Of a stretch of 64,000 nt of DNA, positions 1 to 64,000 are shown piece by piece. Location: the NCBI GenBank assembly GCA_950295325.1, contig OX485805.1, positions 54,150,758 through 54,214,757 on the forward strand, read 5' to 3'. A program made the position numbers and the translations under genes. A model generated the notes under the pieces. That model was not told where the DNA came from and made no database searches. It saw only the letters and a program-made list of their open reading frames with translations. The stretch is from Polytrichum commune. Taxonomy: Eukaryota > Streptophyta > Polytrichopsida > Polytrichales > Polytrichaceae. How positions within the stretch are numbered: position 1 is the stretch's first letter; every line of letters begins with the position of its first letter.

Positions 1-128
1 CTAGTCTCTAACAATTGAAATGCACATAAGATGTGGCATAATATCCACAAGAGTATAAAAATCTCCAATGCAGATGTTGGTTCATGACACTTAACACGGG
101 GATGCATTAAAAAACATGCCCTTCTTAA

Positions 129-410
129 GGGGTTGTTTATACCATGGACCATGAAGTCGTTCCAAGGCCATGTAAAATTTGTGATTGGTTGTTGAAGTCA
201 TATCGGGACCACTTTGGATTACACCGAGGAGAAAATGTCAGAGTGATCATGGAGTTTGAGGTTCCCAAAAGACATATTTTAAGGCCTACATTATCCACTG
301 ACATGGTCTAACGGGATTTTCTGTGGGAGAGGCAAAAGAGGTGCTCTAGTAGAAAAAGGCAAGGGCCCTTGGCAGAGAAATGTTGTTATAATAAAAAATT
401 AAAATAGAAT
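129..410 (+). repeat. Harbinger-like MITE, left-end copy
   Basis: The copy starts just after a TAA with GGGGTTGTTTATACCATGG. It matches the unit starting at 1874 over roughly 280 bp, including the shared stretch GGCAAGGGCCC near 359-369. I found no matching right terminus, so this is probably a truncated or end-decayed copy. Assignment to the PIF/Harbinger (Tourist) superfamily rests on the GGG-start terminus and the TAA target; no transposase is present. Confidence 0.45.
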
Positions 411-1160
411 CACCAAAATATACAATGATTCTCAATGTTTTCACACTCCCCACGGTAGGTGTAACCATGACTTTACAACACCTCGATGATGAATTTCATT
501 TCACAACACCTACAACCTACCTACTACTTACAAATCCACCAAATCTTTTACTAACAAAGAATTTGAGCTCCATATTCACCGACATATAAGGTATGTGAGT
601 GTTATTAAGTTCTCTTTTCATGTTCTCCAACTTCTACCAATTAGGTCTACACAACATAACTCAAGTTGCATTAGCAAATCTATACTAAAACACATGCCAA
701 AACCGGATTGAAAAACGGACGACTCTTGATTTAGTTATGGTCAACGAAGTTACATGTTTCTTGATTTCTGAACTCAATACACATGTCCTCCCAATTGTGT
801 TCATTATTGAGTGTAGAGTAGTTATTAATATTTGAAGACAAAGTCCAATCTCTTTTCAACATGTGTCTTTATGATGGTTGCGCTCTTTGATCCTCACCGA
901 ACTACATACCAATCAAATCTAGGAGTCCAGTTAAGAACACAAGCCCACGTAAGACCCATCTACCTTAGCTATAGGTAGAAAACCAAAATATGCAATGATT
1001 CTCTACATTTTCATACTCCCTAGGGCACGTGTAATGAAAACATTACCCCTCAAAAATGGACTTTGATTCACAACACCCACGATTCTACCTACTACAAACA
1101 AATCCACCAAATCTTGAGTTGACAAAAGTATCCGAGCTTCAAATTCACCAACATGACAAA
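411..1160. repeat. Pair of diverged direct repeats (411-590 and 981-1158)
   Basis: Two segments of about 180 bp are similar in direct orientation. They share CCAAAATAT.CAATGATTCTC at their starts and AAATCCACCAAATCTT near their ends. They lie about 570 bp apart with AT-rich unique DNA between. They could be a local duplication or remnants of terminal repeats. No protein-coding potential is visible in either copy or in the spacer. Confidence 0.45.
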
Positions 1161-1870
1161 TAGAGTAGAGGCGCCTATTCTTGATCAGGATCCCATTGGC
1201 AATCTATAGGATACCATAATTTCGATCAGGCCGGGACTGAATTCCAATCACACCAAAACCAACAGTGTCATGACACATGACATGGGTTTTCGTGCTAAAG
1301 TGAGGAGGAATGAGTCATAATTACAACGAACGGTTATGACATACTCTAGACATTGGTAATATGTTTAGGCCAACTTTTGGCTTGCAAAACTCACAGTAAT
1401 TTCAATCTAAGGAATAAAATTACCGAAAAATTTACAGTCCTCCCGATTTGTATATTCTTACTCGGGAAAAATCTGCTCCGCTTTACACTTCTCTAAATCT
1501 AGCGCAAAATTTCTTAAGTGATTGGTTATGGGTGCCTTTACTCTAGCTCTAGGCAGGGAACCCGTGCTAGCAATGTTACATGTTATGTATAAAAGTGAAG
1601 GCACAATTTCCTAAACCACTCTAGGAAGTTGGCAAAGTTGGTGGGAGCCAATGGGAGCAGGCCGCATGGCGGAGGAGGGGACAGCTCTAACAACCTCATG
1701 TGATGTGTCCTAAATTAAAGCTGCCTGCAGCTTTTCCTCTCATGGCGTGGGCTCCAGAGTGGCTAGTACGTAAGTCAATAATAGGTTCCTGCTGTCGAGG
1801 CACAATTAAATCGACTTCAAATCGGGTACATGCATGAGAAAAGGAAAAAAAGAAGAGAAAGAGAAAACAC
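1161..1870. other. Non-coding AT-rich stretch, nothing recognised
   Basis: I see no open frame of note and no structural RNA. A purine-rich run at 1832-1870 (CATGAGAAAAGGAAAAA followed by GAGAAAACACTA) recurs at 3433-3470, on the far side of the Harbinger-like units, as an imperfect direct repeat. Confidence 0.3.
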
Positions 1871-1873
1871 TAA

Positions 1874-2996
1874 GGGGCGGTTTACACTATGGACCATGAA
1901 GTTGGACCATGGCTCTACAAGTAGCTGATTGGCTGTTGAAGTTCTCCCGGGACAACTTCGGTTTACACTAAGGAAAAAATGGCAGAGGGACCATGGAAGT
2001 TGAGGTCCCCAAAATATAATTTTTAAGGCCTAATAAATGCGCTGACATGGTCCAACGGGTTTTGCGGTGAGAGAGGTGGTCTGGTAGGAAAAGGCAAGGG
2101 CCCATGTCAAAGAAATATCATTAAAAATAAAGTTTTAATGAATCTACCTTTTAAGCACCTTAATTATACCATAACCCATGAGACATACCAGCACTACCTT
2201 GCCCTACCCCTTGAACCGGCTCACACGTGTTTCACCAAACAACGCGGGACATCTAGAACTCAAGAATTCAAGTGCAGATTTGTTTTTTGGTCTACCAAAT
2301 GCAATGTTTGAAATTTTGGGGCTTGTAATATACCGTTGGAAAGGTCTTGAAAATACCTTTCCAACGGTATATTACACATCCCAATATGCTTACAAAATGC
2401 AGTTGCAAAACAAAACAAAACAAATTGTAGTGGTTTAGTGACTGTAGATCAGGGTAGTCAAAAGAAGTGAAATGGGAAATATTCTAACATTAATTATCAA
2501 AGAATTGAAAATTAGTGTTGAGCAAGGTAGGGTGGTAACAACATTAAATATAATCAAACACTAAATATCCTATTTAGTGTAGTGACAACACAAGGTACAT
2601 GTCACATGTAAATTATATTGAGCATGTACAAATTAAATTGCTTATTTTATTTTATTTAAAAAAATTGTTGTGAAAGATTTGCAAGCCACATCTTCGACAC
2701 ATTTAACAAGAAGTGAAGACAAGTGAAGCCCAAGAGAAGACAAGGAATGATCAAACTTTTTTTTTTCTTTCAAAATTGCCCTTTTTGGGCATGTATTAAA
2801 AAAATCAACACCTTCACTTTGTGGTGTGTGGTCATTCCTCTTGGTCCACATTTGGTTTACACCTAGTGAGGGGCCCAACAACTTTGTAAATCAATTTTTT
2901 AAGAACTCGGGCCATGAAATGTAGACCGTGAACTCGTACCGCGGAATAAGGCATCTTCCGTGGGACGAGTTCATGGTCTATGGTGTAAACCGCCCC
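1874..2996. mobile_element. Candidate PIF/Harbinger-like element with TAA flanks
   Basis: The left end GGGGCGGTTTACACTATGG is preceded by TAA (1871-1873). The right end, read on the minus strand, is GGGGCGGTTTACACCATAG, followed outward by TAA (2997-2999). Matching termini plus a 3-bp TWA-type TSD fit PIF/Harbinger. The interior has no transposase. The boundary is uncertain: the right terminus also belongs to a roughly 94-bp hairpin (2903-2996), and a long inverted repeat (2486-3089) straddles it, so two or three insertions may be superposed. Confidence 0.4.
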
Positions 2997-3089
2997 TAAA
3001 TATGATATTTAGTGTTTGATTATATTTAATGTTGTTACTACCCTACCTTGCTCAACATTAATTTTCAATTCCTTGACAATTAGTGTTAG
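2486..3089. repeat. Long inverted repeat, arms about 86 bp (2486-2572 / 3002-3089)
   Basis: The left arm contains GAGCAAGGTAGGGTGGTAAC and AACACTAAATAT. The right arm, read on the minus strand, gives the same order with only a few mismatches. The spacer carries the short Harbinger-like hairpin. This looks like an older inverted-repeat element later hit by a MITE. Confidence 0.55.
2903..2996. repeat. Short hairpin with TAA on both sides
   Basis: The halves GACCGTGAACTCGTACCGCGG and, in reverse, GACCATGAACTCGTCCCACGG fold onto each other across a loop near TAAGGCATC. TAA flanks both sides (2900-2902 and 2997-2999). It may be a tiny independent Harbinger-derived MITE or the right end of the larger unit starting at 1874. 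Confidence 0.45.
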
Positions 3090-4830
3090 ACATAAATGTG
3101 CCGCTACTTTCCCTACTGCCACCTCCCTTCCTGTGAAGCATGGATTTCATTGGACTTGTGATTTTAGGGATGGCGCCCCACCTTCCTGCTCGTTGATTCC
3201 TTGTCTGCCGAAGTCAATGGCATTCTTTTCATATCCGTACTAACACTAAATTCAAACATGTACCTTCCACATAATTACCATAGTTGATATGTAGTGTTTG
3301 AGTTTACAATTATTGTTACTTACTTTCATAGAGTAATTGACATTTAGTGTATGCATTCATATTTAGTGTATCAAACACTAAATATAATATTTAGTGTAGT
3401 CTAAGTGACCCTCCATATTATGATACTAGGGTACATGAGAAAAGGAAAAAAGAAGGAGAAAACACTAGTCTAAGTGACCCTCCACTTTATGAAACTCTCA
3501 GTTATACAATGCATTTCCCATCAACCATAGTTTCTTAGTGTTAATTCTACCTCCATAGTACATACTACAGCTGCGACGCTCGTATACGACCTTTTTTTAG
3601 GGCTTGAGTTGTTATATAATGTCATAGAGCTAATCAGCATGCATAAGCGAGGGGACTTACATGAATTTCAAGGTTCATATATGATTTAGGACTTTGGCAC
3701 ATGCAGGGGAATCTTGGGGAACGTTGTAAGCATTGGGAAATGTTGGTGAACATTGGAGAACATGGGAAAACATTGTGAACACATTTCTTACATACAAATG
3801 TTGTTTCATACTTATGTATCTTTGACTATGTATACAACATAACATTTTACATCAAAATAGGCCATTTTCTTGAAAAACTTGATGATACAACTTCTTAGGT
3901 CAAAATGTCCTATTAATGGGGAATACGACATTCGGACGATACAACACTTTCTTGAGCAACCAAATGTGTCTTAATAAATAGGGAGAAGATTACTCCATAG
4001 TATTGTGCTATTTGTGCACATGGTGTCTAACGACATGACCAAGATGTAGGTAGGATGAATTTCTTTCTTTATTTCTTTCTTTTCCTTTTCCTAAGTTGTA
4101 AGGTGTGGTTGTCCATTTATTACCTAAATAAGCACATTCAATTAAGCACAAGCCACCATCCAACCACATTCTGGCAAACCACTAGAATGTGTAGGGCCTT
4201 GGACATGTGCCACTAGACTTCCATGCATCCCATTAAAGAATCTTTAACCTACAAGTGCCAACAACCAAAGGATTAAAGATTTGTTTTAGAAGGAGGAGGT
4301 TAGTAGGTGGGCCCACATTTGAAAATATGGGAGTAGCTAGTTGGCACATACAAACTCTACCCCACTAGATTCCCTCTATATTTGGGTGGGTTTGTCATTA
4401 TTCACACTAAAAATGGTGGGTGAGCAGCCTACATGAAAACTCACCCTAACTCCACTCAAATTTCCAAGTATAACTTGAATGTACGAATAGTAAACAAATA
4501 TTGCCAATTTGTTTGAAGACTCATGAAATATAATTGACATATTTTAGGTCGTGAAACCAACCCATATGGCTAATGTTATGATGGGGGTCCAACAAAACAT
4601 GGCCCTCTCAAGTGCATTGTTAATCAATCTCAATTGAGTCCCACTTTGACCTTGTTTTAAAGGTCAATTTTGCAAAATAAAATAAAATTGTGGGATATGC
4701 AATATTTAGCTACATTGTCTCCCTCCATGCGGTAACTTAGATGTCACCAAACTGTACTATTCTTTTTGCACTCTTGGAAGTGTTGAGTAAGTTAGTGGGA
4801 TGTTTACTTATGATCTCTAAGTAGAGTGAC
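3090..4830. other. Non-coding AT-rich stretch
   Basis: I found no supported gene. A short direct repeat, CTAAGTGACCCTCCA, occurs near 3402 and 3472. A run of imperfect GGGGAA/GAACATTGG motifs lies near 3708-3780. Otherwise nothing is recognised. Confidence 0.3.
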
Positions 4831-5169
4831 TCAAAAGGTAGAAAAGGGGTTGACAATCGAGGCAATTATGATGGCCATGACATGGCAAAGCAATGGATTC
4901 ATGTGTTGGCTAATTAAGTTATAGAGTAAGCTTAAGTGTAATTTCATAGGGTGAGTTTCCAGGACAAGAACTTGGCAAGCTCTCTTGGGTGTACCCGATG
5001 GAACCAAAAGACCCCACATTAAGGAAACAACCTAAACATGATTGACTAAGCTACATTAGACGCTCTAATGTTCCAATGTATAGTCCTAGTGTCGTTTCTA
5101 CAACATAGAAGTTTGTTCCCTTCCCATATTTTGCCGTCCTTTCCAAGTGCATTGTCATAGATGACCACT
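4831..5169 (-). pseudogene. 3' tail of a LINE ORF2, split by the CACTA insertion
   Basis: Reading the minus strand from 5169 gives a frame with the features GKDGKIWEGNKLL, a Cys-Cys and IHWN, ending at a stop near 5045. It matches the style of the extreme C-terminus of plant LINE ORF2 proteins and is the direct continuation of the LINE fragment at 28744-29440. Joining the minus-strand sequence before 28743 to that after 5170, with one copy of ACT removed, keeps the frame open. A further short open frame (4831-5019) lies downstream in what is probably the LINE 3' UTR. The fragment is not functional. Confidence 0.6.
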
Positions 5170-5193
5170 CACTACTAGGAAGCAGGGTCCTTT
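5170..5193 (+). repeat. CACTA left terminal inverted repeat
   Basis: The block CACTACTAGGAAGCAGGG then TCCTTT matches the right terminus allowing small substitutions and an indel. The block CACTA(C/G)TAGGAA is followed by a G-run and GTCCT in all three terminus-like sites of the window. Confidence 0.75.
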
Positions 5194-6541
5194 AGCACAT
5201 GAAAAGCACAGTACACTGACAACCCGCATAGTGCTGCACAGATGTCGGAGACTGCGCAGGCGGTGCCAGCGACTGTGGACGCGGTGTCATCCTGGACCAA
5301 TCCTATTATTGGCAAAACAAGGTGTGTTAACATTGTTGTGAAATTTGCTGTCAAATTGTGTTCTAAGTGTGTTGTACGTGTGTTTGACAACCATAATTGA
5401 CTGAGCGCATTAATTACATGTGCATGTGACATCAATACGCGGTTAATAATTGTATCCCTGACAACATGGGGTGTTGTAATGGTCGTCGTATGTACATAGT
5501 ACATTTAGCGGTCGTAGTTAATACACGTATTGCCCTGCCTCGTTGTGCGCTGTTTTTTCATACAGCGTATTGCTATGTGTGAAATACAAATGATTTTTGT
5601 AAATGCAAAATTGCAATGCAACCTGTCTGCGAACTTCAAATACCATGCATTCCCAATGCCATGCACATTCCCAACCATTGCAGATTTTTGTCTGGTTTTT
5701 TAGTTTCTCTGCGTTGCGCACAGTATATACATAATACCAAAAAGTACAGCATGCATTAATGTTCATTTGGTTGCAAATGGGCTGCCATTCGTGCAAACAA
5801 CTTTGTCATTGCTAAATCCTACACCATTCATGCTTCCTATCCGTCCTCCTGCACGCCTTCTGCCATTGCAGTTGTCTTTCCATTCGCACGTACTACCTCC
5901 CTGCTATACAATTGGGCTAGCTGCAACCACATGCACCTCATTGAAGACGTGCTCATCTTCCACAAACATGTTTGCTTACGGCCATGAGGAAATCCTGGAA
6001 AATCTGGGCCTTCAAAAATCGTGCGCCCTGCACACGCCACATGGGTCTTCCTTGTGTTTGCAATGCACAATGATGCCAAAATTCATTGCGTCCCCTTCAG
6101 TATTCGAAAACTTGTTGCAGAAACGTCCGCTCTGCTTTTCTGCAGGTGGAATTCCGGCCTGCCTTCCCCGTCCGCACCGGCACATCCCCTGTTTTGCCAC
6201 ACTCCAACGACAATGCATACATCCTTGTCAATGTGCATCGATTGTCCAGCACCTGCAGCGACATGAATCCAGCAGCCCCCCTAGACCACCCCCCCCCCGA
6301 ATTTGTTGACGGACTTTCGTCCCCTGCTGCGCGCCCAACTTCACATGCTATGTGCGGTGTGTGCCGAGTGGCAGCACTGACGCGAACAACGACTGACTCC
6401 GCGCACGTGCATTCACCTCGCTCCCATGTGTGGTTCTGCAAAACTGGAACCCTGTGGCGGCTGTCGCAAGCATCCTGTATTGTCTTCCCTTTGCCCCTCC
6501 TGTCATAGGCCCGTGCTTCATTGTGGACATGATTTCGGCAA
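5194..6541. other. CACTA left subterminal region, no gene assigned
   Basis: This is the space between the left terminus and the 3' end of the minus-strand TNP1-like gene. It holds overlapping minor open frames on both strands but none with recognisable content. In CACTA elements this zone normally carries short repeated binding sites for the TNPA/TNP1 protein; I did not identify a clear repeated motif here. Confidence 0.35.
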
Positions 6542-9186
6542 TCATGCCTCAATTTCCTTCTCCACCAGGTACCGCGTTGACCACGTAACCCAGGTGTTGT
6601 TCGGTGCAGGTGGAGTTGCAAAGTGCTCTAGGTACTCGGGGCCTACATTCGGATCCGGGTACATGACCTCAACGTTTTTTTTGTGGACCTTTGTGACCTT
6701 CACCATTTGTTTCCCATCCTCGCACAATTCCATCAGTATGGTGCATCCGATGCCTCCCCCAATGTCCTGTAGTGCAGGCGCACTCCCCGCAATTCCTTCG
6801 GCCACAGGTCTCCTCCCATTTCCTGGATATAACACCCAACATTCCGCCCCGCATCGCACCAACTCCTGCGCACATTGCGAACATACAAAATTTCAGCACG
6901 AATTCAAGTGCTCATACCTCTCCATGTTCTTCCATGGAAACAAAACTCAAAAGCAATACACATGTGCCAGTGGGTCTGCTAGTCTCAGTGCTTGCCGTAG
7001 AGTGGTAGCGCGGATCCACTGCTGGTGGCCTCCTTACACGTGCGTTGCCCCGTCCTCTTCCCCTCATCTGGCCTACTGTGTTTTCAACACTGTTCTTCCC
7101 TGCTGCGGACTCTCCCCTCCCATGCATTGCGTGTGCCTCCTTCACCCTCCCTGGAGAGAAATTTAAATTAAGAGTTGCATGTTGTCGTCCTTCACTTGTC
7201 CCAATCTGCGGTCCTGCATGTGGCCTGTATTCACCAGAGCCCCTTCGTTCTCTCCTGGACGCCACCCACCCACTGTCCCCGTCCTCTGCGTCTGCTGCCA
7301 CTTGCCTCACAGTGCTTTCAAACCCCGCCCATAACGACACAGGTCCCTCCCGTGGTGCACCCTGTGTGCACTCGACTGACATGTGCATGTCTTGAGTCTC
7401 CTCGTCTTGAGTGTCCACCTCCTCCACATCAAGCGGTCCTCTTTGCTTGCTCGGTGGCGACCACATTGCAGGCGATGTGTTCCCCTCATTGTACCAATCG
7501 CACGTATCGCCTTCCTCTGCAGAGGTTGCAATGTTCACCTGCATGCCCTCGTCCATGTACGGCTCTTCTGTCTCCAGGATGGAGGTTACTGCTGCGTGCC
7601 CTCCAAGGACGGGGTTTGCATTCTCCTCCCGTGCATGTTTTTTTCCCCTATGGTCGGAGGTAGTCATACGTTCATTTCCATGTTCATCTCCACTGCCCTC
7701 CCCTCTCCATGTGCACCACGTCGTCCCCTCCAATGCCGCGTTCTGCATCACACCATCCGGGTCGGGTCCGCTTTTGCCCATCGTGCTAACATGTTCTGCT
7801 ATATTCTCCATGACCTCGTGCACGACCCCCAGGTCTTCCCTCACCCAGGACATGTCCCCTTGCAAGGTCGCGATCGCGTCGGTCAGCGACGCCAGCGTCT
7901 TCAATATGGCCTCCACTCCAATTTCCTTTTCAGCTGCGCCGCTGCTTATTGCAATCAACCTGTCTCGTGGGACATCGGTGGCGTCATCCATGTTCACTTC
8001 CACCACCCTCTCCCCCCCCGAGTCACCGGTCTCATACGAAGAGCACTCCCCGCAGTCGTCTGCTGCTGTTTTCGTGTGCGTGTCCGCTGCCTGCAATGGC
8101 TGTTGTGCAGTGGTATCCCACAAACATTCTTTAATTGCGCATACACACCCAGCAACGTTTCATGTGTTCCGTGCGTCATTATGCATGCTTCTGCATTATG
8201 CATCGCAGCACATCCACAATACACATCTGTATTGTCTTCTACTTGTTGGCATAGACATTTACATCGCACAAATCATGCCTGACACATTCTTCATAGTTTT
8301 CGCTTACCTCTTCCTCCATTCTGACAGCAAGAGCTGTTCGACCCGTGTTGCTGCTGTTGTGGACCAGAGACCGCCTGCCAGCCATTTGTGCTGATTCCTC
8401 CTTGCAGGCTTCTGTGGGCCACCACAGAATGAGCTCCTGCCATGCGTCCTCAGGACAGTTGTGGTGGCGTTTCGAATCGCCGTACCGGAGCCAATGTGAT
8501 TTCCAAACTGCCCTTGAACTGCGCAGATGGCCTGCAAGGTACTTTTCCACTCGTTTTGGATCAACCGGTGGATCGAACTTATACCGTGAGTTCAGTTCCT
8601 GGTGAATCACTCCCTTCTCGAATGTGGAATAGCCCTTCCATCCCTCCTTCTTGAACGGCATGAGTTTATATGCAAGTTCCTTTGCTGCAGCGTGCCATCG
8701 CGCCTTCAGATGCGTTTCATTTTCTGCGATAGTGATTATGGGAGCCCTCCCCCCCGCAACTGAGTCCTTCATCTCTTTCGCGAACACTGCGTTCGCCTGC
8801 TTGTTTGTGCTCCTTGTTGTGCTCCTTTTTGCAGCCGAATTGCTCTTCGCTGCCTCTGCGACGTCGTTGCTCACGCGGGGGGTTGCCTTTGGAGGGGTGC
8901 ATAGGTCCAGCACATCCACAAGGTTCTTCCCTCCCTCCGCGTCTGTTGTCACAAATTTGGCGCCCGCTCGTACGGCATAAGTGTAACCTTCAGGCAGGGC
9001 ATCCCCTTCTTTGAGCGCAATAACCTTTGCACGCACCTCCGTCCTGTTCCCCGTTTTATCATGGTCGTTGCTTAACGCAGCGGGTTCCTGCGGTGCCACT
9101 ACCGCTGCCGCTGGCCTGCGACTCCCCTCTGTCGGTGTGCACCTGCGGCTTCCTGCTCCGATACATGCCCTGCTCGTGCTTGGCAC
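6542..9186 (-). CDS. TNP1/TNPA-like CACTA accessory transposase (copy A)
   Basis: Three exons on the minus strand are supported. Exon A1 (9186-8308) is bounded by CAATGCAG acceptor and GTAAGCG donor and is phase 0 at both ends. Exon A2 starts at 8090 after CATTGCAG and ends near 6960 or 6918. Exon A3 (6865-6542) begins after TGCGCAG and ends at a stop. A1 carries a region like the Ptta/En-Spm plant transposase family (Transposase_24): WKSHWLRYG, CPEDAWQELILWW and ESAQMAGRRS. A2 has a likely coiled coil (EAILKTLASLTDAIATLQGD) and a long acidic, low-complexity linker. A3 holds a compact domain (CWVLYPG, DGKQ, YPDPN, WVTWSTRYL) resembling the TNP1 (Transposase_23) domain and homologous to copy B. 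The 5' exon(s) upstream of 9186 are not resolved. Its likely role is DNA-binding partner of TNP2. Confidence 0.65.
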
Positions 9187-9246
9187 CTGCATTGCGTGCA
9201 GCACCCACATGTGAGATCCAGACGCATTTGGCATGTCTCCCCCCAT

Positions 9247-12240
9247 TCTCGCATGTTCTCCGGAACTTGTATGTGGGGAGGCGATGCCACTGCTTTATTC
9301 CATTCCATTTCCATGCGCCGTGTACGTCCATCGACATCGACATAGTGCTGTGATTTACCTTGCCATTTCCGGAGCATTTGTCTCTGAGGCCTTCTACACC
9401 ATTGTCCTCCCAGCCACATCTGCCACTCTCTGCCGCAGCCGTCACTGGACACATATAGCCCATTCCTACATTGCAATGCACTACCGAAAAGTTCAAACCC
9501 ACCCAAATGAAATTATGCAGGGGGGGGGGGGAAAGCTTGCTTGTGAGGGTCTTGCGTTGCTTGTGTCGTCGTTCGTCGCTGCTGCTGCAGCGCGCATTGG
9601 TCTCTTGCCCTGCACATGTGTACTACATGTATCAGCGACCCTATCAGAAACCACAACATGAAAACCAAATATTTTGCAGTGGTATCTACTTCACTCACCT
9701 TTGTGTACGGGGATGCTGCAGTCGAGCACCCCATGTATGCATTCCTCTCCGTCGTAGCCTGGTGGCTGGTAGTTCCTGCCCCCATTGGCCCCTTGTCAAC
9801 TGTGTTCGCTCTCGCGGCCTGTACTCCTGGTGGTCTACTGGTATCCATCGTGGTTTGCCTTCTCCTCCCCCAATATCCAAGTCTCCCCAAATTCCACAGC
9901 GGCTACTTCCCCACCTCAAAATATGTCTGCACCTTCTTTGTTAGAATTTTGTCACTGCGTTTTACATTTGCATTGTGCCAGCTATGGCCCATTGACACAA
10001 CATCTGCCTCAGAGGCACAGATACATCTGTGACAGCGTGTTCAAACATGCGCAGAAAATGTTTCAATGCTCCCATGCACAACATATTCGGCAACCAAATG
10101 CCCTCTTCTGTGCGGACCCTCACATTTACATTCCAGTGCCCAACCCATACTGCACCGTAACTACAGAAGACCAGAAACAAATATGCACGATTGCATGGGG
10201 TTGGACTGCCCCCTGCGGACTGCACACAATGCACACCACATACAACACAACACCCTTGCACGGCCGCCATGAAGCTTTTGGCAACTGATGGCTGGCAAAA
10301 TGCATGTTTCTCGTACCTTTGCCGGTACGGGTGCCAAACACCGGCAGCAAACCACCGTTCAGTGTTGCTTCACTTCGGAATCACGTGTGCTTCATGGCAG
10401 AATTGGCAATTGGACGGTTATCGTCCATTCTTTGGTCGAAACGCTTGTGCACATTTTACCCTGTCTTCACAATACATGTCGCCGCCACACATGTCACGTT
10501 ATTGTGGCTGAATTTGTTTATAGGCCTCCGACACTCTACAAGATTTTATGCATGAAAGTATGCTTCCCTACATTGCAATCATATATCAACAAGGTTGTTT
10601 CCCCCAGCTATAATCACATGTTATGCCAAATCCGCCACACCCTTGCAGCATGCGCATGGCACATGCGTGCCGCCCAGTCCCAGCCGGGGGCCAACACATG
10701 CACATCCCATTCAGTGTGCTCTTCCATTGTTGTTGCCAACTGCTTGCCGTGTCGACTGCGACTTATGTGCACATACAAGCGCACCCGCACAATGTGGCCC
10801 TCCAAACTCCACGATTTGAATACATTCCAATTCCAATCTGGAAGGCTGTTCTGCGTGCCTGCAGCTGGGCGCCAACCACATCCAGCCAAATCCGTGCACA
10901 GATATAATACAATGACAAATCAAATGCACAGTTGCATCACCTATCCTTGTGGCAACATGCCCTCATAACCCCGTGCGTCCTCTCCAACCCCTCCAAACAG
11001 CTTCGACATGTGAACGCCCCGCTTCACTTCACATTTCCCGATTTCACGATCTCCTACACAACATCTCCGTCCATGCACAACGTTTTCTTTTCCCCTCCCA
11101 TGGTGTCTTGCCCTTGCCTCCTCCTCCTGTTTACACAAACACAAATATCATTAGGCACAAACATACAAGTACAGTCGTCATTTTGCAGCTTCCATGGCCG
11201 TCTCCGTTTATAACATTCACATCATCATTTGTATGTCCACTTAAACCCCCCACCGTTGGCCATATTCTTATAAACAAAACCTTGCCCTTCCTTGGTACCA
11301 CACAGTCCCAGTGCATAGCAGACACACAGACTTCAAGCAGGCAGGGTTCATGTGTGGTCGCAGACCACATCCCCCTCAGTTCCAAGATCTCGCCTGTGAA
11401 TCTTGGGTGTGGCGTGACAATGTGCGTCCCGCAGTACTATGTGCGGGACTGCTTCGATCCTGGTTGCGCAACACCTACTTGATCGCCGCGATTCTTGCTC
11501 CTCTGCTGCTTCGGCTAGCTCTTCACCACCCTTCTGTGTGTTGTTGTTCGTTCCACACCTTTCTCTATACTGCGCATGTGCCCACGCCTCTGTGTAGGGC
11601 AATGTTTACCAACAACAACTCCACCAACCACTGTGATAGTCCATTGGCGGACATGGTTGTCCACGCACCTCACAATCGCGCTGATAGTAGCTACCAGGCG
11701 TCATGCTTGCCAGCGCGATCTGTTGCTCGGAGCAGTCCATGCACTAAAACGATTCTGATGTGATAGTATTTGTGTTCTCCTTGCACACTTTCACATACAT
11801 CTGCCGCAATGCAAACCTCCTTGTGCGCTAGCAACGTTGCCTGCTGCAAGAGAGTTCTGTGCACCGCCGTTTTCTGCGCGGCTTGGCCTGAAGTGCCAGC
11901 AGCATGGGGTGCGCACCCCAATCCCAACTGCTAAACGTTGGTCGCCGTTTGGGACATGCCGTGCCATCTGGGCAGTTGGCAGCACATACGCCATGTTTAG
12001 CCCGTCTCGGCGCCTGGGCTGTAATCGCCCTTGATATCCAATATGGGCCCTCCACGATTGGCAATGCCACTTGGGTTCTGTGCACCACCAGAGTGGCGGC
12101 TCTGCAGAGTGTGTACAATGTGCACGCGTGTCCCGCCTGTCAAGTACGCACCATTAATATGCGTATAGATCCAGTAACTGAGGCTGCACAGTTCCTGCAC
12201 TCCTAGAAACATCGAATACCTAACCTCATCATCCTCAACA
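9247..12240. other. GC-rich CACTA interior without an assigned gene
   Basis: About 3 kb of GC-rich sequence contains many overlapping open frames on both strands, all under about 180 codons and none recognised. It should hold the 5' exon(s) and promoter of the minus-strand TNP1-like gene. Captured host sequence is possible. A 12-base G homopolymer occurs near 9521-9532. Confidence 0.35.
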
Positions 12241-13702
12241 AAAAAAAATTAGAAAAAACTACCACCCCATCCAACCCTGAAGATATATAGAGCCACATAT
12301 TGCAAAAGACCCCAATACATAGCTACGCTCTTACATAAGCAAACACTCAAAGTATTTAGTATATCACCAATCAGATGATGCATAAGATGCATGAGTTCTA
12401 CATACTGATGAATGATTTTTTTTCATTCAAGTGCCAATAAGCACATGCAACCTTTCTTTATTCTATCTTGTTTCAATTTGGCTACGTACAACAACAACCC
12501 CTGTAGGCGCAAACAAATCTTATATAGTGTGTCCACTACCTATTTGTGCTATGGAACAAAGAGAGTGTGTGTGTGTGTATGTGTTGAGGGGTGGGAGCAC
12601 ACTTGCTCAAAATTGCCATTTTCAAATTGCTTTTTTGGACCTATTTATGAGATTATTGGGCATGACATGCGCCCAATGTTGGAGAGTTCCATAAAAAAGT
12701 CATACCATGTTTCAACAATGCATGTTCATTATATGGGGCTCATACTATATTCTTCGACAATTCCTCCTGACTCGAATCTCTAATTCTCTTCGTTTGAATG
12801 TGAGTGATTCTGAATGAAACACGGATCTTTATCTCTACAATTCACACATGCTAGGAACTTGGAGGCATGTAGCTAGGATATTTGGAAATTGGCAATTGGG
12901 GGTGTGTAGGTGTTAGGTGCAAATGTTGCCGTGTGACCATATGAGCACCCCATTTATAGTAAGAGAACATGAAGTGTGTACTTGATGTATCTACAATATA
13001 ACATTGTTGAGTTTCATGGTTGTGTTACATTCAATATTTGGTTTATGACATGGGCCTCCGTCGTCTTGCTTCGTATGAAGAATCTTAAACGATATGAAGA
13101 GATTCGTGTTGGTATGAATAATATGAATAGTGCCAATATTGTCAGTATGGAGTGTGGCCGCATGAACAATGTATCCTGCACATACTGTTGGAATGTACAA
13201 TGATTCTTGCGTGCATGCCAGGAGTATAGCTGCACCCAAAATTCCAAAAGTCTGCATCAATATATGAATGATAAACATATAATAGTATTGTTTTGGGGGC
13301 CCGCATGTTCTGCTTGCCATATTTTGTATTCAATGTAACTAGCCCACATGGTTGAATGACGTTATCAAGTAATCATTTTTCCATTTCAGTAAATAACGCC
13401 CATCATAACTCTGCATGGAAACGTTGGCTGCACAAAACCTTTGTCTTGGATCATCGTCCAAAATGGACCTCTACACCGAAATCTAATGAACGAACTTTGA
13501 TTCTAAGGGCCCGATCGCACCAAGTGGTGCTGGGCCGGGACTACGCTGTAAAGCTTCCTGCCTGGAAGCTCCAGTCCGGGTACGGTGCTTACCCTGTGCG
13601 TCAGCAGGGTCCAAGACGGGGGGCCGCACCGGGCGGATATGCAACGGAGAGGCCCAAAAAATCATCCATCCCCATCCATCGCTACAGACGAGGCGATGGC
13701 TT

Positions 13703-13730
13703 CACTACTAGGAATGGGGGTCCTTTCCCA
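13703..13730 (+). repeat. Third CACTA-terminus-like site
   Basis: CACTACTAGGAATGGGGGTC then CTTTCCCACAC matches the outer termini at 5170 and 28743 about as well as they match each other. It is preceded by CTT, which does not match the ACT found outside 28743. No partner terminus for it was found. It could be the end of a second, nested or truncated CACTA element. Confidence 0.55.
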
Positions 13731-13984
13731 CACCAGAAGGACATGGTTTTGCCAAATGATATCAAGCACGACACTTGTCCTAGGTGGTCCAACCACTGTG
13801 CAGAAATGTTCAGACTATGTGTGCAATTTAGTATATATACAACAAAACGAGATTATGCAACAATACCGAGTGATGTGATTGGTGCGACCAATACCTAGCC
13901 GATGTATTGGTCACATTAGTCACTACACTATGAAATATTGCATAACCTTTTATCGCTCAATGGCTACACACATATTGTCACCAG

Positions 13985-14336
13985 GTGTAGCACTTGGGGC
14001 CCCAATTCCTACACTCGGGGCCCGAAGTGCTACAACTTGGGCCCGAGTTGAGACACTTCGGGGCCGCAAGTGAAGCACTTGGGGCCCCAATTCCTACACT
14101 CGGGGCCCGAGTTCAGACACTTCGGGGCCCCAGGTGTAGCACTCGGGGCCCCCATTCCTGCACGCGGGGCCCGAAGTGCTACAACTGGGGCCCGAGTTGA
14201 GACACTTGGGATCCCCAGGTGTAGCACTTGGGGCCCCAATTTCCACACTCGGGGCCCGAAGTGCTACAACCGGGGCCCGAGTTGAGACACTTCGGGGCCC
14301 CAGGTGTAGCACTTGGGGCCCCAATTCCTACACTCG
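13985..14336. repeat. GGGGCCCC minisatellite, 21-bp units in an 85-bp period
   Basis: About 350 bp is built from modules of about 21 bp. Each has a GGGGCCC(C) palindromic core and one of four alternating linkers (TGTAGCACTT, AATTCCTACACTC, GAAGTGCTACAAC, GAGTTGAGACACTT). The first module recurs at about 13991, 14076, 14140, 14225 and 14310. Spacing is therefore 85, 64, 85 and 85, with one module missing from the second period. Both strands read as heptad-like Gly-Pro repeats, which follows from the palindromic core and is probably not protein coding. Confidence 0.85.
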
Positions 14337-16720
14337 TCCACATTATATATATTGAATACAAAGTGATAACCTATAATTTATCCCAACACCTTCACAACAC
14401 CTTCACAACACCAAAAAATGGTTTGGCATGTACCGATTTTATAAAGCATATTGTTGTACTCTCTGACAATGAATGTCGAAGGCTTCTGTGGTCACTAGTT
14501 CAGTTGCCTCTATTTATATCAACCTCCCTCACATTCAGAATTCCAAATGAATCCAACAACAATCTTCCCATTTCGCAAACATACACTCTTACATTTTGAA
14601 ATGGTCCCCATTCTTCTCTTATATCTCAAGTTCGCATACAACTTACTCATAACTCTTAACACAATGAACTGCATTTACCACGAATAAACGAACATTTACA
14701 ATCTCTCACACACGATAAAATATAGTTAGCCATTACCATGGATGTGTAACTTGTATTCACAATAACATTATGCTTGATCCAAAATCTCAAATCGCACAAT
14801 CACTGCAACAATTGCTCATTTATTTATAGACAATAATTGAGCTCTAGCCCTCACACAAAGCACGTGTTGAGGGAAAACATATTATGAGTTTTAGAATGCA
14901 CTGAAAAGGTTCTAAGAATGTTGTGTATTTCTCTCCTCCATTTGCCTGCTCGCTGTCGGGGGGGGGGGGCAAGCTGATAGATATAATTGCCTGCACTCAA
15001 CCTGCACTGAACTTGCACATGAGATAGATAGATACATTCAATTTGCCAAACATGAACATATCCATAATGTTCCATAATATTATTTTATTGTATTGGAAAG
15101 CAAAGCATTCACATGATAGACATGATACAAACCAACACAACAACATAAATATTAGGGCATTCTAACCGTTTGTCAATGTAAAGTTAAATTAAAACTTAAT
15201 TTAACCTTAAAATTTTAAAAAATAAGTCACAAAAACCAATGTTATAAGAGCTTGTAAAATTGAAAACTCTTTGATGTGGCAACTACCCCAAAAATGATCA
15301 CAAACTTAGGCCTCGGGGTGTGGGAGTTGCGCAAGATTATATGTTGTTGTGATTAATGTGTCTATTACCCTGCCTGGGTATTAGTCATATTAGTAACATA
15401 ATTCCACAATCATCTAAAATATTATTTTATTGTCTATTAAATTGCATGCCCACCATTCATATGATATAGTTATTTTGATTGTAATTCAGTATGAAATATT
15501 TATTGTGCATATGTGTCCTTAAAATAGAATATGTTTTCCTCCATCATATTTCACCATCATGTGTAGTGTGGAGTCTTTTGCGACCCCTCAACAAAATGCT
15601 ATTTCAATGCATTTATATTCAAAAACATGTACATTATGTATAGTACCATATAGTAGTTGATGCATTTCATGCGCATTGCATGTGTTTACACATAGAGTCT
15701 GCATTTTGGGTACATGTGTTGCAAAAGATTATGGAATTGGTCGAATAAAGCCGTGCCTCTCTTTTATTATACAAAGAAACATGGAAACGTCAATGCGTAA
15801 AATATGGAAGGGTACTTAGGTGGGTTACAAAGTTTGTTTTGATGCCATAATTAACTTGAACGACCCGCATTGGTCCAGTGTGCACATATGGGAGCATTGT
15901 TACTTCACAATAACCACCAACTAATAGGGGATATATTTTTTTATGCACCGAAAAGATATCGTAAGTGTCAATTCCCATCCTTCAAATTCCAGAACTTATT
16001 GTCTAACTTTAGTTCACATACTTCTCAATGCCCTTATGCTCAACCCAATCTTTGTGAATAACAACATCTTAAGCATGCTATCCATCCATAAATCATTTGA
16101 ATTTTTTTGTATATTGAGTTCATATTGTGCTATTATTTGCGGGAAGGCTTGGATATTTCTCTTTTTCAGTTCAACCCACCACATATTGTGGAAGTACAGA
16201 AAGTATTCTAAAAACCATTATGACACATGTTTGTACTTGCTAGAATCGAATTGCAACCCATAAGGTGGAGCTCAAGATTTGAGATGCTATATTTAAACTA
16301 GCAATTCTCGGTGTTTTGAGGTTAGTTAACATTAGTTCGAACCCAACTTGAATAACAAAACGTAAACATTTTTCAAGATATTTGGTGCCACTTATTATTC
16401 ACAACTATGGAATACTATAACTTTATATTCCAAGATTGTTTTTTTTGTATGGAGTTGATTGTTTTAGAGTAAAATATAGCATAATATATATTAAGAATAT
16501 GTATGATGCTTACGTTTAAAAAAGGATAGGAGATGATGGCAAATATAGAACCCATTTGTGTGCCAAAGCGAACAATATTTGTTTGTGAATATTTGGGGCC
16601 TATATTGATTAAATTCATTGTATTTATTTGTGTGCCAATTTTGCATTTGATTTCACATTCCCGTAAGACTAAAACTTTCCAGGAAATTGCGACTTTTGCA
16701 TCCATTCACAAATTTTGCAG

Positions 16721-18300
16721 CCTCCAAAGGCAGGCGGTCGATGGGCAATCATTGGGAGCTTCCATGGCATTATGGAGGTCGTTAAATCCCATCAATTCCC
16801 ATAATTTCATGTTCGTCGCACATCAACTGATGTGATGTCTTGGTGGAGTGTTCTCATTACAATTAACGTCGACAACCTCAAGGCTTGTGCCTGCACCTGC
16901 CCTCACACTGCCATCGCGAATATGTCTGCAGCACTTGTTCGCACAGTTCCGGATCTCGGCGCATACACGAGCTGCATCCCATGCAGGTTCGAGTTCCACT
17001 TTACAATTGCGAAGCATTTAGACTGAAGGTCCCACAGCCTCGAACCTCCACCCATTTCTTGGTTTTTTGCTTTTCCCCGCACTGATTCTCATGAGTTCCC
17101 CACCACCTGCATGATGTTGTCGCCTGAATCCTATTCTGCTGTTGCGCTTGTGTGTTCGTTTGGTTTTTTTTTTCTCCCATCGGTTCATGCACGTTTGCCA
17201 GAGCGTCCTGGCTCACATCGGAGTTGCGGTTTCAGTCGTCGCCTCCAGCTGGACCCTTCAATGTTTGTCGTTTGCCTTACTGGTTTACCAACCACCTTCT
17301 TCTCATGAAGGCACTGTGTATCTCCCTTCTCCTGAACTGACAAGCTAACCCGCCCCCTCACGCATCTCGCATTTGCTGCACCCCAGTTTTGCGATACAGT
17401 TGTGAGCCGGTCGTCTAGGTTTTCGCAGGTGGGATTCTTAGGTGGTTCTGATAATCGCCATGATGCTGCTAGTTCGTGATTGCGAGAAGCGGCGAGGGGG
17501 ATGACTGAGGCGCAGGAGATGCTAGAGTAGTACTTCAGTGTTTTCACTCCAGTGTTGGACGTCGGTGTTTGAGCTTTTCTTTATTTTCTGTTCTTCTGCA
17601 TAGATTCCTACAACAACATGAAATTAAGATTATTGGAGCAGATTTTTAAGTTACTTGTGTCCGTGGCATTGCTTGGCCAACTAGCTCTGTTCATGCATGG
17701 GTCAAGTAGCAGATTCAAGATTAAACAGTCTGGATGCGTGAATCCCAGAACTAACAATTGAATATGAAGTTATGTTTTGTTTGCTATTCACCAAACGTGC
17801 GGCAGCTCTGAACATGATGCATGCATAGTCCTTCTGGAAGTATGTGATGCAGATGCAATACAGAAGTCAATAAATTTGGGGTGGGTGGTTTGCAGGTGAC
17901 TACTTCGTGTGTTTGGTGCCAAACAACATGGCAACACCCGACACGCGTGTCGTCCGAGAACCTGCCCGCCATTGTCATGGGGAGCCTGTGTCCGCACATA
18001 TATGGCAGGGTGTGGGGGAGGGGCCATTCCGCGCGCACGGGCGCAAGAAACGTAAAGGCAGAAGTCCGCGCGTCCAACAGTCTCCGGACAAACACAGATT
18101 GGGGAAACTCCCTCGAATGCCCGAGGCGACTGTCCCCCACCCTTATACTTCATCCCTACATAGCATTTGGTTTTTTGCAATACATTGTTTGTCATCAGTG
18201 TGTGTGTGCAAGTTGTATTTTGTGAAGGCCGACCATGCCATATTGCCTACCATTCACATTGTACGTGACATTATAGTTTTATATCCTTGTGCAGAGGGAC
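16721..18300. other. GC-rich CACTA interior upstream of TNP1-like copy B
   Basis: Composition returns to that of the CACTA interior. Short open frames occur on both strands. On the plus strand, an ATG at 17928 opens a basic stretch (GRKKRKGRSP) that could be an upstream exon of copy B, but I could not connect it by a phase-consistent splice. No Ptta-like domain is visible here, unlike in copy A. Confidence 0.3.
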
Positions 18301-20143
18301 ATGAATGCTGCACATGCACGGAACTCTCAGCGTGAGCCTCACTACGGCTATGGCTATGTCCCAAATCCATATCTACACCCATACCACGATTACGCGGCAC
18401 TGACGTAATCTGCATATGGACCACCACAACCAACACTGCCTCCATATCCGTATGGCGGATATGGAGCACCACACCATAAAGGACGAAGACGCGGGTTGCA
18501 GGAAACGTCGAGCTCCCCCCAGAGTAGCAGCAGCAAGTCTGCACATTTAAACGAGTTGGAGACAGAGTGCGCGAATGCAGCTGATGTCAAAGGAGCTGCA
18601 GATGTCTTGCAGACATCCAACCCTGTAACAGCGGGGACTGCAACTGCAACGAAGGACAGCGTCGCTTGCCAACAGGAGTCGCGGCAGGGTGCAACATCCA
18701 AGGGGGCTCCGGATGTGGTATGCACTCGTCTTTGATGATTACCTGTGTAGGTCGCATAAATTGAAAGCAAAACCAATCATGCGCAATTGTGAATGTAATT
18801 GGCGTGTCATTTTCCACAACATGGCCATTTCGCATGTAACAACATTAGCACAGTGCAAGCCCAAGCTGCGAGTGATGTTGTAATGACGCCTTACATATGC
18901 GTATGCAGCACGAAGACGACGAGCAACCGCTCTCCCAAGTCTTCCGCTTTGCGACTCCGCAAGGGCATTGCAATACTTGTGGACAACCAACTAAGGCCAG
19001 CTGGCAGTCAGAGGCAGAGAAGATGCTCAGGATTCTCGACAGGAGGGTCGCAATAGTTGAGGATAGACTGGGGAGTGTAGTGGATGGGATAGCCAAAATT
19101 ATTGCGGAATTGGGTGCACGAAGTCATGGATGTGGAAAGGACGTCGAAGCGAGGACATCCGCACACATACGCAACATGTCACACGCACCTGTGCATGATG
19201 CCACAACAACCCCCTCGCAGCAGCAGCAAGGAGAGAGCCCAAAACAGGCGGGAGGCATGGATGCAGAGAAGCCGTCTTCTCCACGTCCTGCACGTCCTGC
19301 AAAACAAAGTAATGCGGACGATGTCGATGATCGCGGAGCCATTTTGGACCACCCAATTGTTGTGGGCGACGACGCGTCGAGCTCTGGTGGGAACAAGGGG
19401 TGCAACATGGAGGGGAGCCCGAGCAAAGGGGCAGTCATCCCAAAGCGCGTGCATGCCAATCCGCGGCAGCGCGTCGTCCCTTTTGCAGGCAGCCTGAATG
19501 GGCCGCAGCCTCGCGTGGCACCTGCTGTTGCACGCGAAGGCACTGGTTTCTACGTTGCCCCGCACGCGCCTATGCAGAAGGACCCCTCTGGGTATGCTGG
19601 CGGCACAGACTCTGGACGAACGCTGGAACCCGCTTTCGTGCCTCCAGTGTTGGAGCCAAAGAGATCCGGAGTGAGCATTTTTCCCAACCTAGTCAATATT
19701 GTGTTTGGTATTGCAATTTGCATGTGCACTGTTGGCTGCTTTGTATGTATTGTTCCAAGTTTCACCGGCACGCATCAAATGTTTAGCACTGACTGGTGTT
19801 TTCTCGCACACAGGTTCCACTGAGGCACAACACCAAGTGTTGGGTCTTGCACCCAGCATTCAACAAGGAGGTCGTGGGAGTGGCCAAAGCGGGTGTGCAC
19901 AACAAGTCCCGCAGCCACCAGAAGCATTTGGTATCCGCATGCAGAGACGGGGAGCAGTACATATTGTTCAAAAAAATCTTCCGCCACGACACTCCACTCC
20001 TCTACCCCGATGATCCTTGCATTGGCCAAAACAAAATGTGCGATGCCGTTGTATGGAATTCTGGGAGGCCCGAGAAGTGGGTGCGATGGGCGTGCAAGTA
20101 CTTGCACGAAGTAACAGAGGAGGGCGCAACGGACTGGGTATAG
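18301..20143 (+). pseudogene. TNP1/TNPA-like CACTA accessory transposase (copy B)
   Basis: There are three exons. B1 (18301-18717) encodes a Pro/Tyr-rich stretch (YGYGYVPNPYLHPY, PPYPYGGYG) and is interrupted in frame by TAA at 18406-18408. B2 (18909-19670) follows a phase-0 intron; it has a likely coiled coil (EKMLRILDRRVAIVEDRL) and a long disordered linker. B3 (19814-20143) follows a second phase-0 intron (GTGAGC...CACACAG) and carries the domain CWVLHP, DGEQ, YPDDP, WVRWACKYL, homologous to exon A3 of copy A and resembling the TNP1 (Transposase_23) domain. The single TAA could derive from CAA by one C-to-T change. Apart from that codon the 503-codon frame is open. Copy B lacks the Ptta/En-Spm region seen in copy A. 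Confidence 0.6.
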
Positions 20144-22502
20144 GTGTTTTGGTTTTTGTAGTGCAAGCCCCTTGACGTAGTACTGTAGCATGTATAGTTC
20201 AAGTATAGTGCCAAAATGGAGATTCGATATGTTGGATGTTCAAGTGTTATGGTCGTACAAATGTGGGAGTAAAAAAAAAAAACATTTCGGCATAAGAAAA
20301 ATGTCTTCAAATATTGACTACGTTGTACAAATGCATTTCATGTTCAAGAGGTTGGAGTATACGAACATGGCAGTTCACAAAAATTGAAGAATGGGAGATG
20401 CTTACCTGCTTATTTACCTTTATTTGGATGTATTGAAGAGGTGCAACGTTATGAAACAAATTATAGTCATGAAAGAAGTTCCACACATTGGCATAAGCAA
20501 TTTAGTATATTATATCAATATATATATTGGGAAAAACAATAAAATGGTGCGTTTGGGGGGCATAGTCGCCAATATGGGCAACTGTGACCCTTTCGTGGAG
20601 CAGACCGGTGCGATTTTCGTCTTCGCAGACATTTGCAATTCAATTTTCATGGTCCTGGGCACAGTGCAGTCGGTGAAGACTGCAGAAGGCATTATTTTAT
20701 TATGATTTTATTTGCTTCAGGCCCCCAATGTGCTTGGAATTTTGAGTTTCTTGGCCAACCAAACAATGGCATGTGGGAAAGTGTGTTTGCCACCATCATG
20801 CGCCGGCATTGCCCAACAAACTCGATATTGTATTTCATGTGAGGAGGCTGCACTGAATTTAAGGAAAACAAGATGGTCGTCGGGGAGGCTTCAGTGCCCT
20901 CATATACAAGAAAAAGCTTGTGGTCTGCCACAAACACCTTCATCGATGGTGTATTAGTGGTGTCATTGCAATGCGCTTATATTAACATGTCATACATGAC
21001 ACAATGTAAATGATATGTGTACCCCTCATGGTGTTCGTAAAAAAATATTATTGTCACCATACCGTGCAAACTGTATTTGACACGTCCAGTAACTGGACCA
21101 TTTTCCAGGAACCCGTCCACTGGAAAGGGTTTTTTTTTCACATGTCCGTGGACGTGCTGGGAGCCTTCCAAATAATCACCAGTGCAGTGCAGCCTACCTC
21201 TGCCCACAGCCAGGGGAAGGGCAGTCTGTCCGATACTGTGGTGGCAGGTGTAGGTGCAGAGATGGCAGATCGGGGCAGCTGACGTGGGTGCACCCAGACA
21301 GTGGTTGTGAGGCATGAACGGCCTCCCCATCGCAACGACGGCTGCTAAGGTGCCGCCATCAATCTTCTCAACCCCGTCCACCATGTTGCCGGAGGTCCAA
21401 AGCTCCGTGCACGCGACACAATAGCATTCATGCGCCAGAAACACAGGATTGTGTGTGCACCATCTTCTTGTGCAGCAGTTCCCACTAGGGGATAGTGGTC
21501 ACATGGCCGTGGCTTTTGTTTCATGCGCGTTGGTGGTTTCTGCGTCAAGGGTTTTCTGTTTTGTTGCCATTGAAGCTCCCTGTCACCAATGATGCTTTGC
21601 AGGTGCAGAGGGGATTGTATATCGGGAGCCAGGTGGATGTAGAACATAGTGGGCGTGGTGCCAGGAAGCAACACACTGTGCATCGCAGCACTGATCCCAC
21701 CATCTAGGCGGTTGTAGGATATAATACCCTTGCACATACGATTTCCTCGCACCTGCACCAGTGTGTGCATCGCACAACCCACGAAGAGGGTGACACATAC
21801 ACGAGCGTGGCGTGTGGTGCACGTGCACAACAACATGTGTCGTGTAGCAGAAGTGCTTCGATTGGGCGTGGGGAGGACGGATGTGCATGGTTAGGAAGAC
21901 GAGGTCGACGGGCGAAGACGTGCGCCAAATTCTGCGTTACTCTGTGACAGTGTGGAATGTTAGGGTTTGGGTGGCTGTTGTGCAAGGTGGGCGCCAACAT
22001 TTTTGCCGCTGGCACATAAGAAATAGGGGAGGGACAGGCGTTGGGGAACCAGATGCGAACGTTCGCTGGCACAGCACCTGTGCCAACAGCAAATGTGGAG
22101 GCGTTGTCTGTATGCAAGCACAAAGCACAACAGATCGGGATATGGGGAAAGAATACCGCTATGCACAGGGATGGGGAAAGTGAAGGCGATGCTGCTGGTG
22201 GGAAAAAAACCGAAAAGTGGTGCGCTGTGAATGTGCATGGAAAGCATGACTATGGCGTGGGCAGTGCACAAAGTTGCCCGTCCTACGACTCGCAGTGGAG
22301 GGGGATAGTGGGGACTTAGCAACGCGAATATTTTGAATCAAACGGCTTGAGGTGAAGTGCCACTGCAATCGCGGGGGCGCAGGCATCGAAGTTCGAAAAA
22401 AAGAATAGAAAGGACACAAGAAACTCTGGTTTTCAATGTGAGCAGTGGCAGGTATATTCCCAGAAGATCCGACACTTACTTGTACCGTGCTAGTAACGCG
22501 AC
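20144..22502. other. CACTA interior between TNP1-like copy B and TNP2
   Basis: About 2.4 kb lies between two plus-strand genes. It starts AT-rich (20150-20700) and becomes GC-rich. It presumably includes the copy B 3' UTR and the TNP2 promoter. Small open frames are present on both strands but none is recognised. Confidence 0.3.
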
Positions 22503-25500
22503 ATGGACCGCGGCAGAGGGGCGCGGGTGCACCCCACAACATATGCACAAAGGATAGAGCTCAGGGATGCAAAAATGTGGCGCCGCGAATCCGCACGACA
22601 TGGAGGTTCAATGCAGACGAGGAGCAGGTGCCCATGCACGCTCTGTATGTTCGGCAGACCATTGTTGCGCGCAACACAAGCCCGACATCTACGAGACTAT
22701 GGGAGACATCCACAGAGGAGGCTCCAGGAGCAGGTAAACACGGACACATAAACCACAATGTGGAATTCCGTGGTGCTGGTATGTTTTGCTTTGACATGAG
22801 CAGAATGATGCCCAAACATAATACATTCCAATTTGGTACAGGCAGACTGTAGCATCCATTCAGAAATGTTGCGTGAATGTTTGTGTCAAACTCATGCATG
22901 CAGTTGCGCAGTAATAAAAATGGACGAAAAGTACAGGTACATATGTACCATGTTGACATGAGGCCTGTATGTGTAGTAAAAAACTATTGGAGTTGCTGGA
23001 ATTCGAGTTTGTAAGGATTTAAGAAGTCCCTCGGTGGATCATCTTTAAACATTTATCCTAGAAGAAGTGTGGCCTTCTTTGAAGACATATATATATGTCT
23101 ATTACCACAGACGTGGTTGAACATGATGGAGTATGATCATTGAGCAAAAAAATAGTTATTTTGGGAGTGCGAATGCTTGCATAAGTACATAGAACAGAGT
23201 ATTTGGAGACCGAAATATTTCGGCACGCACCGCATGCATGGATGCATGTGAATTGCGGGGATGCAGGTGCCGATGTGATGGCCTGCGAACTTCTAGTGTA
23301 TGTGTGCAGAAATATATAACCAGGTGGTGTTTGAGGTAGGGGGAAGAGAGGGACAGCTCCGACGAAGAGTGGGAGACCGCATATGCTGCACTCGACCCGC
23401 TCTCACAACTTGGATGGGGGAACCGTCGTGGCGTACAACGTGGGGGTGCTGTTGAGGTGGTGCGAGATGTGTTTGTGGCGGCAGATTTAGTGCACGAAGA
23501 CGCCATGTCGGAAATGGGAGGGGTCGGGAGCAATGCCAGCGAGGGGGCGCCAAGTGCGGGCGACTGTGCGGTGGAGTCCACAGGCACAGATACAGATGCA
23601 TGCATGGACCAGCAGGGCAGCGTGCTTGGCAGCGATGAAGGTTAGCAATGGGTGCATGGCATGTTGTGCGATTGCATTTTGAAATCCATGGTTGCTTGTA
23701 CTATGCTCACGACTGACTGGCGGCATTGGAATGCAAGCACCATACTGAACACTGGGACAGCAGGGTGAAACATGTATTGATGCAAAAGGTTGCGCATGAT
23801 GACCGCAGACGAGGAGGTGTGGAGCAACTTTAGTGGAGAGAGCAACAACGACAGTGGTGGCAGCGAATCCGAGGACGAGGTGCAATTGGAGGGAGACTCC
23901 GAGATGCATGCACAAAGTGTCTGCCCAGGTATCCAGAATGCTGCAGCACTGAACGAAGAGGCAACAACCCCTCTGTATTGTGGATCCAGCGTATCCAGGC
24001 TAGACAGCACACTCATGTTCATGAATGTCTGCCGCACGCACAAAGTGACAAATGCGTGCATTAGCGAATTGCTGAACCTGCTATCGAAGGTGATTCTCCC
24101 AACACCAAACTCTCTTCCTAGCAGCGAAGGGATGGCCTCCACAATGCTTAGCAGACTCGGACTGAGATACGATTGTATCGACGCTTGCAGGAACGGGTGT
24201 GTGCTGTATAGACGCGAGTATGCTGAATTGGACACATGTCCCGTGTGTCAAGCCGCCAGGTATAGGAATGCAGGATTGTCGCGGGTACCTGTGAAGGTTT
24301 TGAGGCATTTTCCACTTGGTCCAAGGCTGAGGAGAATGTTCTCCACACCTCAACTTGCGACATTAATGACATGGCATGCAGAGAACGTGTCGACGGACGG
24401 GAGGATGCGGGGGCCTTATGATTCGCCGCAATGGTCGCATGTGAGAGAGAAACACGCCGAGTTTGAAGCGGACAGCAGGAACATACATCTCGGATTGTGT
24501 GCAGACGGCATAAATCCGCACTCGCAGAAAAGGTCCACGCATTCCGTCTGTCCGGTGATGTTGCTGAATTACAACATTCCCCCATGGCTGACCATAAAGA
24601 AATTTTTCATAATGCTCAGCCTTTTGATACCGGGCCCCGAAGCGGTCACAGGCGACCGCATGGATATTTTTCTTGAGCCATTGATAGAGGAGCTGAGAGA
24701 GCTATGGATACAGGGCACAGTATGCAATGACGCAGGGCGATGGCGAGGGGAGGCAAGGTTCACACTGCGGGCAATATTGCTGTGGTGCGTACATGACTTC
24801 CCTGCGTACGCCATGATGGCGGGGACATCGAACAAGGGATATTGTGCGTGTCCTGTCTGCGGACCAAACACACCCGCGAGGCACTCACAACATTTGTCGA
24901 AGGTTGTGTATGGAGGCAGCCACCGCAGGTGGTTGCCAGCAGACCACCCCTACAGGTTTGACACACACGTGTTCAAAACGCAGGAGCTGCAGGAAGCGCC
25001 TGCACGCATGGATGCGAACAAACACATACGATGGGCTTTTATGCGCGCAGAGTATGCGCGCTTTGGAGGGAGGCTTGCTGCACAGGGAGACCCAATGCTC
25101 TGCAGCGGCGTGAAGCGATTACCCTCTTTGTTTACTCTGCCGTACTGGAAGGTAATGGCATGAAAAGTACAACCAATGGCTGCACTTGTGCTTCATTTCT
25201 ATATTGCATGCAAGAGGGCGAAGCAACACGCAGGGAAGAGGAAATGCACAATGCAGCAATCATTGACACTGGGAGCTACGGCAGACAGTGCAGACAGTGG
25301 GAGCAGAAGTGAGGAGGAGCAACAAAAAGGAGAGGGCATGCTTGGGTGGATGGAATGGCAGGGGTTACGTAGACGGTGTGCACCAAACATGGCCTAACAA
25401 CACACTGGGAAGCACGCTGCAGACACCACCTGACCATGTTTATGTGCAAAACGTGCATTGTATTGGCGATGCACTGGAAAATAATGCAGACCATGAATTG

Positions 25501-27251
25501 GGGTGTGCAGGGTTTGCCCACCAGGCATGTGCTCGATGTAATGCACGTGGAGAAAAATATTGCGGAGTCGGTGATGAAATTCTTGTTTGGGGAAAAAGAC
25601 ACCCCAGAACCGCGGAGGGACTTGCAGGCAATGGGAATGAGGCGTGAGTTGTGGCTGAGACCGGGGAGGAACAACCTGACATTTACAAAACCTCAGGCAC
25701 CGTATGTGTTGACGGAGGCAGAAAAAAAAATCTTCGTAGAAGAGGTAAGTGCTATTCGAACGCCCAAAGGGTACGGGAGCTCATTTGGGAAACATCTATC
25801 GAAATCCAGGTTTATGGGTCTAAAGTCCCATGACTATCATTGCCTAATCCAGCAAATAATACCTGCAGTCAGCAGAACTCTGCTGCAGCCACTTCAGAGG
25901 ACTACTTTGATACGGCTGGGAAAGAGCCTGAATCGAATATGTGCAAGGGTTGTAGAGAGGGCAAACATCCCAGCACTAAGACTTTATGTCACAGAAACGC
26001 TGTGCTATTTAGAGTTGTGTTTTCCACCCTCATTTTTCGACATTATGGAACACAGTCTCGTGCATTTGGTTGACGACCTTGAGATGTGTGGGCCGGTGGG
26101 AGGGAGGTGGATGTATCCATGTGAAAGGTACCTGGGGACACTCAAATCGTATGTTCGCAACAAGGCTCATCCAGAGGCATCAATTGCGAATGGGTACGCA
26201 GCAGATGAGGCACTAGGTTTTTGCACGGAGTACTTGAATTTGCAGGAGCACACGAAAAGGCACGTGTGGGAGTCGGAGGAGGAGATGTCTTCGAAGGCGT
26301 CCGTTGTGGAGGGGCGGGGGCATGTGGTGAAGTTTTCAGTGACAGAGCTGAGAAGAGCACACGACCACGTAATCATGCACCACGGCAGCACAGAAGAAAT
26401 GCGAAGGTGAGGAACGCGCACACACAAAATGCATAACTGCAAAGTGGTAGATAGATGAGAGCTGAAATACATAAATGACATGCGTTATGCTTCTGGTCGC
26501 ACAGGGAGTACAGAGAGCAGGCCGAGGAGACACGCGCTACGGTTGCGTTCGCTACCTGGCTGTGGGCAAAGTTGGAAGGCCTGAATGCAGGGGACAGAGG
26601 GTGGGGGGAGGAGCTGAGGGCACTGGCTTCCGGCCCTTCCAGAAAGGCGTGCACTTTCAGGAGCATGACATCATTTGGTTCGCACTATAGGGTACAGGCA
26701 GATGAGGATGGTGTGCAACACGTGACTTTCGACTCGGGAGTTGCTGTGCTTGCCGCACGTGCACGTGGACAGCATCCCACACACAACAACGAAGAGGTGC
26801 AACTGGCAAGAGTGGGGATATTGAAGGACATTGTGGTGCTCAATTATGGGCACATGAGCATAGTATTGATGGATGTGTCATGGGTGGCGGAAGACACCGA
26901 ATCGAGGCCGCGGTTGCGTCGAGACGAGCACGGGTTTTGGCTGGCCAACCTGGCCGCCAGACCTCGCGACCGAACATCACCCTACTTGCTACCTCCATTG
27001 GCATCACAGGTACAGACGCCGAATTGCTGAATGTTTTGAACCGCTGGGGTGCAGGTTGTTCGGCCACGAGGCCTCTGGCTGGACACTGACACGTGCCTCA
27101 ACATTCGCAGGTGTTCTTTGCGGACGACAAGTCCATGCGAGGGTGGTCTGTTGTGTTGAAAACGGAGGCTCGAGGACGAAGAATAAGCTGCACAGACATG
27201 GAGCACGCTCTGGGGCAGGAGGAGTCTTCTGGGGACCGGGCCGTGTTGTAG
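22503..27251 (+). CDS. TNP2-type CACTA transposase, six exons, apparently intact
   Basis: This is the catalytic DDE transposase of a CACTA element, acting in the nucleus on element ends. Exons: 22503-22733, 23340-23640, 23809-25151, 25511-26406, 26505-27009 and 27111-27251. All introns are GT-AG, phases agree, and the total of 3417 nt gives 1138 residues without internal stops. Exon 1 holds the end of a transposase-associated region (CPCTLC, ATQARHLRDYG). Exon 2 is acidic. Exon 3 is the Transposase_21 core: CPVC, SRVPVKVLRHFPL, DSPQWSHV, LGLCADGINPH (D410), YNIPPWL, LIPGPEAVTGDRMDIFLEPL and CVHDFPAY (D507). Exon 4 gives DVMHVEKN (E639) and a DUF4218-like domain with HSLVHLVDDL and RWMYPCERYL (near residues 806-835). 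Exons 5-6 form a DUF4216-like tail (LKDIVVLNYGHMS, DEHGFWLANL, VFFADD, GWSVVLKTE). The start ATG is the first in frame in exon 1; an upstream exon cannot be excluded. Confidence 0.85.
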
Positions 27252-28719
27252 GAAATGGAGGAACATGTGTTTACCATTGCAGAACACAACGCATGCGAAG
27301 GCTGCCGCAGTTGAAACAAGGGGGGAGCAGATTGAATGGAGGAGGGGGAATCGTGCGGACGGGCGGAACAGGAAGGGCCAGAATGGGGAGGCGATGAGCA
27401 AGCAGCGGAGGCGGGGGGGTGCGCAACGCACACGGAACACAGACATGCCGATCAACGGAGCAGGACGGGGAACCCGGCGCACCCACACACTCTCACAGAG
27501 ACGCAGGGGGGGACCGAAGAATGCGTCGTGTGGGGGAGTTCCGGGAACAAATGCGGAGCAACTTAAAGAGCAGCAAAATAGAATGCAACAACACTGCACA
27601 GACATTGGAAGACTAACAGCAGGGAAGGGAGAAATTTGTTGCAGCAAGTATTGGAATCGTGTTGCACGCAGCACAGGGAAAGAAGAGGCATATTGTTCGA
27701 GGCAGGAGTGTAATGTTGTGTTCACAATCAATCCAGCAGAGAGGAAAGTGGAAGCACACATGCATGCAGACCGAGCGTAACATACAATGATGGAGCACTT
27801 GCACGAGGCATGCCAGCAACGATTTGTTGCAAAAGCGAACGTGGGCAGGAGGAGACCATTTCTGGCGCATTGCTCGATCGAATGTGGTGGACGCACACGC
27901 AGGCACTCTTGCACTCGCCCCACTAGAGGACATGGATGCATACATAAAGCACATAACTGCAGTTTCGAATTGGTTTGTGGGGTTCTATAAATTGCCGAAT
28001 GGAGGAGAGCTGGGACCGAGGCAGCAAACCGGGAGGACTCTTCGGCAGGGGGGATATATAGGAGGGGGAACAATATATATGTTCCAAACAAAAATAGACA
28101 CATAGGCAATGACATTGGATAGACCAAAAATTGTAAATTTAAATGACGGTGGAAGACAGCAAAATATGCACTATTTCCAATAAAATATGCCCATTCATAT
28201 TCTTGTATTGCATGTTTTGCAGAGCGATCCCACATGGAAATTGCCCATCATCAGAGTACAACCACAGTACATGAATACTTTGTGGAGGCACTAATATTAA
28301 TTAAAAACGTGCCACCAAATACAGGCTCAATTGTCAAACATGACCGAATACATTGAAACAAAAATGTAGGTATACCAAATACGCATTGTGAAATACAGCA
28401 AAATTAAAGGACGACCAAATTGAAACCAGAAGCCAATGAAACGCAAACGCCAGGTGGCTTTATGTATGTGGTCGTCAAATCATAAATGCAGCGGGTGGGA
28501 GTCTGTGCCAGATTTCGGAGTGTGGGCCCTAGCAATGGATGGCCCGTTTTTTTTTGGCAACACCTACAATAGGCCATCGTGGACAAGCCTTAGACAGGTA
28601 AAAAAATTTATTGCAGTCCTGCTGTGGAGTACCTGCCCTCCAAAAAATCATGTCCGCAATTTGCTGCCCCTGTCCACATCTCCCACACAGAGGGTTGCCT
28701 CTGTCAGAGCCCTCTGTCA
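27252..28719. other. CACTA right subterminal region
   Basis: Just after the TNP2 stop (TAG, 27249-27251) the same frame stays open for about 17 codons, so the true end may be slightly further if that TAG is a CAG mutation. A 171-codon Arg/Gln-rich frame (27265-27780) and a 93-codon frame (27824-28105) are present on the plus strand but unrecognised. The last 200 bp contains repeated CTGYCC and CTCTGTC-type motifs that might serve as subterminal binding sites. Confidence 0.35.
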
Positions 28720-28743
28720 AAGAGGACCCCTTTCCTACTAGTG
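28720..28743 (-). repeat. CACTA right terminal inverted repeat
   Basis: Read on the minus strand it begins CACTAGTAGGAAAGGGGTCC, matching the left end. It is followed outward by ACT (28744-28746), equal to the trinucleotide before the left end. Confidence 0.75.
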
Positions 28744-29440
28744 ACTCTATCTACATCTTTGTGGGCAATGTCCCATGCATTCTTGGTATATTCAAGAAGA
28801 CCTTGCCAAATTACATGTTGCATTGTTTTGACATCCCACCTCTAGTTATTGAATGTGAGACCATTCATTTCCACCCAATTGATCCACAATTGTCACACCT
28901 CTCAAAAGAAGCCAAACCCACAAGAGTTTGCTAATTGATAATGGGACCTTTTTCCAAAAGATACCTTGTTGCCAATCCAATGGTTGCCATGGGCTTTTTT
29001 TTACTCGATTTAGCCTTCATGGTGTTGATGATACCAATGGTGTAGTCCCGTGCTCGTCGAGTGATCTTGCAATCCCAAACTCTATGCACTATGGTTTCTG
29101 GTAAGTATGCCATATACATGAGACACTTATCATCGATGTACTTAATAAAACCTAGCCCTCCAAGAGTTAACCGCAACTGCCTTGTGCCCATATGGACCAA
29201 ATGAATGCACCTTTCTTACAACTACGAGTTTTATCCCTTGCATTTTCCCATTTAAGTTTGAGACTTGGATTAAGAATGCCATGCCACTTTGTCACAATGG
29301 TCCTTGGCAGTGGGTCCTTAGTAAGGAGAAGACTCCTCCTAATTGTTGAGATTTCATCTAAAAAATTATCACATGTCTTCCATTGAGCTAATTAGGGTCC
29401 ATGTCTAAAGAATCTCTCCCCCAATGTGTGTGTATATATA
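28744..29440 (-). pseudogene. LINE ORF2 C-terminal fragment split by the CACTA insertion
   Basis: On the minus strand the frames give ISTIRRSLLLTKDP, TKWHGILNPSLKLKWENA, then LPETIVHRVWDCKITRRARD, which resembles the zinc-binding zf-RVT region of plant LINE ORF2 proteins. After that come EYTKNAWDIAHKD and the junction with the CACTA end. Several stops and frameshifts are present, so it is decayed. Its continuation lies at 5169 and below. The 5' part of the LINE is missing beyond about 29440. Confidence 0.65.
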
Positions 29441-30006
29441 TATAGAGAGACAATATTTTTTTCTTTTTTTCTTCCCCCTTTGCTAATGGTGAACACTCTA
29501 ATAAATCTAAACTGCCTATTTAAAACCAAAATGTCACTTTGTATTGGTGCACTTGTATCCAAGATACAAGTGTTGACTGGGATTTGGGTGCATTGAAAAG
29601 TAGGAGAGGGGAATGGGGCCCATGATCACTACTCTAAGTTTGGTCTAAAGAGTCTATGCTAAGAGTCTAAAGAACAATGTGACGTTTTCATCACAACATG
29701 ACACATGTAGTGTTTGTAGATATGTTTTTCAATTGGGTTTCATTTGATAAGAGCAACACATGGAAGATTGAACGAGTGTGAGTCTTTGTATCCAAGTGTC
29801 ATTGTTATGTTAATTGATAGATCTCAATGACTTTAGAATGAGAATTGGGTACAAAACTTGAGTTAAACTTTGTTTCATGTGGATTTTAGGGAATTAGGAG
29901 ATTAAGGAGTGGATTATGGGGTCACTCAGTGTAGTACATGCAATTGCACAGTCTCTCCCTTATCATGGGCCTTCAATCTCGTGTGTGAAGTATAGGGTTG
30001 CCCTTG
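29441..30006. other. Non-coding stretch
   Basis: I see no gene. A short AT microsatellite (TGTGTGTATATATATATAGAGAG) lies at about 29423-29450. Nothing else is recognised. Confidence 0.3.
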
Positions 30007-30009
30007 ACC

Positions 30010-30541
30010 CGAGGGTTTACTTGAATGTTACATCATGAGCCCAAGGGATGTAACATCCAAGTAAAGCTCGGGCTAGGGCGCATCGTAGTATAAGGGGATG
30101 TCTTTTATATAGAAAAGAGTCGGGCCAGGGCTGTTAAACGGGGCCTTGAGTACCAATAAAATATGGTGGTGATATTAGGACCACAACGGCCTAGACTTGT
30201 CCAGCCAAACAACGGTGGCGACAACTAGGGGTGCAGCCAGCTGGGCTGCCCCGATGTGGCCCCTGGCCATCCAGAGGGCCCAACAACATCGGCCAGAAGG
30301 GATTGATGCCCATGCCCGACACAATTTTCACCATGCCCGGCTAATAACCCCTGCTCGGATAGAATTGTTTAAAAAAACCATTAAGGACTCAAACTCTCAA
30401 CATTAAACATAAGTATTGAATATACTCAGAAACACATAAGTAAACGTATAATCCTCGGGCTAGGACGCATCGTAGTATAAGGGGACATCCTTTATATAGG
30501 AAAGAATTGGGCCAGGGCTTTCAAACGGGGCCCTGAGTACT
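30010..30541 (+). repeat. Possible LTR/TRIM remnant with two direct repeats
   Basis: Two copies of an 86-88 bp segment, CTCGGGCTAGG through a TTTATATA box to GGGGCC(T/C)TGAGTAC, lie at 30067-30152 and 30453-30540 in direct orientation. The first is preceded by TGTAACATCC (30049), a common plant LTR start. After it, at 30216-30231, comes TGGCGACAACTAGGGG, which resembles a plant retroelement primer-binding site. A strong hairpin (30010-30034 / 30047-30070) sits at the start. No gag or pol is present, so a TRIM-like or heavily deleted LTR element is the best reading. Confidence 0.4.
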
Positions 30542-30555
30542 ATTCTCCTTCTTTA

Positions 30556-31102
30556 GAGCCAAGTTCCATGTGCCGGTCCCGGTCCGTTTTTTAAATGGGT
30601 GAGAAACGGGTGACATCATCCAAAAAATGGGTGATGTCACCCATTTTATGGAGGGGTACTTCTATGTGGGGTGCCGGTTTTTATTTATTTCCTACTTTCT
30701 AACTAAATTTGGTGAGTGATAAGGCATGACACTTTATGAAGGTCACCGGCAATGAAGGTCATCTAGATTCTAAAAACATCATAAAATACACTTTCCCTAG
30801 GAGTACTCCTCAAAAGAAGGGACTAGAAGAACAAAGTGGCCTTTTAGTATCCAAGGGTGTACCCTAAGCGACCGGCCGATCCGGTCACCGGAGCTTTCTA
30901 ACCGGCACATGTCCTTCTTGTGACCGTTAGGACCGCCGGTCCTTTGGCACCTGTTCTTGCACAACACAAAATGTGGGACACCCATCCATGGGGGGTACCG
31001 GTCCTTGGGTGAGAAGGATGGGCACATGGCACCACCCTCTTTTCACCAGCCCACCCATTTATTTTGAAAAAAGGACCGGGACCGGCACATGGAACTTGGC
31101 CC
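30556..31102. mobile_element. 547-bp MITE with TTA target-site duplication
   Basis: The left terminus is GAGCCAAGTTCCATGTGCCG and the right, on the minus strand, GGGCCAAGTTCCATGTGCCG. The inverted repeats continue to about 38 bp. TTA flanks both sides (30553-30555 and 31103-31105). No transposase frame is present. TSD and size fit a Tourist/Harbinger-type non-autonomous element. It lies just outside the Tigger remnant and may interrupt that element's terminal region. Confidence 0.8.
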
Positions 31103-31329
31103 TTAGTATGACATGTTTGGGAAACACAAAAAGGTCGTATTATCGAGGTGCCGTCTTCTCGTTAATATGACAAATGGCGTTAAGTTGTCGTACTATCAAG
31201 GGAATACAAAAACATAAGCAATATGAGCTCAAAAATGTATACAATGAGTTTAAGCAATATAGATTGTATGAAATAATAACTTATAACTCCAAACAAATAT
31301 AAATCTTCTCAAGAACGCTTGAAATAGGA

Positions 31330-32860
31330 ATTCAAAGATCTTTAGTGTTGCCTACCCAAGTTAGTAACTGTCATCTTATCTAAATTCCGTACTAGCCTTT
31401 GAAAACTAATAATTTCATTAACACCAAAATGTAAAGAGTTGTCTAATAAGAAATCAGACAACAATGATGCATGACGTTTAGCATCACTAAGCTACAATGT
31501 AGGTGGAGCAACATCATCCACATCTATTGAATTTAATTCAACATTAAGATCAAAGCCTTGTGCATAGTTGATTTCCAAAGCAACATCCACCAACACTAAA
31601 TTCTAGCTCAGTGATGTCTTCCCCTTCCATCTGAATGTAAGTCTTGATCGACATCTCATCATCACCCAATCGCAACTTTGAAATCGGAGCACCAAGTTCA
31701 TTTGATTTTTCTTGCATTCTATTCTTCTCCCTTTCATCAACTAGGGCAAAATCAACATTCCATGTTGTAGGTAATATATGCGCCATCCTCCAACAATTAT
31801 CGACTATTTGTGTATCCAACTCACTCCATACTTCATAACTCCACACATAGCATGTATGATGTTGAGCACCACCTTCCTTAAGGGCCGGTTTACACTACGG
31901 TGGAGAAGGCCTCCGGTCGGTCAAGAATGCTTGGCCAAGACATGGTTATATGAGGCAAATGGTGGATGTGCCGGAGAAGAATTAAAGGCAATAAAATATT
32001 GTTATTGAGTTGGGCTTCTCCAGAGGAGGAGTTTCTTGTCCGGCCTCTTGAGGTTGGACAAGAAACTCCTCCTCCGGAGAAACCCAACTCCAAAAAGTGC
32101 CGCCATGTAGGCGGCCATGTCATTTTATCATCCATGAGAAAAGTTCACCACCATTGTTTTCTTCACCTAGTGTAAACACCCACCGGTCAAGAGTTGCATT
32201 TTCGACCAATCACAATTGAGAAACGCCCTTTTTTTCATGACCGGTGGACTTCTCCACCGTAGTGTAAACCGGCCCTAAGTCCTTCAATGTAGCATCATCG
32301 TGTTGTGATAAAACCCACTATAAAAGTTTCTTCTTATATTGAATTTTAAAAGATGCTATTATACCTTGATCCATAGGTTGAACTACGCTTGTAACATTGG
32401 GAGGAAGGAATACCAAAGTCATGTTGCTCAACTCCAAGGTTGAAAAACCATGAGACTTACCGACTTTGGCAGAGCTAACAACATGTGAAGATGCATTATC
32501 CAAAGTCATAATCACCTTTCGATTTTGGCCTTTGAACTGATTGTTGAGCTACAAAATCCGAGCTTCAAATACATCCCCCTTCATCCAAACTATTATATTT
32601 GGGTGCCACCAAACATACTCATGAGGTTGCCACCTTCCAAAACATCGTGGTTGCTTTGACGTATAAATCACAAGCAACTTCAACTTACCAGTCCTAGTTG
32701 AATCAACAAAAAGAGCAAGTGTTACACACTTCTTTTGTAACTTCCAACCTTCACCTTCCCTTGTGCTAATGTGTTTATTAGGACGTGCTCTAGAATACAA
32801 TCCAGTCTCATTCATGTTGTAAACATCTTCAAGCTCATAATCTGACGCAAGAACAAGAAG
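31330..32860 (-). pseudogene. Tigger/pogo (DDE_1) transposase pseudogene
   Basis: Minus-strand fragments run in order. First is VYNMNETGLYSRARPNK with GKLKLLVIYTSKQPRCFGRW (32815-32549). After one stop comes VIMTLDNASSHVV with VFLPPNVTSVVQPMDQG (32515-32318). After a second stop and the MITE at 31882-32275 comes WSELDTQIVDNCWR and DEREKNRMQEKSNELG (31846-31550). These are hallmarks of the DDE_1 transposase of Tigger/pogo elements. The first catalytic Asp, expected in NMDETG, is Asn here (32810-32812); the other two acidic positions (LDN, MDQG) remain. The CENP-B-like N-terminal DNA-binding part is absent beyond about 32860. Not functional. Confidence 0.8.
31882..32275. mobile_element. 394-bp MITE with TAA duplication, inserted in the Tigger gene
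   Basis: The termini GGGCCGGTTTACACTACGG are identical on both ends over about 27 bp (through GTGGAGAAG). TAA flanks both sides (31879-31881 and 32276-32278). Inside is a second near-perfect hairpin (32007-32044 / 32051-32090) with a loop of a few bases. The terminus resembles those at 1874 and 2996 (GGGGCGGTTTACAC), so these probably form one Harbinger-like family. A transcript could fold into a small-RNA precursor. Confidence 0.85.
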
Positions 32861-33193
32861 GAGGCCATTCTAACCCTAACCAGGTCCATTCTACACTAGT
32901 AACCCTAATAACCATTAAGTTCCCAACGACAAGTGAAGTTCCTAAGTGAAAATGGATATATTCTAGATGTACATAACATAGGATGAAAGGAATTTTAGCA
33001 TGAAAGGAACTACCTCTTTAATATGGAAAAACGGAGATTCTAAATGTCGTATTATGGAGTGCCGTAGTCGTATGAAAGAGGGAGCTTTGAACTAAAAAGC
33101 TTAAAAAATGTGTCATAATGTCGAGGGTGTTGTATAAACGAGTGTCGTACTGACGATGTTAGAGTCAGAGTTCGGGAAGTTTTTGAAGCCTTA

Positions 33194-33588
33194 GAGCATC
33201 CTCAGTCGGTCTAGGTAAAGCTCACTGCAAAGCAAGACCTATCTTGCTTAAAATTGCTCAAAATTTAGAGGGAGTGCACCAAATCTTGCTTAAAAATGGA
33301 CAGATTCTCCCACACTCCCTCTAAATGTCAAAAATTTGGAGGGAGTGTGGGAGGATCTTTCCATTTTTAAGCAAGATTTGGTGCACTCCCTCTAAATTTT
33401 GAAAATGTGGTGTTTTCAATGAGGGATTTCACCTACGTCAAATTTTTACAATTCTTTTTTCTTGAGAAATATCTCACGTTTATTTAGGTGTGCTTCTAAT
33501 GATGGTAATTTCAATTTCTAATTTTAGGTCAGTCAAAAGATAGGTTTTGGTTTGCAGTGAGCTTTACCTAGACCAACTGAGGATGCTC
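33194..33588. mobile_element. 395-bp MITE with TTA duplication and internal hairpin
   Basis: The left terminus is GAGCATCCTCAGTCGGTCTA and the right, on the minus strand, GAGCATCCTCAGTTGGTCTA. The repeats extend to about 38 bp (GGTAAAGCTCACTGCAAA). TTA flanks both sides (33191-33193 and 33589-33591). The GAGCATC start is common among plant Tourist/Harbinger MITEs. Two long arms inside (about 33257-33329 and 33335-33405) form a nearly perfect stem. No protein is encoded. Confidence 0.85.
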
Positions 33589-33591
33589 TTA

Positions 33592-35168
33592 GTGGCTAAT
33601 TGCCGGTAGTTGCTACAAAGGGTCGGATTTTTTCCGATTTACATCGGCAAGAGCCGGTCTTTTGTAAAATCAATCGGCCAATTGCCTATATTTTCATATT
33701 TTCATTGGCCAATATCCGATTAAATGGAATTCATATCGGCACTAATTGTTTAAAAAATGTATGAAAAGTTATTAGAAATCATTTCTTAGTACAAAATCTT
33801 GAATAAGTGAAAAGAAAGGCATGTTCAAAACTTTAAATTTGAAGAGTTAATATCCTTGGCAGGAATTGAACCTAGCAATGCCTTCACCACTTGAAGGCCA
33901 AGGGTCCCCCGATTCTTCATAGAAGCAATTGGATTTGGTCATGGAAAGGTTGCATAATTCAAAAAGTTTAAGGTTTAGGGTACTTCCTCAAGTGCATCAT
34001 CAGATGCCCCAGACAAATAGCGCTCTGGATGCTTCCGGCTGAAATCCAATAACTCACAAGAAGAATCGGCTACATTTCCGGGCCATTTTCTAGTCCATCG
34101 GCTAATTGCCGGAAGTTTGAAATTACAGTCGGATTGCCATCCAATAGTTGGAAATTTGGACTGGCCATGAGGGGAAATCCATCGGCTGATAATGAACTAG
34201 CCGTCGGTTTTCCCTGAACATAGGTTAGAGTGTACCAATGGCCTGTGGTAGGGAGAAAGACCAAAACAGGAGAGTATGATCAGGGGGTTTGCCAAAGCTA
34301 GGTGGCAGATTATGAGGTCATTGTGGTTAAATTAAGATGGGGCCACTAAGTTATGTTATATATGGGCAAAAGCACATAACTTAGCGCCGCCTCTGCCCCC
34401 CCGCCATTACAGCGTCCTCCAGAGACCCCAACCTTTCTCCTACTAAGGCCTTCTTTAGTTAAGTTTTTATTAGGGCTTGGGGGCTGCCCTTCCTCTGCTC
34501 CACTTCCCTCCTGCCCCTGACACCTGGCGGGCAGGGCCCTGGAAATTTCCTACGCCTACCCCACGCATTTAATTTTGGCATTAGACGAATTGACTGCGCG
34601 CGCTACCTGACACGTGTCGGTATGTCAATACCTGCCAGACCTGGCCGTTATTCTAGTGCCCTAGACTGTGTATGTAGAAGGCAAAAAGGATGAATGCCGT
34701 TACCCTAAGTGCGGCTCAGATTTGGTGTGCACTAATTATTTCTGGTAGTTTTGCAACGTGGCATCATAGATTGGTCGGAACCTACTAGAAGGTGACGTGG
34801 AAATTGAAAACAATTCGTGAGTGTTATTCGGTTACTTTTCTTAATTGGACACCTATCATTGTTTGAATGGTGTGTGGTTAGGTGTGGATCTAAGAGCATG
34901 CACTATAAAGGCACATGAGATTAGACTATGTCTTCATGTTTAAGGTAGATGGGTCTTAAGTGGCTCGTTTTCTTAGTTGGACTCCTAGGTTTGATTGGTA
35001 TGTGGTTCGGTGAGGAGCAAAGAGCAAACATCATGAAGACACATGCTTAAGAGAGATTGGACTACATTTTTAAATATTAATAACTATTCTACGCTCAATA
35101 ATGATCATGATTGGGAGGACATGTGCATCCAGCAAACCCGCACTTCCATTAACCATAACTCAATCAAG
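33592..35168. other. Non-coding stretch
   Basis: I see no recognised gene. The phrase CGGCTAATTGCCGG-like recurs near 33593 and 34095 in GC-poor sequence, hinting at an old duplication. A C-rich patch lies at 34385-34560. Confidence 0.3.
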
Positions 35169-35177
35169 GGAGGTTCA

Positions 35178-35582
35178 CGGGGAGGTCACTTCATTGTCAA
35201 GTTGACACCACGTGTGGACAAAGTTTGCTACCCCTATATTACATGCCATATATAATTTTAAAATTTATGATATTTTTTCTACATATACATATCCATTGAT
35301 AGTATCTTTTGTATTTTTTTTAAAAAAAATTAGTCATTTTTTTAAAAAATAAATGTTTTAGTTCAATTATGTGTCATTCTAGTTAGAAACGGTACGTTTT
35401 ATGAAAAAAACAAATCATTAAATTTAGTTACCACTTTTACCTATGTCATAGGTACTGTGTATATCTACTCATGAAAAAAATTTGATAAAATTTTGACCCA
35501 TTTTGGTGGTGCAACTTACCAAAAGAAGATTTTTTTTGGTCGCACGTGGTGTTCAATTTGACAATGGAGTGATCTACCCATG
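35178..35582. mobile_element. MULE-type MITE, copy 1 (9-bp duplication)
   Basis: The inverted ends share TCACTTCATTGTCAAGTTG and ACACCACGTG. The flanking 9-mer GGGAGGTTC occurs at 35169-35177 and 35583-35591. A 9-11 bp TSD is typical of Mutator-like elements. The body (for example CATTCTAGTTAGAAACGGTA and ATATCTACTCATGAAAAAA) matches copy 2 at 39686-40106 in the same orientation. No transposase is encoded. Confidence 0.8.
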
Positions 35583-35591
35583 GGGAGGTTC

Positions 35592-36445
35592 GCTTTTCAA
35601 TCCGGTTTTTACAAATATTTCATTGTAGATTTTCTAGTGCAACACAAGGTTTTTGGTGTAACTATAAGCGGCAAAAGTTGGAGAACATGAAAAACAAACC
35701 AAATAACACCCACGTGCCTTAATTGAATATATCCCATTCATTCGGTCAACACAGTTGGCAGGACCTAAGGTAGATATATGGACAACAATGAAAATAAGAT
35801 GATTTGACCAAAAAGAGTGGATTAAAATTTGTGCAACATGTTTCAATGATGGAGTAGAGGAAATGATGAGGAATTCAAGTTGTTTCATAATTTAATTCTA
35901 GTAAATAATTAGTTATATTTTTTTCAAAGAAGCAAGTAAGTTCAACCCCCTACTTGTATTATAGAGTCTCCCTAATTTGAGCATCAAAATATCATACTCT
36001 GCATACGAATGCACACAAAATGGCTAACTCAATGGAACCCAAAAGTGATCGCAAGTGGTGTGAAATAGCACTTATTTGGTGAATCATTGCATCCAACCTA
36101 TCATTGCATTCTTTTCATGCCGCCACTTTTAGAATTAGCCATTTTGGGTCCATACAAAAATCATTCTACCCCTTAGTCTATTGCACTAGTCGTGGTCATT
36201 CATTGTTTTCAGTTTTTCTACCTTATGTATTCACTTAAGGATTTGATGTACATGCACTTCTGATAACCACAACTTAATTTTGAATATGATTCTTGTTGGT
36301 GTTTCATCAAATATTTACTAGTAATGAAACACAAAGTTGAAAAGGCAAGCTAATCCAAAGAAGGAGAGCAAGAAAAATGAGCCACTTAACACCCACATAC
36401 CTTATGTTAGGTATGGACACGCCTAATCATTATAGAACGTTCAAT
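35592..36445. other. Non-coding AT-rich stretch
   Basis: No gene is recognised. The longest frames are short and lack any recognisable composition or motif. Confidence 0.3.
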
Positions 36446-36453
36446 AGTGTAGC

Positions 36454-39021
36454 TAGGCCTTGGAAAGGTGGGGTAAAAGGTAACCTGGTAATCTGTCCAT
36501 GCCTACCTCTACCTTACACTTACCTTACCTTGATGGTCCATGTCTACCTCTACCTTTTAACCCCTCTAACGGGTAATTCACACTTTAACGGGTATAGCAC
36601 CCATTACCTATGAATTATTCGCTACCCTACAACCTACGAGGTATTTTATTCCACATTTCATTTGGCCACGCTTTCTGTCTGCACATGTTTCAGGCGAGAT
36701 TGACCTCGAAGACCAAGTCTTTGAACCACCCATTAAACATGACGATAACGCCGTCATCCAAGATCTCCTCCTCCTAGCTGTCTTGCTCAATCTCAATCGC
36801 CTCAACAAAGGTGTTAATCTCAGCTTCATCGCCAATACCACTGTCCTTTGCCACCTAAGCGTGATTCGCCGGTAGCGCAATGGCGTGTGAGTTGGTCCAC
36901 GACCGCATGCACATTGTCTTGACGAACACGTTAGACCATAGCGATTGCCGAGCACTCGTAAATTCTCAACCCACCGGGTTGTTCACGCACTCCTATGGCA
37001 TCGACGTCGTTGGTGACCCAAGGTAGTCTGCTACCATTTGGTAGTGCGATGGCAACATGTCTTTGCGGGTTGTCCACCACTGCATCACATCAATGAATGT
37101 GCTTGCACTGACGATGCCCATGTTGAGATACTAATCGACCGCATCGCCACTCACGACGGCGCCGTCTTGTGGCTACTCAAACATGGCTGTGAAGAGCAAG
37201 TTGGTTTGTGCCGGTTGAGGCGCCGGGGTGGCCATGATGCCCGAGTAATGGCGCTGTAGCACATTGCAGATCGTGTTGGTCGGAGTGCTCATCACCGTTA
37301 GATCCAAAGACCTCGGTAGCTACGAGTCCAGGTACGCCACCATAGTGACTGGCTCTTGAACGAGAACCTTCTCGTACCACTACAACGTCTCCTTCATGCT
37401 AGCCGCCATGAGGTTGCCGTCGATGGCCTGGAGCGCCGCCTCTTCACATTCACAATGCTTGATGAGGTGTGTGATCGATGCCGCCACCAGATCCAACGAT
37501 GTTTTGTGATCTGCCGCCAATGACTTTATGACATGATGGGGCATGTGCAGGAAGGCGGTCATGGCGCCAATACGGGCCCATTGTTCATCCGACAACGCAC
37601 CAATGCTGATGTCGTCCACATGTAGGGCCATGATTAGGTCTAGCCAGATGTGTTTGTTGATCGCATCACTGCCCATTTCATGGGTTGAATTCCATCGTGT
37701 TGGTGAAACCTAGTGCATGGGTTCCTTGCTTGCGAGACCGGCGAGCTCTGCCTTGTGCATGTATGCATGACGCACAGTCTTGTTGTGACGGATGCTGACC
37801 AACACCTGCCGCAACGACCCGTTGATGTCCTTGATGGGCGCCAACACCTTCAGGACGCAAAGTTGGACCGAATCATCCGCGCACCAGACGTGGTTGCACT
37901 TACACATTTTCTCGTAGCCAATGGCGGCGTTGATAAGCTGGAATATGTGTTTGACGACACTAATCACATCCAAACCATTGTCACTCGCCACGTTGAGCAA
38001 ACATATCAAAATGTTGCACATTTTCTTCAGGTGGTTGACCAACGAGCACTTGATGTGCGCGCCAATGCCATGACCATTGGCAACGTCAATAATCATCAAA
38101 AACAACCTTTTCGATGAGGTTGAAGACGTGTCCATCCAGTGTGTCGTCACGTAATAGAACCCCTTCAGGTTCCGACTCAACTGATTGTCCAAGGTCAACA
38201 AGATGGTGACATCTAGCTTGTTGAATAACGACTCCAGTAAGGGCTCCGCAATGTGGAACAACTTGATAATGCGTCAAATGATTGTTCGAGTGACGGGGGA
38301 ACATACATGTGGGTCAGCAATGTGATCAACTGTTTGAACCGCTCACCACCAGCCGCGCGTAGCGCGATATCGCCGCCAACAACATAGTTGTCAATGGTGT
38401 TTTCAAACTACCACAAAACATGGTTCGAGAATCCGACTGTTTGCAAAGTCAACTGGACCACGACTGAGGTTTGCTTGGATGACGCATTGTTGCTCCCATG
38501 TGAGGACACATTGTGGATCTTCTACAAGTGTGCCTTCTAGCCCAAGTAGTTCGTGCAACTTGAGAACCACTTGCGGCAGAGCAAACACTGCAGTTTGCCT
38601 TTCTCGCTGGCGGCATTCATTGTCTTCTGCCCACTTGTGCGTGTGTTCCTAGGGGAAATTGCCACATGCGCATTTGCGCTTGTGTCGACCAATGGCCAGC
38701 GGGGCGACCACCTGAACAACATCTTTGTCGTCCATGTCGATGGTCATTATGTCAACTGAAAAGCAATTCAAAGATTTGGTGTGATCAACGCCCAACGAAT
38801 CAAGGGGCTCATGGTCGAAGCCCGAGTTGTGCGATCGACATAAGTCCTATTCGAACTGCGTGGCGGACTTCCGGTTTATAGAGAAATTACTGGGTAAACT
38901 TGCCGTTGCTACCTCAACCCTATCCTCTACCTTTTCCCATGGTCATATCCTTACCTATACTCTCTACCCTACACCTTTACCCGGGTAAAAGGGTAACTTT
39001 ACCCTACCCTGCGGAGGCTTA
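36454..39021 (-). mobile_element. 2.57-kb hAT transposon, full length but decayed
   Basis: The left terminus is TAGGCCTTGGAAAGGTGGGG and the right, on the minus strand, TAAGCCTCCGCAGGGTAGGG. They are imperfect inverted repeats followed by further shared TTACC motifs. The 8-bp duplication AGTGTAGC flanks both sides exactly (36446-36453 and 39022-39029), the signature of hAT insertion. The interior carries a minus-strand hAT transposase relic, so this was probably an autonomous copy. Confidence 0.88.
36690..38750 (-). pseudogene. hAT transposase pseudogene (BED finger to dimerisation domain)
   Basis: Order on the minus strand: a BED-type finger (QCLLCRKWF followed by a HL.KIH pair, about 38640-38510); the hAT core with LTLDNQLSRNLKGFYYVTTH, ASDNGLDV and SIRHNKTVRHAYMHK (38261-37710); an alpha-helical segment (MGSDAINKHIWLDLIMALH, 37676-37380); and a C-terminal dimerisation region with WWTTRKDMLPSHYQMVADYL, then GSPTTSM and ARQSLWSNVFVKTMCM RSW (about 37085-36880). 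Several in-frame stops, many of the TAG/TGA type, and frameshifts break it. It lies wholly inside the TSD-bounded element. Not functional. Confidence 0.8.
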
Positions 39022-39029
39022 AGTGTAGC

Positions 39030-39300
39030 ATATCAATTGAGTTCCAACCCTATAGGTGCAAGCATCCATCAAGTAGGTTCCTTGGGGTTTTTTTAAAATT
39101 GAAAATATTCAAATTTTGTTGCAATAAGTTATTGGGTTGCTTCGTGATACATTTGGTAAGAGCATAAAAAATGAAATAAAAATAACATCAATGCTTTTTA
39201 TTGCACCAAAGCCCGTGCTTCCTTACCCTAATCCCGTTTTACCAAGTGGCAAGGTAGGTGTACTTCCTACCTTTCGGGAGGTGGGCTCCTTTAAAGTAAT
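39030..39300. other. Short non-coding gap between hAT and LINE
   Basis: No gene is present. A G-run (about 39307-39316) marks the approximate low-coordinate limit of LINE-like sequence. Confidence 0.3.
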
Positions 39301-39685
39301 AATTTAGGGGGGGGGTGCCATTTGTGAGTTTTTGGTGAATTAGGTGTGGGTGCTTGGGTTCATGGGGGCAAGTTGACTGGGGTTTGGGTGTTGTTGAGCT
39401 TTTTATTTATTTAGGACAAAGTATGTGAGGTGCTTTATGCCTATTAGATGTATGTGTTTAATGAGTTTTTTGACTTCTCGAGGTGGTACTTTGAGTTTTT
39501 CTAGGGCTTCGAGTGATTGTTTGTGTACAACTTCTCATACCACTGCTATGACAACAATAAGGAGGTTAACATTCCATCCTCAGTTTACAAGGTTTGAATG
39601 AGGGGATCATATTTGTTTCTTTTCTATTCTTTTATTTTTTCTTATGGCAGTATTTGGGAATCTATTATGGCAGTAGGTGAATTCT

Positions 39686-40106
39686 CGGGGCGATCACACC
39701 CCCTTACGTTTCATAACCACGTGCAATAAAAGTTTGCTACCTTATATTATATGTCATAGTTAATTTTAAGAATTATGATAATTTTTCTACATATACATAA
39801 CCATTGATAATATATTTTTTACATTTTTTAGAAAATTTTAGTCATCTTCATTTTTGTAGTGATTGTTTTAATTCAATTATGCGTCATTCTAGTTAGAAAC
39901 GGTATGTTTTATAATAAAAAAAATCATCAAATTTGGTTATCATTTGTAATATGTAATAGATACCATGTATATCTACTCATGAAAAAAAAAGTATAAAATT
40001 TTGACCCATTTTGGTGATGCTTCATGTAAAAAGTAGGATTTTATTTTTATTTTTATTTTTTTATCACACGTTGTGTTCAACTTGACAATGAAGTGCACCC
40101 CCCGGG
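39686..40106. mobile_element. MULE-type MITE, copy 2 (10-bp duplication) inside the LINE
   Basis: It has the same body as copy 1 (35178-35582): CATTCTAGTTAGAAACGGTA, then ATATCTACTCATGAAAAAA and GACCCATTTTGGTG. The 10-mer GGTGAATTCT occurs at 39676-39685 and 40107-40116. The right end is CGGGGGGTGCACTTCATTGT on the minus strand; the left end starts CGGGGCGATCAC and is more diverged. It interrupts the C-terminal tail of the LINE pseudogene. Confidence 0.78.
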
Positions 40107-40403
40107 GGTGAATTCTATGGTGTTTGATGGCTTTGGGGGATTGGTGCATGGCTATCTATGGGGGGCCTAGTATACATATATAATATGTCGGGTCTTAGCC
40201 AGGCCATGCATGTGTTTGTGTTGGGGAGACATGTGCATTGTATTAACTATTCCAAGATTGTGATGTCTTGGGACCGGTTGTGTTGGTTGCTAGCGTTTAC
40301 TAGGGTGAAGCACCTTGTGTGTTTGTTGGATTGGAATGTGTAGGCTATTTGGTGTATTGCTTTGTTGTGTTGGGTTATGCGAAGGCTTTTTATGTGTGGG
40401 TGG

Positions 40404-41072
40404 TAGAGCCCAACATTTTCCTTTAAATTGCACCCATACCCAGACCATGCCCATCAGCAGCGACCTATGCCCACCCATGCCCACACATAGCATGACATGT
40501 GCCCACCCATGGTATTCAAATTGCGCCCATGTATTCAAAATTTATGTAATGTGTAATGTGTATTACCCGCCTACACCAAGTCTTGGTTGGATCGGACAAA
40601 TAAAAGGTCGTTCACTATCGCTGGCTTCAGCCCGGAGCGCTTCTTGGTTAGCGTATTCCCTGCATCCGAGAAGTTTGATTCCGATTTGGAGTTGGATGCA
40701 GGGATGCACAAAACCGAATGCGCCACGCGTGACATGATGGGGAATGTGGGGGCTCCTTTCAGCTTCCACCACAAGAGAATACTGAATTTAGCAGTGGTAT
40801 CCCGATTCATTGGCAATGCGAAGCTCACAACTGCAATGATCTCATTTTTTTCGAGATCAATGACCTTGTATGTCTCATACATTCTGAACTCAAGCTCAAT
40901 ACATGCGTCGAAGTTGCTAACAACTACTATCTCAACCCCATTGTCATGAATCTCTTCTAGCCCATGCTCACCCATGAACAATAATATCGAACCCATGCCC
41001 ACCCATGAACAATAATATCGCACCCATGCCCACCCAAAACCCATGGGCATGGGCACCCAATGTAGGGCTTTG
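40404..41072 (-). mobile_element. 669-bp internally deleted hAT element inside the LINE
   Basis: The left terminus TAGAGCCCAACATT and the right terminus CAAAGCCCTACATT (minus strand) are inverted. GTGGGTGG is duplicated on both sides (40396-40403 and 41073-41080), the 8-bp size of hAT. Both subterminal regions carry many copies of CCCATGCCCACCCAT (40438-40515 and 40957-41050), possible transposase binding sites. Only the last transposase exon is retained. Confidence 0.85.
40571..41072 (-). pseudogene. hAT transposase C-terminal dimerisation exon
   Basis: The minus-strand frame ends at 40571 and gives ILLWWKLKGAPTFPIMSRVA, then SVLCIPASNSKSESNFSDAG and LTKKRSGLKPAIVNDLLFVR. This is the hAT C-terminal dimerisation domain (hAT_C), with Asn where SER.FS is usual. 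The stretch upstream in the frame (GVEIVVVSNFDACIELEFRM) may belong to the preceding transposase part. The BED finger and catalytic core are missing. The open frame continues to 41107 only by running through the element end into the LINE. Confidence 0.8.
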
Positions 41073-41475
41073 GTGGGTGGGTGCAAATGAAGAGTAGGTG
41101 TGGCCACGTGTCAATTTTGTGGTTTGGGCAAAGTGTGCAATTGGGGTTGGGATATGTTAGTGGTTATTAGATGTTCTTTCAATGGTTTCCCATGTATTGG
41201 GCGTATCGGAAATTTAAGGTTTTTGTAATTTGTGCATTAGATATGCGTGAGGCTTTTCCAGAAGTGGTTTGAGAGTTTTTGATTGATTTATCATTAGACA
41301 CCCATTTGTCAACATAAGTGAATTCGGATTTTGCAATTCGTAGTTCTTGTTCGCGGTGATATTTGTTTATGTATGTTTGGAGGTTGTGGATTTCTCCATG
41401 ATGTTTGTTTGTTGGGATTTTGTTGAGCCAATACAGTATTATGTGTGCGATGTGTCTGCAAGGTATGGGGGGTGG

Positions 41476-41760
41476 TTAGTTGTGGGTGGTTCCTTTGTTT
41501 GCTAGTTGGTATGCGATTTCATTGCTCGAGATTCCAGTGTGTGCTCTAAATTTTTGTATTGCTATGTTGAGTTTGGTACACAAAATTTGGTGGACTATGG
41601 CTAAGATAGGTAGTTTGTTGGGGTCTGCAATATGGAGGTCATTATTTGGACTACATACTCTTGGACCGAGAATGCTTTCTATGCCGTGTTTGTTCGGCAA
41701 TGTGAAAGAACTATTTGTGTATATGCATTGTTGTGGGTTGTATTTGGAGGTATTTATATG
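41476..41760 (-). pseudogene. LINE RNase H domain remnant
   Basis: The frame contains CIYTNSSF, where the family has YTDGS, and FRAHTGISSNEIAYQLANKG, where the family has H.GI.GNE.AD..A. Two catalytic Asp positions are therefore replaced (by Asn and Tyr), and the central segment is shorter than usual. Confidence 0.7.
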
Positions 41761-43899
41761 GTAGAGCATGTCAGGGTGGGGGGTTGCATTACTACATAAG
41801 GTTGATGGGGTGGTTTTGAGGATTGTATGCCATGGTTTTATGAAATTGACTATGCAATATATAGGTGTGGGTTGTGTGGGGTTGGTTTTCACATGTGTGT
41901 TGTAAGTTCCAAGATGTTGGCTATGAGGTTTTGAATTAGTTGTTGGTTTTCTAGACGGGTTCTTTGGTTGTGGATGCATATTATTAATGTGTATTGTTTT
42001 CATGTTGGTGTAGGTATTGGGGCCATTTTGGTGTGGGGTTGTATTCTAAGGTGTTTGGGGGGATGGTGAGGATTGGATGCATATCTTTGTGTGTTTCTAG
42101 GATTTATTGGGCGTGGTGGTTGCATATGATTATGGTTGTGGTGGAGGGGTCTTCTTTGGTGGCCATTCTTGCCCAATGGATGGATTCTATGGTGGATTTA
42201 TGGTCAGGTGGGCGCATTATTCCGACACCCATTCATTTAGAGGATTTTGCTAGTCCAAATGAGCTGAAGATAATGTCGTGATTGCGTGGCAAGTTGTATT
42301 GTGTGAGTTGTGTTGGGCTTGTAAGTGGAGGAGTAGTACAATTGTGTGATTTGGTAGGCCTCTATTAATATGTTTGATGTAGATGGGTGGAGTGTTTGGT
42401 GGTTGTTGTTGGGTTGTAATTTTTTGGTTTCTTCTTTGGTAAGACTGTGATGTATCTTTAAATTAGCCAAAGTATTTCGGTGGCAAAGTCTTGTGGGGGT
42501 GGTTAGAGGAAGCTAGCCATATGATGTGTTTTATTTTGTGTGAATCTCTGCCATAGCCACTGGAGTCTTGTGAGTGGGGTGGAGATGATGTGTGCTCCCG
42601 TGTGGTCAAATATGTGCGTGTTCGGTCTTTAGATTTGGATAGTGGGTTAATGTATGTGGATGTCTTTATCCGGGTTGCATTATTTGATGTTCAAGGCTAA
42701 GTGTGGGGTTTCTATAGGGGGTTTGATGAATCTCCGATCTTTGGATTGGGAGAAATTGATACACAAGTCATAAGTGGCTAATGTGTGTTTATTGTATGTG
42801 TCTTGTGGTCTAAGGTGATGTTGTATGTGTGGAGAAGTTGGGACTCTCCTACCCATTTGGTGGTGACCGGGGTTGTGTTCCATTGGCATCGGTAGGATTT
42901 CTTGATGGCTTGGGATCCCATTTATCTTTGCGGGAGGTGGTTTCTATGCCGGTGATGAGATGTATTTGCTTTTTGACGTGTTGATTGTCATTATTGGTGT
43001 TTAGATCGGGCATTGGTTTTTGTGTTGGGGGTGGGGATAGGACTTTAGTTTGTTGTAAGGCTTATGTGGTTAGTTTTTGGGAGGCTTTGAATTTGATTTG
43101 AATTTTTGTGGGGATAAGATATCCTGGGTGGTTAGGTTTTGGATTTGGGTGATGGTGGTGGTGGTGGTGATGCTATACATGCGGAGTTTGTTGAGGTATT
43201 TGGTGGCATTATTTTTCTCATCTTGAGAGAATAACGTGTATTGGGGTGCATGTTTCCAAGCGAGTTCGTGACATGTTTGTTGTATTGAGAAATCTTTATT
43301 GGTGGTAATATGAATATTTCATATTCTCTTTCTAGTCAAAACATGTTGCAAGCAATGGGTGATCATGAGCATGCTTGATAGCGAGATTGGGGAGGTGTTG
43401 TGATCCTCCATATTTAGCGGTGATGTGTTTGGTTAATGCTTGGTAGCTAGGTCAGTGAGTGCAAATAATAATAGTATAGTAATAGGGATGTTGTGTCGAT
43501 GTTATCTTCCTCAATGAAAAGTTGGGTGAGAATATTTTGTTGTGTTTTTGAGGGTGTTGCATATCTCTTTGGTGATTTATCTCTAATTTATGGATGTTAG
43601 ATTTGGAGAGAGGGATTGCATAGTAGGCATAAGCTTTGTCTAGTTTGATGATGGTGTTAAGAATGTGAATTTTGTTTAATGGTGGTAGGTGATGTCATGA
43701 GTTGTTTGCTTTGCTTTATTTTATTTTATCCATTGTTATGTCTCTTTGCGATTTCCGTTTGAGTGAGGGGACAAGATGTATGCCTATGTATGTGTAAGCT
43801 TCACTTTGGGATAGGGTGGGGAAGGGTTTGTTTTTTAATAGGATACTTTGGGCTTGTATGTAGGCTTTGAATACATTTGGTTTGATTTTAGATTTGTTG

Positions 43900-44484
43900 G
43901 GGCTTCTAGTGATGGCGCATTTGGTTAAGGTTTAGGTCTAGCCGAGAATTTTTGTAATTTGTGGATTTGTGGTTGTATGATTGCTAAATTGTTTGTGATG
44001 ATGGCTAGATCATAGGCATTGGTTGTGGCGTTACATGTGGTTGTGGAGTATTAAAATGATATCACTTTTTAATTTTTTTTTCTAACCACTATAAAAGTGG
44101 ATTTAGGAAGATGATAAAGAGGTATGGGCTAAGTGTGTTGCCTTGTATAATACCTCTGTTGATATGGATGGATAGTGTGCCACTGAAGTGGTTGCCATGG
44201 AAAGAGGTGGTGGAATCTATGTAGATGTTACCGATTATTTCTATTGTGTCTTTGAGGTAGCCTAGGTCTTCCATTAGGGCGAGCAATCTCACATGGTCCA
44301 TGAAGCCAAAAGCATTTCTAAAATCAAATTTTGTAAGGTAAATGTCATTATTTATGAGTTTAATGTCTTCCAACGCAACAATGGTAATTTGTAATTGTCT
44401 TGTGGTGTTTCTTTGTGGTCTAAACCCTTCTCGGCTAAAGTGTAGTATTTGTGTTTTTTCAATGTAGCTTGTAAGGATGGGCAT
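43900..44484 (-). pseudogene. LINE reverse transcriptase domain remnant
   Basis: The 44484-44089 frame shows FSREGFRPQRNTTRQLQ, YLTKFDFRNAFGFMDH (first catalytic Asp region), then NRGIIQGNTLSPYLF. After a frameshift, the YADD-box region at about 44018-43995 reads NAYDLAIIT, lacking two residues of the expected YADD. The active site is therefore destroyed. Confidence 0.8.
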
Positions 44485-46349
44485 GAGGTTGCTAGTGTAG
44501 AATTTGTAGATATTGTTGGCTAGGGCTATGGGTCCATGACTATTGAGTAATTAGGGGTCGTCTTTCTTGTGGAGAAGTATGGTTTTGTTGTGTTTCTAGT
44601 ATCTTGGAATGTTCTCTTTGGAGATAGCATTGTAAGAAAATAGGAAGAACATGTCATGGAAGGTTGTGGGTAATGCTTTGAGGATTTCATTGGGGATGTT
44701 ATCATGGCCCGATGTTTTTCCTCTTGCTAGTTTTTTGAGGTTGTTATTGAAGACTTCTCTAGTGATGTTTTTGGATAAGGTGGCATTTTTGGGGCCTTTT
44801 ACCTCAAGGATGAGGCCATCTAGGCCATGCCAAGGGTGTTTTCTGACAACATACTAGCATACTGAGGGGTGATCGGTAGGGTCGTTGCATATAGGGGCTT
44901 GTCTTTGGAAGGAGGTTTGTTATAAGCACCATATTTTTGGGCAATGTCTTGAGGGTGTGTAAGGATGTTGTTGTTTGTGTCTTTGAGGCAATCTAGAGAT
45001 GTGTTGGTGGTTGGTTTGAAATTTTTTACATATTGTTTTGAATCTATTGTTTATTATAATTGTGTATGTGGTCATGGCTCTTAAACAATTTATAGTTGTT
45101 TGTTTAGAGGTGATTTTGCAGGCTTCTATCTTGGCAATCCGTCCTTTGTTGGCAAGTTCACTGACCCATTGTTGTACTGTTAAGTTATCTCGTGGGATGG
45201 GTGGTAGGATGATATTTGTGAGGGTTTGTAGTTGTATGTCTGGGTGGGTAATCCAAGTGGGGTAGAATTGGGTGTTGATTATGTGTACGGCTTTCCTTAT
45301 GAGGAGGTATGTTTTCAAATGTTGCTTCCAAACTTTTTTGTTGTTTGTGGGAAATAAAACATCCTTAATGGCGGGTGCAATGTAGGGAGAGGGGGGCTTG
45401 TTTGTTTATACATGTTTCATCGATGCAAGTACCAAGTATGTTTATGATGTCTTGGAATTTGTCTTAAGCATATTCCCATTCGGTGGAGGTTATTGATGGG
45501 TTTTGTAGAGTTGTGGTTAGTCGATGTGATTCTAGATTGGTGGCTTCTTGGAACTTAATGAGGAGTGTTTAGTGTTATGAGGATCAAGAGGCTAAGGAGA
45601 GTGAGAGAAAATATAGATGTGTTGGGCTCTTTGAGGATGTTGTGTTGGTTATATGATGAGTGATGCAAGTGTGTAAGTCATTAAGAAGTGTCTTTTTGTG
45701 CAAGAGTATGTTTTTGGTAATGGGTTTAGGATGGATAGTATCAAAACAAGTCTTGTATGTGTGGGGATTTGTGCAATTTGTACGCTTTATTATAATGAGG
45801 GTAGAGGAAACAAACAATCAAGAGTGCACACATACTAAGCAAAGTGGCCCATTGTGATGGTATTGGTGAGGAGCTATTTATTAAGAGGGTTGTAGCTTTG
45901 ATGGAGGTTTTGTGGGTGGTTGTGTTGAGGTGGATTGTGGTAGCCGGGTGGAGCTTGAAGTTGGAGTGGATGGTCACCCATGTGTGTGGATGTGCTAGGG
46001 CCTTGTTAATTGGAGGTGGGGAGGCGTTGGTAGAGGCTAGGGAGAGACATGGCAAGGTTTTGAGTGATTGCATGCATCCTTTGTTGGGATAATTGGAATT
46101 CTGTAATCATATAACCTATGAATTCTTGTATGTTGACAGCATGGTGGATGATGTTGTCAGTGGCTGCATCAACTTTAATGTTGGTATTATAATTGTTGTC
46201 GGTGGTGAGTTGTGCAAGCTTGCCATCGAGCTTCTCTTCCCACTCCCACATGGATTTGCTGAAGAGGGTTTTGGTGAGGGCGGAAATTGGTGTTGGCATC
46301 ACTATGGCCTCAAGACAACGGGTCCCATGCGCATACCCTTGTTTAAAAC

Positions 46350-49300
46350 CTAAAATTCTCTCAGTTTGAGAGGTGGAAAGAGGAAGTCCCCAAATTTACA
46401 CCCAACTTTCAAAATAGGCTCCAAAACATGATGAGCTAGCAAGCTCTTAATGGAAAGTTTTCTCAAAGAAGGATCAAACCCACGATTTTCTCCCAATTTG
46501 ATGGACTTTATGGATAACTCTAATAGCCTTCTTCCTCTCTTTGAAGATGAGGCCAGCCATTTAGCCAAAAACCTAATATATTTTAAAAAAATTCCTGTTT
46601 TTTTTTAAATAAAATAAAATTTAACTAGCAAATGGCATATCCAAGTTTGGTAGTGAACTCAAGAAAGGTGCCTCCTTCTGAGGTGCCGATGGGATCCCAT
46701 TTCAGTTCGAAAGGGTCCCATTTGAGTTTGTTGATGGGGCCCATAATCCTGTGAGTGGATGTGTGTCGCCATTACGGATGATCTCAGCTAAGGTAGAGGG
46801 TGCTAAAGCCAACACCCCATCCAAAACCAACACCTATAAACGCCTCCCAATTGTCAACACTCTACAACCTTGAACCGTACCCGGCGGTGTAGGAGTGTAT
46901 GGGCCCACGGAGTGACGGTTTTAGGTGCCATTAGTGGTGCCACCTCATAGCGGCCTCCATGACCTTCATGTAGGGTATGTAACGGGCTCCACTCTATCTC
47001 GGGTTGGTTCAAGGTGGGATTAGGGTGGCTTGTCAATGCCTATTCTAGTCATTCTATTCACAACGCCAAGGAGGTAGGCCCACAAAGCACAAAAGGGTCA
47101 TTTCCCGGGATGCAAAGGGGGTCGGTTCCCGGGATGCAAGGTGATGGTTTTGCAAGTGAACCGGGAGGGATCATGGAGGTAGCCGTGTGGCTTTGCATAC
47201 CATTACTACTTGGGCTTTGATGTAGTTTGGGTCTAGTACCCAGCTATGTTGTGTTGGTTATAGGCAATGAAGGTGGGGGTCCTCATTATATGCGAGGTTG
47301 CCATACACGGGGCCTATGGATTGGTATAAGGAAGCTAGTAGTTTTGACTTTGAATATTCATCAAATATTCAATTGAGACTAAAAATATTTTTTCTTTCTT
47401 GATACCTATGTTTAGCCCAAAGGCTAATATGAATATATATTTTATATATCAACCACATAGCCATATGTATGTGCAATAGCTTAAAGTGTTGGTTTAAGCA
47501 CCCTCTACCTTAAGTCTTGAGCAGAGCCAGGTTTCCTCTGCTTGCAAAATTGAATAACCCTAAACCTTTTCGAGTTCAAAATGCTAAATGTTGCAACTTT
47601 TGCTGCATTGATTATCCCATTTAGTGCATGTGGTACTAATTCTTAAAATGCACACTATTTTGTCAAATATCAAAATTAGTGAGGGCTAATTTTTTTACTA
47701 AGTGATATTAAATTCATAAATACACGCTCATTTACCATTCAATTTCAGATAATTAGTGCATGCTCTAAGGTGTTTATAGAGTGCATAATTTGTTTTGGTG
47801 AGGTCTAAGAGGTTCTTCTTCTTGTTGTTCTTCTTCACTGATGTTGCTAACCCTTGAAACATCTCCTAATGCTGAAAGTTTGAAGAGAACTTGCATTTTG
47901 CGTTTCCGGCACTTTGACACTTTGGACTCCCAAAAACCCTAGATCTTTTGGTGGCACTAATTTCATAGTGTAAAGAAGTTTAGTATCATCTTCAATAATT
48001 TCCCACACGCACTATCAGCCCACCTTCACTAAATGAGATAAATAGTGTAGTTTCTTGAATGAGTTGTGGGTTTATTCTCCTTGGTTTGTACTCGGTGCCA
48101 GAATGGAGCACGAAATATTTGTAAGGAGTGGGTATTGTCAGTGTGCTTGGTGGGAACCCAATACCCTTTCTCAAGCAGAGGTCCAGTTCTAAGACACCAA
48201 TCAAGGGGGATAGTGTTCATAACACTATGAATCACTTTTGAGCTCAGGTATGTGAAATCTGTTGAAACTCATTCAAGTTTGTGGATGGAAGGTCTTTAAT
48301 AAAAAGAAGCCCCTGTATGTTTATGTACAATTTTAAGTATGGCACACTACATTAATTTGTTTATTTGGTTTTGTCTTGTTTATTGAGGCAAAAGGAAATG
48401 CCAACGTCAAGATGAAATGAAAAATGATGGAGAAACCATAAATACATTTGCTTGGAGAGGAGACAAAGCCTCTCAAGTGTGCCACACTGTTACGTTAAGA
48501 AGAAAACCAAATACCAAGTTATAGCCCAACAACCAAGGACGATTCCCAAACCAATAAGTTCAAGGACAACCACATGAAGGACAAGTTAGGAATAGACCCA
48601 CCATTGAGACAAAGTAATGATACAAATTTTTACAATTGAAAAAATATGGAAGGATTTTATCAATCAAGTGATTTTGTCAATGTAATTTTAATAACAAAGT
48701 AAGCTCTAATCAAAACTACAACATTTTAATGCCAAGGTGTGGATTACCATCCACTTGAACTATTTCATGTTTTAGAGTATCATAACCAAAGTTCAACCAT
48801 CATCCAAACATATTGTAAACTCAAGGATTTGCTCTCTATTAGGATCAAAAACAATGTGTGTGCGTCACTTTCAAATTAGTACCAAGTTTGCATATGAACA
48901 CAATTACAAGACAAACTATAGTATACATGCAAATGTAGAGTTTACATAGCATCAATTACGTGTTACACTAGTTCATAATATATGCACCCACTTTTGGCTA
49001 GAATGTCAATTTTACATTTCCCGCCCGGATGATGGGCCTATTGTGTTTTTTTACATAGTAGATACACCACATAGTACTAACCTGAAATGTTCACACAAAC
49101 TTACCTTCAAATATATTCCTCCTATGCGTACCATGTACGAGACCTATTCAATTAATACCCCTCTTGTACCCCCACGCGAGTAGGTGTCGCAATGTTGAAT
49201 GCACCCCTTAAGCCTTAACACTCTATAAGAGGATATGGATGATGCAAGTGTGAGGTACCTATTCACACTCCTCGACCAAGTATCAAAGTATGCGGGCCTT

Positions 49301-50200
49301 ACGTGGTCATTGTTCTTAGTTGGACACTTGTATTTGACAAGTGGTATGTTATGAACATGTTGAGATGTGATGGACTATGTGCTTAGAACATAAACATCAT
49401 TCTAGGCCCAATAGAGACTACGATTGGGAAGGCATACGTAAGCACTAAAGATTTAGTGAATCCTCACTTTGATCTCCTATAAACTTTGCATCTCAACTCC
49501 GCTTTTGAAAATTGAAATGACAATCTTCGTGGTTTACAATCCAATCCAATGACCAACATTGTTTGTAAAGTTGGAAGTGCCCATAATAAGGCCACATGCC
49601 TTATTGGATATAACAAGTTGACATAGGTTAGGGTCTCTTTACACTAGTGACTATGGATGAGTATGTCATTAAATGAATAAGAAAGCAACATGTAATTCTA
49701 CATGTTCAAAATTGGATAATATTTGGTGATCACCCAAATTTTGTAATGAGAGAACCCAAATAGGTTATGTCAACGGAAAACACATCTAACCATGCCAATT
49801 TTTTTGGTAGCTTTTATTTTAAGCAACATCTAACCTTGGGTCTTTTCACACAATAATTTTGTAATAATAATACCAGTAATTTTTTTTTATATATGTAAGA
49901 GATAATATGACATAGTGTAAGTTTTTACACTATCTCCATGACAAAGGCTTTTAAATTGTGATGTGGATTTTTCTTGGTCATGGTCTTTGGACCGCCAATT
50001 ATGACCACGAGAAATTCTAAAACGTTTTCACTCGCGGCCATTGGTCACGTGTATCAAACGGTCCTTGGTTACATGTGTAAAATGGCCCTTGTTGTGCAGA
50101 CATGCATGAAAACAAGGAATTCACTGGAAAAGGGACAATGGACCAGTTGTGTTCGATCATGCCATGAAGTCCTTGGTCAGTGGAGCTTGCTTCAATGAAC
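46350..50200. other. AT-rich stretch with no recognised gene
   Basis: Small frames only. A minus-strand Lys/Leu-rich frame at 46350-46568 is adjacent to the LINE but unplaced. A direct repeat of CCCGGGATGCAA occurs near 47107 and 47133. The rest of the stretch shows nothing I can name. Confidence 0.3.
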
Positions 50201-50224
50201 TTGGAGAACCGGCTTGCTAGTTAT

Positions 50225-50530
50225 AGATGGATTGGTTGAGTTTGAGAACTAACCAATCGAAGTTCAAGACTTGAGGAACTAGTGCGGGCCACTAGTGAAT
50301 GGTTCTACCAACACTACTTACATCTAATGGCTCTCACTAACCAAATTGAAGCTAAAATTGGCCCCTGCTAGTAGGAGCCGTTCGCTAGTCACCCATGCCA
50401 GTATGTGTGGGCATGCTATAAGAAATCATTTTAGAGGAATATGTGGAATATACCTCAAATTAGTAAAGAAAGATTGAATGTTCACAACATGTAACCGGTT
50501 AGACTTGGAAACACTAGAATTTTGACCGAT
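50225..50530 (+). repeat. Long-range inverted repeat, left arm
   Basis: Two blocks (50225-50280 and 50423-50530) match, in the same order on the opposite strand, the segment at 57762-57957. Shared features are GAAGTTCAAGACTT, ATCATTTTAGAGGAAT, GGAATATACCTCAAAT and ACATGTAACCGGTT. The left arm has about 140 bp extra between its blocks. This may be a dispersed repeat family or the ends of a large inverted structure. Confidence 0.55.
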
Positions 50531-52688
50531 TATGTCCCGGACATTGGCTTGCTTCAATGCTCAGAATAGGAAGTTTCAATTGCTAATTTCACATTTCTGT
50601 CAGAGTATAGTAGCATGTAAGAAAGTAAGAAGCATGGAGGATGAATTGTCCGAGGATGGACTCACCCAATTGTTGTGCACATTTATAATTTTCACTGTGA
50701 AGGGGAAAGCTGGCTGGCATCCTTCCTGCAGCTCATCAACTGCAAAAGCAACAGCACCGCCTCTACACACACATCTAGGCTAGCTCTTCTAAGCTCCTCA
50801 AGATCTTCAATTTCTGTGCTTATACACTTTCTGCAGCTTTATGTCAGCACTTGCCCACTGCAACTTATATTACACACATGATAAATACTAGCTGCCTGCT
50901 GGCTCTCCTCCAATATGCCTGATCGGCAGACTAGGTCTCTGTCGAAGTTGCTGGAAATTAGTTTTTATTCTAAGCACCCTGTGCTCCTTTAACTTATTTT
51001 CCTAACTCCTCCAATGAGCTCTCGTGAGAGTACTGGATCAATCAATTTCTTGCTGGGAAGGTGACTGGAGGATCTCTTGGACACCAAATCAGAATATACA
51101 TCTGTGACTCATCTAGTAATCAAGTAAATTCAATATTTCATCATTGGGAGGACATATTCTTCAAAGGAGATAAGGCTTAACTTTTTTCTATTTGTACAGG
51201 GGCAACTCAACCCACACATAATGTAGAATAGTCCAGTCAAACCTTAGATTAACTGTTGCTATAGAGATGGAGCTTTTCGATTTGTGTACACAAGGGCTTT
51301 CTGGTGGTTAATCAACAAACTGAAGTAGAGAGTGACATGTATTCTGACTGCTGCTTTATAAAACTTGCAAGCTTTTGGATCTAATCAACACTAGTATGTG
51401 ACTCATGGGTCCTAGGTGAAACTAGTCAACACTGCAGATTTATCAAGATTTTTCTTTTAATAAAACATGGAGACCACTTTTTGAAAATTTTGTATTTATA
51501 TCTTTTGTTTTGAAAGGAGAAAAACCAATGTGTAATTAGTTTTATCGTTGAGGGCACGTGCACATGGTATGTGACTTGTCTACCTGGGTGATAGATTTGC
51601 AATTTTTCCCACTGACGTAGGTCGATTGCGAAGGACTCGTATGCTTGAAAAGATGTGCAAGTGTGTTGTGTTTGCAGTTTAACCCATGCTTGACGTACTT
51701 CATTTCAGAAACTGGTGGCCAAGCTGATCCAAACACGATAAGTATACGATGATTAATATCCGAGGCATCCTTTAATTTGCAGCTGCTGCTTCCTTTTCAC
51801 GCGACCTCATGGCCGGTTTGTGATCCTGGTGCAGATTTGCCTCCTCCCATCTGACAACTTGGAGAAGCGCTGGAATGTTGCTGATCACACGACCTGGGAT
51901 TCTTGACCACAGTTTTGTAAGTACTAGGGAGGAGTACTTGAAGATGTGGGAGGCCCCACTCTATGTTCTCCCAATAATTCCATCATTCCTACCTACCTCA
52001 ATGCAGGTTAGTTTTGTCACGTCCACTATGAAACGGGCTTGCTCACTGTTTACAGGGTCTGTCAAGATGGATGGTAAACTTTTCAGATTCATCAAGCTGG
52101 AACAATCCTCAAGATTGCATTATGATACTTGAGAACAGAGGTTGGGATGTGATCCATCCATCCTCGTTTTATTTTTCTGCTCACGAGATGTTGAACTTGA
52201 TGCACATGCATAGTGTTGACATCATCTAGTGCATAGACCTGAAAAGCCTTGTGATAGCCACAAGGGAGCCACAAGACTAGCTGTAAACACATACAAGTGA
52301 AGAACATGCTTGAAAGTGCTTTTTCAGATTGATGAGGACATAGACTGCATAGACATGTTATCTCACAAACTTATTCATTTTCAGTAGTGTGATTTAAAGG
52401 AGATTTCAAGCTTTCCATTGTTTTCTATGTGGGTCCCTATAGTACCTCAAATCTTTGCAACTGTTGTTGTTCTGTACTAGGGTTGTTGCATGAGTTTTGT
52501 ATTGTGCATGCTGCAACTTGGCACTATGTACTGTATTGCAACTTTAGATGTTGTACACGAGGAGTCATGCTATAGCCCGTAGGATGGCGACACATGTACA
52601 ATATTGAACATAACGTTCATCATGTCGCAAGGGTCGTTTGCTATAGTCTATATTTGTTGTGCTTGTGTCCATTGAATACATGACACGT
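50531..52688. other. Stretch with exon-like patches only
   Basis: Plus-strand patches such as 51838-51918, between a GGTGCAG acceptor and a TTTTGTAAGT donor, look exon-like but cannot be chained into a gene. Nothing is recognised. Confidence 0.25.
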
Positions 52689-53207
52689 CAGTGACCCGGG
52701 TACGCAACTCCCGTATTATATGGTCCTGATTATAATCACTTATAATGTGTTTTAGTCCAATATTGAGTGATACAATTTGTTTTAATGTAGGAAACCCCTG
52801 TAGCCCTTCTAACAAGGAATCCAAAAATGTAATTATATATAGGAAATGAATATATTTTGAAGCATATAATTGCATTAAAAACCTAATTATATGATTTTTT
52901 AAATATAGGTACCATAGGTCAAACTACCCAACTTTTTGGACTTTTTAATAAAATTTTAACATTGTGAATGAATTATAATTTTAATGGGAGGCAACTATTC
53001 GTGGCTTATAATTTTAATGGGAGGCTTAATAAATATGCAACCCAACTTTTTTTTCATCTCATTTTATTTAATTTGGTCTTCACCCAACTTTTTGATCATT
53101 TTAATTTGATATAATTTGATATAATTCTTACAAAAGCCATCCTCTATGCCGTTTTAAGTACGATGCCCCCTGCGTATAATATGGGAGTTGCGTACCTGGG
53201 GTCAGTG
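52689..53207. repeat. 519-bp element with about 34-bp terminal inverted repeats
   Basis: The left end CAGTGACCCGGGTACGCAAC and the right end (minus strand) CACTGACCCCAGGTACGCAA continue as CTCCC(G/A)TATTATA. The AT-rich interior has no coding potential. It contains a short duplicated unit, TTATAATTTTAATGGGAGGC, near 52974 and 53007. I found no clear flanking duplication, so the class is undetermined. Confidence 0.6.
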
Positions 53208-56121
53208 AGATCTATGAGGGTGGGTGTTACGTTTCAAATGCCATAGCTTGTGCAGTTCTGGAAGCAACTTGTTCTCAACACAATTTCAAGCTCGAAATTT
53301 GAATTAGGTCCATAGCTCCACATCAAAGTTTCCCTATATATTTTCAATAGTAAAGTTATAATAAGGACAAATTGGAACATAGCAACTGCAAAACAAGCTT
53401 GAGCTCTTGGATTGTGGGCTTCATACTGGAGGAATCAATCCCCATGGTAGAACACACAACCTCTAGTATGTCAAGTCAATATTCAACATGCTTAATTGAA
53501 GAAATTGGTTATTTGCTACAGCTGCAACTTGTTAAAATTGACAAGATTGGGTACCAAGACAAATTTAATCTCAAAGGAAGGTGGAGGTACAGAGTGTGCT
53601 TCCAATGAAATTGGAGTTTTTGTTATCCTTGCCCATGGGCATTGTTTACAAAACATCTCTTGGAACATCATAGAAGCCACATATTCCACATGCACAAATT
53701 CAATGGCTCATTCACCCATCATAAAGACGTCGGAGAAAATTTCCTTTCTAATTTGGGGGAGATTATAAAGCACAACCTTGAGGTTATGGGGGTCCCCCCC
53801 AAAATTGGTTGCATATATAGGGATCGCCTCCGTATTCACTAGATTCAGAATCCTCAATTTGTTACTCTAGATTCAAATAATCTCTCATGTTTTTACAAAG
53901 ATAAGTCACTTTTATTTGGGATTTTCTTGATTCTTGCTTCTTGCACTTGGGCTCCATCCTTGTGCAAGGAAACCTCAAACACAAGGAAGTCTCTCATCAA
54001 AGGGACTTATCCTATATATTTCTCACATCCACTAGGATTGAAGTTCATGAGATCATATGTACATGCCTATGTCCTTGAAGAGCATGTTTGAAAATTGCAT
54101 GATGTGCATTTCTAGATTGATGAGGACATAGGCATAAACATATGTGGGATCAAAGTTTTTGAGAACAATGTTCTTCAAGAGGACTTCTTCTTTGCAATAG
54201 CACAATTGAGGCACAATCATAATTTGCACCTATGGCATGTGAACATGAAACACTTCACTTTTGTCATGACACAAATCCCTAAGTTTATTTTCCTTTTGCT
54301 AAATCTTTTTGACATGGGAGAGGGCACTAGTGCTAATGGATCAAGTTTTCATAGTGCATAGACATAGCCAACAACCCCATGTTGCAAAGCGCGTTATGAA
54401 ATGTTTGCGAATCTTTCTTCCCTTCCAATGCATGATGTGGGTGAGGAGTTGTGTCAAGCAAAGCATTCACAATAGCCTAGCCCTGCTCATTAATTTCCTT
54501 GTGGAGTTGTTTAGAAGGGGATTTTTAAATTAATTTTTTTTTTGGGATTAAAAGTGTGTCAAAACGAAACTAAAAATGTGGTCGTGCATGTTTAGAAGGC
54601 TTTTGTTGCCATGGTAGGAAATGTTGCCATCACTATTTGGGTGCTTCAAGGCTAAGGACATAAATGTTTCACAACAACAACTATGATAAGAATTGAATTT
54701 GTTTGCAAGATTCATAGGTCCAACAAAATGACCATAGCAAGGATTGTTCCTAGATCGAGTTCAATAGGAACATCAATTGACTATTGTGCATGCCGGCCAT
54801 GGCTACACTCAGTGCAATTCATCATAGTTATTAGAAACTCTCAACTTCTAAGATCGGTATTGGTGGCATTGTTGAAGCAAGATCTGAGGATCATTTCACA
54901 TCATATATGGTGGTATTTATTGAAAGGAAGCATATTCATGTTACAGTGGCCTAAAAAACATTATGTGTAAGTTTGAACTAGATATCCTCTAAATTTGTAC
55001 CCTCTTGGCCTCCGATCATGACCATTGGAAGCAATTTATTCAACAATTTTTATCTATTGACATAGTGGTAGTTGGGTTGGTTGCTATGACTCTTAGGATG
55101 CTAACACTTGCCCTAAGGTAGTGTTTAGGAGTTGCATGTTGTTTGATTTTGAATGAAAGAACAATGGCTCCTTTTGCCTCCCACCTTCGGGGGCAAGCAA
55201 GGTCAAGTATATGGAAAAAATGTTCTATTTTATTGAAACCATGGTTTATTAAAACCAGAATGTTTTTGGTCAAATGCCCAAAAGTAGAATCAAAGTGTTG
55301 TTGGAATTTGTTTTTTTCCTCATAACACTCTCTATTATTGTGTTAGGTACTCAAATATAGAATATTAAGATGAGATCTTCAAAACTCATCATTAAAAGTA
55401 TTGCTTAAAAGGTAATGACTAAATCTGGTTTGAACGTAGATTTTATGACCTTAAATATCTTGAAGTTTGATTTTAATATTCATATTCCTTGAATTCATTA
55501 TAAAGTTGAGGGCACTAGTACAAAATTTTATTGAAAAACATCATTTTTTTGTAATTTTATGATATTTTGAGAAACTTTTAGACATTTACGTGTTCAATAT
55601 ACCTACTTACACAATACTTGCACCATCTTGAAAATTGTATAATATTCTTGAAATTTATTTTGTCAACATAAATTGCTTGCCTTTTGTAGATCAATAGGTT
55701 TTCAAATGTTATTGATTTTTTCCTTCAACAAATTCAAAGTTACTATATAGTTTTGAGTCACTTTCACTTAAATCTACGCAGGGTAATGGAGTTGTGTACT
55801 TGACCGTGCTTATGCCCTCCATGCTTCCCCTCATTCTTGTGTTATCAATATGGACAAAACTATGGATATGGAAGCAAATATGAAACATAGACTATGATTT
55901 ATGCTTGTTAGAATTGTGGAAATTGATAGGGGGAAGAAGAACCCAGAATTTAACCTTCTAATTGGTAGAAGGGACTCTAATCACATTGATTGGGTGAGGA
56001 GTTTTTGTGTTACAATGCGGTAAATGGTAAAAAGTTCTCCAATTCAAGAACCCATTACCCAAAGTTGTCTTTAAGAAATGACATGGAATTCTCTTCCTTA
56101 GTTTTAATTCATTTAGAGTAA
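53208..56121. other. AT-rich stretch with no recognised gene
   Basis: Nothing is identified. A segment at 54078-54145 (GAAGAGCATG...AGATTGATGAGGACATAGGC) resembles 52299-52360, so a diverged repeat family is present. Confidence 0.25.
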
Positions 56122-56124
56122 TGT

Positions 56125-56349
56125 CACTAGAAGAAATCTTGTCCATTTCAACCGAGGCCATCGCGACTCGTGCACCCAAAAAATGCATAAACAAATCAAT
56201 TTGTTGGCACCCGGAAGGTACCCGTGGTGTACCCATGGAGGGTGCCCCCCCGGTTGCCAACCAAATTGATTTGTTTATGCATTTTTTGGGTGCGAGTCGT
56301 GATGGCCTAGTCGCAAGGCCGGTTGAAATGGACAAGATTTCTTCTAGTG
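56125..56349. mobile_element. 225-bp CACTA-type hairpin MITE with TGT duplication
   Basis: Both ends begin CACTAGAAGAAATCTTGTCC and the inverted arms extend about 100 bp (through CATTTCAACCG, then TGCACCCAAAAAATGCATAA). The centre includes GGTACCCGTGG. TGT flanks both sides (56122-56124 and 56350-56352), the 3-bp TSD of CACTA elements. The terminus differs from that of the 23.6-kb element, so it belongs to another CACTA family. The open frames crossing it come from the palindrome. Confidence 0.85.
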
Positions 56350-56352
56350 TGT

Positions 56353-57542
56353 TCGGGACAAGATGAGAAATAAGAATTAGTAAACCTTTATTTAAGCCTT
56401 CTAGCATAAATGGGTGGTTGTTAACTTTTGGAGAGCATGATTCATCATTGAGATTGATGATACGTGTTACACATGTGCTCTTAACATTCATGAAGCCATT
56501 GCTCATGGATTTTGGGATTCTAAAATTGCTAGAAGAGCTTGGACTACTCTATTGGAATTGTGAGTAGCATGAAGGCTAGAACCAATCAAAGTGGGCTATG
56601 GAGAACCCTTAATTGGCACCATGTTATTTTTGAGAAGCCATGTCCTCTCTTACTAAATATGCCAAGATGTAGTTTCTCTTTGGATGCATGACAATGTGGA
56701 TCATTTGGATTAAATGGAGCGACCTTGCCTTCACCAACTCTAGGTGGGACAAATGCATCAAACCGTTTGGCAAGGGCTCCTTGACTATATATGCACGCAT
56801 TGCTTGAGAATAAACCTTAAAAAAATGTTGAAAAGGTTTAAATCTATGATGAACTCTGGACAACTTTGACATGCTTTGGGGAGCTAACAAACTCCTTTAT
56901 TATAGATCGTATAGCACGAGGATATTTTGGAATACTAGGGTGCCTAATGTGGGCTTAGGTGATCATGCTTAAGAAATTCAACCGTCCTTGAGGTTTTGTG
57001 GTTCCACCAGGTGCACCCTATCCACACTCTTTTTTCTGCACCTTGGTGGCATTATATGGTTTTTGGCAATGTATAAAATTGTTTTATCTTTCTAAAGATA
57101 GGGAGGGAATATCTCTAGAGTGGCTACCATTGGCTAATCCATTGGATAAGAACTTCATGAAAACTTTTCTTGAACTACGTTGTCATTAGGTAATATCCTC
57201 CAAAGATCCCTATGCACTCCCAAAATGATAGTTGTTAAGAGAGCATAGTTATTGCAATTCTACAAGCTTTGTGGTTTTGTTATGTCAACTCCTTAGTTCC
57301 AATTTGAGACATCACTCCTGAATTTTCACCACACATGTCCACATGTTGAGTTGTTGTTATTTGGACATTCTATAAATATAACCGACCCCCTTTTGTAAAT
57401 ATTTAGAACAAAATAACACACATAGAGACACTTCACCAACACCTATAACTTTGAATGGTTGAAGAAAACACACACGATGCTTGCTGGTCCTTGAAACTAC
57501 ATACTTTAGCAACCAACATAGTTAATAGCTACATAATTAAAA
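56353..57542. other. Stretch with no recognised gene
   Basis: Short frames only; I see nothing to name. Confidence 0.25.
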
Positions 57543-57761
57543 TTGCTGCACAAAGTTTCCAACACAATTCAAAATGAAAGGTTGATAGTAGCTGACAATT
57601 GCAGTGAGCTTGAAGAACTTACATTGCAATCAACTTCTGATCCAATAGGGTTGTCCAGAGTCCAGGAATTTACTCCAGCATCAGAAATCGCTAGGGCATG
57701 TCGCTCAACTGATGTATTATCGTGGTCTTCAGCAGTGCCCGGGAAGTTTTAGGGCATAGTT

Positions 57762-57957
57762 AGTCGGTCAAGATCCTAGTGATTCTAATCCAACCGGTTA
57801 CATGTTGATATCTTCCGGTCTTGCTTTATTCATTTGAGGTATATTCCATAGATTCCTCTAAAATGATCGGTAAATTTCCTGAAGTCTTGAACTTCAACCA
57901 GTTATTTCTCGAACTCAACCGGTTCATTTGCAACTAACCGCTGGTTCTTCCCGGACA
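57762..57957 (-). repeat. Long-range inverted repeat, right arm
   Basis: This is the counterpart of 50225-50530 in opposite orientation. Conserved blocks include AACCGGTTACATGT, ATTTGAGGTATATTCCATAG and AAGTCTTGAACTTC. Confidence 0.55.
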
Positions 57958-58019
57958 TAGGTCGTCAGTCTCGTCAAAGCTTTGAACCTTTGTTTCTTTG
58001 ACCTTCAAATGTGGGAAGA

Positions 58020-58400
58020 CTTTCAATGAAGTGGCTGTTTTATTGAGAGACTCACCAGCCTAACATTGAAGAAGGTTGGGCTTGTAGATTCGAGCAGCAA
58101 ATTCTGCCACCTCCTCTTTGATGGCATCAGAAGTTTTGTGTGAGTTTACCACTTCTTTCGCTTCCCCTTCAGCATATGGAATCATTTTATCAACTTAGGC
58201 GCCCTTGAAGAATCCTAGCAAAGAATGCTGGATGATATTCGTTTTAAAAATATAAGGTTGTTGATCATCACAAACTGACAATCCCTCAACAGTGATATAT
58301 GCTTCTTGCAAAAATTTCAATCTGCCGATGAGTAAGTAACTTGTGTCCTGGAGTAACTGAGACCATGGCCTGTCACTATGGGATGATTCACACAACACAC
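58020..58400 (-). pseudogene. Unrecognised exon-like region with one in-frame stop
   Basis: The minus-strand frame from 58398 gives a plausible globular sequence (LLQDTSYLLIGRLKFLQEAY, QPYIFKTNIIQHSLLGFF). It is interrupted by one TAA at 58195-58197 and continues as DKMIPYAEGEAKEVVNSH and IKEEVAEFAARIYKPNLLQ. I do not recognise the family. It may be a broken host gene or an exon pair whose splice sites I missed. Confidence 0.35.
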
Positions 58401-59941
58401 GGTATTAAAAATGTTGTTGGAGATAGTGAACAAAGAACAAACGATTGTACTGATCATGCCAAATAAGGAACCGGAAGCCAATTTCTGGCATGTCGCAAGG
58501 CCAGTATTACATCATAAATTGTTGGTATTCGATAGCCTGACGACAAATCCTGCACTGATTTTAACAAACCAAAACTTCGATTAAATCTTTATAATCTCTT
58601 AATTGCATGAGAATAACTTATAGGTCACCTTGAAATCTCATGGAATCTTGAGAACGAATCTAGGTTTCCACTCATTGAGGTTTTTGATGATTAGGCAAAG
58701 AGCATTTATGAACTACTCTCCATAGTATAGGTCTTGGTTTAGGGATATTATTAGGCCATTTTGGTTAGAGGACTTATTGTCTGAATGAAACCACCAGGAA
58801 AGAAAATGTTAAGAAGACAAACATTTTCTTTCTACTTAGCACTACAAGCATATAAATCCTGGTCAATTGACTTGCATCATTAAAAGTTTGACCAGAATTA
58901 CTGGAAAATTTGCAAATCTACAACAATGGTAAATTTTCATATTTTTCTCATCAAAGCGGGACTATTGTCTAGGATTCACGTGACATATGTTGGTAGTGTA
59001 TTGTAGCTTCTTTACAAAAAAAGATCGATTATTTATTAGGCCTTTCACTACATGAATGACAAGGTCTTATCACAAGTTCTCTTCCACTAGATGGTTTTCA
59101 AATTAATGAATATGGGTTGGAGATCTAGTAGTAGATCATGAAATTTTCTAGTGAGTGAAAACAAGTATCAAGACCATATAGTTTTTATTATCAACAAAAA
59201 TACCTTGGACTACTTCTCGCCCTAACATGTCGCCTTAACATGTCATTGGAATCTTGTAACATGTGAAAAAAATAAACACTTCTCACAATTATGTTTGTCC
59301 AAATATTAGTCTGGAGTTATGTTCATATTTACATTTACATATGTATTGTGTTATCATTTTCATTCATATTCTCTCATTCATAACTCATGCTAAATTCATA
59401 ATTAGAAGAGAATTTAGGTTCTTCCAGGCCTGAAATGTTATCATTTTAAAAGGTTGGTTCCAGTGGATTGGAATAGTTACCTTTTCCATGCATGCCAACA
59501 AACAAACTCCATCAGTCTAGGAATCTAACACGTAAGTTGACATAAGCACAGTGCTCTTGAGACTCGTACCCATTGAATGTACACCTGCTTGCCACTTAGA
59601 AGATTATGACAAATCTCTAGTCTCTACATATACTAATATATGCACTTGTGTGCAATGCTCCAAACTTGAAATGACTTGGTTGGTATCTAAATATATATTC
59701 ACAAGTGCATGGTTTAGGGTTTAGGGCGAGTTTTGAAGAGAAAAACAAGTGCAATATGCACCTTTGTGTGGGTGGTTTGAGCTCAACAACTATTCCCCAG
59801 TTCTTGTTTCATTTTCAGATCACATTTGATAGAAGTTTTTGTGAAGACTTAGGGGCAGACTTGGGATCTTGGGCCCACGTTGATCTCACTAATATGGCCC
59901 ACGCTAATTTTCCACCCACACTAATAGAACTATTTAGCTTA

Positions 59942-60010
59942 GTTACTATACATAGTTATTAAATGTAGTTATTAAATGTAGTTATTACAAGTAGTTATTA
60001 TATATAGTTA
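59942..60010. repeat. AT-rich minisatellite (TAGTTATTA units)
   Basis: About five imperfect units of TAGTTATTAAATG type, grading into TAGTTATTACAAG, lie in tandem. Confidence 0.7.
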
Positions 60011-60511
60011 CAAGTAGTAAACATCAATGAATAGTAAAATGCCCATTTCTTACAATGGCTTTGCGAATTTGTGTAGGTTGCATACGATTTTATTGTTTTT
60101 TGAATAACAATATGTAGAATCATTATAGGTTTTCAAATCTATGGAATGTTTTTGGAAATTTTCCATGTGGTTTAATATGCATGACAGTCTGTCTCAGGCT
60201 TTGCAGGGCCAAACGAGGCTTACAAAGTGACCGTATGCTCAAAGTGACCACATGCTCAAAAGGACACAAATTAGTCAACAAGATCATGGGACCTTGAGCC
60301 ATATCACTGAAGTGTAGAGGTGACTGCCCACAATGGTCCTTTCGCACGAAACAAAATTGGTATGTGTCAAACGCATGTGTGTTGTAGACACCATAATCCC
60401 TAGTGGTGGTAAGAAGTGTATCATAAAATGTGTACAAGATCCTCATTTAATAGAAGCCTCTTATGCATTGTGAGGCTGATTTTGTGGCTATTCTCACTTA
60501 AGAATCCAACA

Positions 60512-61801
60512 TTAGTGGAGCCACTTAGGCTGTAATGAAAATTCTAGTATTCCCTTAAACGACTTCATGAAATTCTGGAGGGTGCACATGAACTTCTTGC
60601 AATTGTTTTTGGTGTTGTAGAGTCTTGATAGATTGCAAATCTGTGAAAAATGTTTGAAATTAGTCAGAGCTTTGGATCTCCTGTGAGGCCAAAAGTTCCT
60701 GGAAGTGTGGCTTTTATGCATGCTGCATCCCCTTATTAGAGTTGACCATAAGAAAGTTGATTGGTCCCTTTGAACTGGACTTCACTCCTTGAAGAATTCT
60801 CAACTGCAGTGATAGAGGCACTTACAGCAGGGGTTTATATCGCGACATCGATGAATGCAGCCATGGTGTCATCTCCACAGTAGCCTTTAGGATGTTCACC
60901 TGAAGTTTCAGGTCTGTTTCTTCAAGATTGAGGATGTCATTTCGTTTCAACAAGCTCTTCAACATGAAGATGTTATGCTGGTCTTTCCCTTTGCTCAATA
61001 CTTGCTCCAGATCCATCTTAGGTTCCACAAGGCCACTGAAAGAAAGTAAACGATCATACATACAGCATCCCACTTCCCTGTACCCAAGGTATCGACAAGG
61101 TCGCTACGCAAAAAATATTCGTTTCTGAAAAAGGTGCTAATATTACCACCCTTATATAAGTTTCGAAAAAATTCCCTGTTTTCTGATACCCTGAATAACC
61201 CCCAAAATTGTTTCCTGCGAAGCTCAGAAATTCCTTAGACACACCAATTTTCTTCTCCTCAACATCCTTATGCATAGTCTTCCAAAGCCCAAGCTCCCCA
61301 ACAATGTCTTTTTAATGGCGGCGTCTATATCCTCGCTTTCCACCACTGGCCAAGGTTTGCTCTACCATTTTCGTCGCTCCTCGGATGAAAACAGATGGCA
61401 AAGGGGCGCTGCCAATGCTGAACTTTTTCCTTTAGGCGTTATATGATCAGGCCCTCTCGAATCTTCAAAAGTCATCCATGATTGCTTCCTGAACAACTGC
61501 AGGTGCACGAGGTTAGTATCCACCTCACCCCTCAGAGACCCTGGCCTGCAACGCACACTCGTTGATAAACACTAGGTATGCTAGGTTGATGAAACCGGCC
61601 CAAACCTCGAGAAGAGGCATGAACTTCCCAATTGACTCAGCTATGTGGAGCTGCAACAATGTTTTATGCATAGTGCATATGAGTAGATGCTTGTTTACAT
61701 ACCATTGGGGTTATAATGAAAGTGTATAAACTTCCGGCTCTGTTGTTGTGCAACAAACCACTGCTGCAGCAGAATTAACTTGGATGTGTCGGGAACCGAC
61801 T
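60512..61801 (-). CDS. 3' part of an unrecognised multi-exon host gene
   Basis: Five minus-strand exons chain with consistent phases and no internal stop: 61801-61703, 61640-61529, 61488-61366, 61035-60826 and 60698-60512 (TAA stop). Introns use GT-AG (GTATGT, GTGAGG, GTAGAG, GTAAGT donors; polypyrimidine TTACTTTCTTTCAG before exon 4). The 242 codons include SKLILLQQWFVAQQQSRKF, IGKFMPLLEVWAGFINLAYL, KMDLEQVLSKGKDQHNIFML and a basic tail (LYNTKNNCKKFMCTLQNF). The composition suggests a helical, soluble protein. I do not recognise the family. Earlier exons should lie above 61801, where exon-like minus-strand patches occur (for example KSVDIFLEQRSRVLVLRN near 62060), but I could not connect them. 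It could be a pseudogene fragment. Confidence 0.5.
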
Positions 61802-64000
61802 CTGGAAAAATCAACAAGTAGAGTATACTACTTGGATCAGGTGGACTTACTGTCATATGCATTTGTCAACTCTGCCATTTTCTGACATTATAAGCTTCTA
61901 CTGAGAGAGAGTGTCATATTTGTGACATTAGTGTGCACAATACGAGGACATTTACACAATCAAAACGTAGCCGATTTTAACCTTCCACCTGTCAACCTAT
62001 CACATTTTGGTTGGCGTTGAGGACGAGTTTCTTAACACCAGAACCCTTGACCGTTGTTCTAAGAAGATATCCACGGATTTCCTACAATCTTGCTTCCTAC
62101 CTAATAAAATCCTTCATAGCTACCATGTTTTTAGTGACATTCATAACCATCTAGGCTGTCAACAACGGGACCCTCTTAGATGTCCATTTGAGATAACGGC
62201 TCACTGATGGCCAAAATCGGCTACGCAAGGGTAGCCGGGCTCATACCACCGGCTACATAATATGCAGAGGGCCGTTGCTCATATTCTGGAATCTTCTCTC
62301 ATGAATAAGTGCACATTACACACAATTATGCGTCTCCTCTCTGATAGTAATGGCGTAGGTGTTAGGTATAATTCGTTGCATTTTCCTCAGACTCTAGCCG
62401 ATGGCCACCAATCAGCTGAATAAAGGTAGTCAGGTTCTCTTCATAGACAAGCATTTTCATGTCTTTTGCTCACAGAAAAGTGATTGCTTGCCAAATTTGC
62501 CCATAATAGGGGGGATAGCACGCTACAAATTAGTGACTTGCATATATATCACTGCATATATATCACTCCACCACTACATTAAATAAAAGCTAGACTTCTA
62601 GACTAGAAAATGTTCAGGTAATTTACTCACTGTGCCTAACCCCATGACAACAAAAAGCACCCATTCCTGTTATAGTTGTCACAATAATGGCCACCATGGA
62701 TGCATGGACTGCAGATGCCACGTCCATGCTAAGCATTAGAGCTCTGGACAAAAAATATGCCCCAATGGACACATTGTCCTCTTGCTCTAGAATTCAAATC
62801 CAAAGTTCATCAATGTCCTGAAGGCTTTACATGAATCTATTGAAGTTTCGTCCAGAGTCCGTAAGTTGATCAAGAACAGTGGTTAATGAACGCTCATAAC
62901 TATCTTTGCTACATTGGGCGTGTCCAAGTATATCATGTTAACGCATACACCTGATAGTTTCATGTATGCGTTTGAGTATGTATTTGCTTGTCGATTTCAC
63001 GCAAGTGACAGGTTTAAATTACTAGACTCTAATGTGAACCAACAAGAAGACTCTGTTTTCGTAAGTCCTCAAAGTTTGAACCACATTTAACAATTAAGTC
63101 TTGAATTAAACACTACGTGAGGAAGTAGAATGTTGTTGGGGCTATTGCCTGTGCACCCACCTTCTGGACCAACCGCTTAAGGTTTAAGGATCTCATAAAA
63201 TTCGAGGCTACTTTGGGTGTAGCTTCCAAAGTGTTACCAGGCTTTCCTCACATTTTGTGCACAAATCTGTGTAAAATTATATTGGGATCATCGGGTAACA
63301 CCTCGCACAAGATTGAGTCACCGTAATGGAGGGATTTGTGCAGAATTGGTGCTGCTTGTGCAGAAGTAGCTCATGTGAGTCCCCTTTCACGCGAATTCTA
63401 CAACCCTCAAGGGACCCTGCTAGAATCTCTACTTAACCTCTATCCCAGTATATAGGGTGGGGGTAGATGATTCCACTGATGAAAGTGGTACATCTACACT
63501 TCGTCCTAGATATTGGGACAGAGGTGATGTCAAAACTTTAGCGCCACTGTGGTCCATGTGAAGCATCTAGATTCTAGCCTGGTGAGGTCAATGGAGAACA
63601 TTGGAAGGTCCATCCCACCTATCTCCCTCAACAGCCGATACAATTATCTGAGCAGAAATATATTGTGGAAGTAGACTTACACAAACCGACTTGAAATTAG
63701 TTGAGGAGAAACAATGCAAGGCTATTAGCAAGCACCGTGGCAGCAGATCCAGATTGGGTGCTGAATATCACTCTTGCCGACACCATGCCAAACCACCATC
63801 CTCTACCAAATGCTGTTCAGATTAGAACTGCGAGATTTCATCTTCCCACGTGCAAAGCATGTGTGAGCAGCCAGCTCCATTGAAGAGACTATTACATGTC
63901 AAAGCACACGACACACTTTCCCCGGTATCCCCTGTCACACGGTACAAATATATTTCAGGAAAATACAAACTGGCCGCAAATAACACGTTACACCTTCTAG
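61802..64000. other. Region with exon-like patches, unresolved
   Basis: Minus-strand patches at about 62010-62105 and 62640-62790 (GAYFLSRALMLSMDVASAVH) look exon-like and could belong to the gene whose 3' part is at 60512-61801. Phases and splice sites do not chain convincingly. Otherwise no feature is recognised to the window end. Confidence 0.25.

What the first reader, a model, noticed from the sequence alone, without database searches (positions are those of the whole stretch)
5170..28743. A 23.6-kb CACTA transposon proven by its disrupted LINE target
CACTA-type termini at 5170 and 28743 are flanked by the same trinucleotide, ACT. The minus-strand LINE frame that stops at 28744 continues at 5169: excising the block plus one ACT rejoins the coding frame without a shift (VDR then V-VIYDN). 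That argues for one insertion event despite the length and the internal composition changes. CACTA elements are often 5-15 kb, so this is an unusually large copy.
Basis: partly seen in the sequence, partly recalled or inferred. Interest (0 to 1): 0.85.

Follow-up and report, generated by a model that had tools for sequence, protein, structure and literature searches.

The report
Large CACTA transposon inside a LINE
A 23.6-kb cut-and-paste DNA transposon of the plant CACTA kind sits inside an old LINE fragment, and a second full-length copy elsewhere in the same genome shows that the whole block is one mobile unit; large, but not unheard of for its kind.

Summary
Window 5170-28743 (23,574 bp) has CACTA-type terminal inverted repeats and ACT on both sides. 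The decisive test is a second copy, G000:C1:60698634-60723127 (24,494 bp): collinear from terminus to terminus, 98.05% identical over 23,529 aligned sites, homology ending at both termini, and with its own duplication, GTT. So 5170 and 28743 are the ends of one element. The right arm carries a tnp2 transposase gene, the left arm an antisense accessory gene; parts of both show past purifying selection. The rejoined LINE flanks match other genomic copies across the junction in 30 of 46 rows. The size is less unusual than claimed: a 20.5-kb soybean CACTA is in print (PMC2613891), and a relative in this genome spans 22,950 bp. Two further pairs of ends with matching duplications lie 92.7 and 121.3 kb apart; the first holds nested retroelements and satellite, the second is unresolved. 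Verdict: real, correctly read, a new member of a known kind.

The parts
5167..5169 (.). target-site duplication ACT, left copy
5170..5191 (+). left terminal inverted repeat, CACTACTAGGAAGCAGGGTCCT
   Evidence: same at G000:C1:60698634
6514..9120 (-). left-arm accessory gene region, read towards the left end: ORFs 8242-9294 (weak Transposase_24 match), 6915-8159, and a stretch at 6514-6820 with codon-phase signal
   Evidence: Pfam E 0.014 and 0.0071, below cut-off; codon phase against relatives; dN/dS 0.25-0.29 for 8242-9120, but only 0.50-0.57 for 6915-8159
13503..13982 (.). older repeat inside the element, with a second CACTA-like left terminus at 13703; present in both full-length copies and found again at C2 and C5
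13981..14336 (.). GGGGCCCC-rich tandem array (periods 21/43/64/85/149 bp); length differs between the two copies
15061..15466 (.). piece of a dispersed repeat family, elsewhere in short arrays with a period of about 348 bp
23781..25160 (+). tnp2 transposase ORF (Transposase_21)
   Evidence: Pfam PF02992 E 3.1e-65; relatives over 23925-25160
25480..26407 (+). second part of the transposase gene, DUF4218 domain
   Evidence: Pfam PF13960 E 5.3e-34 in the ORF 25373-26407; dN/dS 0.14 against the C7 relative
26479..27027 (+). third conserved part, probably of the transposase gene
   Evidence: dN/dS 0.22 against the C7 relative; no Pfam family
28723..28743 (-). right terminal inverted repeat (reads CACTAGTAGGAAAGGGGTCCT inward)
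   Evidence: same end at G000:C1:60723127
28744..28746 (.). target-site duplication ACT, right copy
4959..5169 (-). LINE fragment, 3' side of the insertion; many match rows begin at query 290-318, i.e. window 4959-4987
28747..29396 (-). LINE fragment, 5' side of the insertion (only this length was tested)

Best explanation
This is one full-length CACTA (En/Spm) DNA transposon of 23,574 bp that inserted into a degenerate LINE fragment and duplicated ACT. Shown: paired termini, the duplication, a tnp2 transposase gene, a second collinear full-length copy at another place with another duplication, and LINE relatives without the insert. Inferred: it moved by cut-and-paste with tnp2 transposase, helped by the accessory protein of the left arm. 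The interior repeats (13503-14336, 15061-15466) were already inside before at least one of the two copies landed, so a unit of about 23-24 kb was able to transpose. Also inferred, from few changes and from open-frame lengths: both copies have since drifted about neutrally and differ in which frames are broken, so neither looks self-sufficient today.
For: Termini and duplication. Second copy C1:60698634-60723127: 458 differences in 23,529 aligned sites (98.05% identity), 24 gaps with the large ones at about 14.07-15.06 kb, homology ending at both termini with 600 bp of flank on each side, duplication GTT. Transposase_21 E 3.1e-65 and DUF4218 E 5.3e-34. Selection between lineages: dN/dS 0.14 (DUF4218 part), 0.22 (third part), 0.25-0.29 (8242-9120), against 0.62 for an antisense control ORF; codon phase. 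Empty sites: 30 of 46 match rows cross the junction by at least 20 nt on both sides. LINE identity: a 1,415-aa homologous frame with Exo_endo_phos (E 1.6e-12) and RVT_1 (E 1.7e-35). Relatives with paired ends and equal duplications: 3.4 kb (ACT), 3.8 kb (TCA), 5.4 kb (GAG), 22,950 bp (TGA).
Against: The accessory gene is only weakly like Transposase_24: below the curated cut-off, profile comparison E 0.24, and a PF03004 search of the genome gave 8 matches, none of them in this element. ORF 6915-8159 (dN/dS 0.50-0.57) is hardly better than the antisense control (0.62). The Transposase_21 ORF itself was compared only with the close C1 copy, not with a diverged one. Subterminal repeats are poor: within 300 nt of each end the longest word found twice is 9 nt. 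Three right-flank LINE pieces score no LINE domain, and the long LINE homologue is only 30% identical to the query peptide. A second CACTA-like left terminus lies inside at 13703.
Confidence: 0.96

Rival explanations
1. Two neighbouring or nested CACTA elements, so that 5170 and 28743 belong to different insertions.
For: An internal CACTA-like left terminus at 13703 and changes of base composition inside.
Against: A second copy with the same interior, the same two ends and a different duplication; the motif scan of the window found no internal right terminus.
Confidence: 0.02
2. A segmental duplication, not transposition, made the second copy.
For: The copies are collinear and 98% identical.
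Against: Homology stops at both termini although 600 bp of flank was available on each side of the C1 copy; the duplications differ, ACT and GTT.
Confidence: 0.02
3. A smaller CACTA element that grew by nested insertions after landing in the LINE and never moved at this size.
For: The interior holds older repeats.
Against: Both copies, on different contigs, share those repeats at the same places.
Confidence: 0.02

Closest known systems
Tgmt* of soybean, 20.5-kb CACTA (PMC2613891; passages seen)
   Same: Very large CACTA element with imperfect CACTA inverted repeats, a 3-bp duplication and a tnp2 transposase.
   Different: There tnp2 and TNP1 domains are in one transcribed gene; here the putative accessory gene is on the opposite strand in the left arm. 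Tgmt* sits in a gene intron, this one in a LINE.
Candystripe1 of sorghum (about 23 kb: recalled; only named in the passages of PMC2613891)
   Same: Similar size, same superfamily (size recalled).
   Different: No sequence comparison was made.
Jozin CACTA elements of Chenopodium (PMC8978399; abstract, outline, section 13 and passages seen)
   Same: Transposase_21 with DUF4218; Transposase_24 in ORF2 of some; a satellite array inside one 16,523-bp element.
   Different: Some carry Peptidase_C48, which no ORF given to Pfam here matched. The lengths of the other Jozin elements were not seen.
Chondrus crispus En/Spm families of 16-20 kb (cited in PMC6431247; passages seen)
   Same: Enlarged En/Spm elements.
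   Different: Those have 4-5 ORFs and live in a red alga.

Membership tests
CACTA (En/Spm) DNA transposons | terminal inverted repeats beginning CACTA and ending TAGTG | tested here: met
CACTA (En/Spm) DNA transposons | 3-bp target-site duplication | tested here: met
   ACT in the window, GTT at the C1 copy; other relatives
CACTA (En/Spm) DNA transposons | tnp2-type transposase (Transposase_21) | tested here: met
   PF02992 E 3.1e-65, PF13960 E 5.3e-34
CACTA (En/Spm) DNA transposons | second, accessory protein gene (ORF2/TnpA, in some Transposase_24) | tested here: inconclusive
   8242-9120 shows past selection, but Transposase_24 E 0.0071-0.014 is below cut-off, the profile comparison gives E 0.24, and the PF03004 genome search does not list this place
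CACTA (En/Spm) DNA transposons | subterminal arrays of short direct and inverted repeats | tested here: inconclusive
   within 300 nt of each end only a few 7-9-nt words repeat, three 7-nt words three times
CACTA (En/Spm) DNA transposons | shown to excise and reinsert | not testable with these tools
   only past movement is visible, from two copies with different duplications
LINE (target) | endonuclease and reverse transcriptase in the family | tested here: met
   1,415-aa homologous frame: Exo_endo_phos and RVT_1 over cut-off, zf-RVT below it; remote homology to the target (30%, E 1.1e-7); three right-flank pieces score no LINE domain

The most novel reading that the evidence does not exclude
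In this genome CACTA machinery mobilises very large units. Besides two 23.6-24.5-kb copies, at least one of which must have moved at about that size, pairs of CACTA ends with identical 3-bp duplications lie 92,709 bp (C7, AAG) and 121,273 bp (C1, TGA) apart. The 121-kb span includes a mTERF-type gene and could be a macrotransposon carrying host DNA.
Probability: 0.08. Interest if true: 0.6.

Novelty: new member of a known kind. Interest (0 to 1): 0.27.

Why it matters
It is a clean case in which a CACTA element above 23 kb is shown, by a second collinear copy with a different duplication, to have moved as a whole with older repeats inside. It raises the question of how large a unit this transposase can carry, which the two wider pairs of ends in this genome could test.

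Tried and rejected
Two separate elements, a segmental duplication, and growth only after insertion were considered and rejected (see rival explanations). Host-gene capture inside the element: none of the 15 ORF references inside it that were given to Pfam matched an ordinary host gene above cut-off (7, 7, 1); not every frame was scanned, so capture is not excluded. Rfam over the whole window at gathering threshold: 0 matches. ARAGORN: 0 genes.

The 92.7-kb pair on C7 was fetched whole. It holds three long terminal repeats, each with a 5-bp duplication read by eye, a reverse-transcriptase frame, two DUF7869 frames and a phosphatase-like frame, and two arrays of about 10.6 kb of a 295-bp repeat. 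Its arms match the window element in 5 pieces. Much of its length is nested, so I do not claim that it moved at that size. Of the 121.3-kb pair on C1 I read five pieces of 10 kb and about 0.6 kb at each end. None of the five pieces matches the window element at E 1e-15. They hold a repeat 97% like the C7 long terminal repeats, a frame with DUF7869 and integrase-core domains, and a mTERF-type ORF. It may be a transposon, or two ends that flank ordinary chromosome with equal duplications by chance (1 in 64); it is left open.

Literature: seven answered searches. I make no claim that the divergent gene arrangement is absent from print.

Full report
Observation. The ends match over 22 and 21 nt with small gaps. 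The element is 23,574 bp long. Removing it and one ACT gives DVDR-VVIYDN on the minus strand. The frame is only locally open: the LINE fragment is degenerate, with stops and frame changes nearby.

One element or two. The window is G000:C3:54150758-54214757 in a genome of 407.8 Mb and 64 contigs. A 231-bp left-end query gives 23 matches and a 260-bp right-end query 11 (the tool calls such counts lower bounds). Among the listed matches only one other place has both ends at 98-99%: C1:60698634-60723127. Fetched in full, it aligns to the window element from terminus to terminus: 458 of 23,529 aligned sites differ (98.05% identity). The differences are spread along the length, 12 to 44 per full kilobase row (13 and 8 in the two partial end rows), with the peak at the tandem arrays near 14 kb, where the large length differences also lie. 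Homology ends at both termini although 600 bp of flank was available on each side, and the C1 duplication is GTT. A 38-base left-end pattern with up to 3 mismatches finds these 2 places only, and 0 for the reversed control. So 5170 and 28743 are the ends of one mobile unit.

Target. The joined flanks (500 + 650 bp) give 46 match rows, 2 of them the window's own flanks. Of the 46, 30 cross the junction with at least 20 nt on each side; the remaining 14 do not meet that limit. Some rows are pieces of one locus, and only the best 40 of 104 candidates were scored. The best relative without the insert is C4:5954653-5955495 (79%). A peptide query across the junction finds relatives in one frame. One has a 1,415-aa open frame with Exo_endo_phos (E 1.6e-12), RVT_1 (E 1.7e-35) and zf-RVT (E 0.00032, below cut-off). 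So 'LINE' is right by family, although that long member is remote (30%, E 1.1e-7) and three pieces of the right flank score no LINE domain.

Anatomy. Right arm, plus strand: Transposase_21 in 23781-25160 (E 3.1e-65), DUF4218 in 25373-26407 (E 5.3e-34), and a third conserved part, 26479-27027. Left arm, minus strand: ORF 8242-9294 with a sub-threshold Transposase_24 match (E 0.014; 0.0071 for 8242-9120), ORF 6915-8159, and a stretch at 6514-6820 with codon-phase signal. The two genes point outward, away from each other. A PF03004 search of the genome gave 8 matches, none here, and a profile comparison with six of those gave E 0.24, so the name of the left gene stays open. Against diverged relatives dN/dS is 0.14 (DUF4218 part), 0.22 (third part) and 0.25-0.29 (8242-9120); ORF 6915-8159 is weak at 0.50-0.57, close to the antisense control's 0.62. 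The Transposase_21 ORF was compared only with the close C1 copy there. Between the two 98% copies the ratios run from 0.37 to 3.1 on few changes, and the copies differ in which frames are open. I read this as selection on the lineages that move and drift after landing; introns could explain part of the frame differences.

Interior repeats. 13503-13982 is an older repeat found again at C2:63029351-63029750 and C5:37490617-37491011; it contains a second CACTA-like left terminus at 13703 and is followed by a GGGGCCCC-rich tandem array. 15061-15466 belongs to a dispersed family with a period of about 348 bp. Both full-length copies contain these, so they were inside before at least one of the two landed. 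A unit of 23-24 kb was therefore movable; this is inferred from the comparison, no movement was observed.

Family. Relatives with paired ends and equal duplications: C1:62527571-62524170 (3.4 kb, ACT), C7:37483226-37479431 (3.8 kb, TCA), C2:14540255-14545684 (5.4 kb, GAG), and C1:65723628-65746577 (22,950 bp, TGA; the right end was picked from two motif matches in the 4 kb fetched, the other having no equal duplication). For C3:37891645, C5:23215464, C2:25408181, C5:39616280, C7:22519019, C4:20465082 and C1:69834086 a second end or an equal duplication was not established. Further matches were not examined. A short relative at C2:24259867-24260610 has an altered left end. Two more pairs have equal duplications but are 92,709 and 121,273 bp long; see Tried and rejected and the section on the most novel reading.

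Comparison with print. PMC2613891 (passages) describes a 20.5-kb CACTA element in soybean. PMC6431247 (passages) mentions 16-20-kb En/Spm families in Chondrus. PMC8978399 (abstract, outline, section 13, passages) describes Transposase_24 in ORF2 and a satellite array in a 16,523-bp element. PMC4158355 (passages) gives the two-ORF structure. The roughly 23-kb size of Candystripe1 is recalled. The element is a large but ordinary member of a known superfamily, and the finding's main claim is right.

Noticed in passing
G000:C7:19586804-19679512: CACTA ends with the same AAG duplication 92,709 bp apart; inside are long terminal repeats, a reverse-transcriptase frame, two arrays (about 10.6 kb each) of a 295-bp repeat, DUF7869 frames and a phosphatase-like frame.
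   Followed up: partly
G000:C1:68767908-68889180: CACTA ends with the same TGA duplication 121,273 bp apart; the 50 kb sampled holds a mTERF-type ORF (E 4.5e-58), a frame with DUF7869 and integrase-core domains, and a repeat like the C7 long terminal repeats; no sampled piece matches the window element.
   Followed up: partly
window 56125-56349: 225-bp miniature CACTA-like element with long inverted ends (CACTAGAAGAAATC...) and TGT on both sides (read).
   Followed up: no
window 13703: An extra CACTA-like left terminus inside the element, within a repeat that also occurs at C2 and C5; the motif scan saw no matching internal right end.
   Followed up: partly
window 15061-15466: Piece of a dispersed repeat with a period of about 348 bp, found as short arrays on contigs C1 to C7.
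   Followed up: no
window 32321-32548: DDE_1 transposase fragment on the minus strand (E 7.6e-13), about 3 kb beyond the tested LINE flank.
   Followed up: no
window 40574-41110: hAT C-terminal dimerisation domain on the minus strand (E 4.8e-19).
   Followed up: no
window 41001-46000: Strong GC skew (0.37-0.55) over a stretch with a reverse-transcriptase fragment at 44092-44550 and a weak RNase H match at 41479-42045, both on the minus strand: perhaps one retroelement.
   Followed up: no
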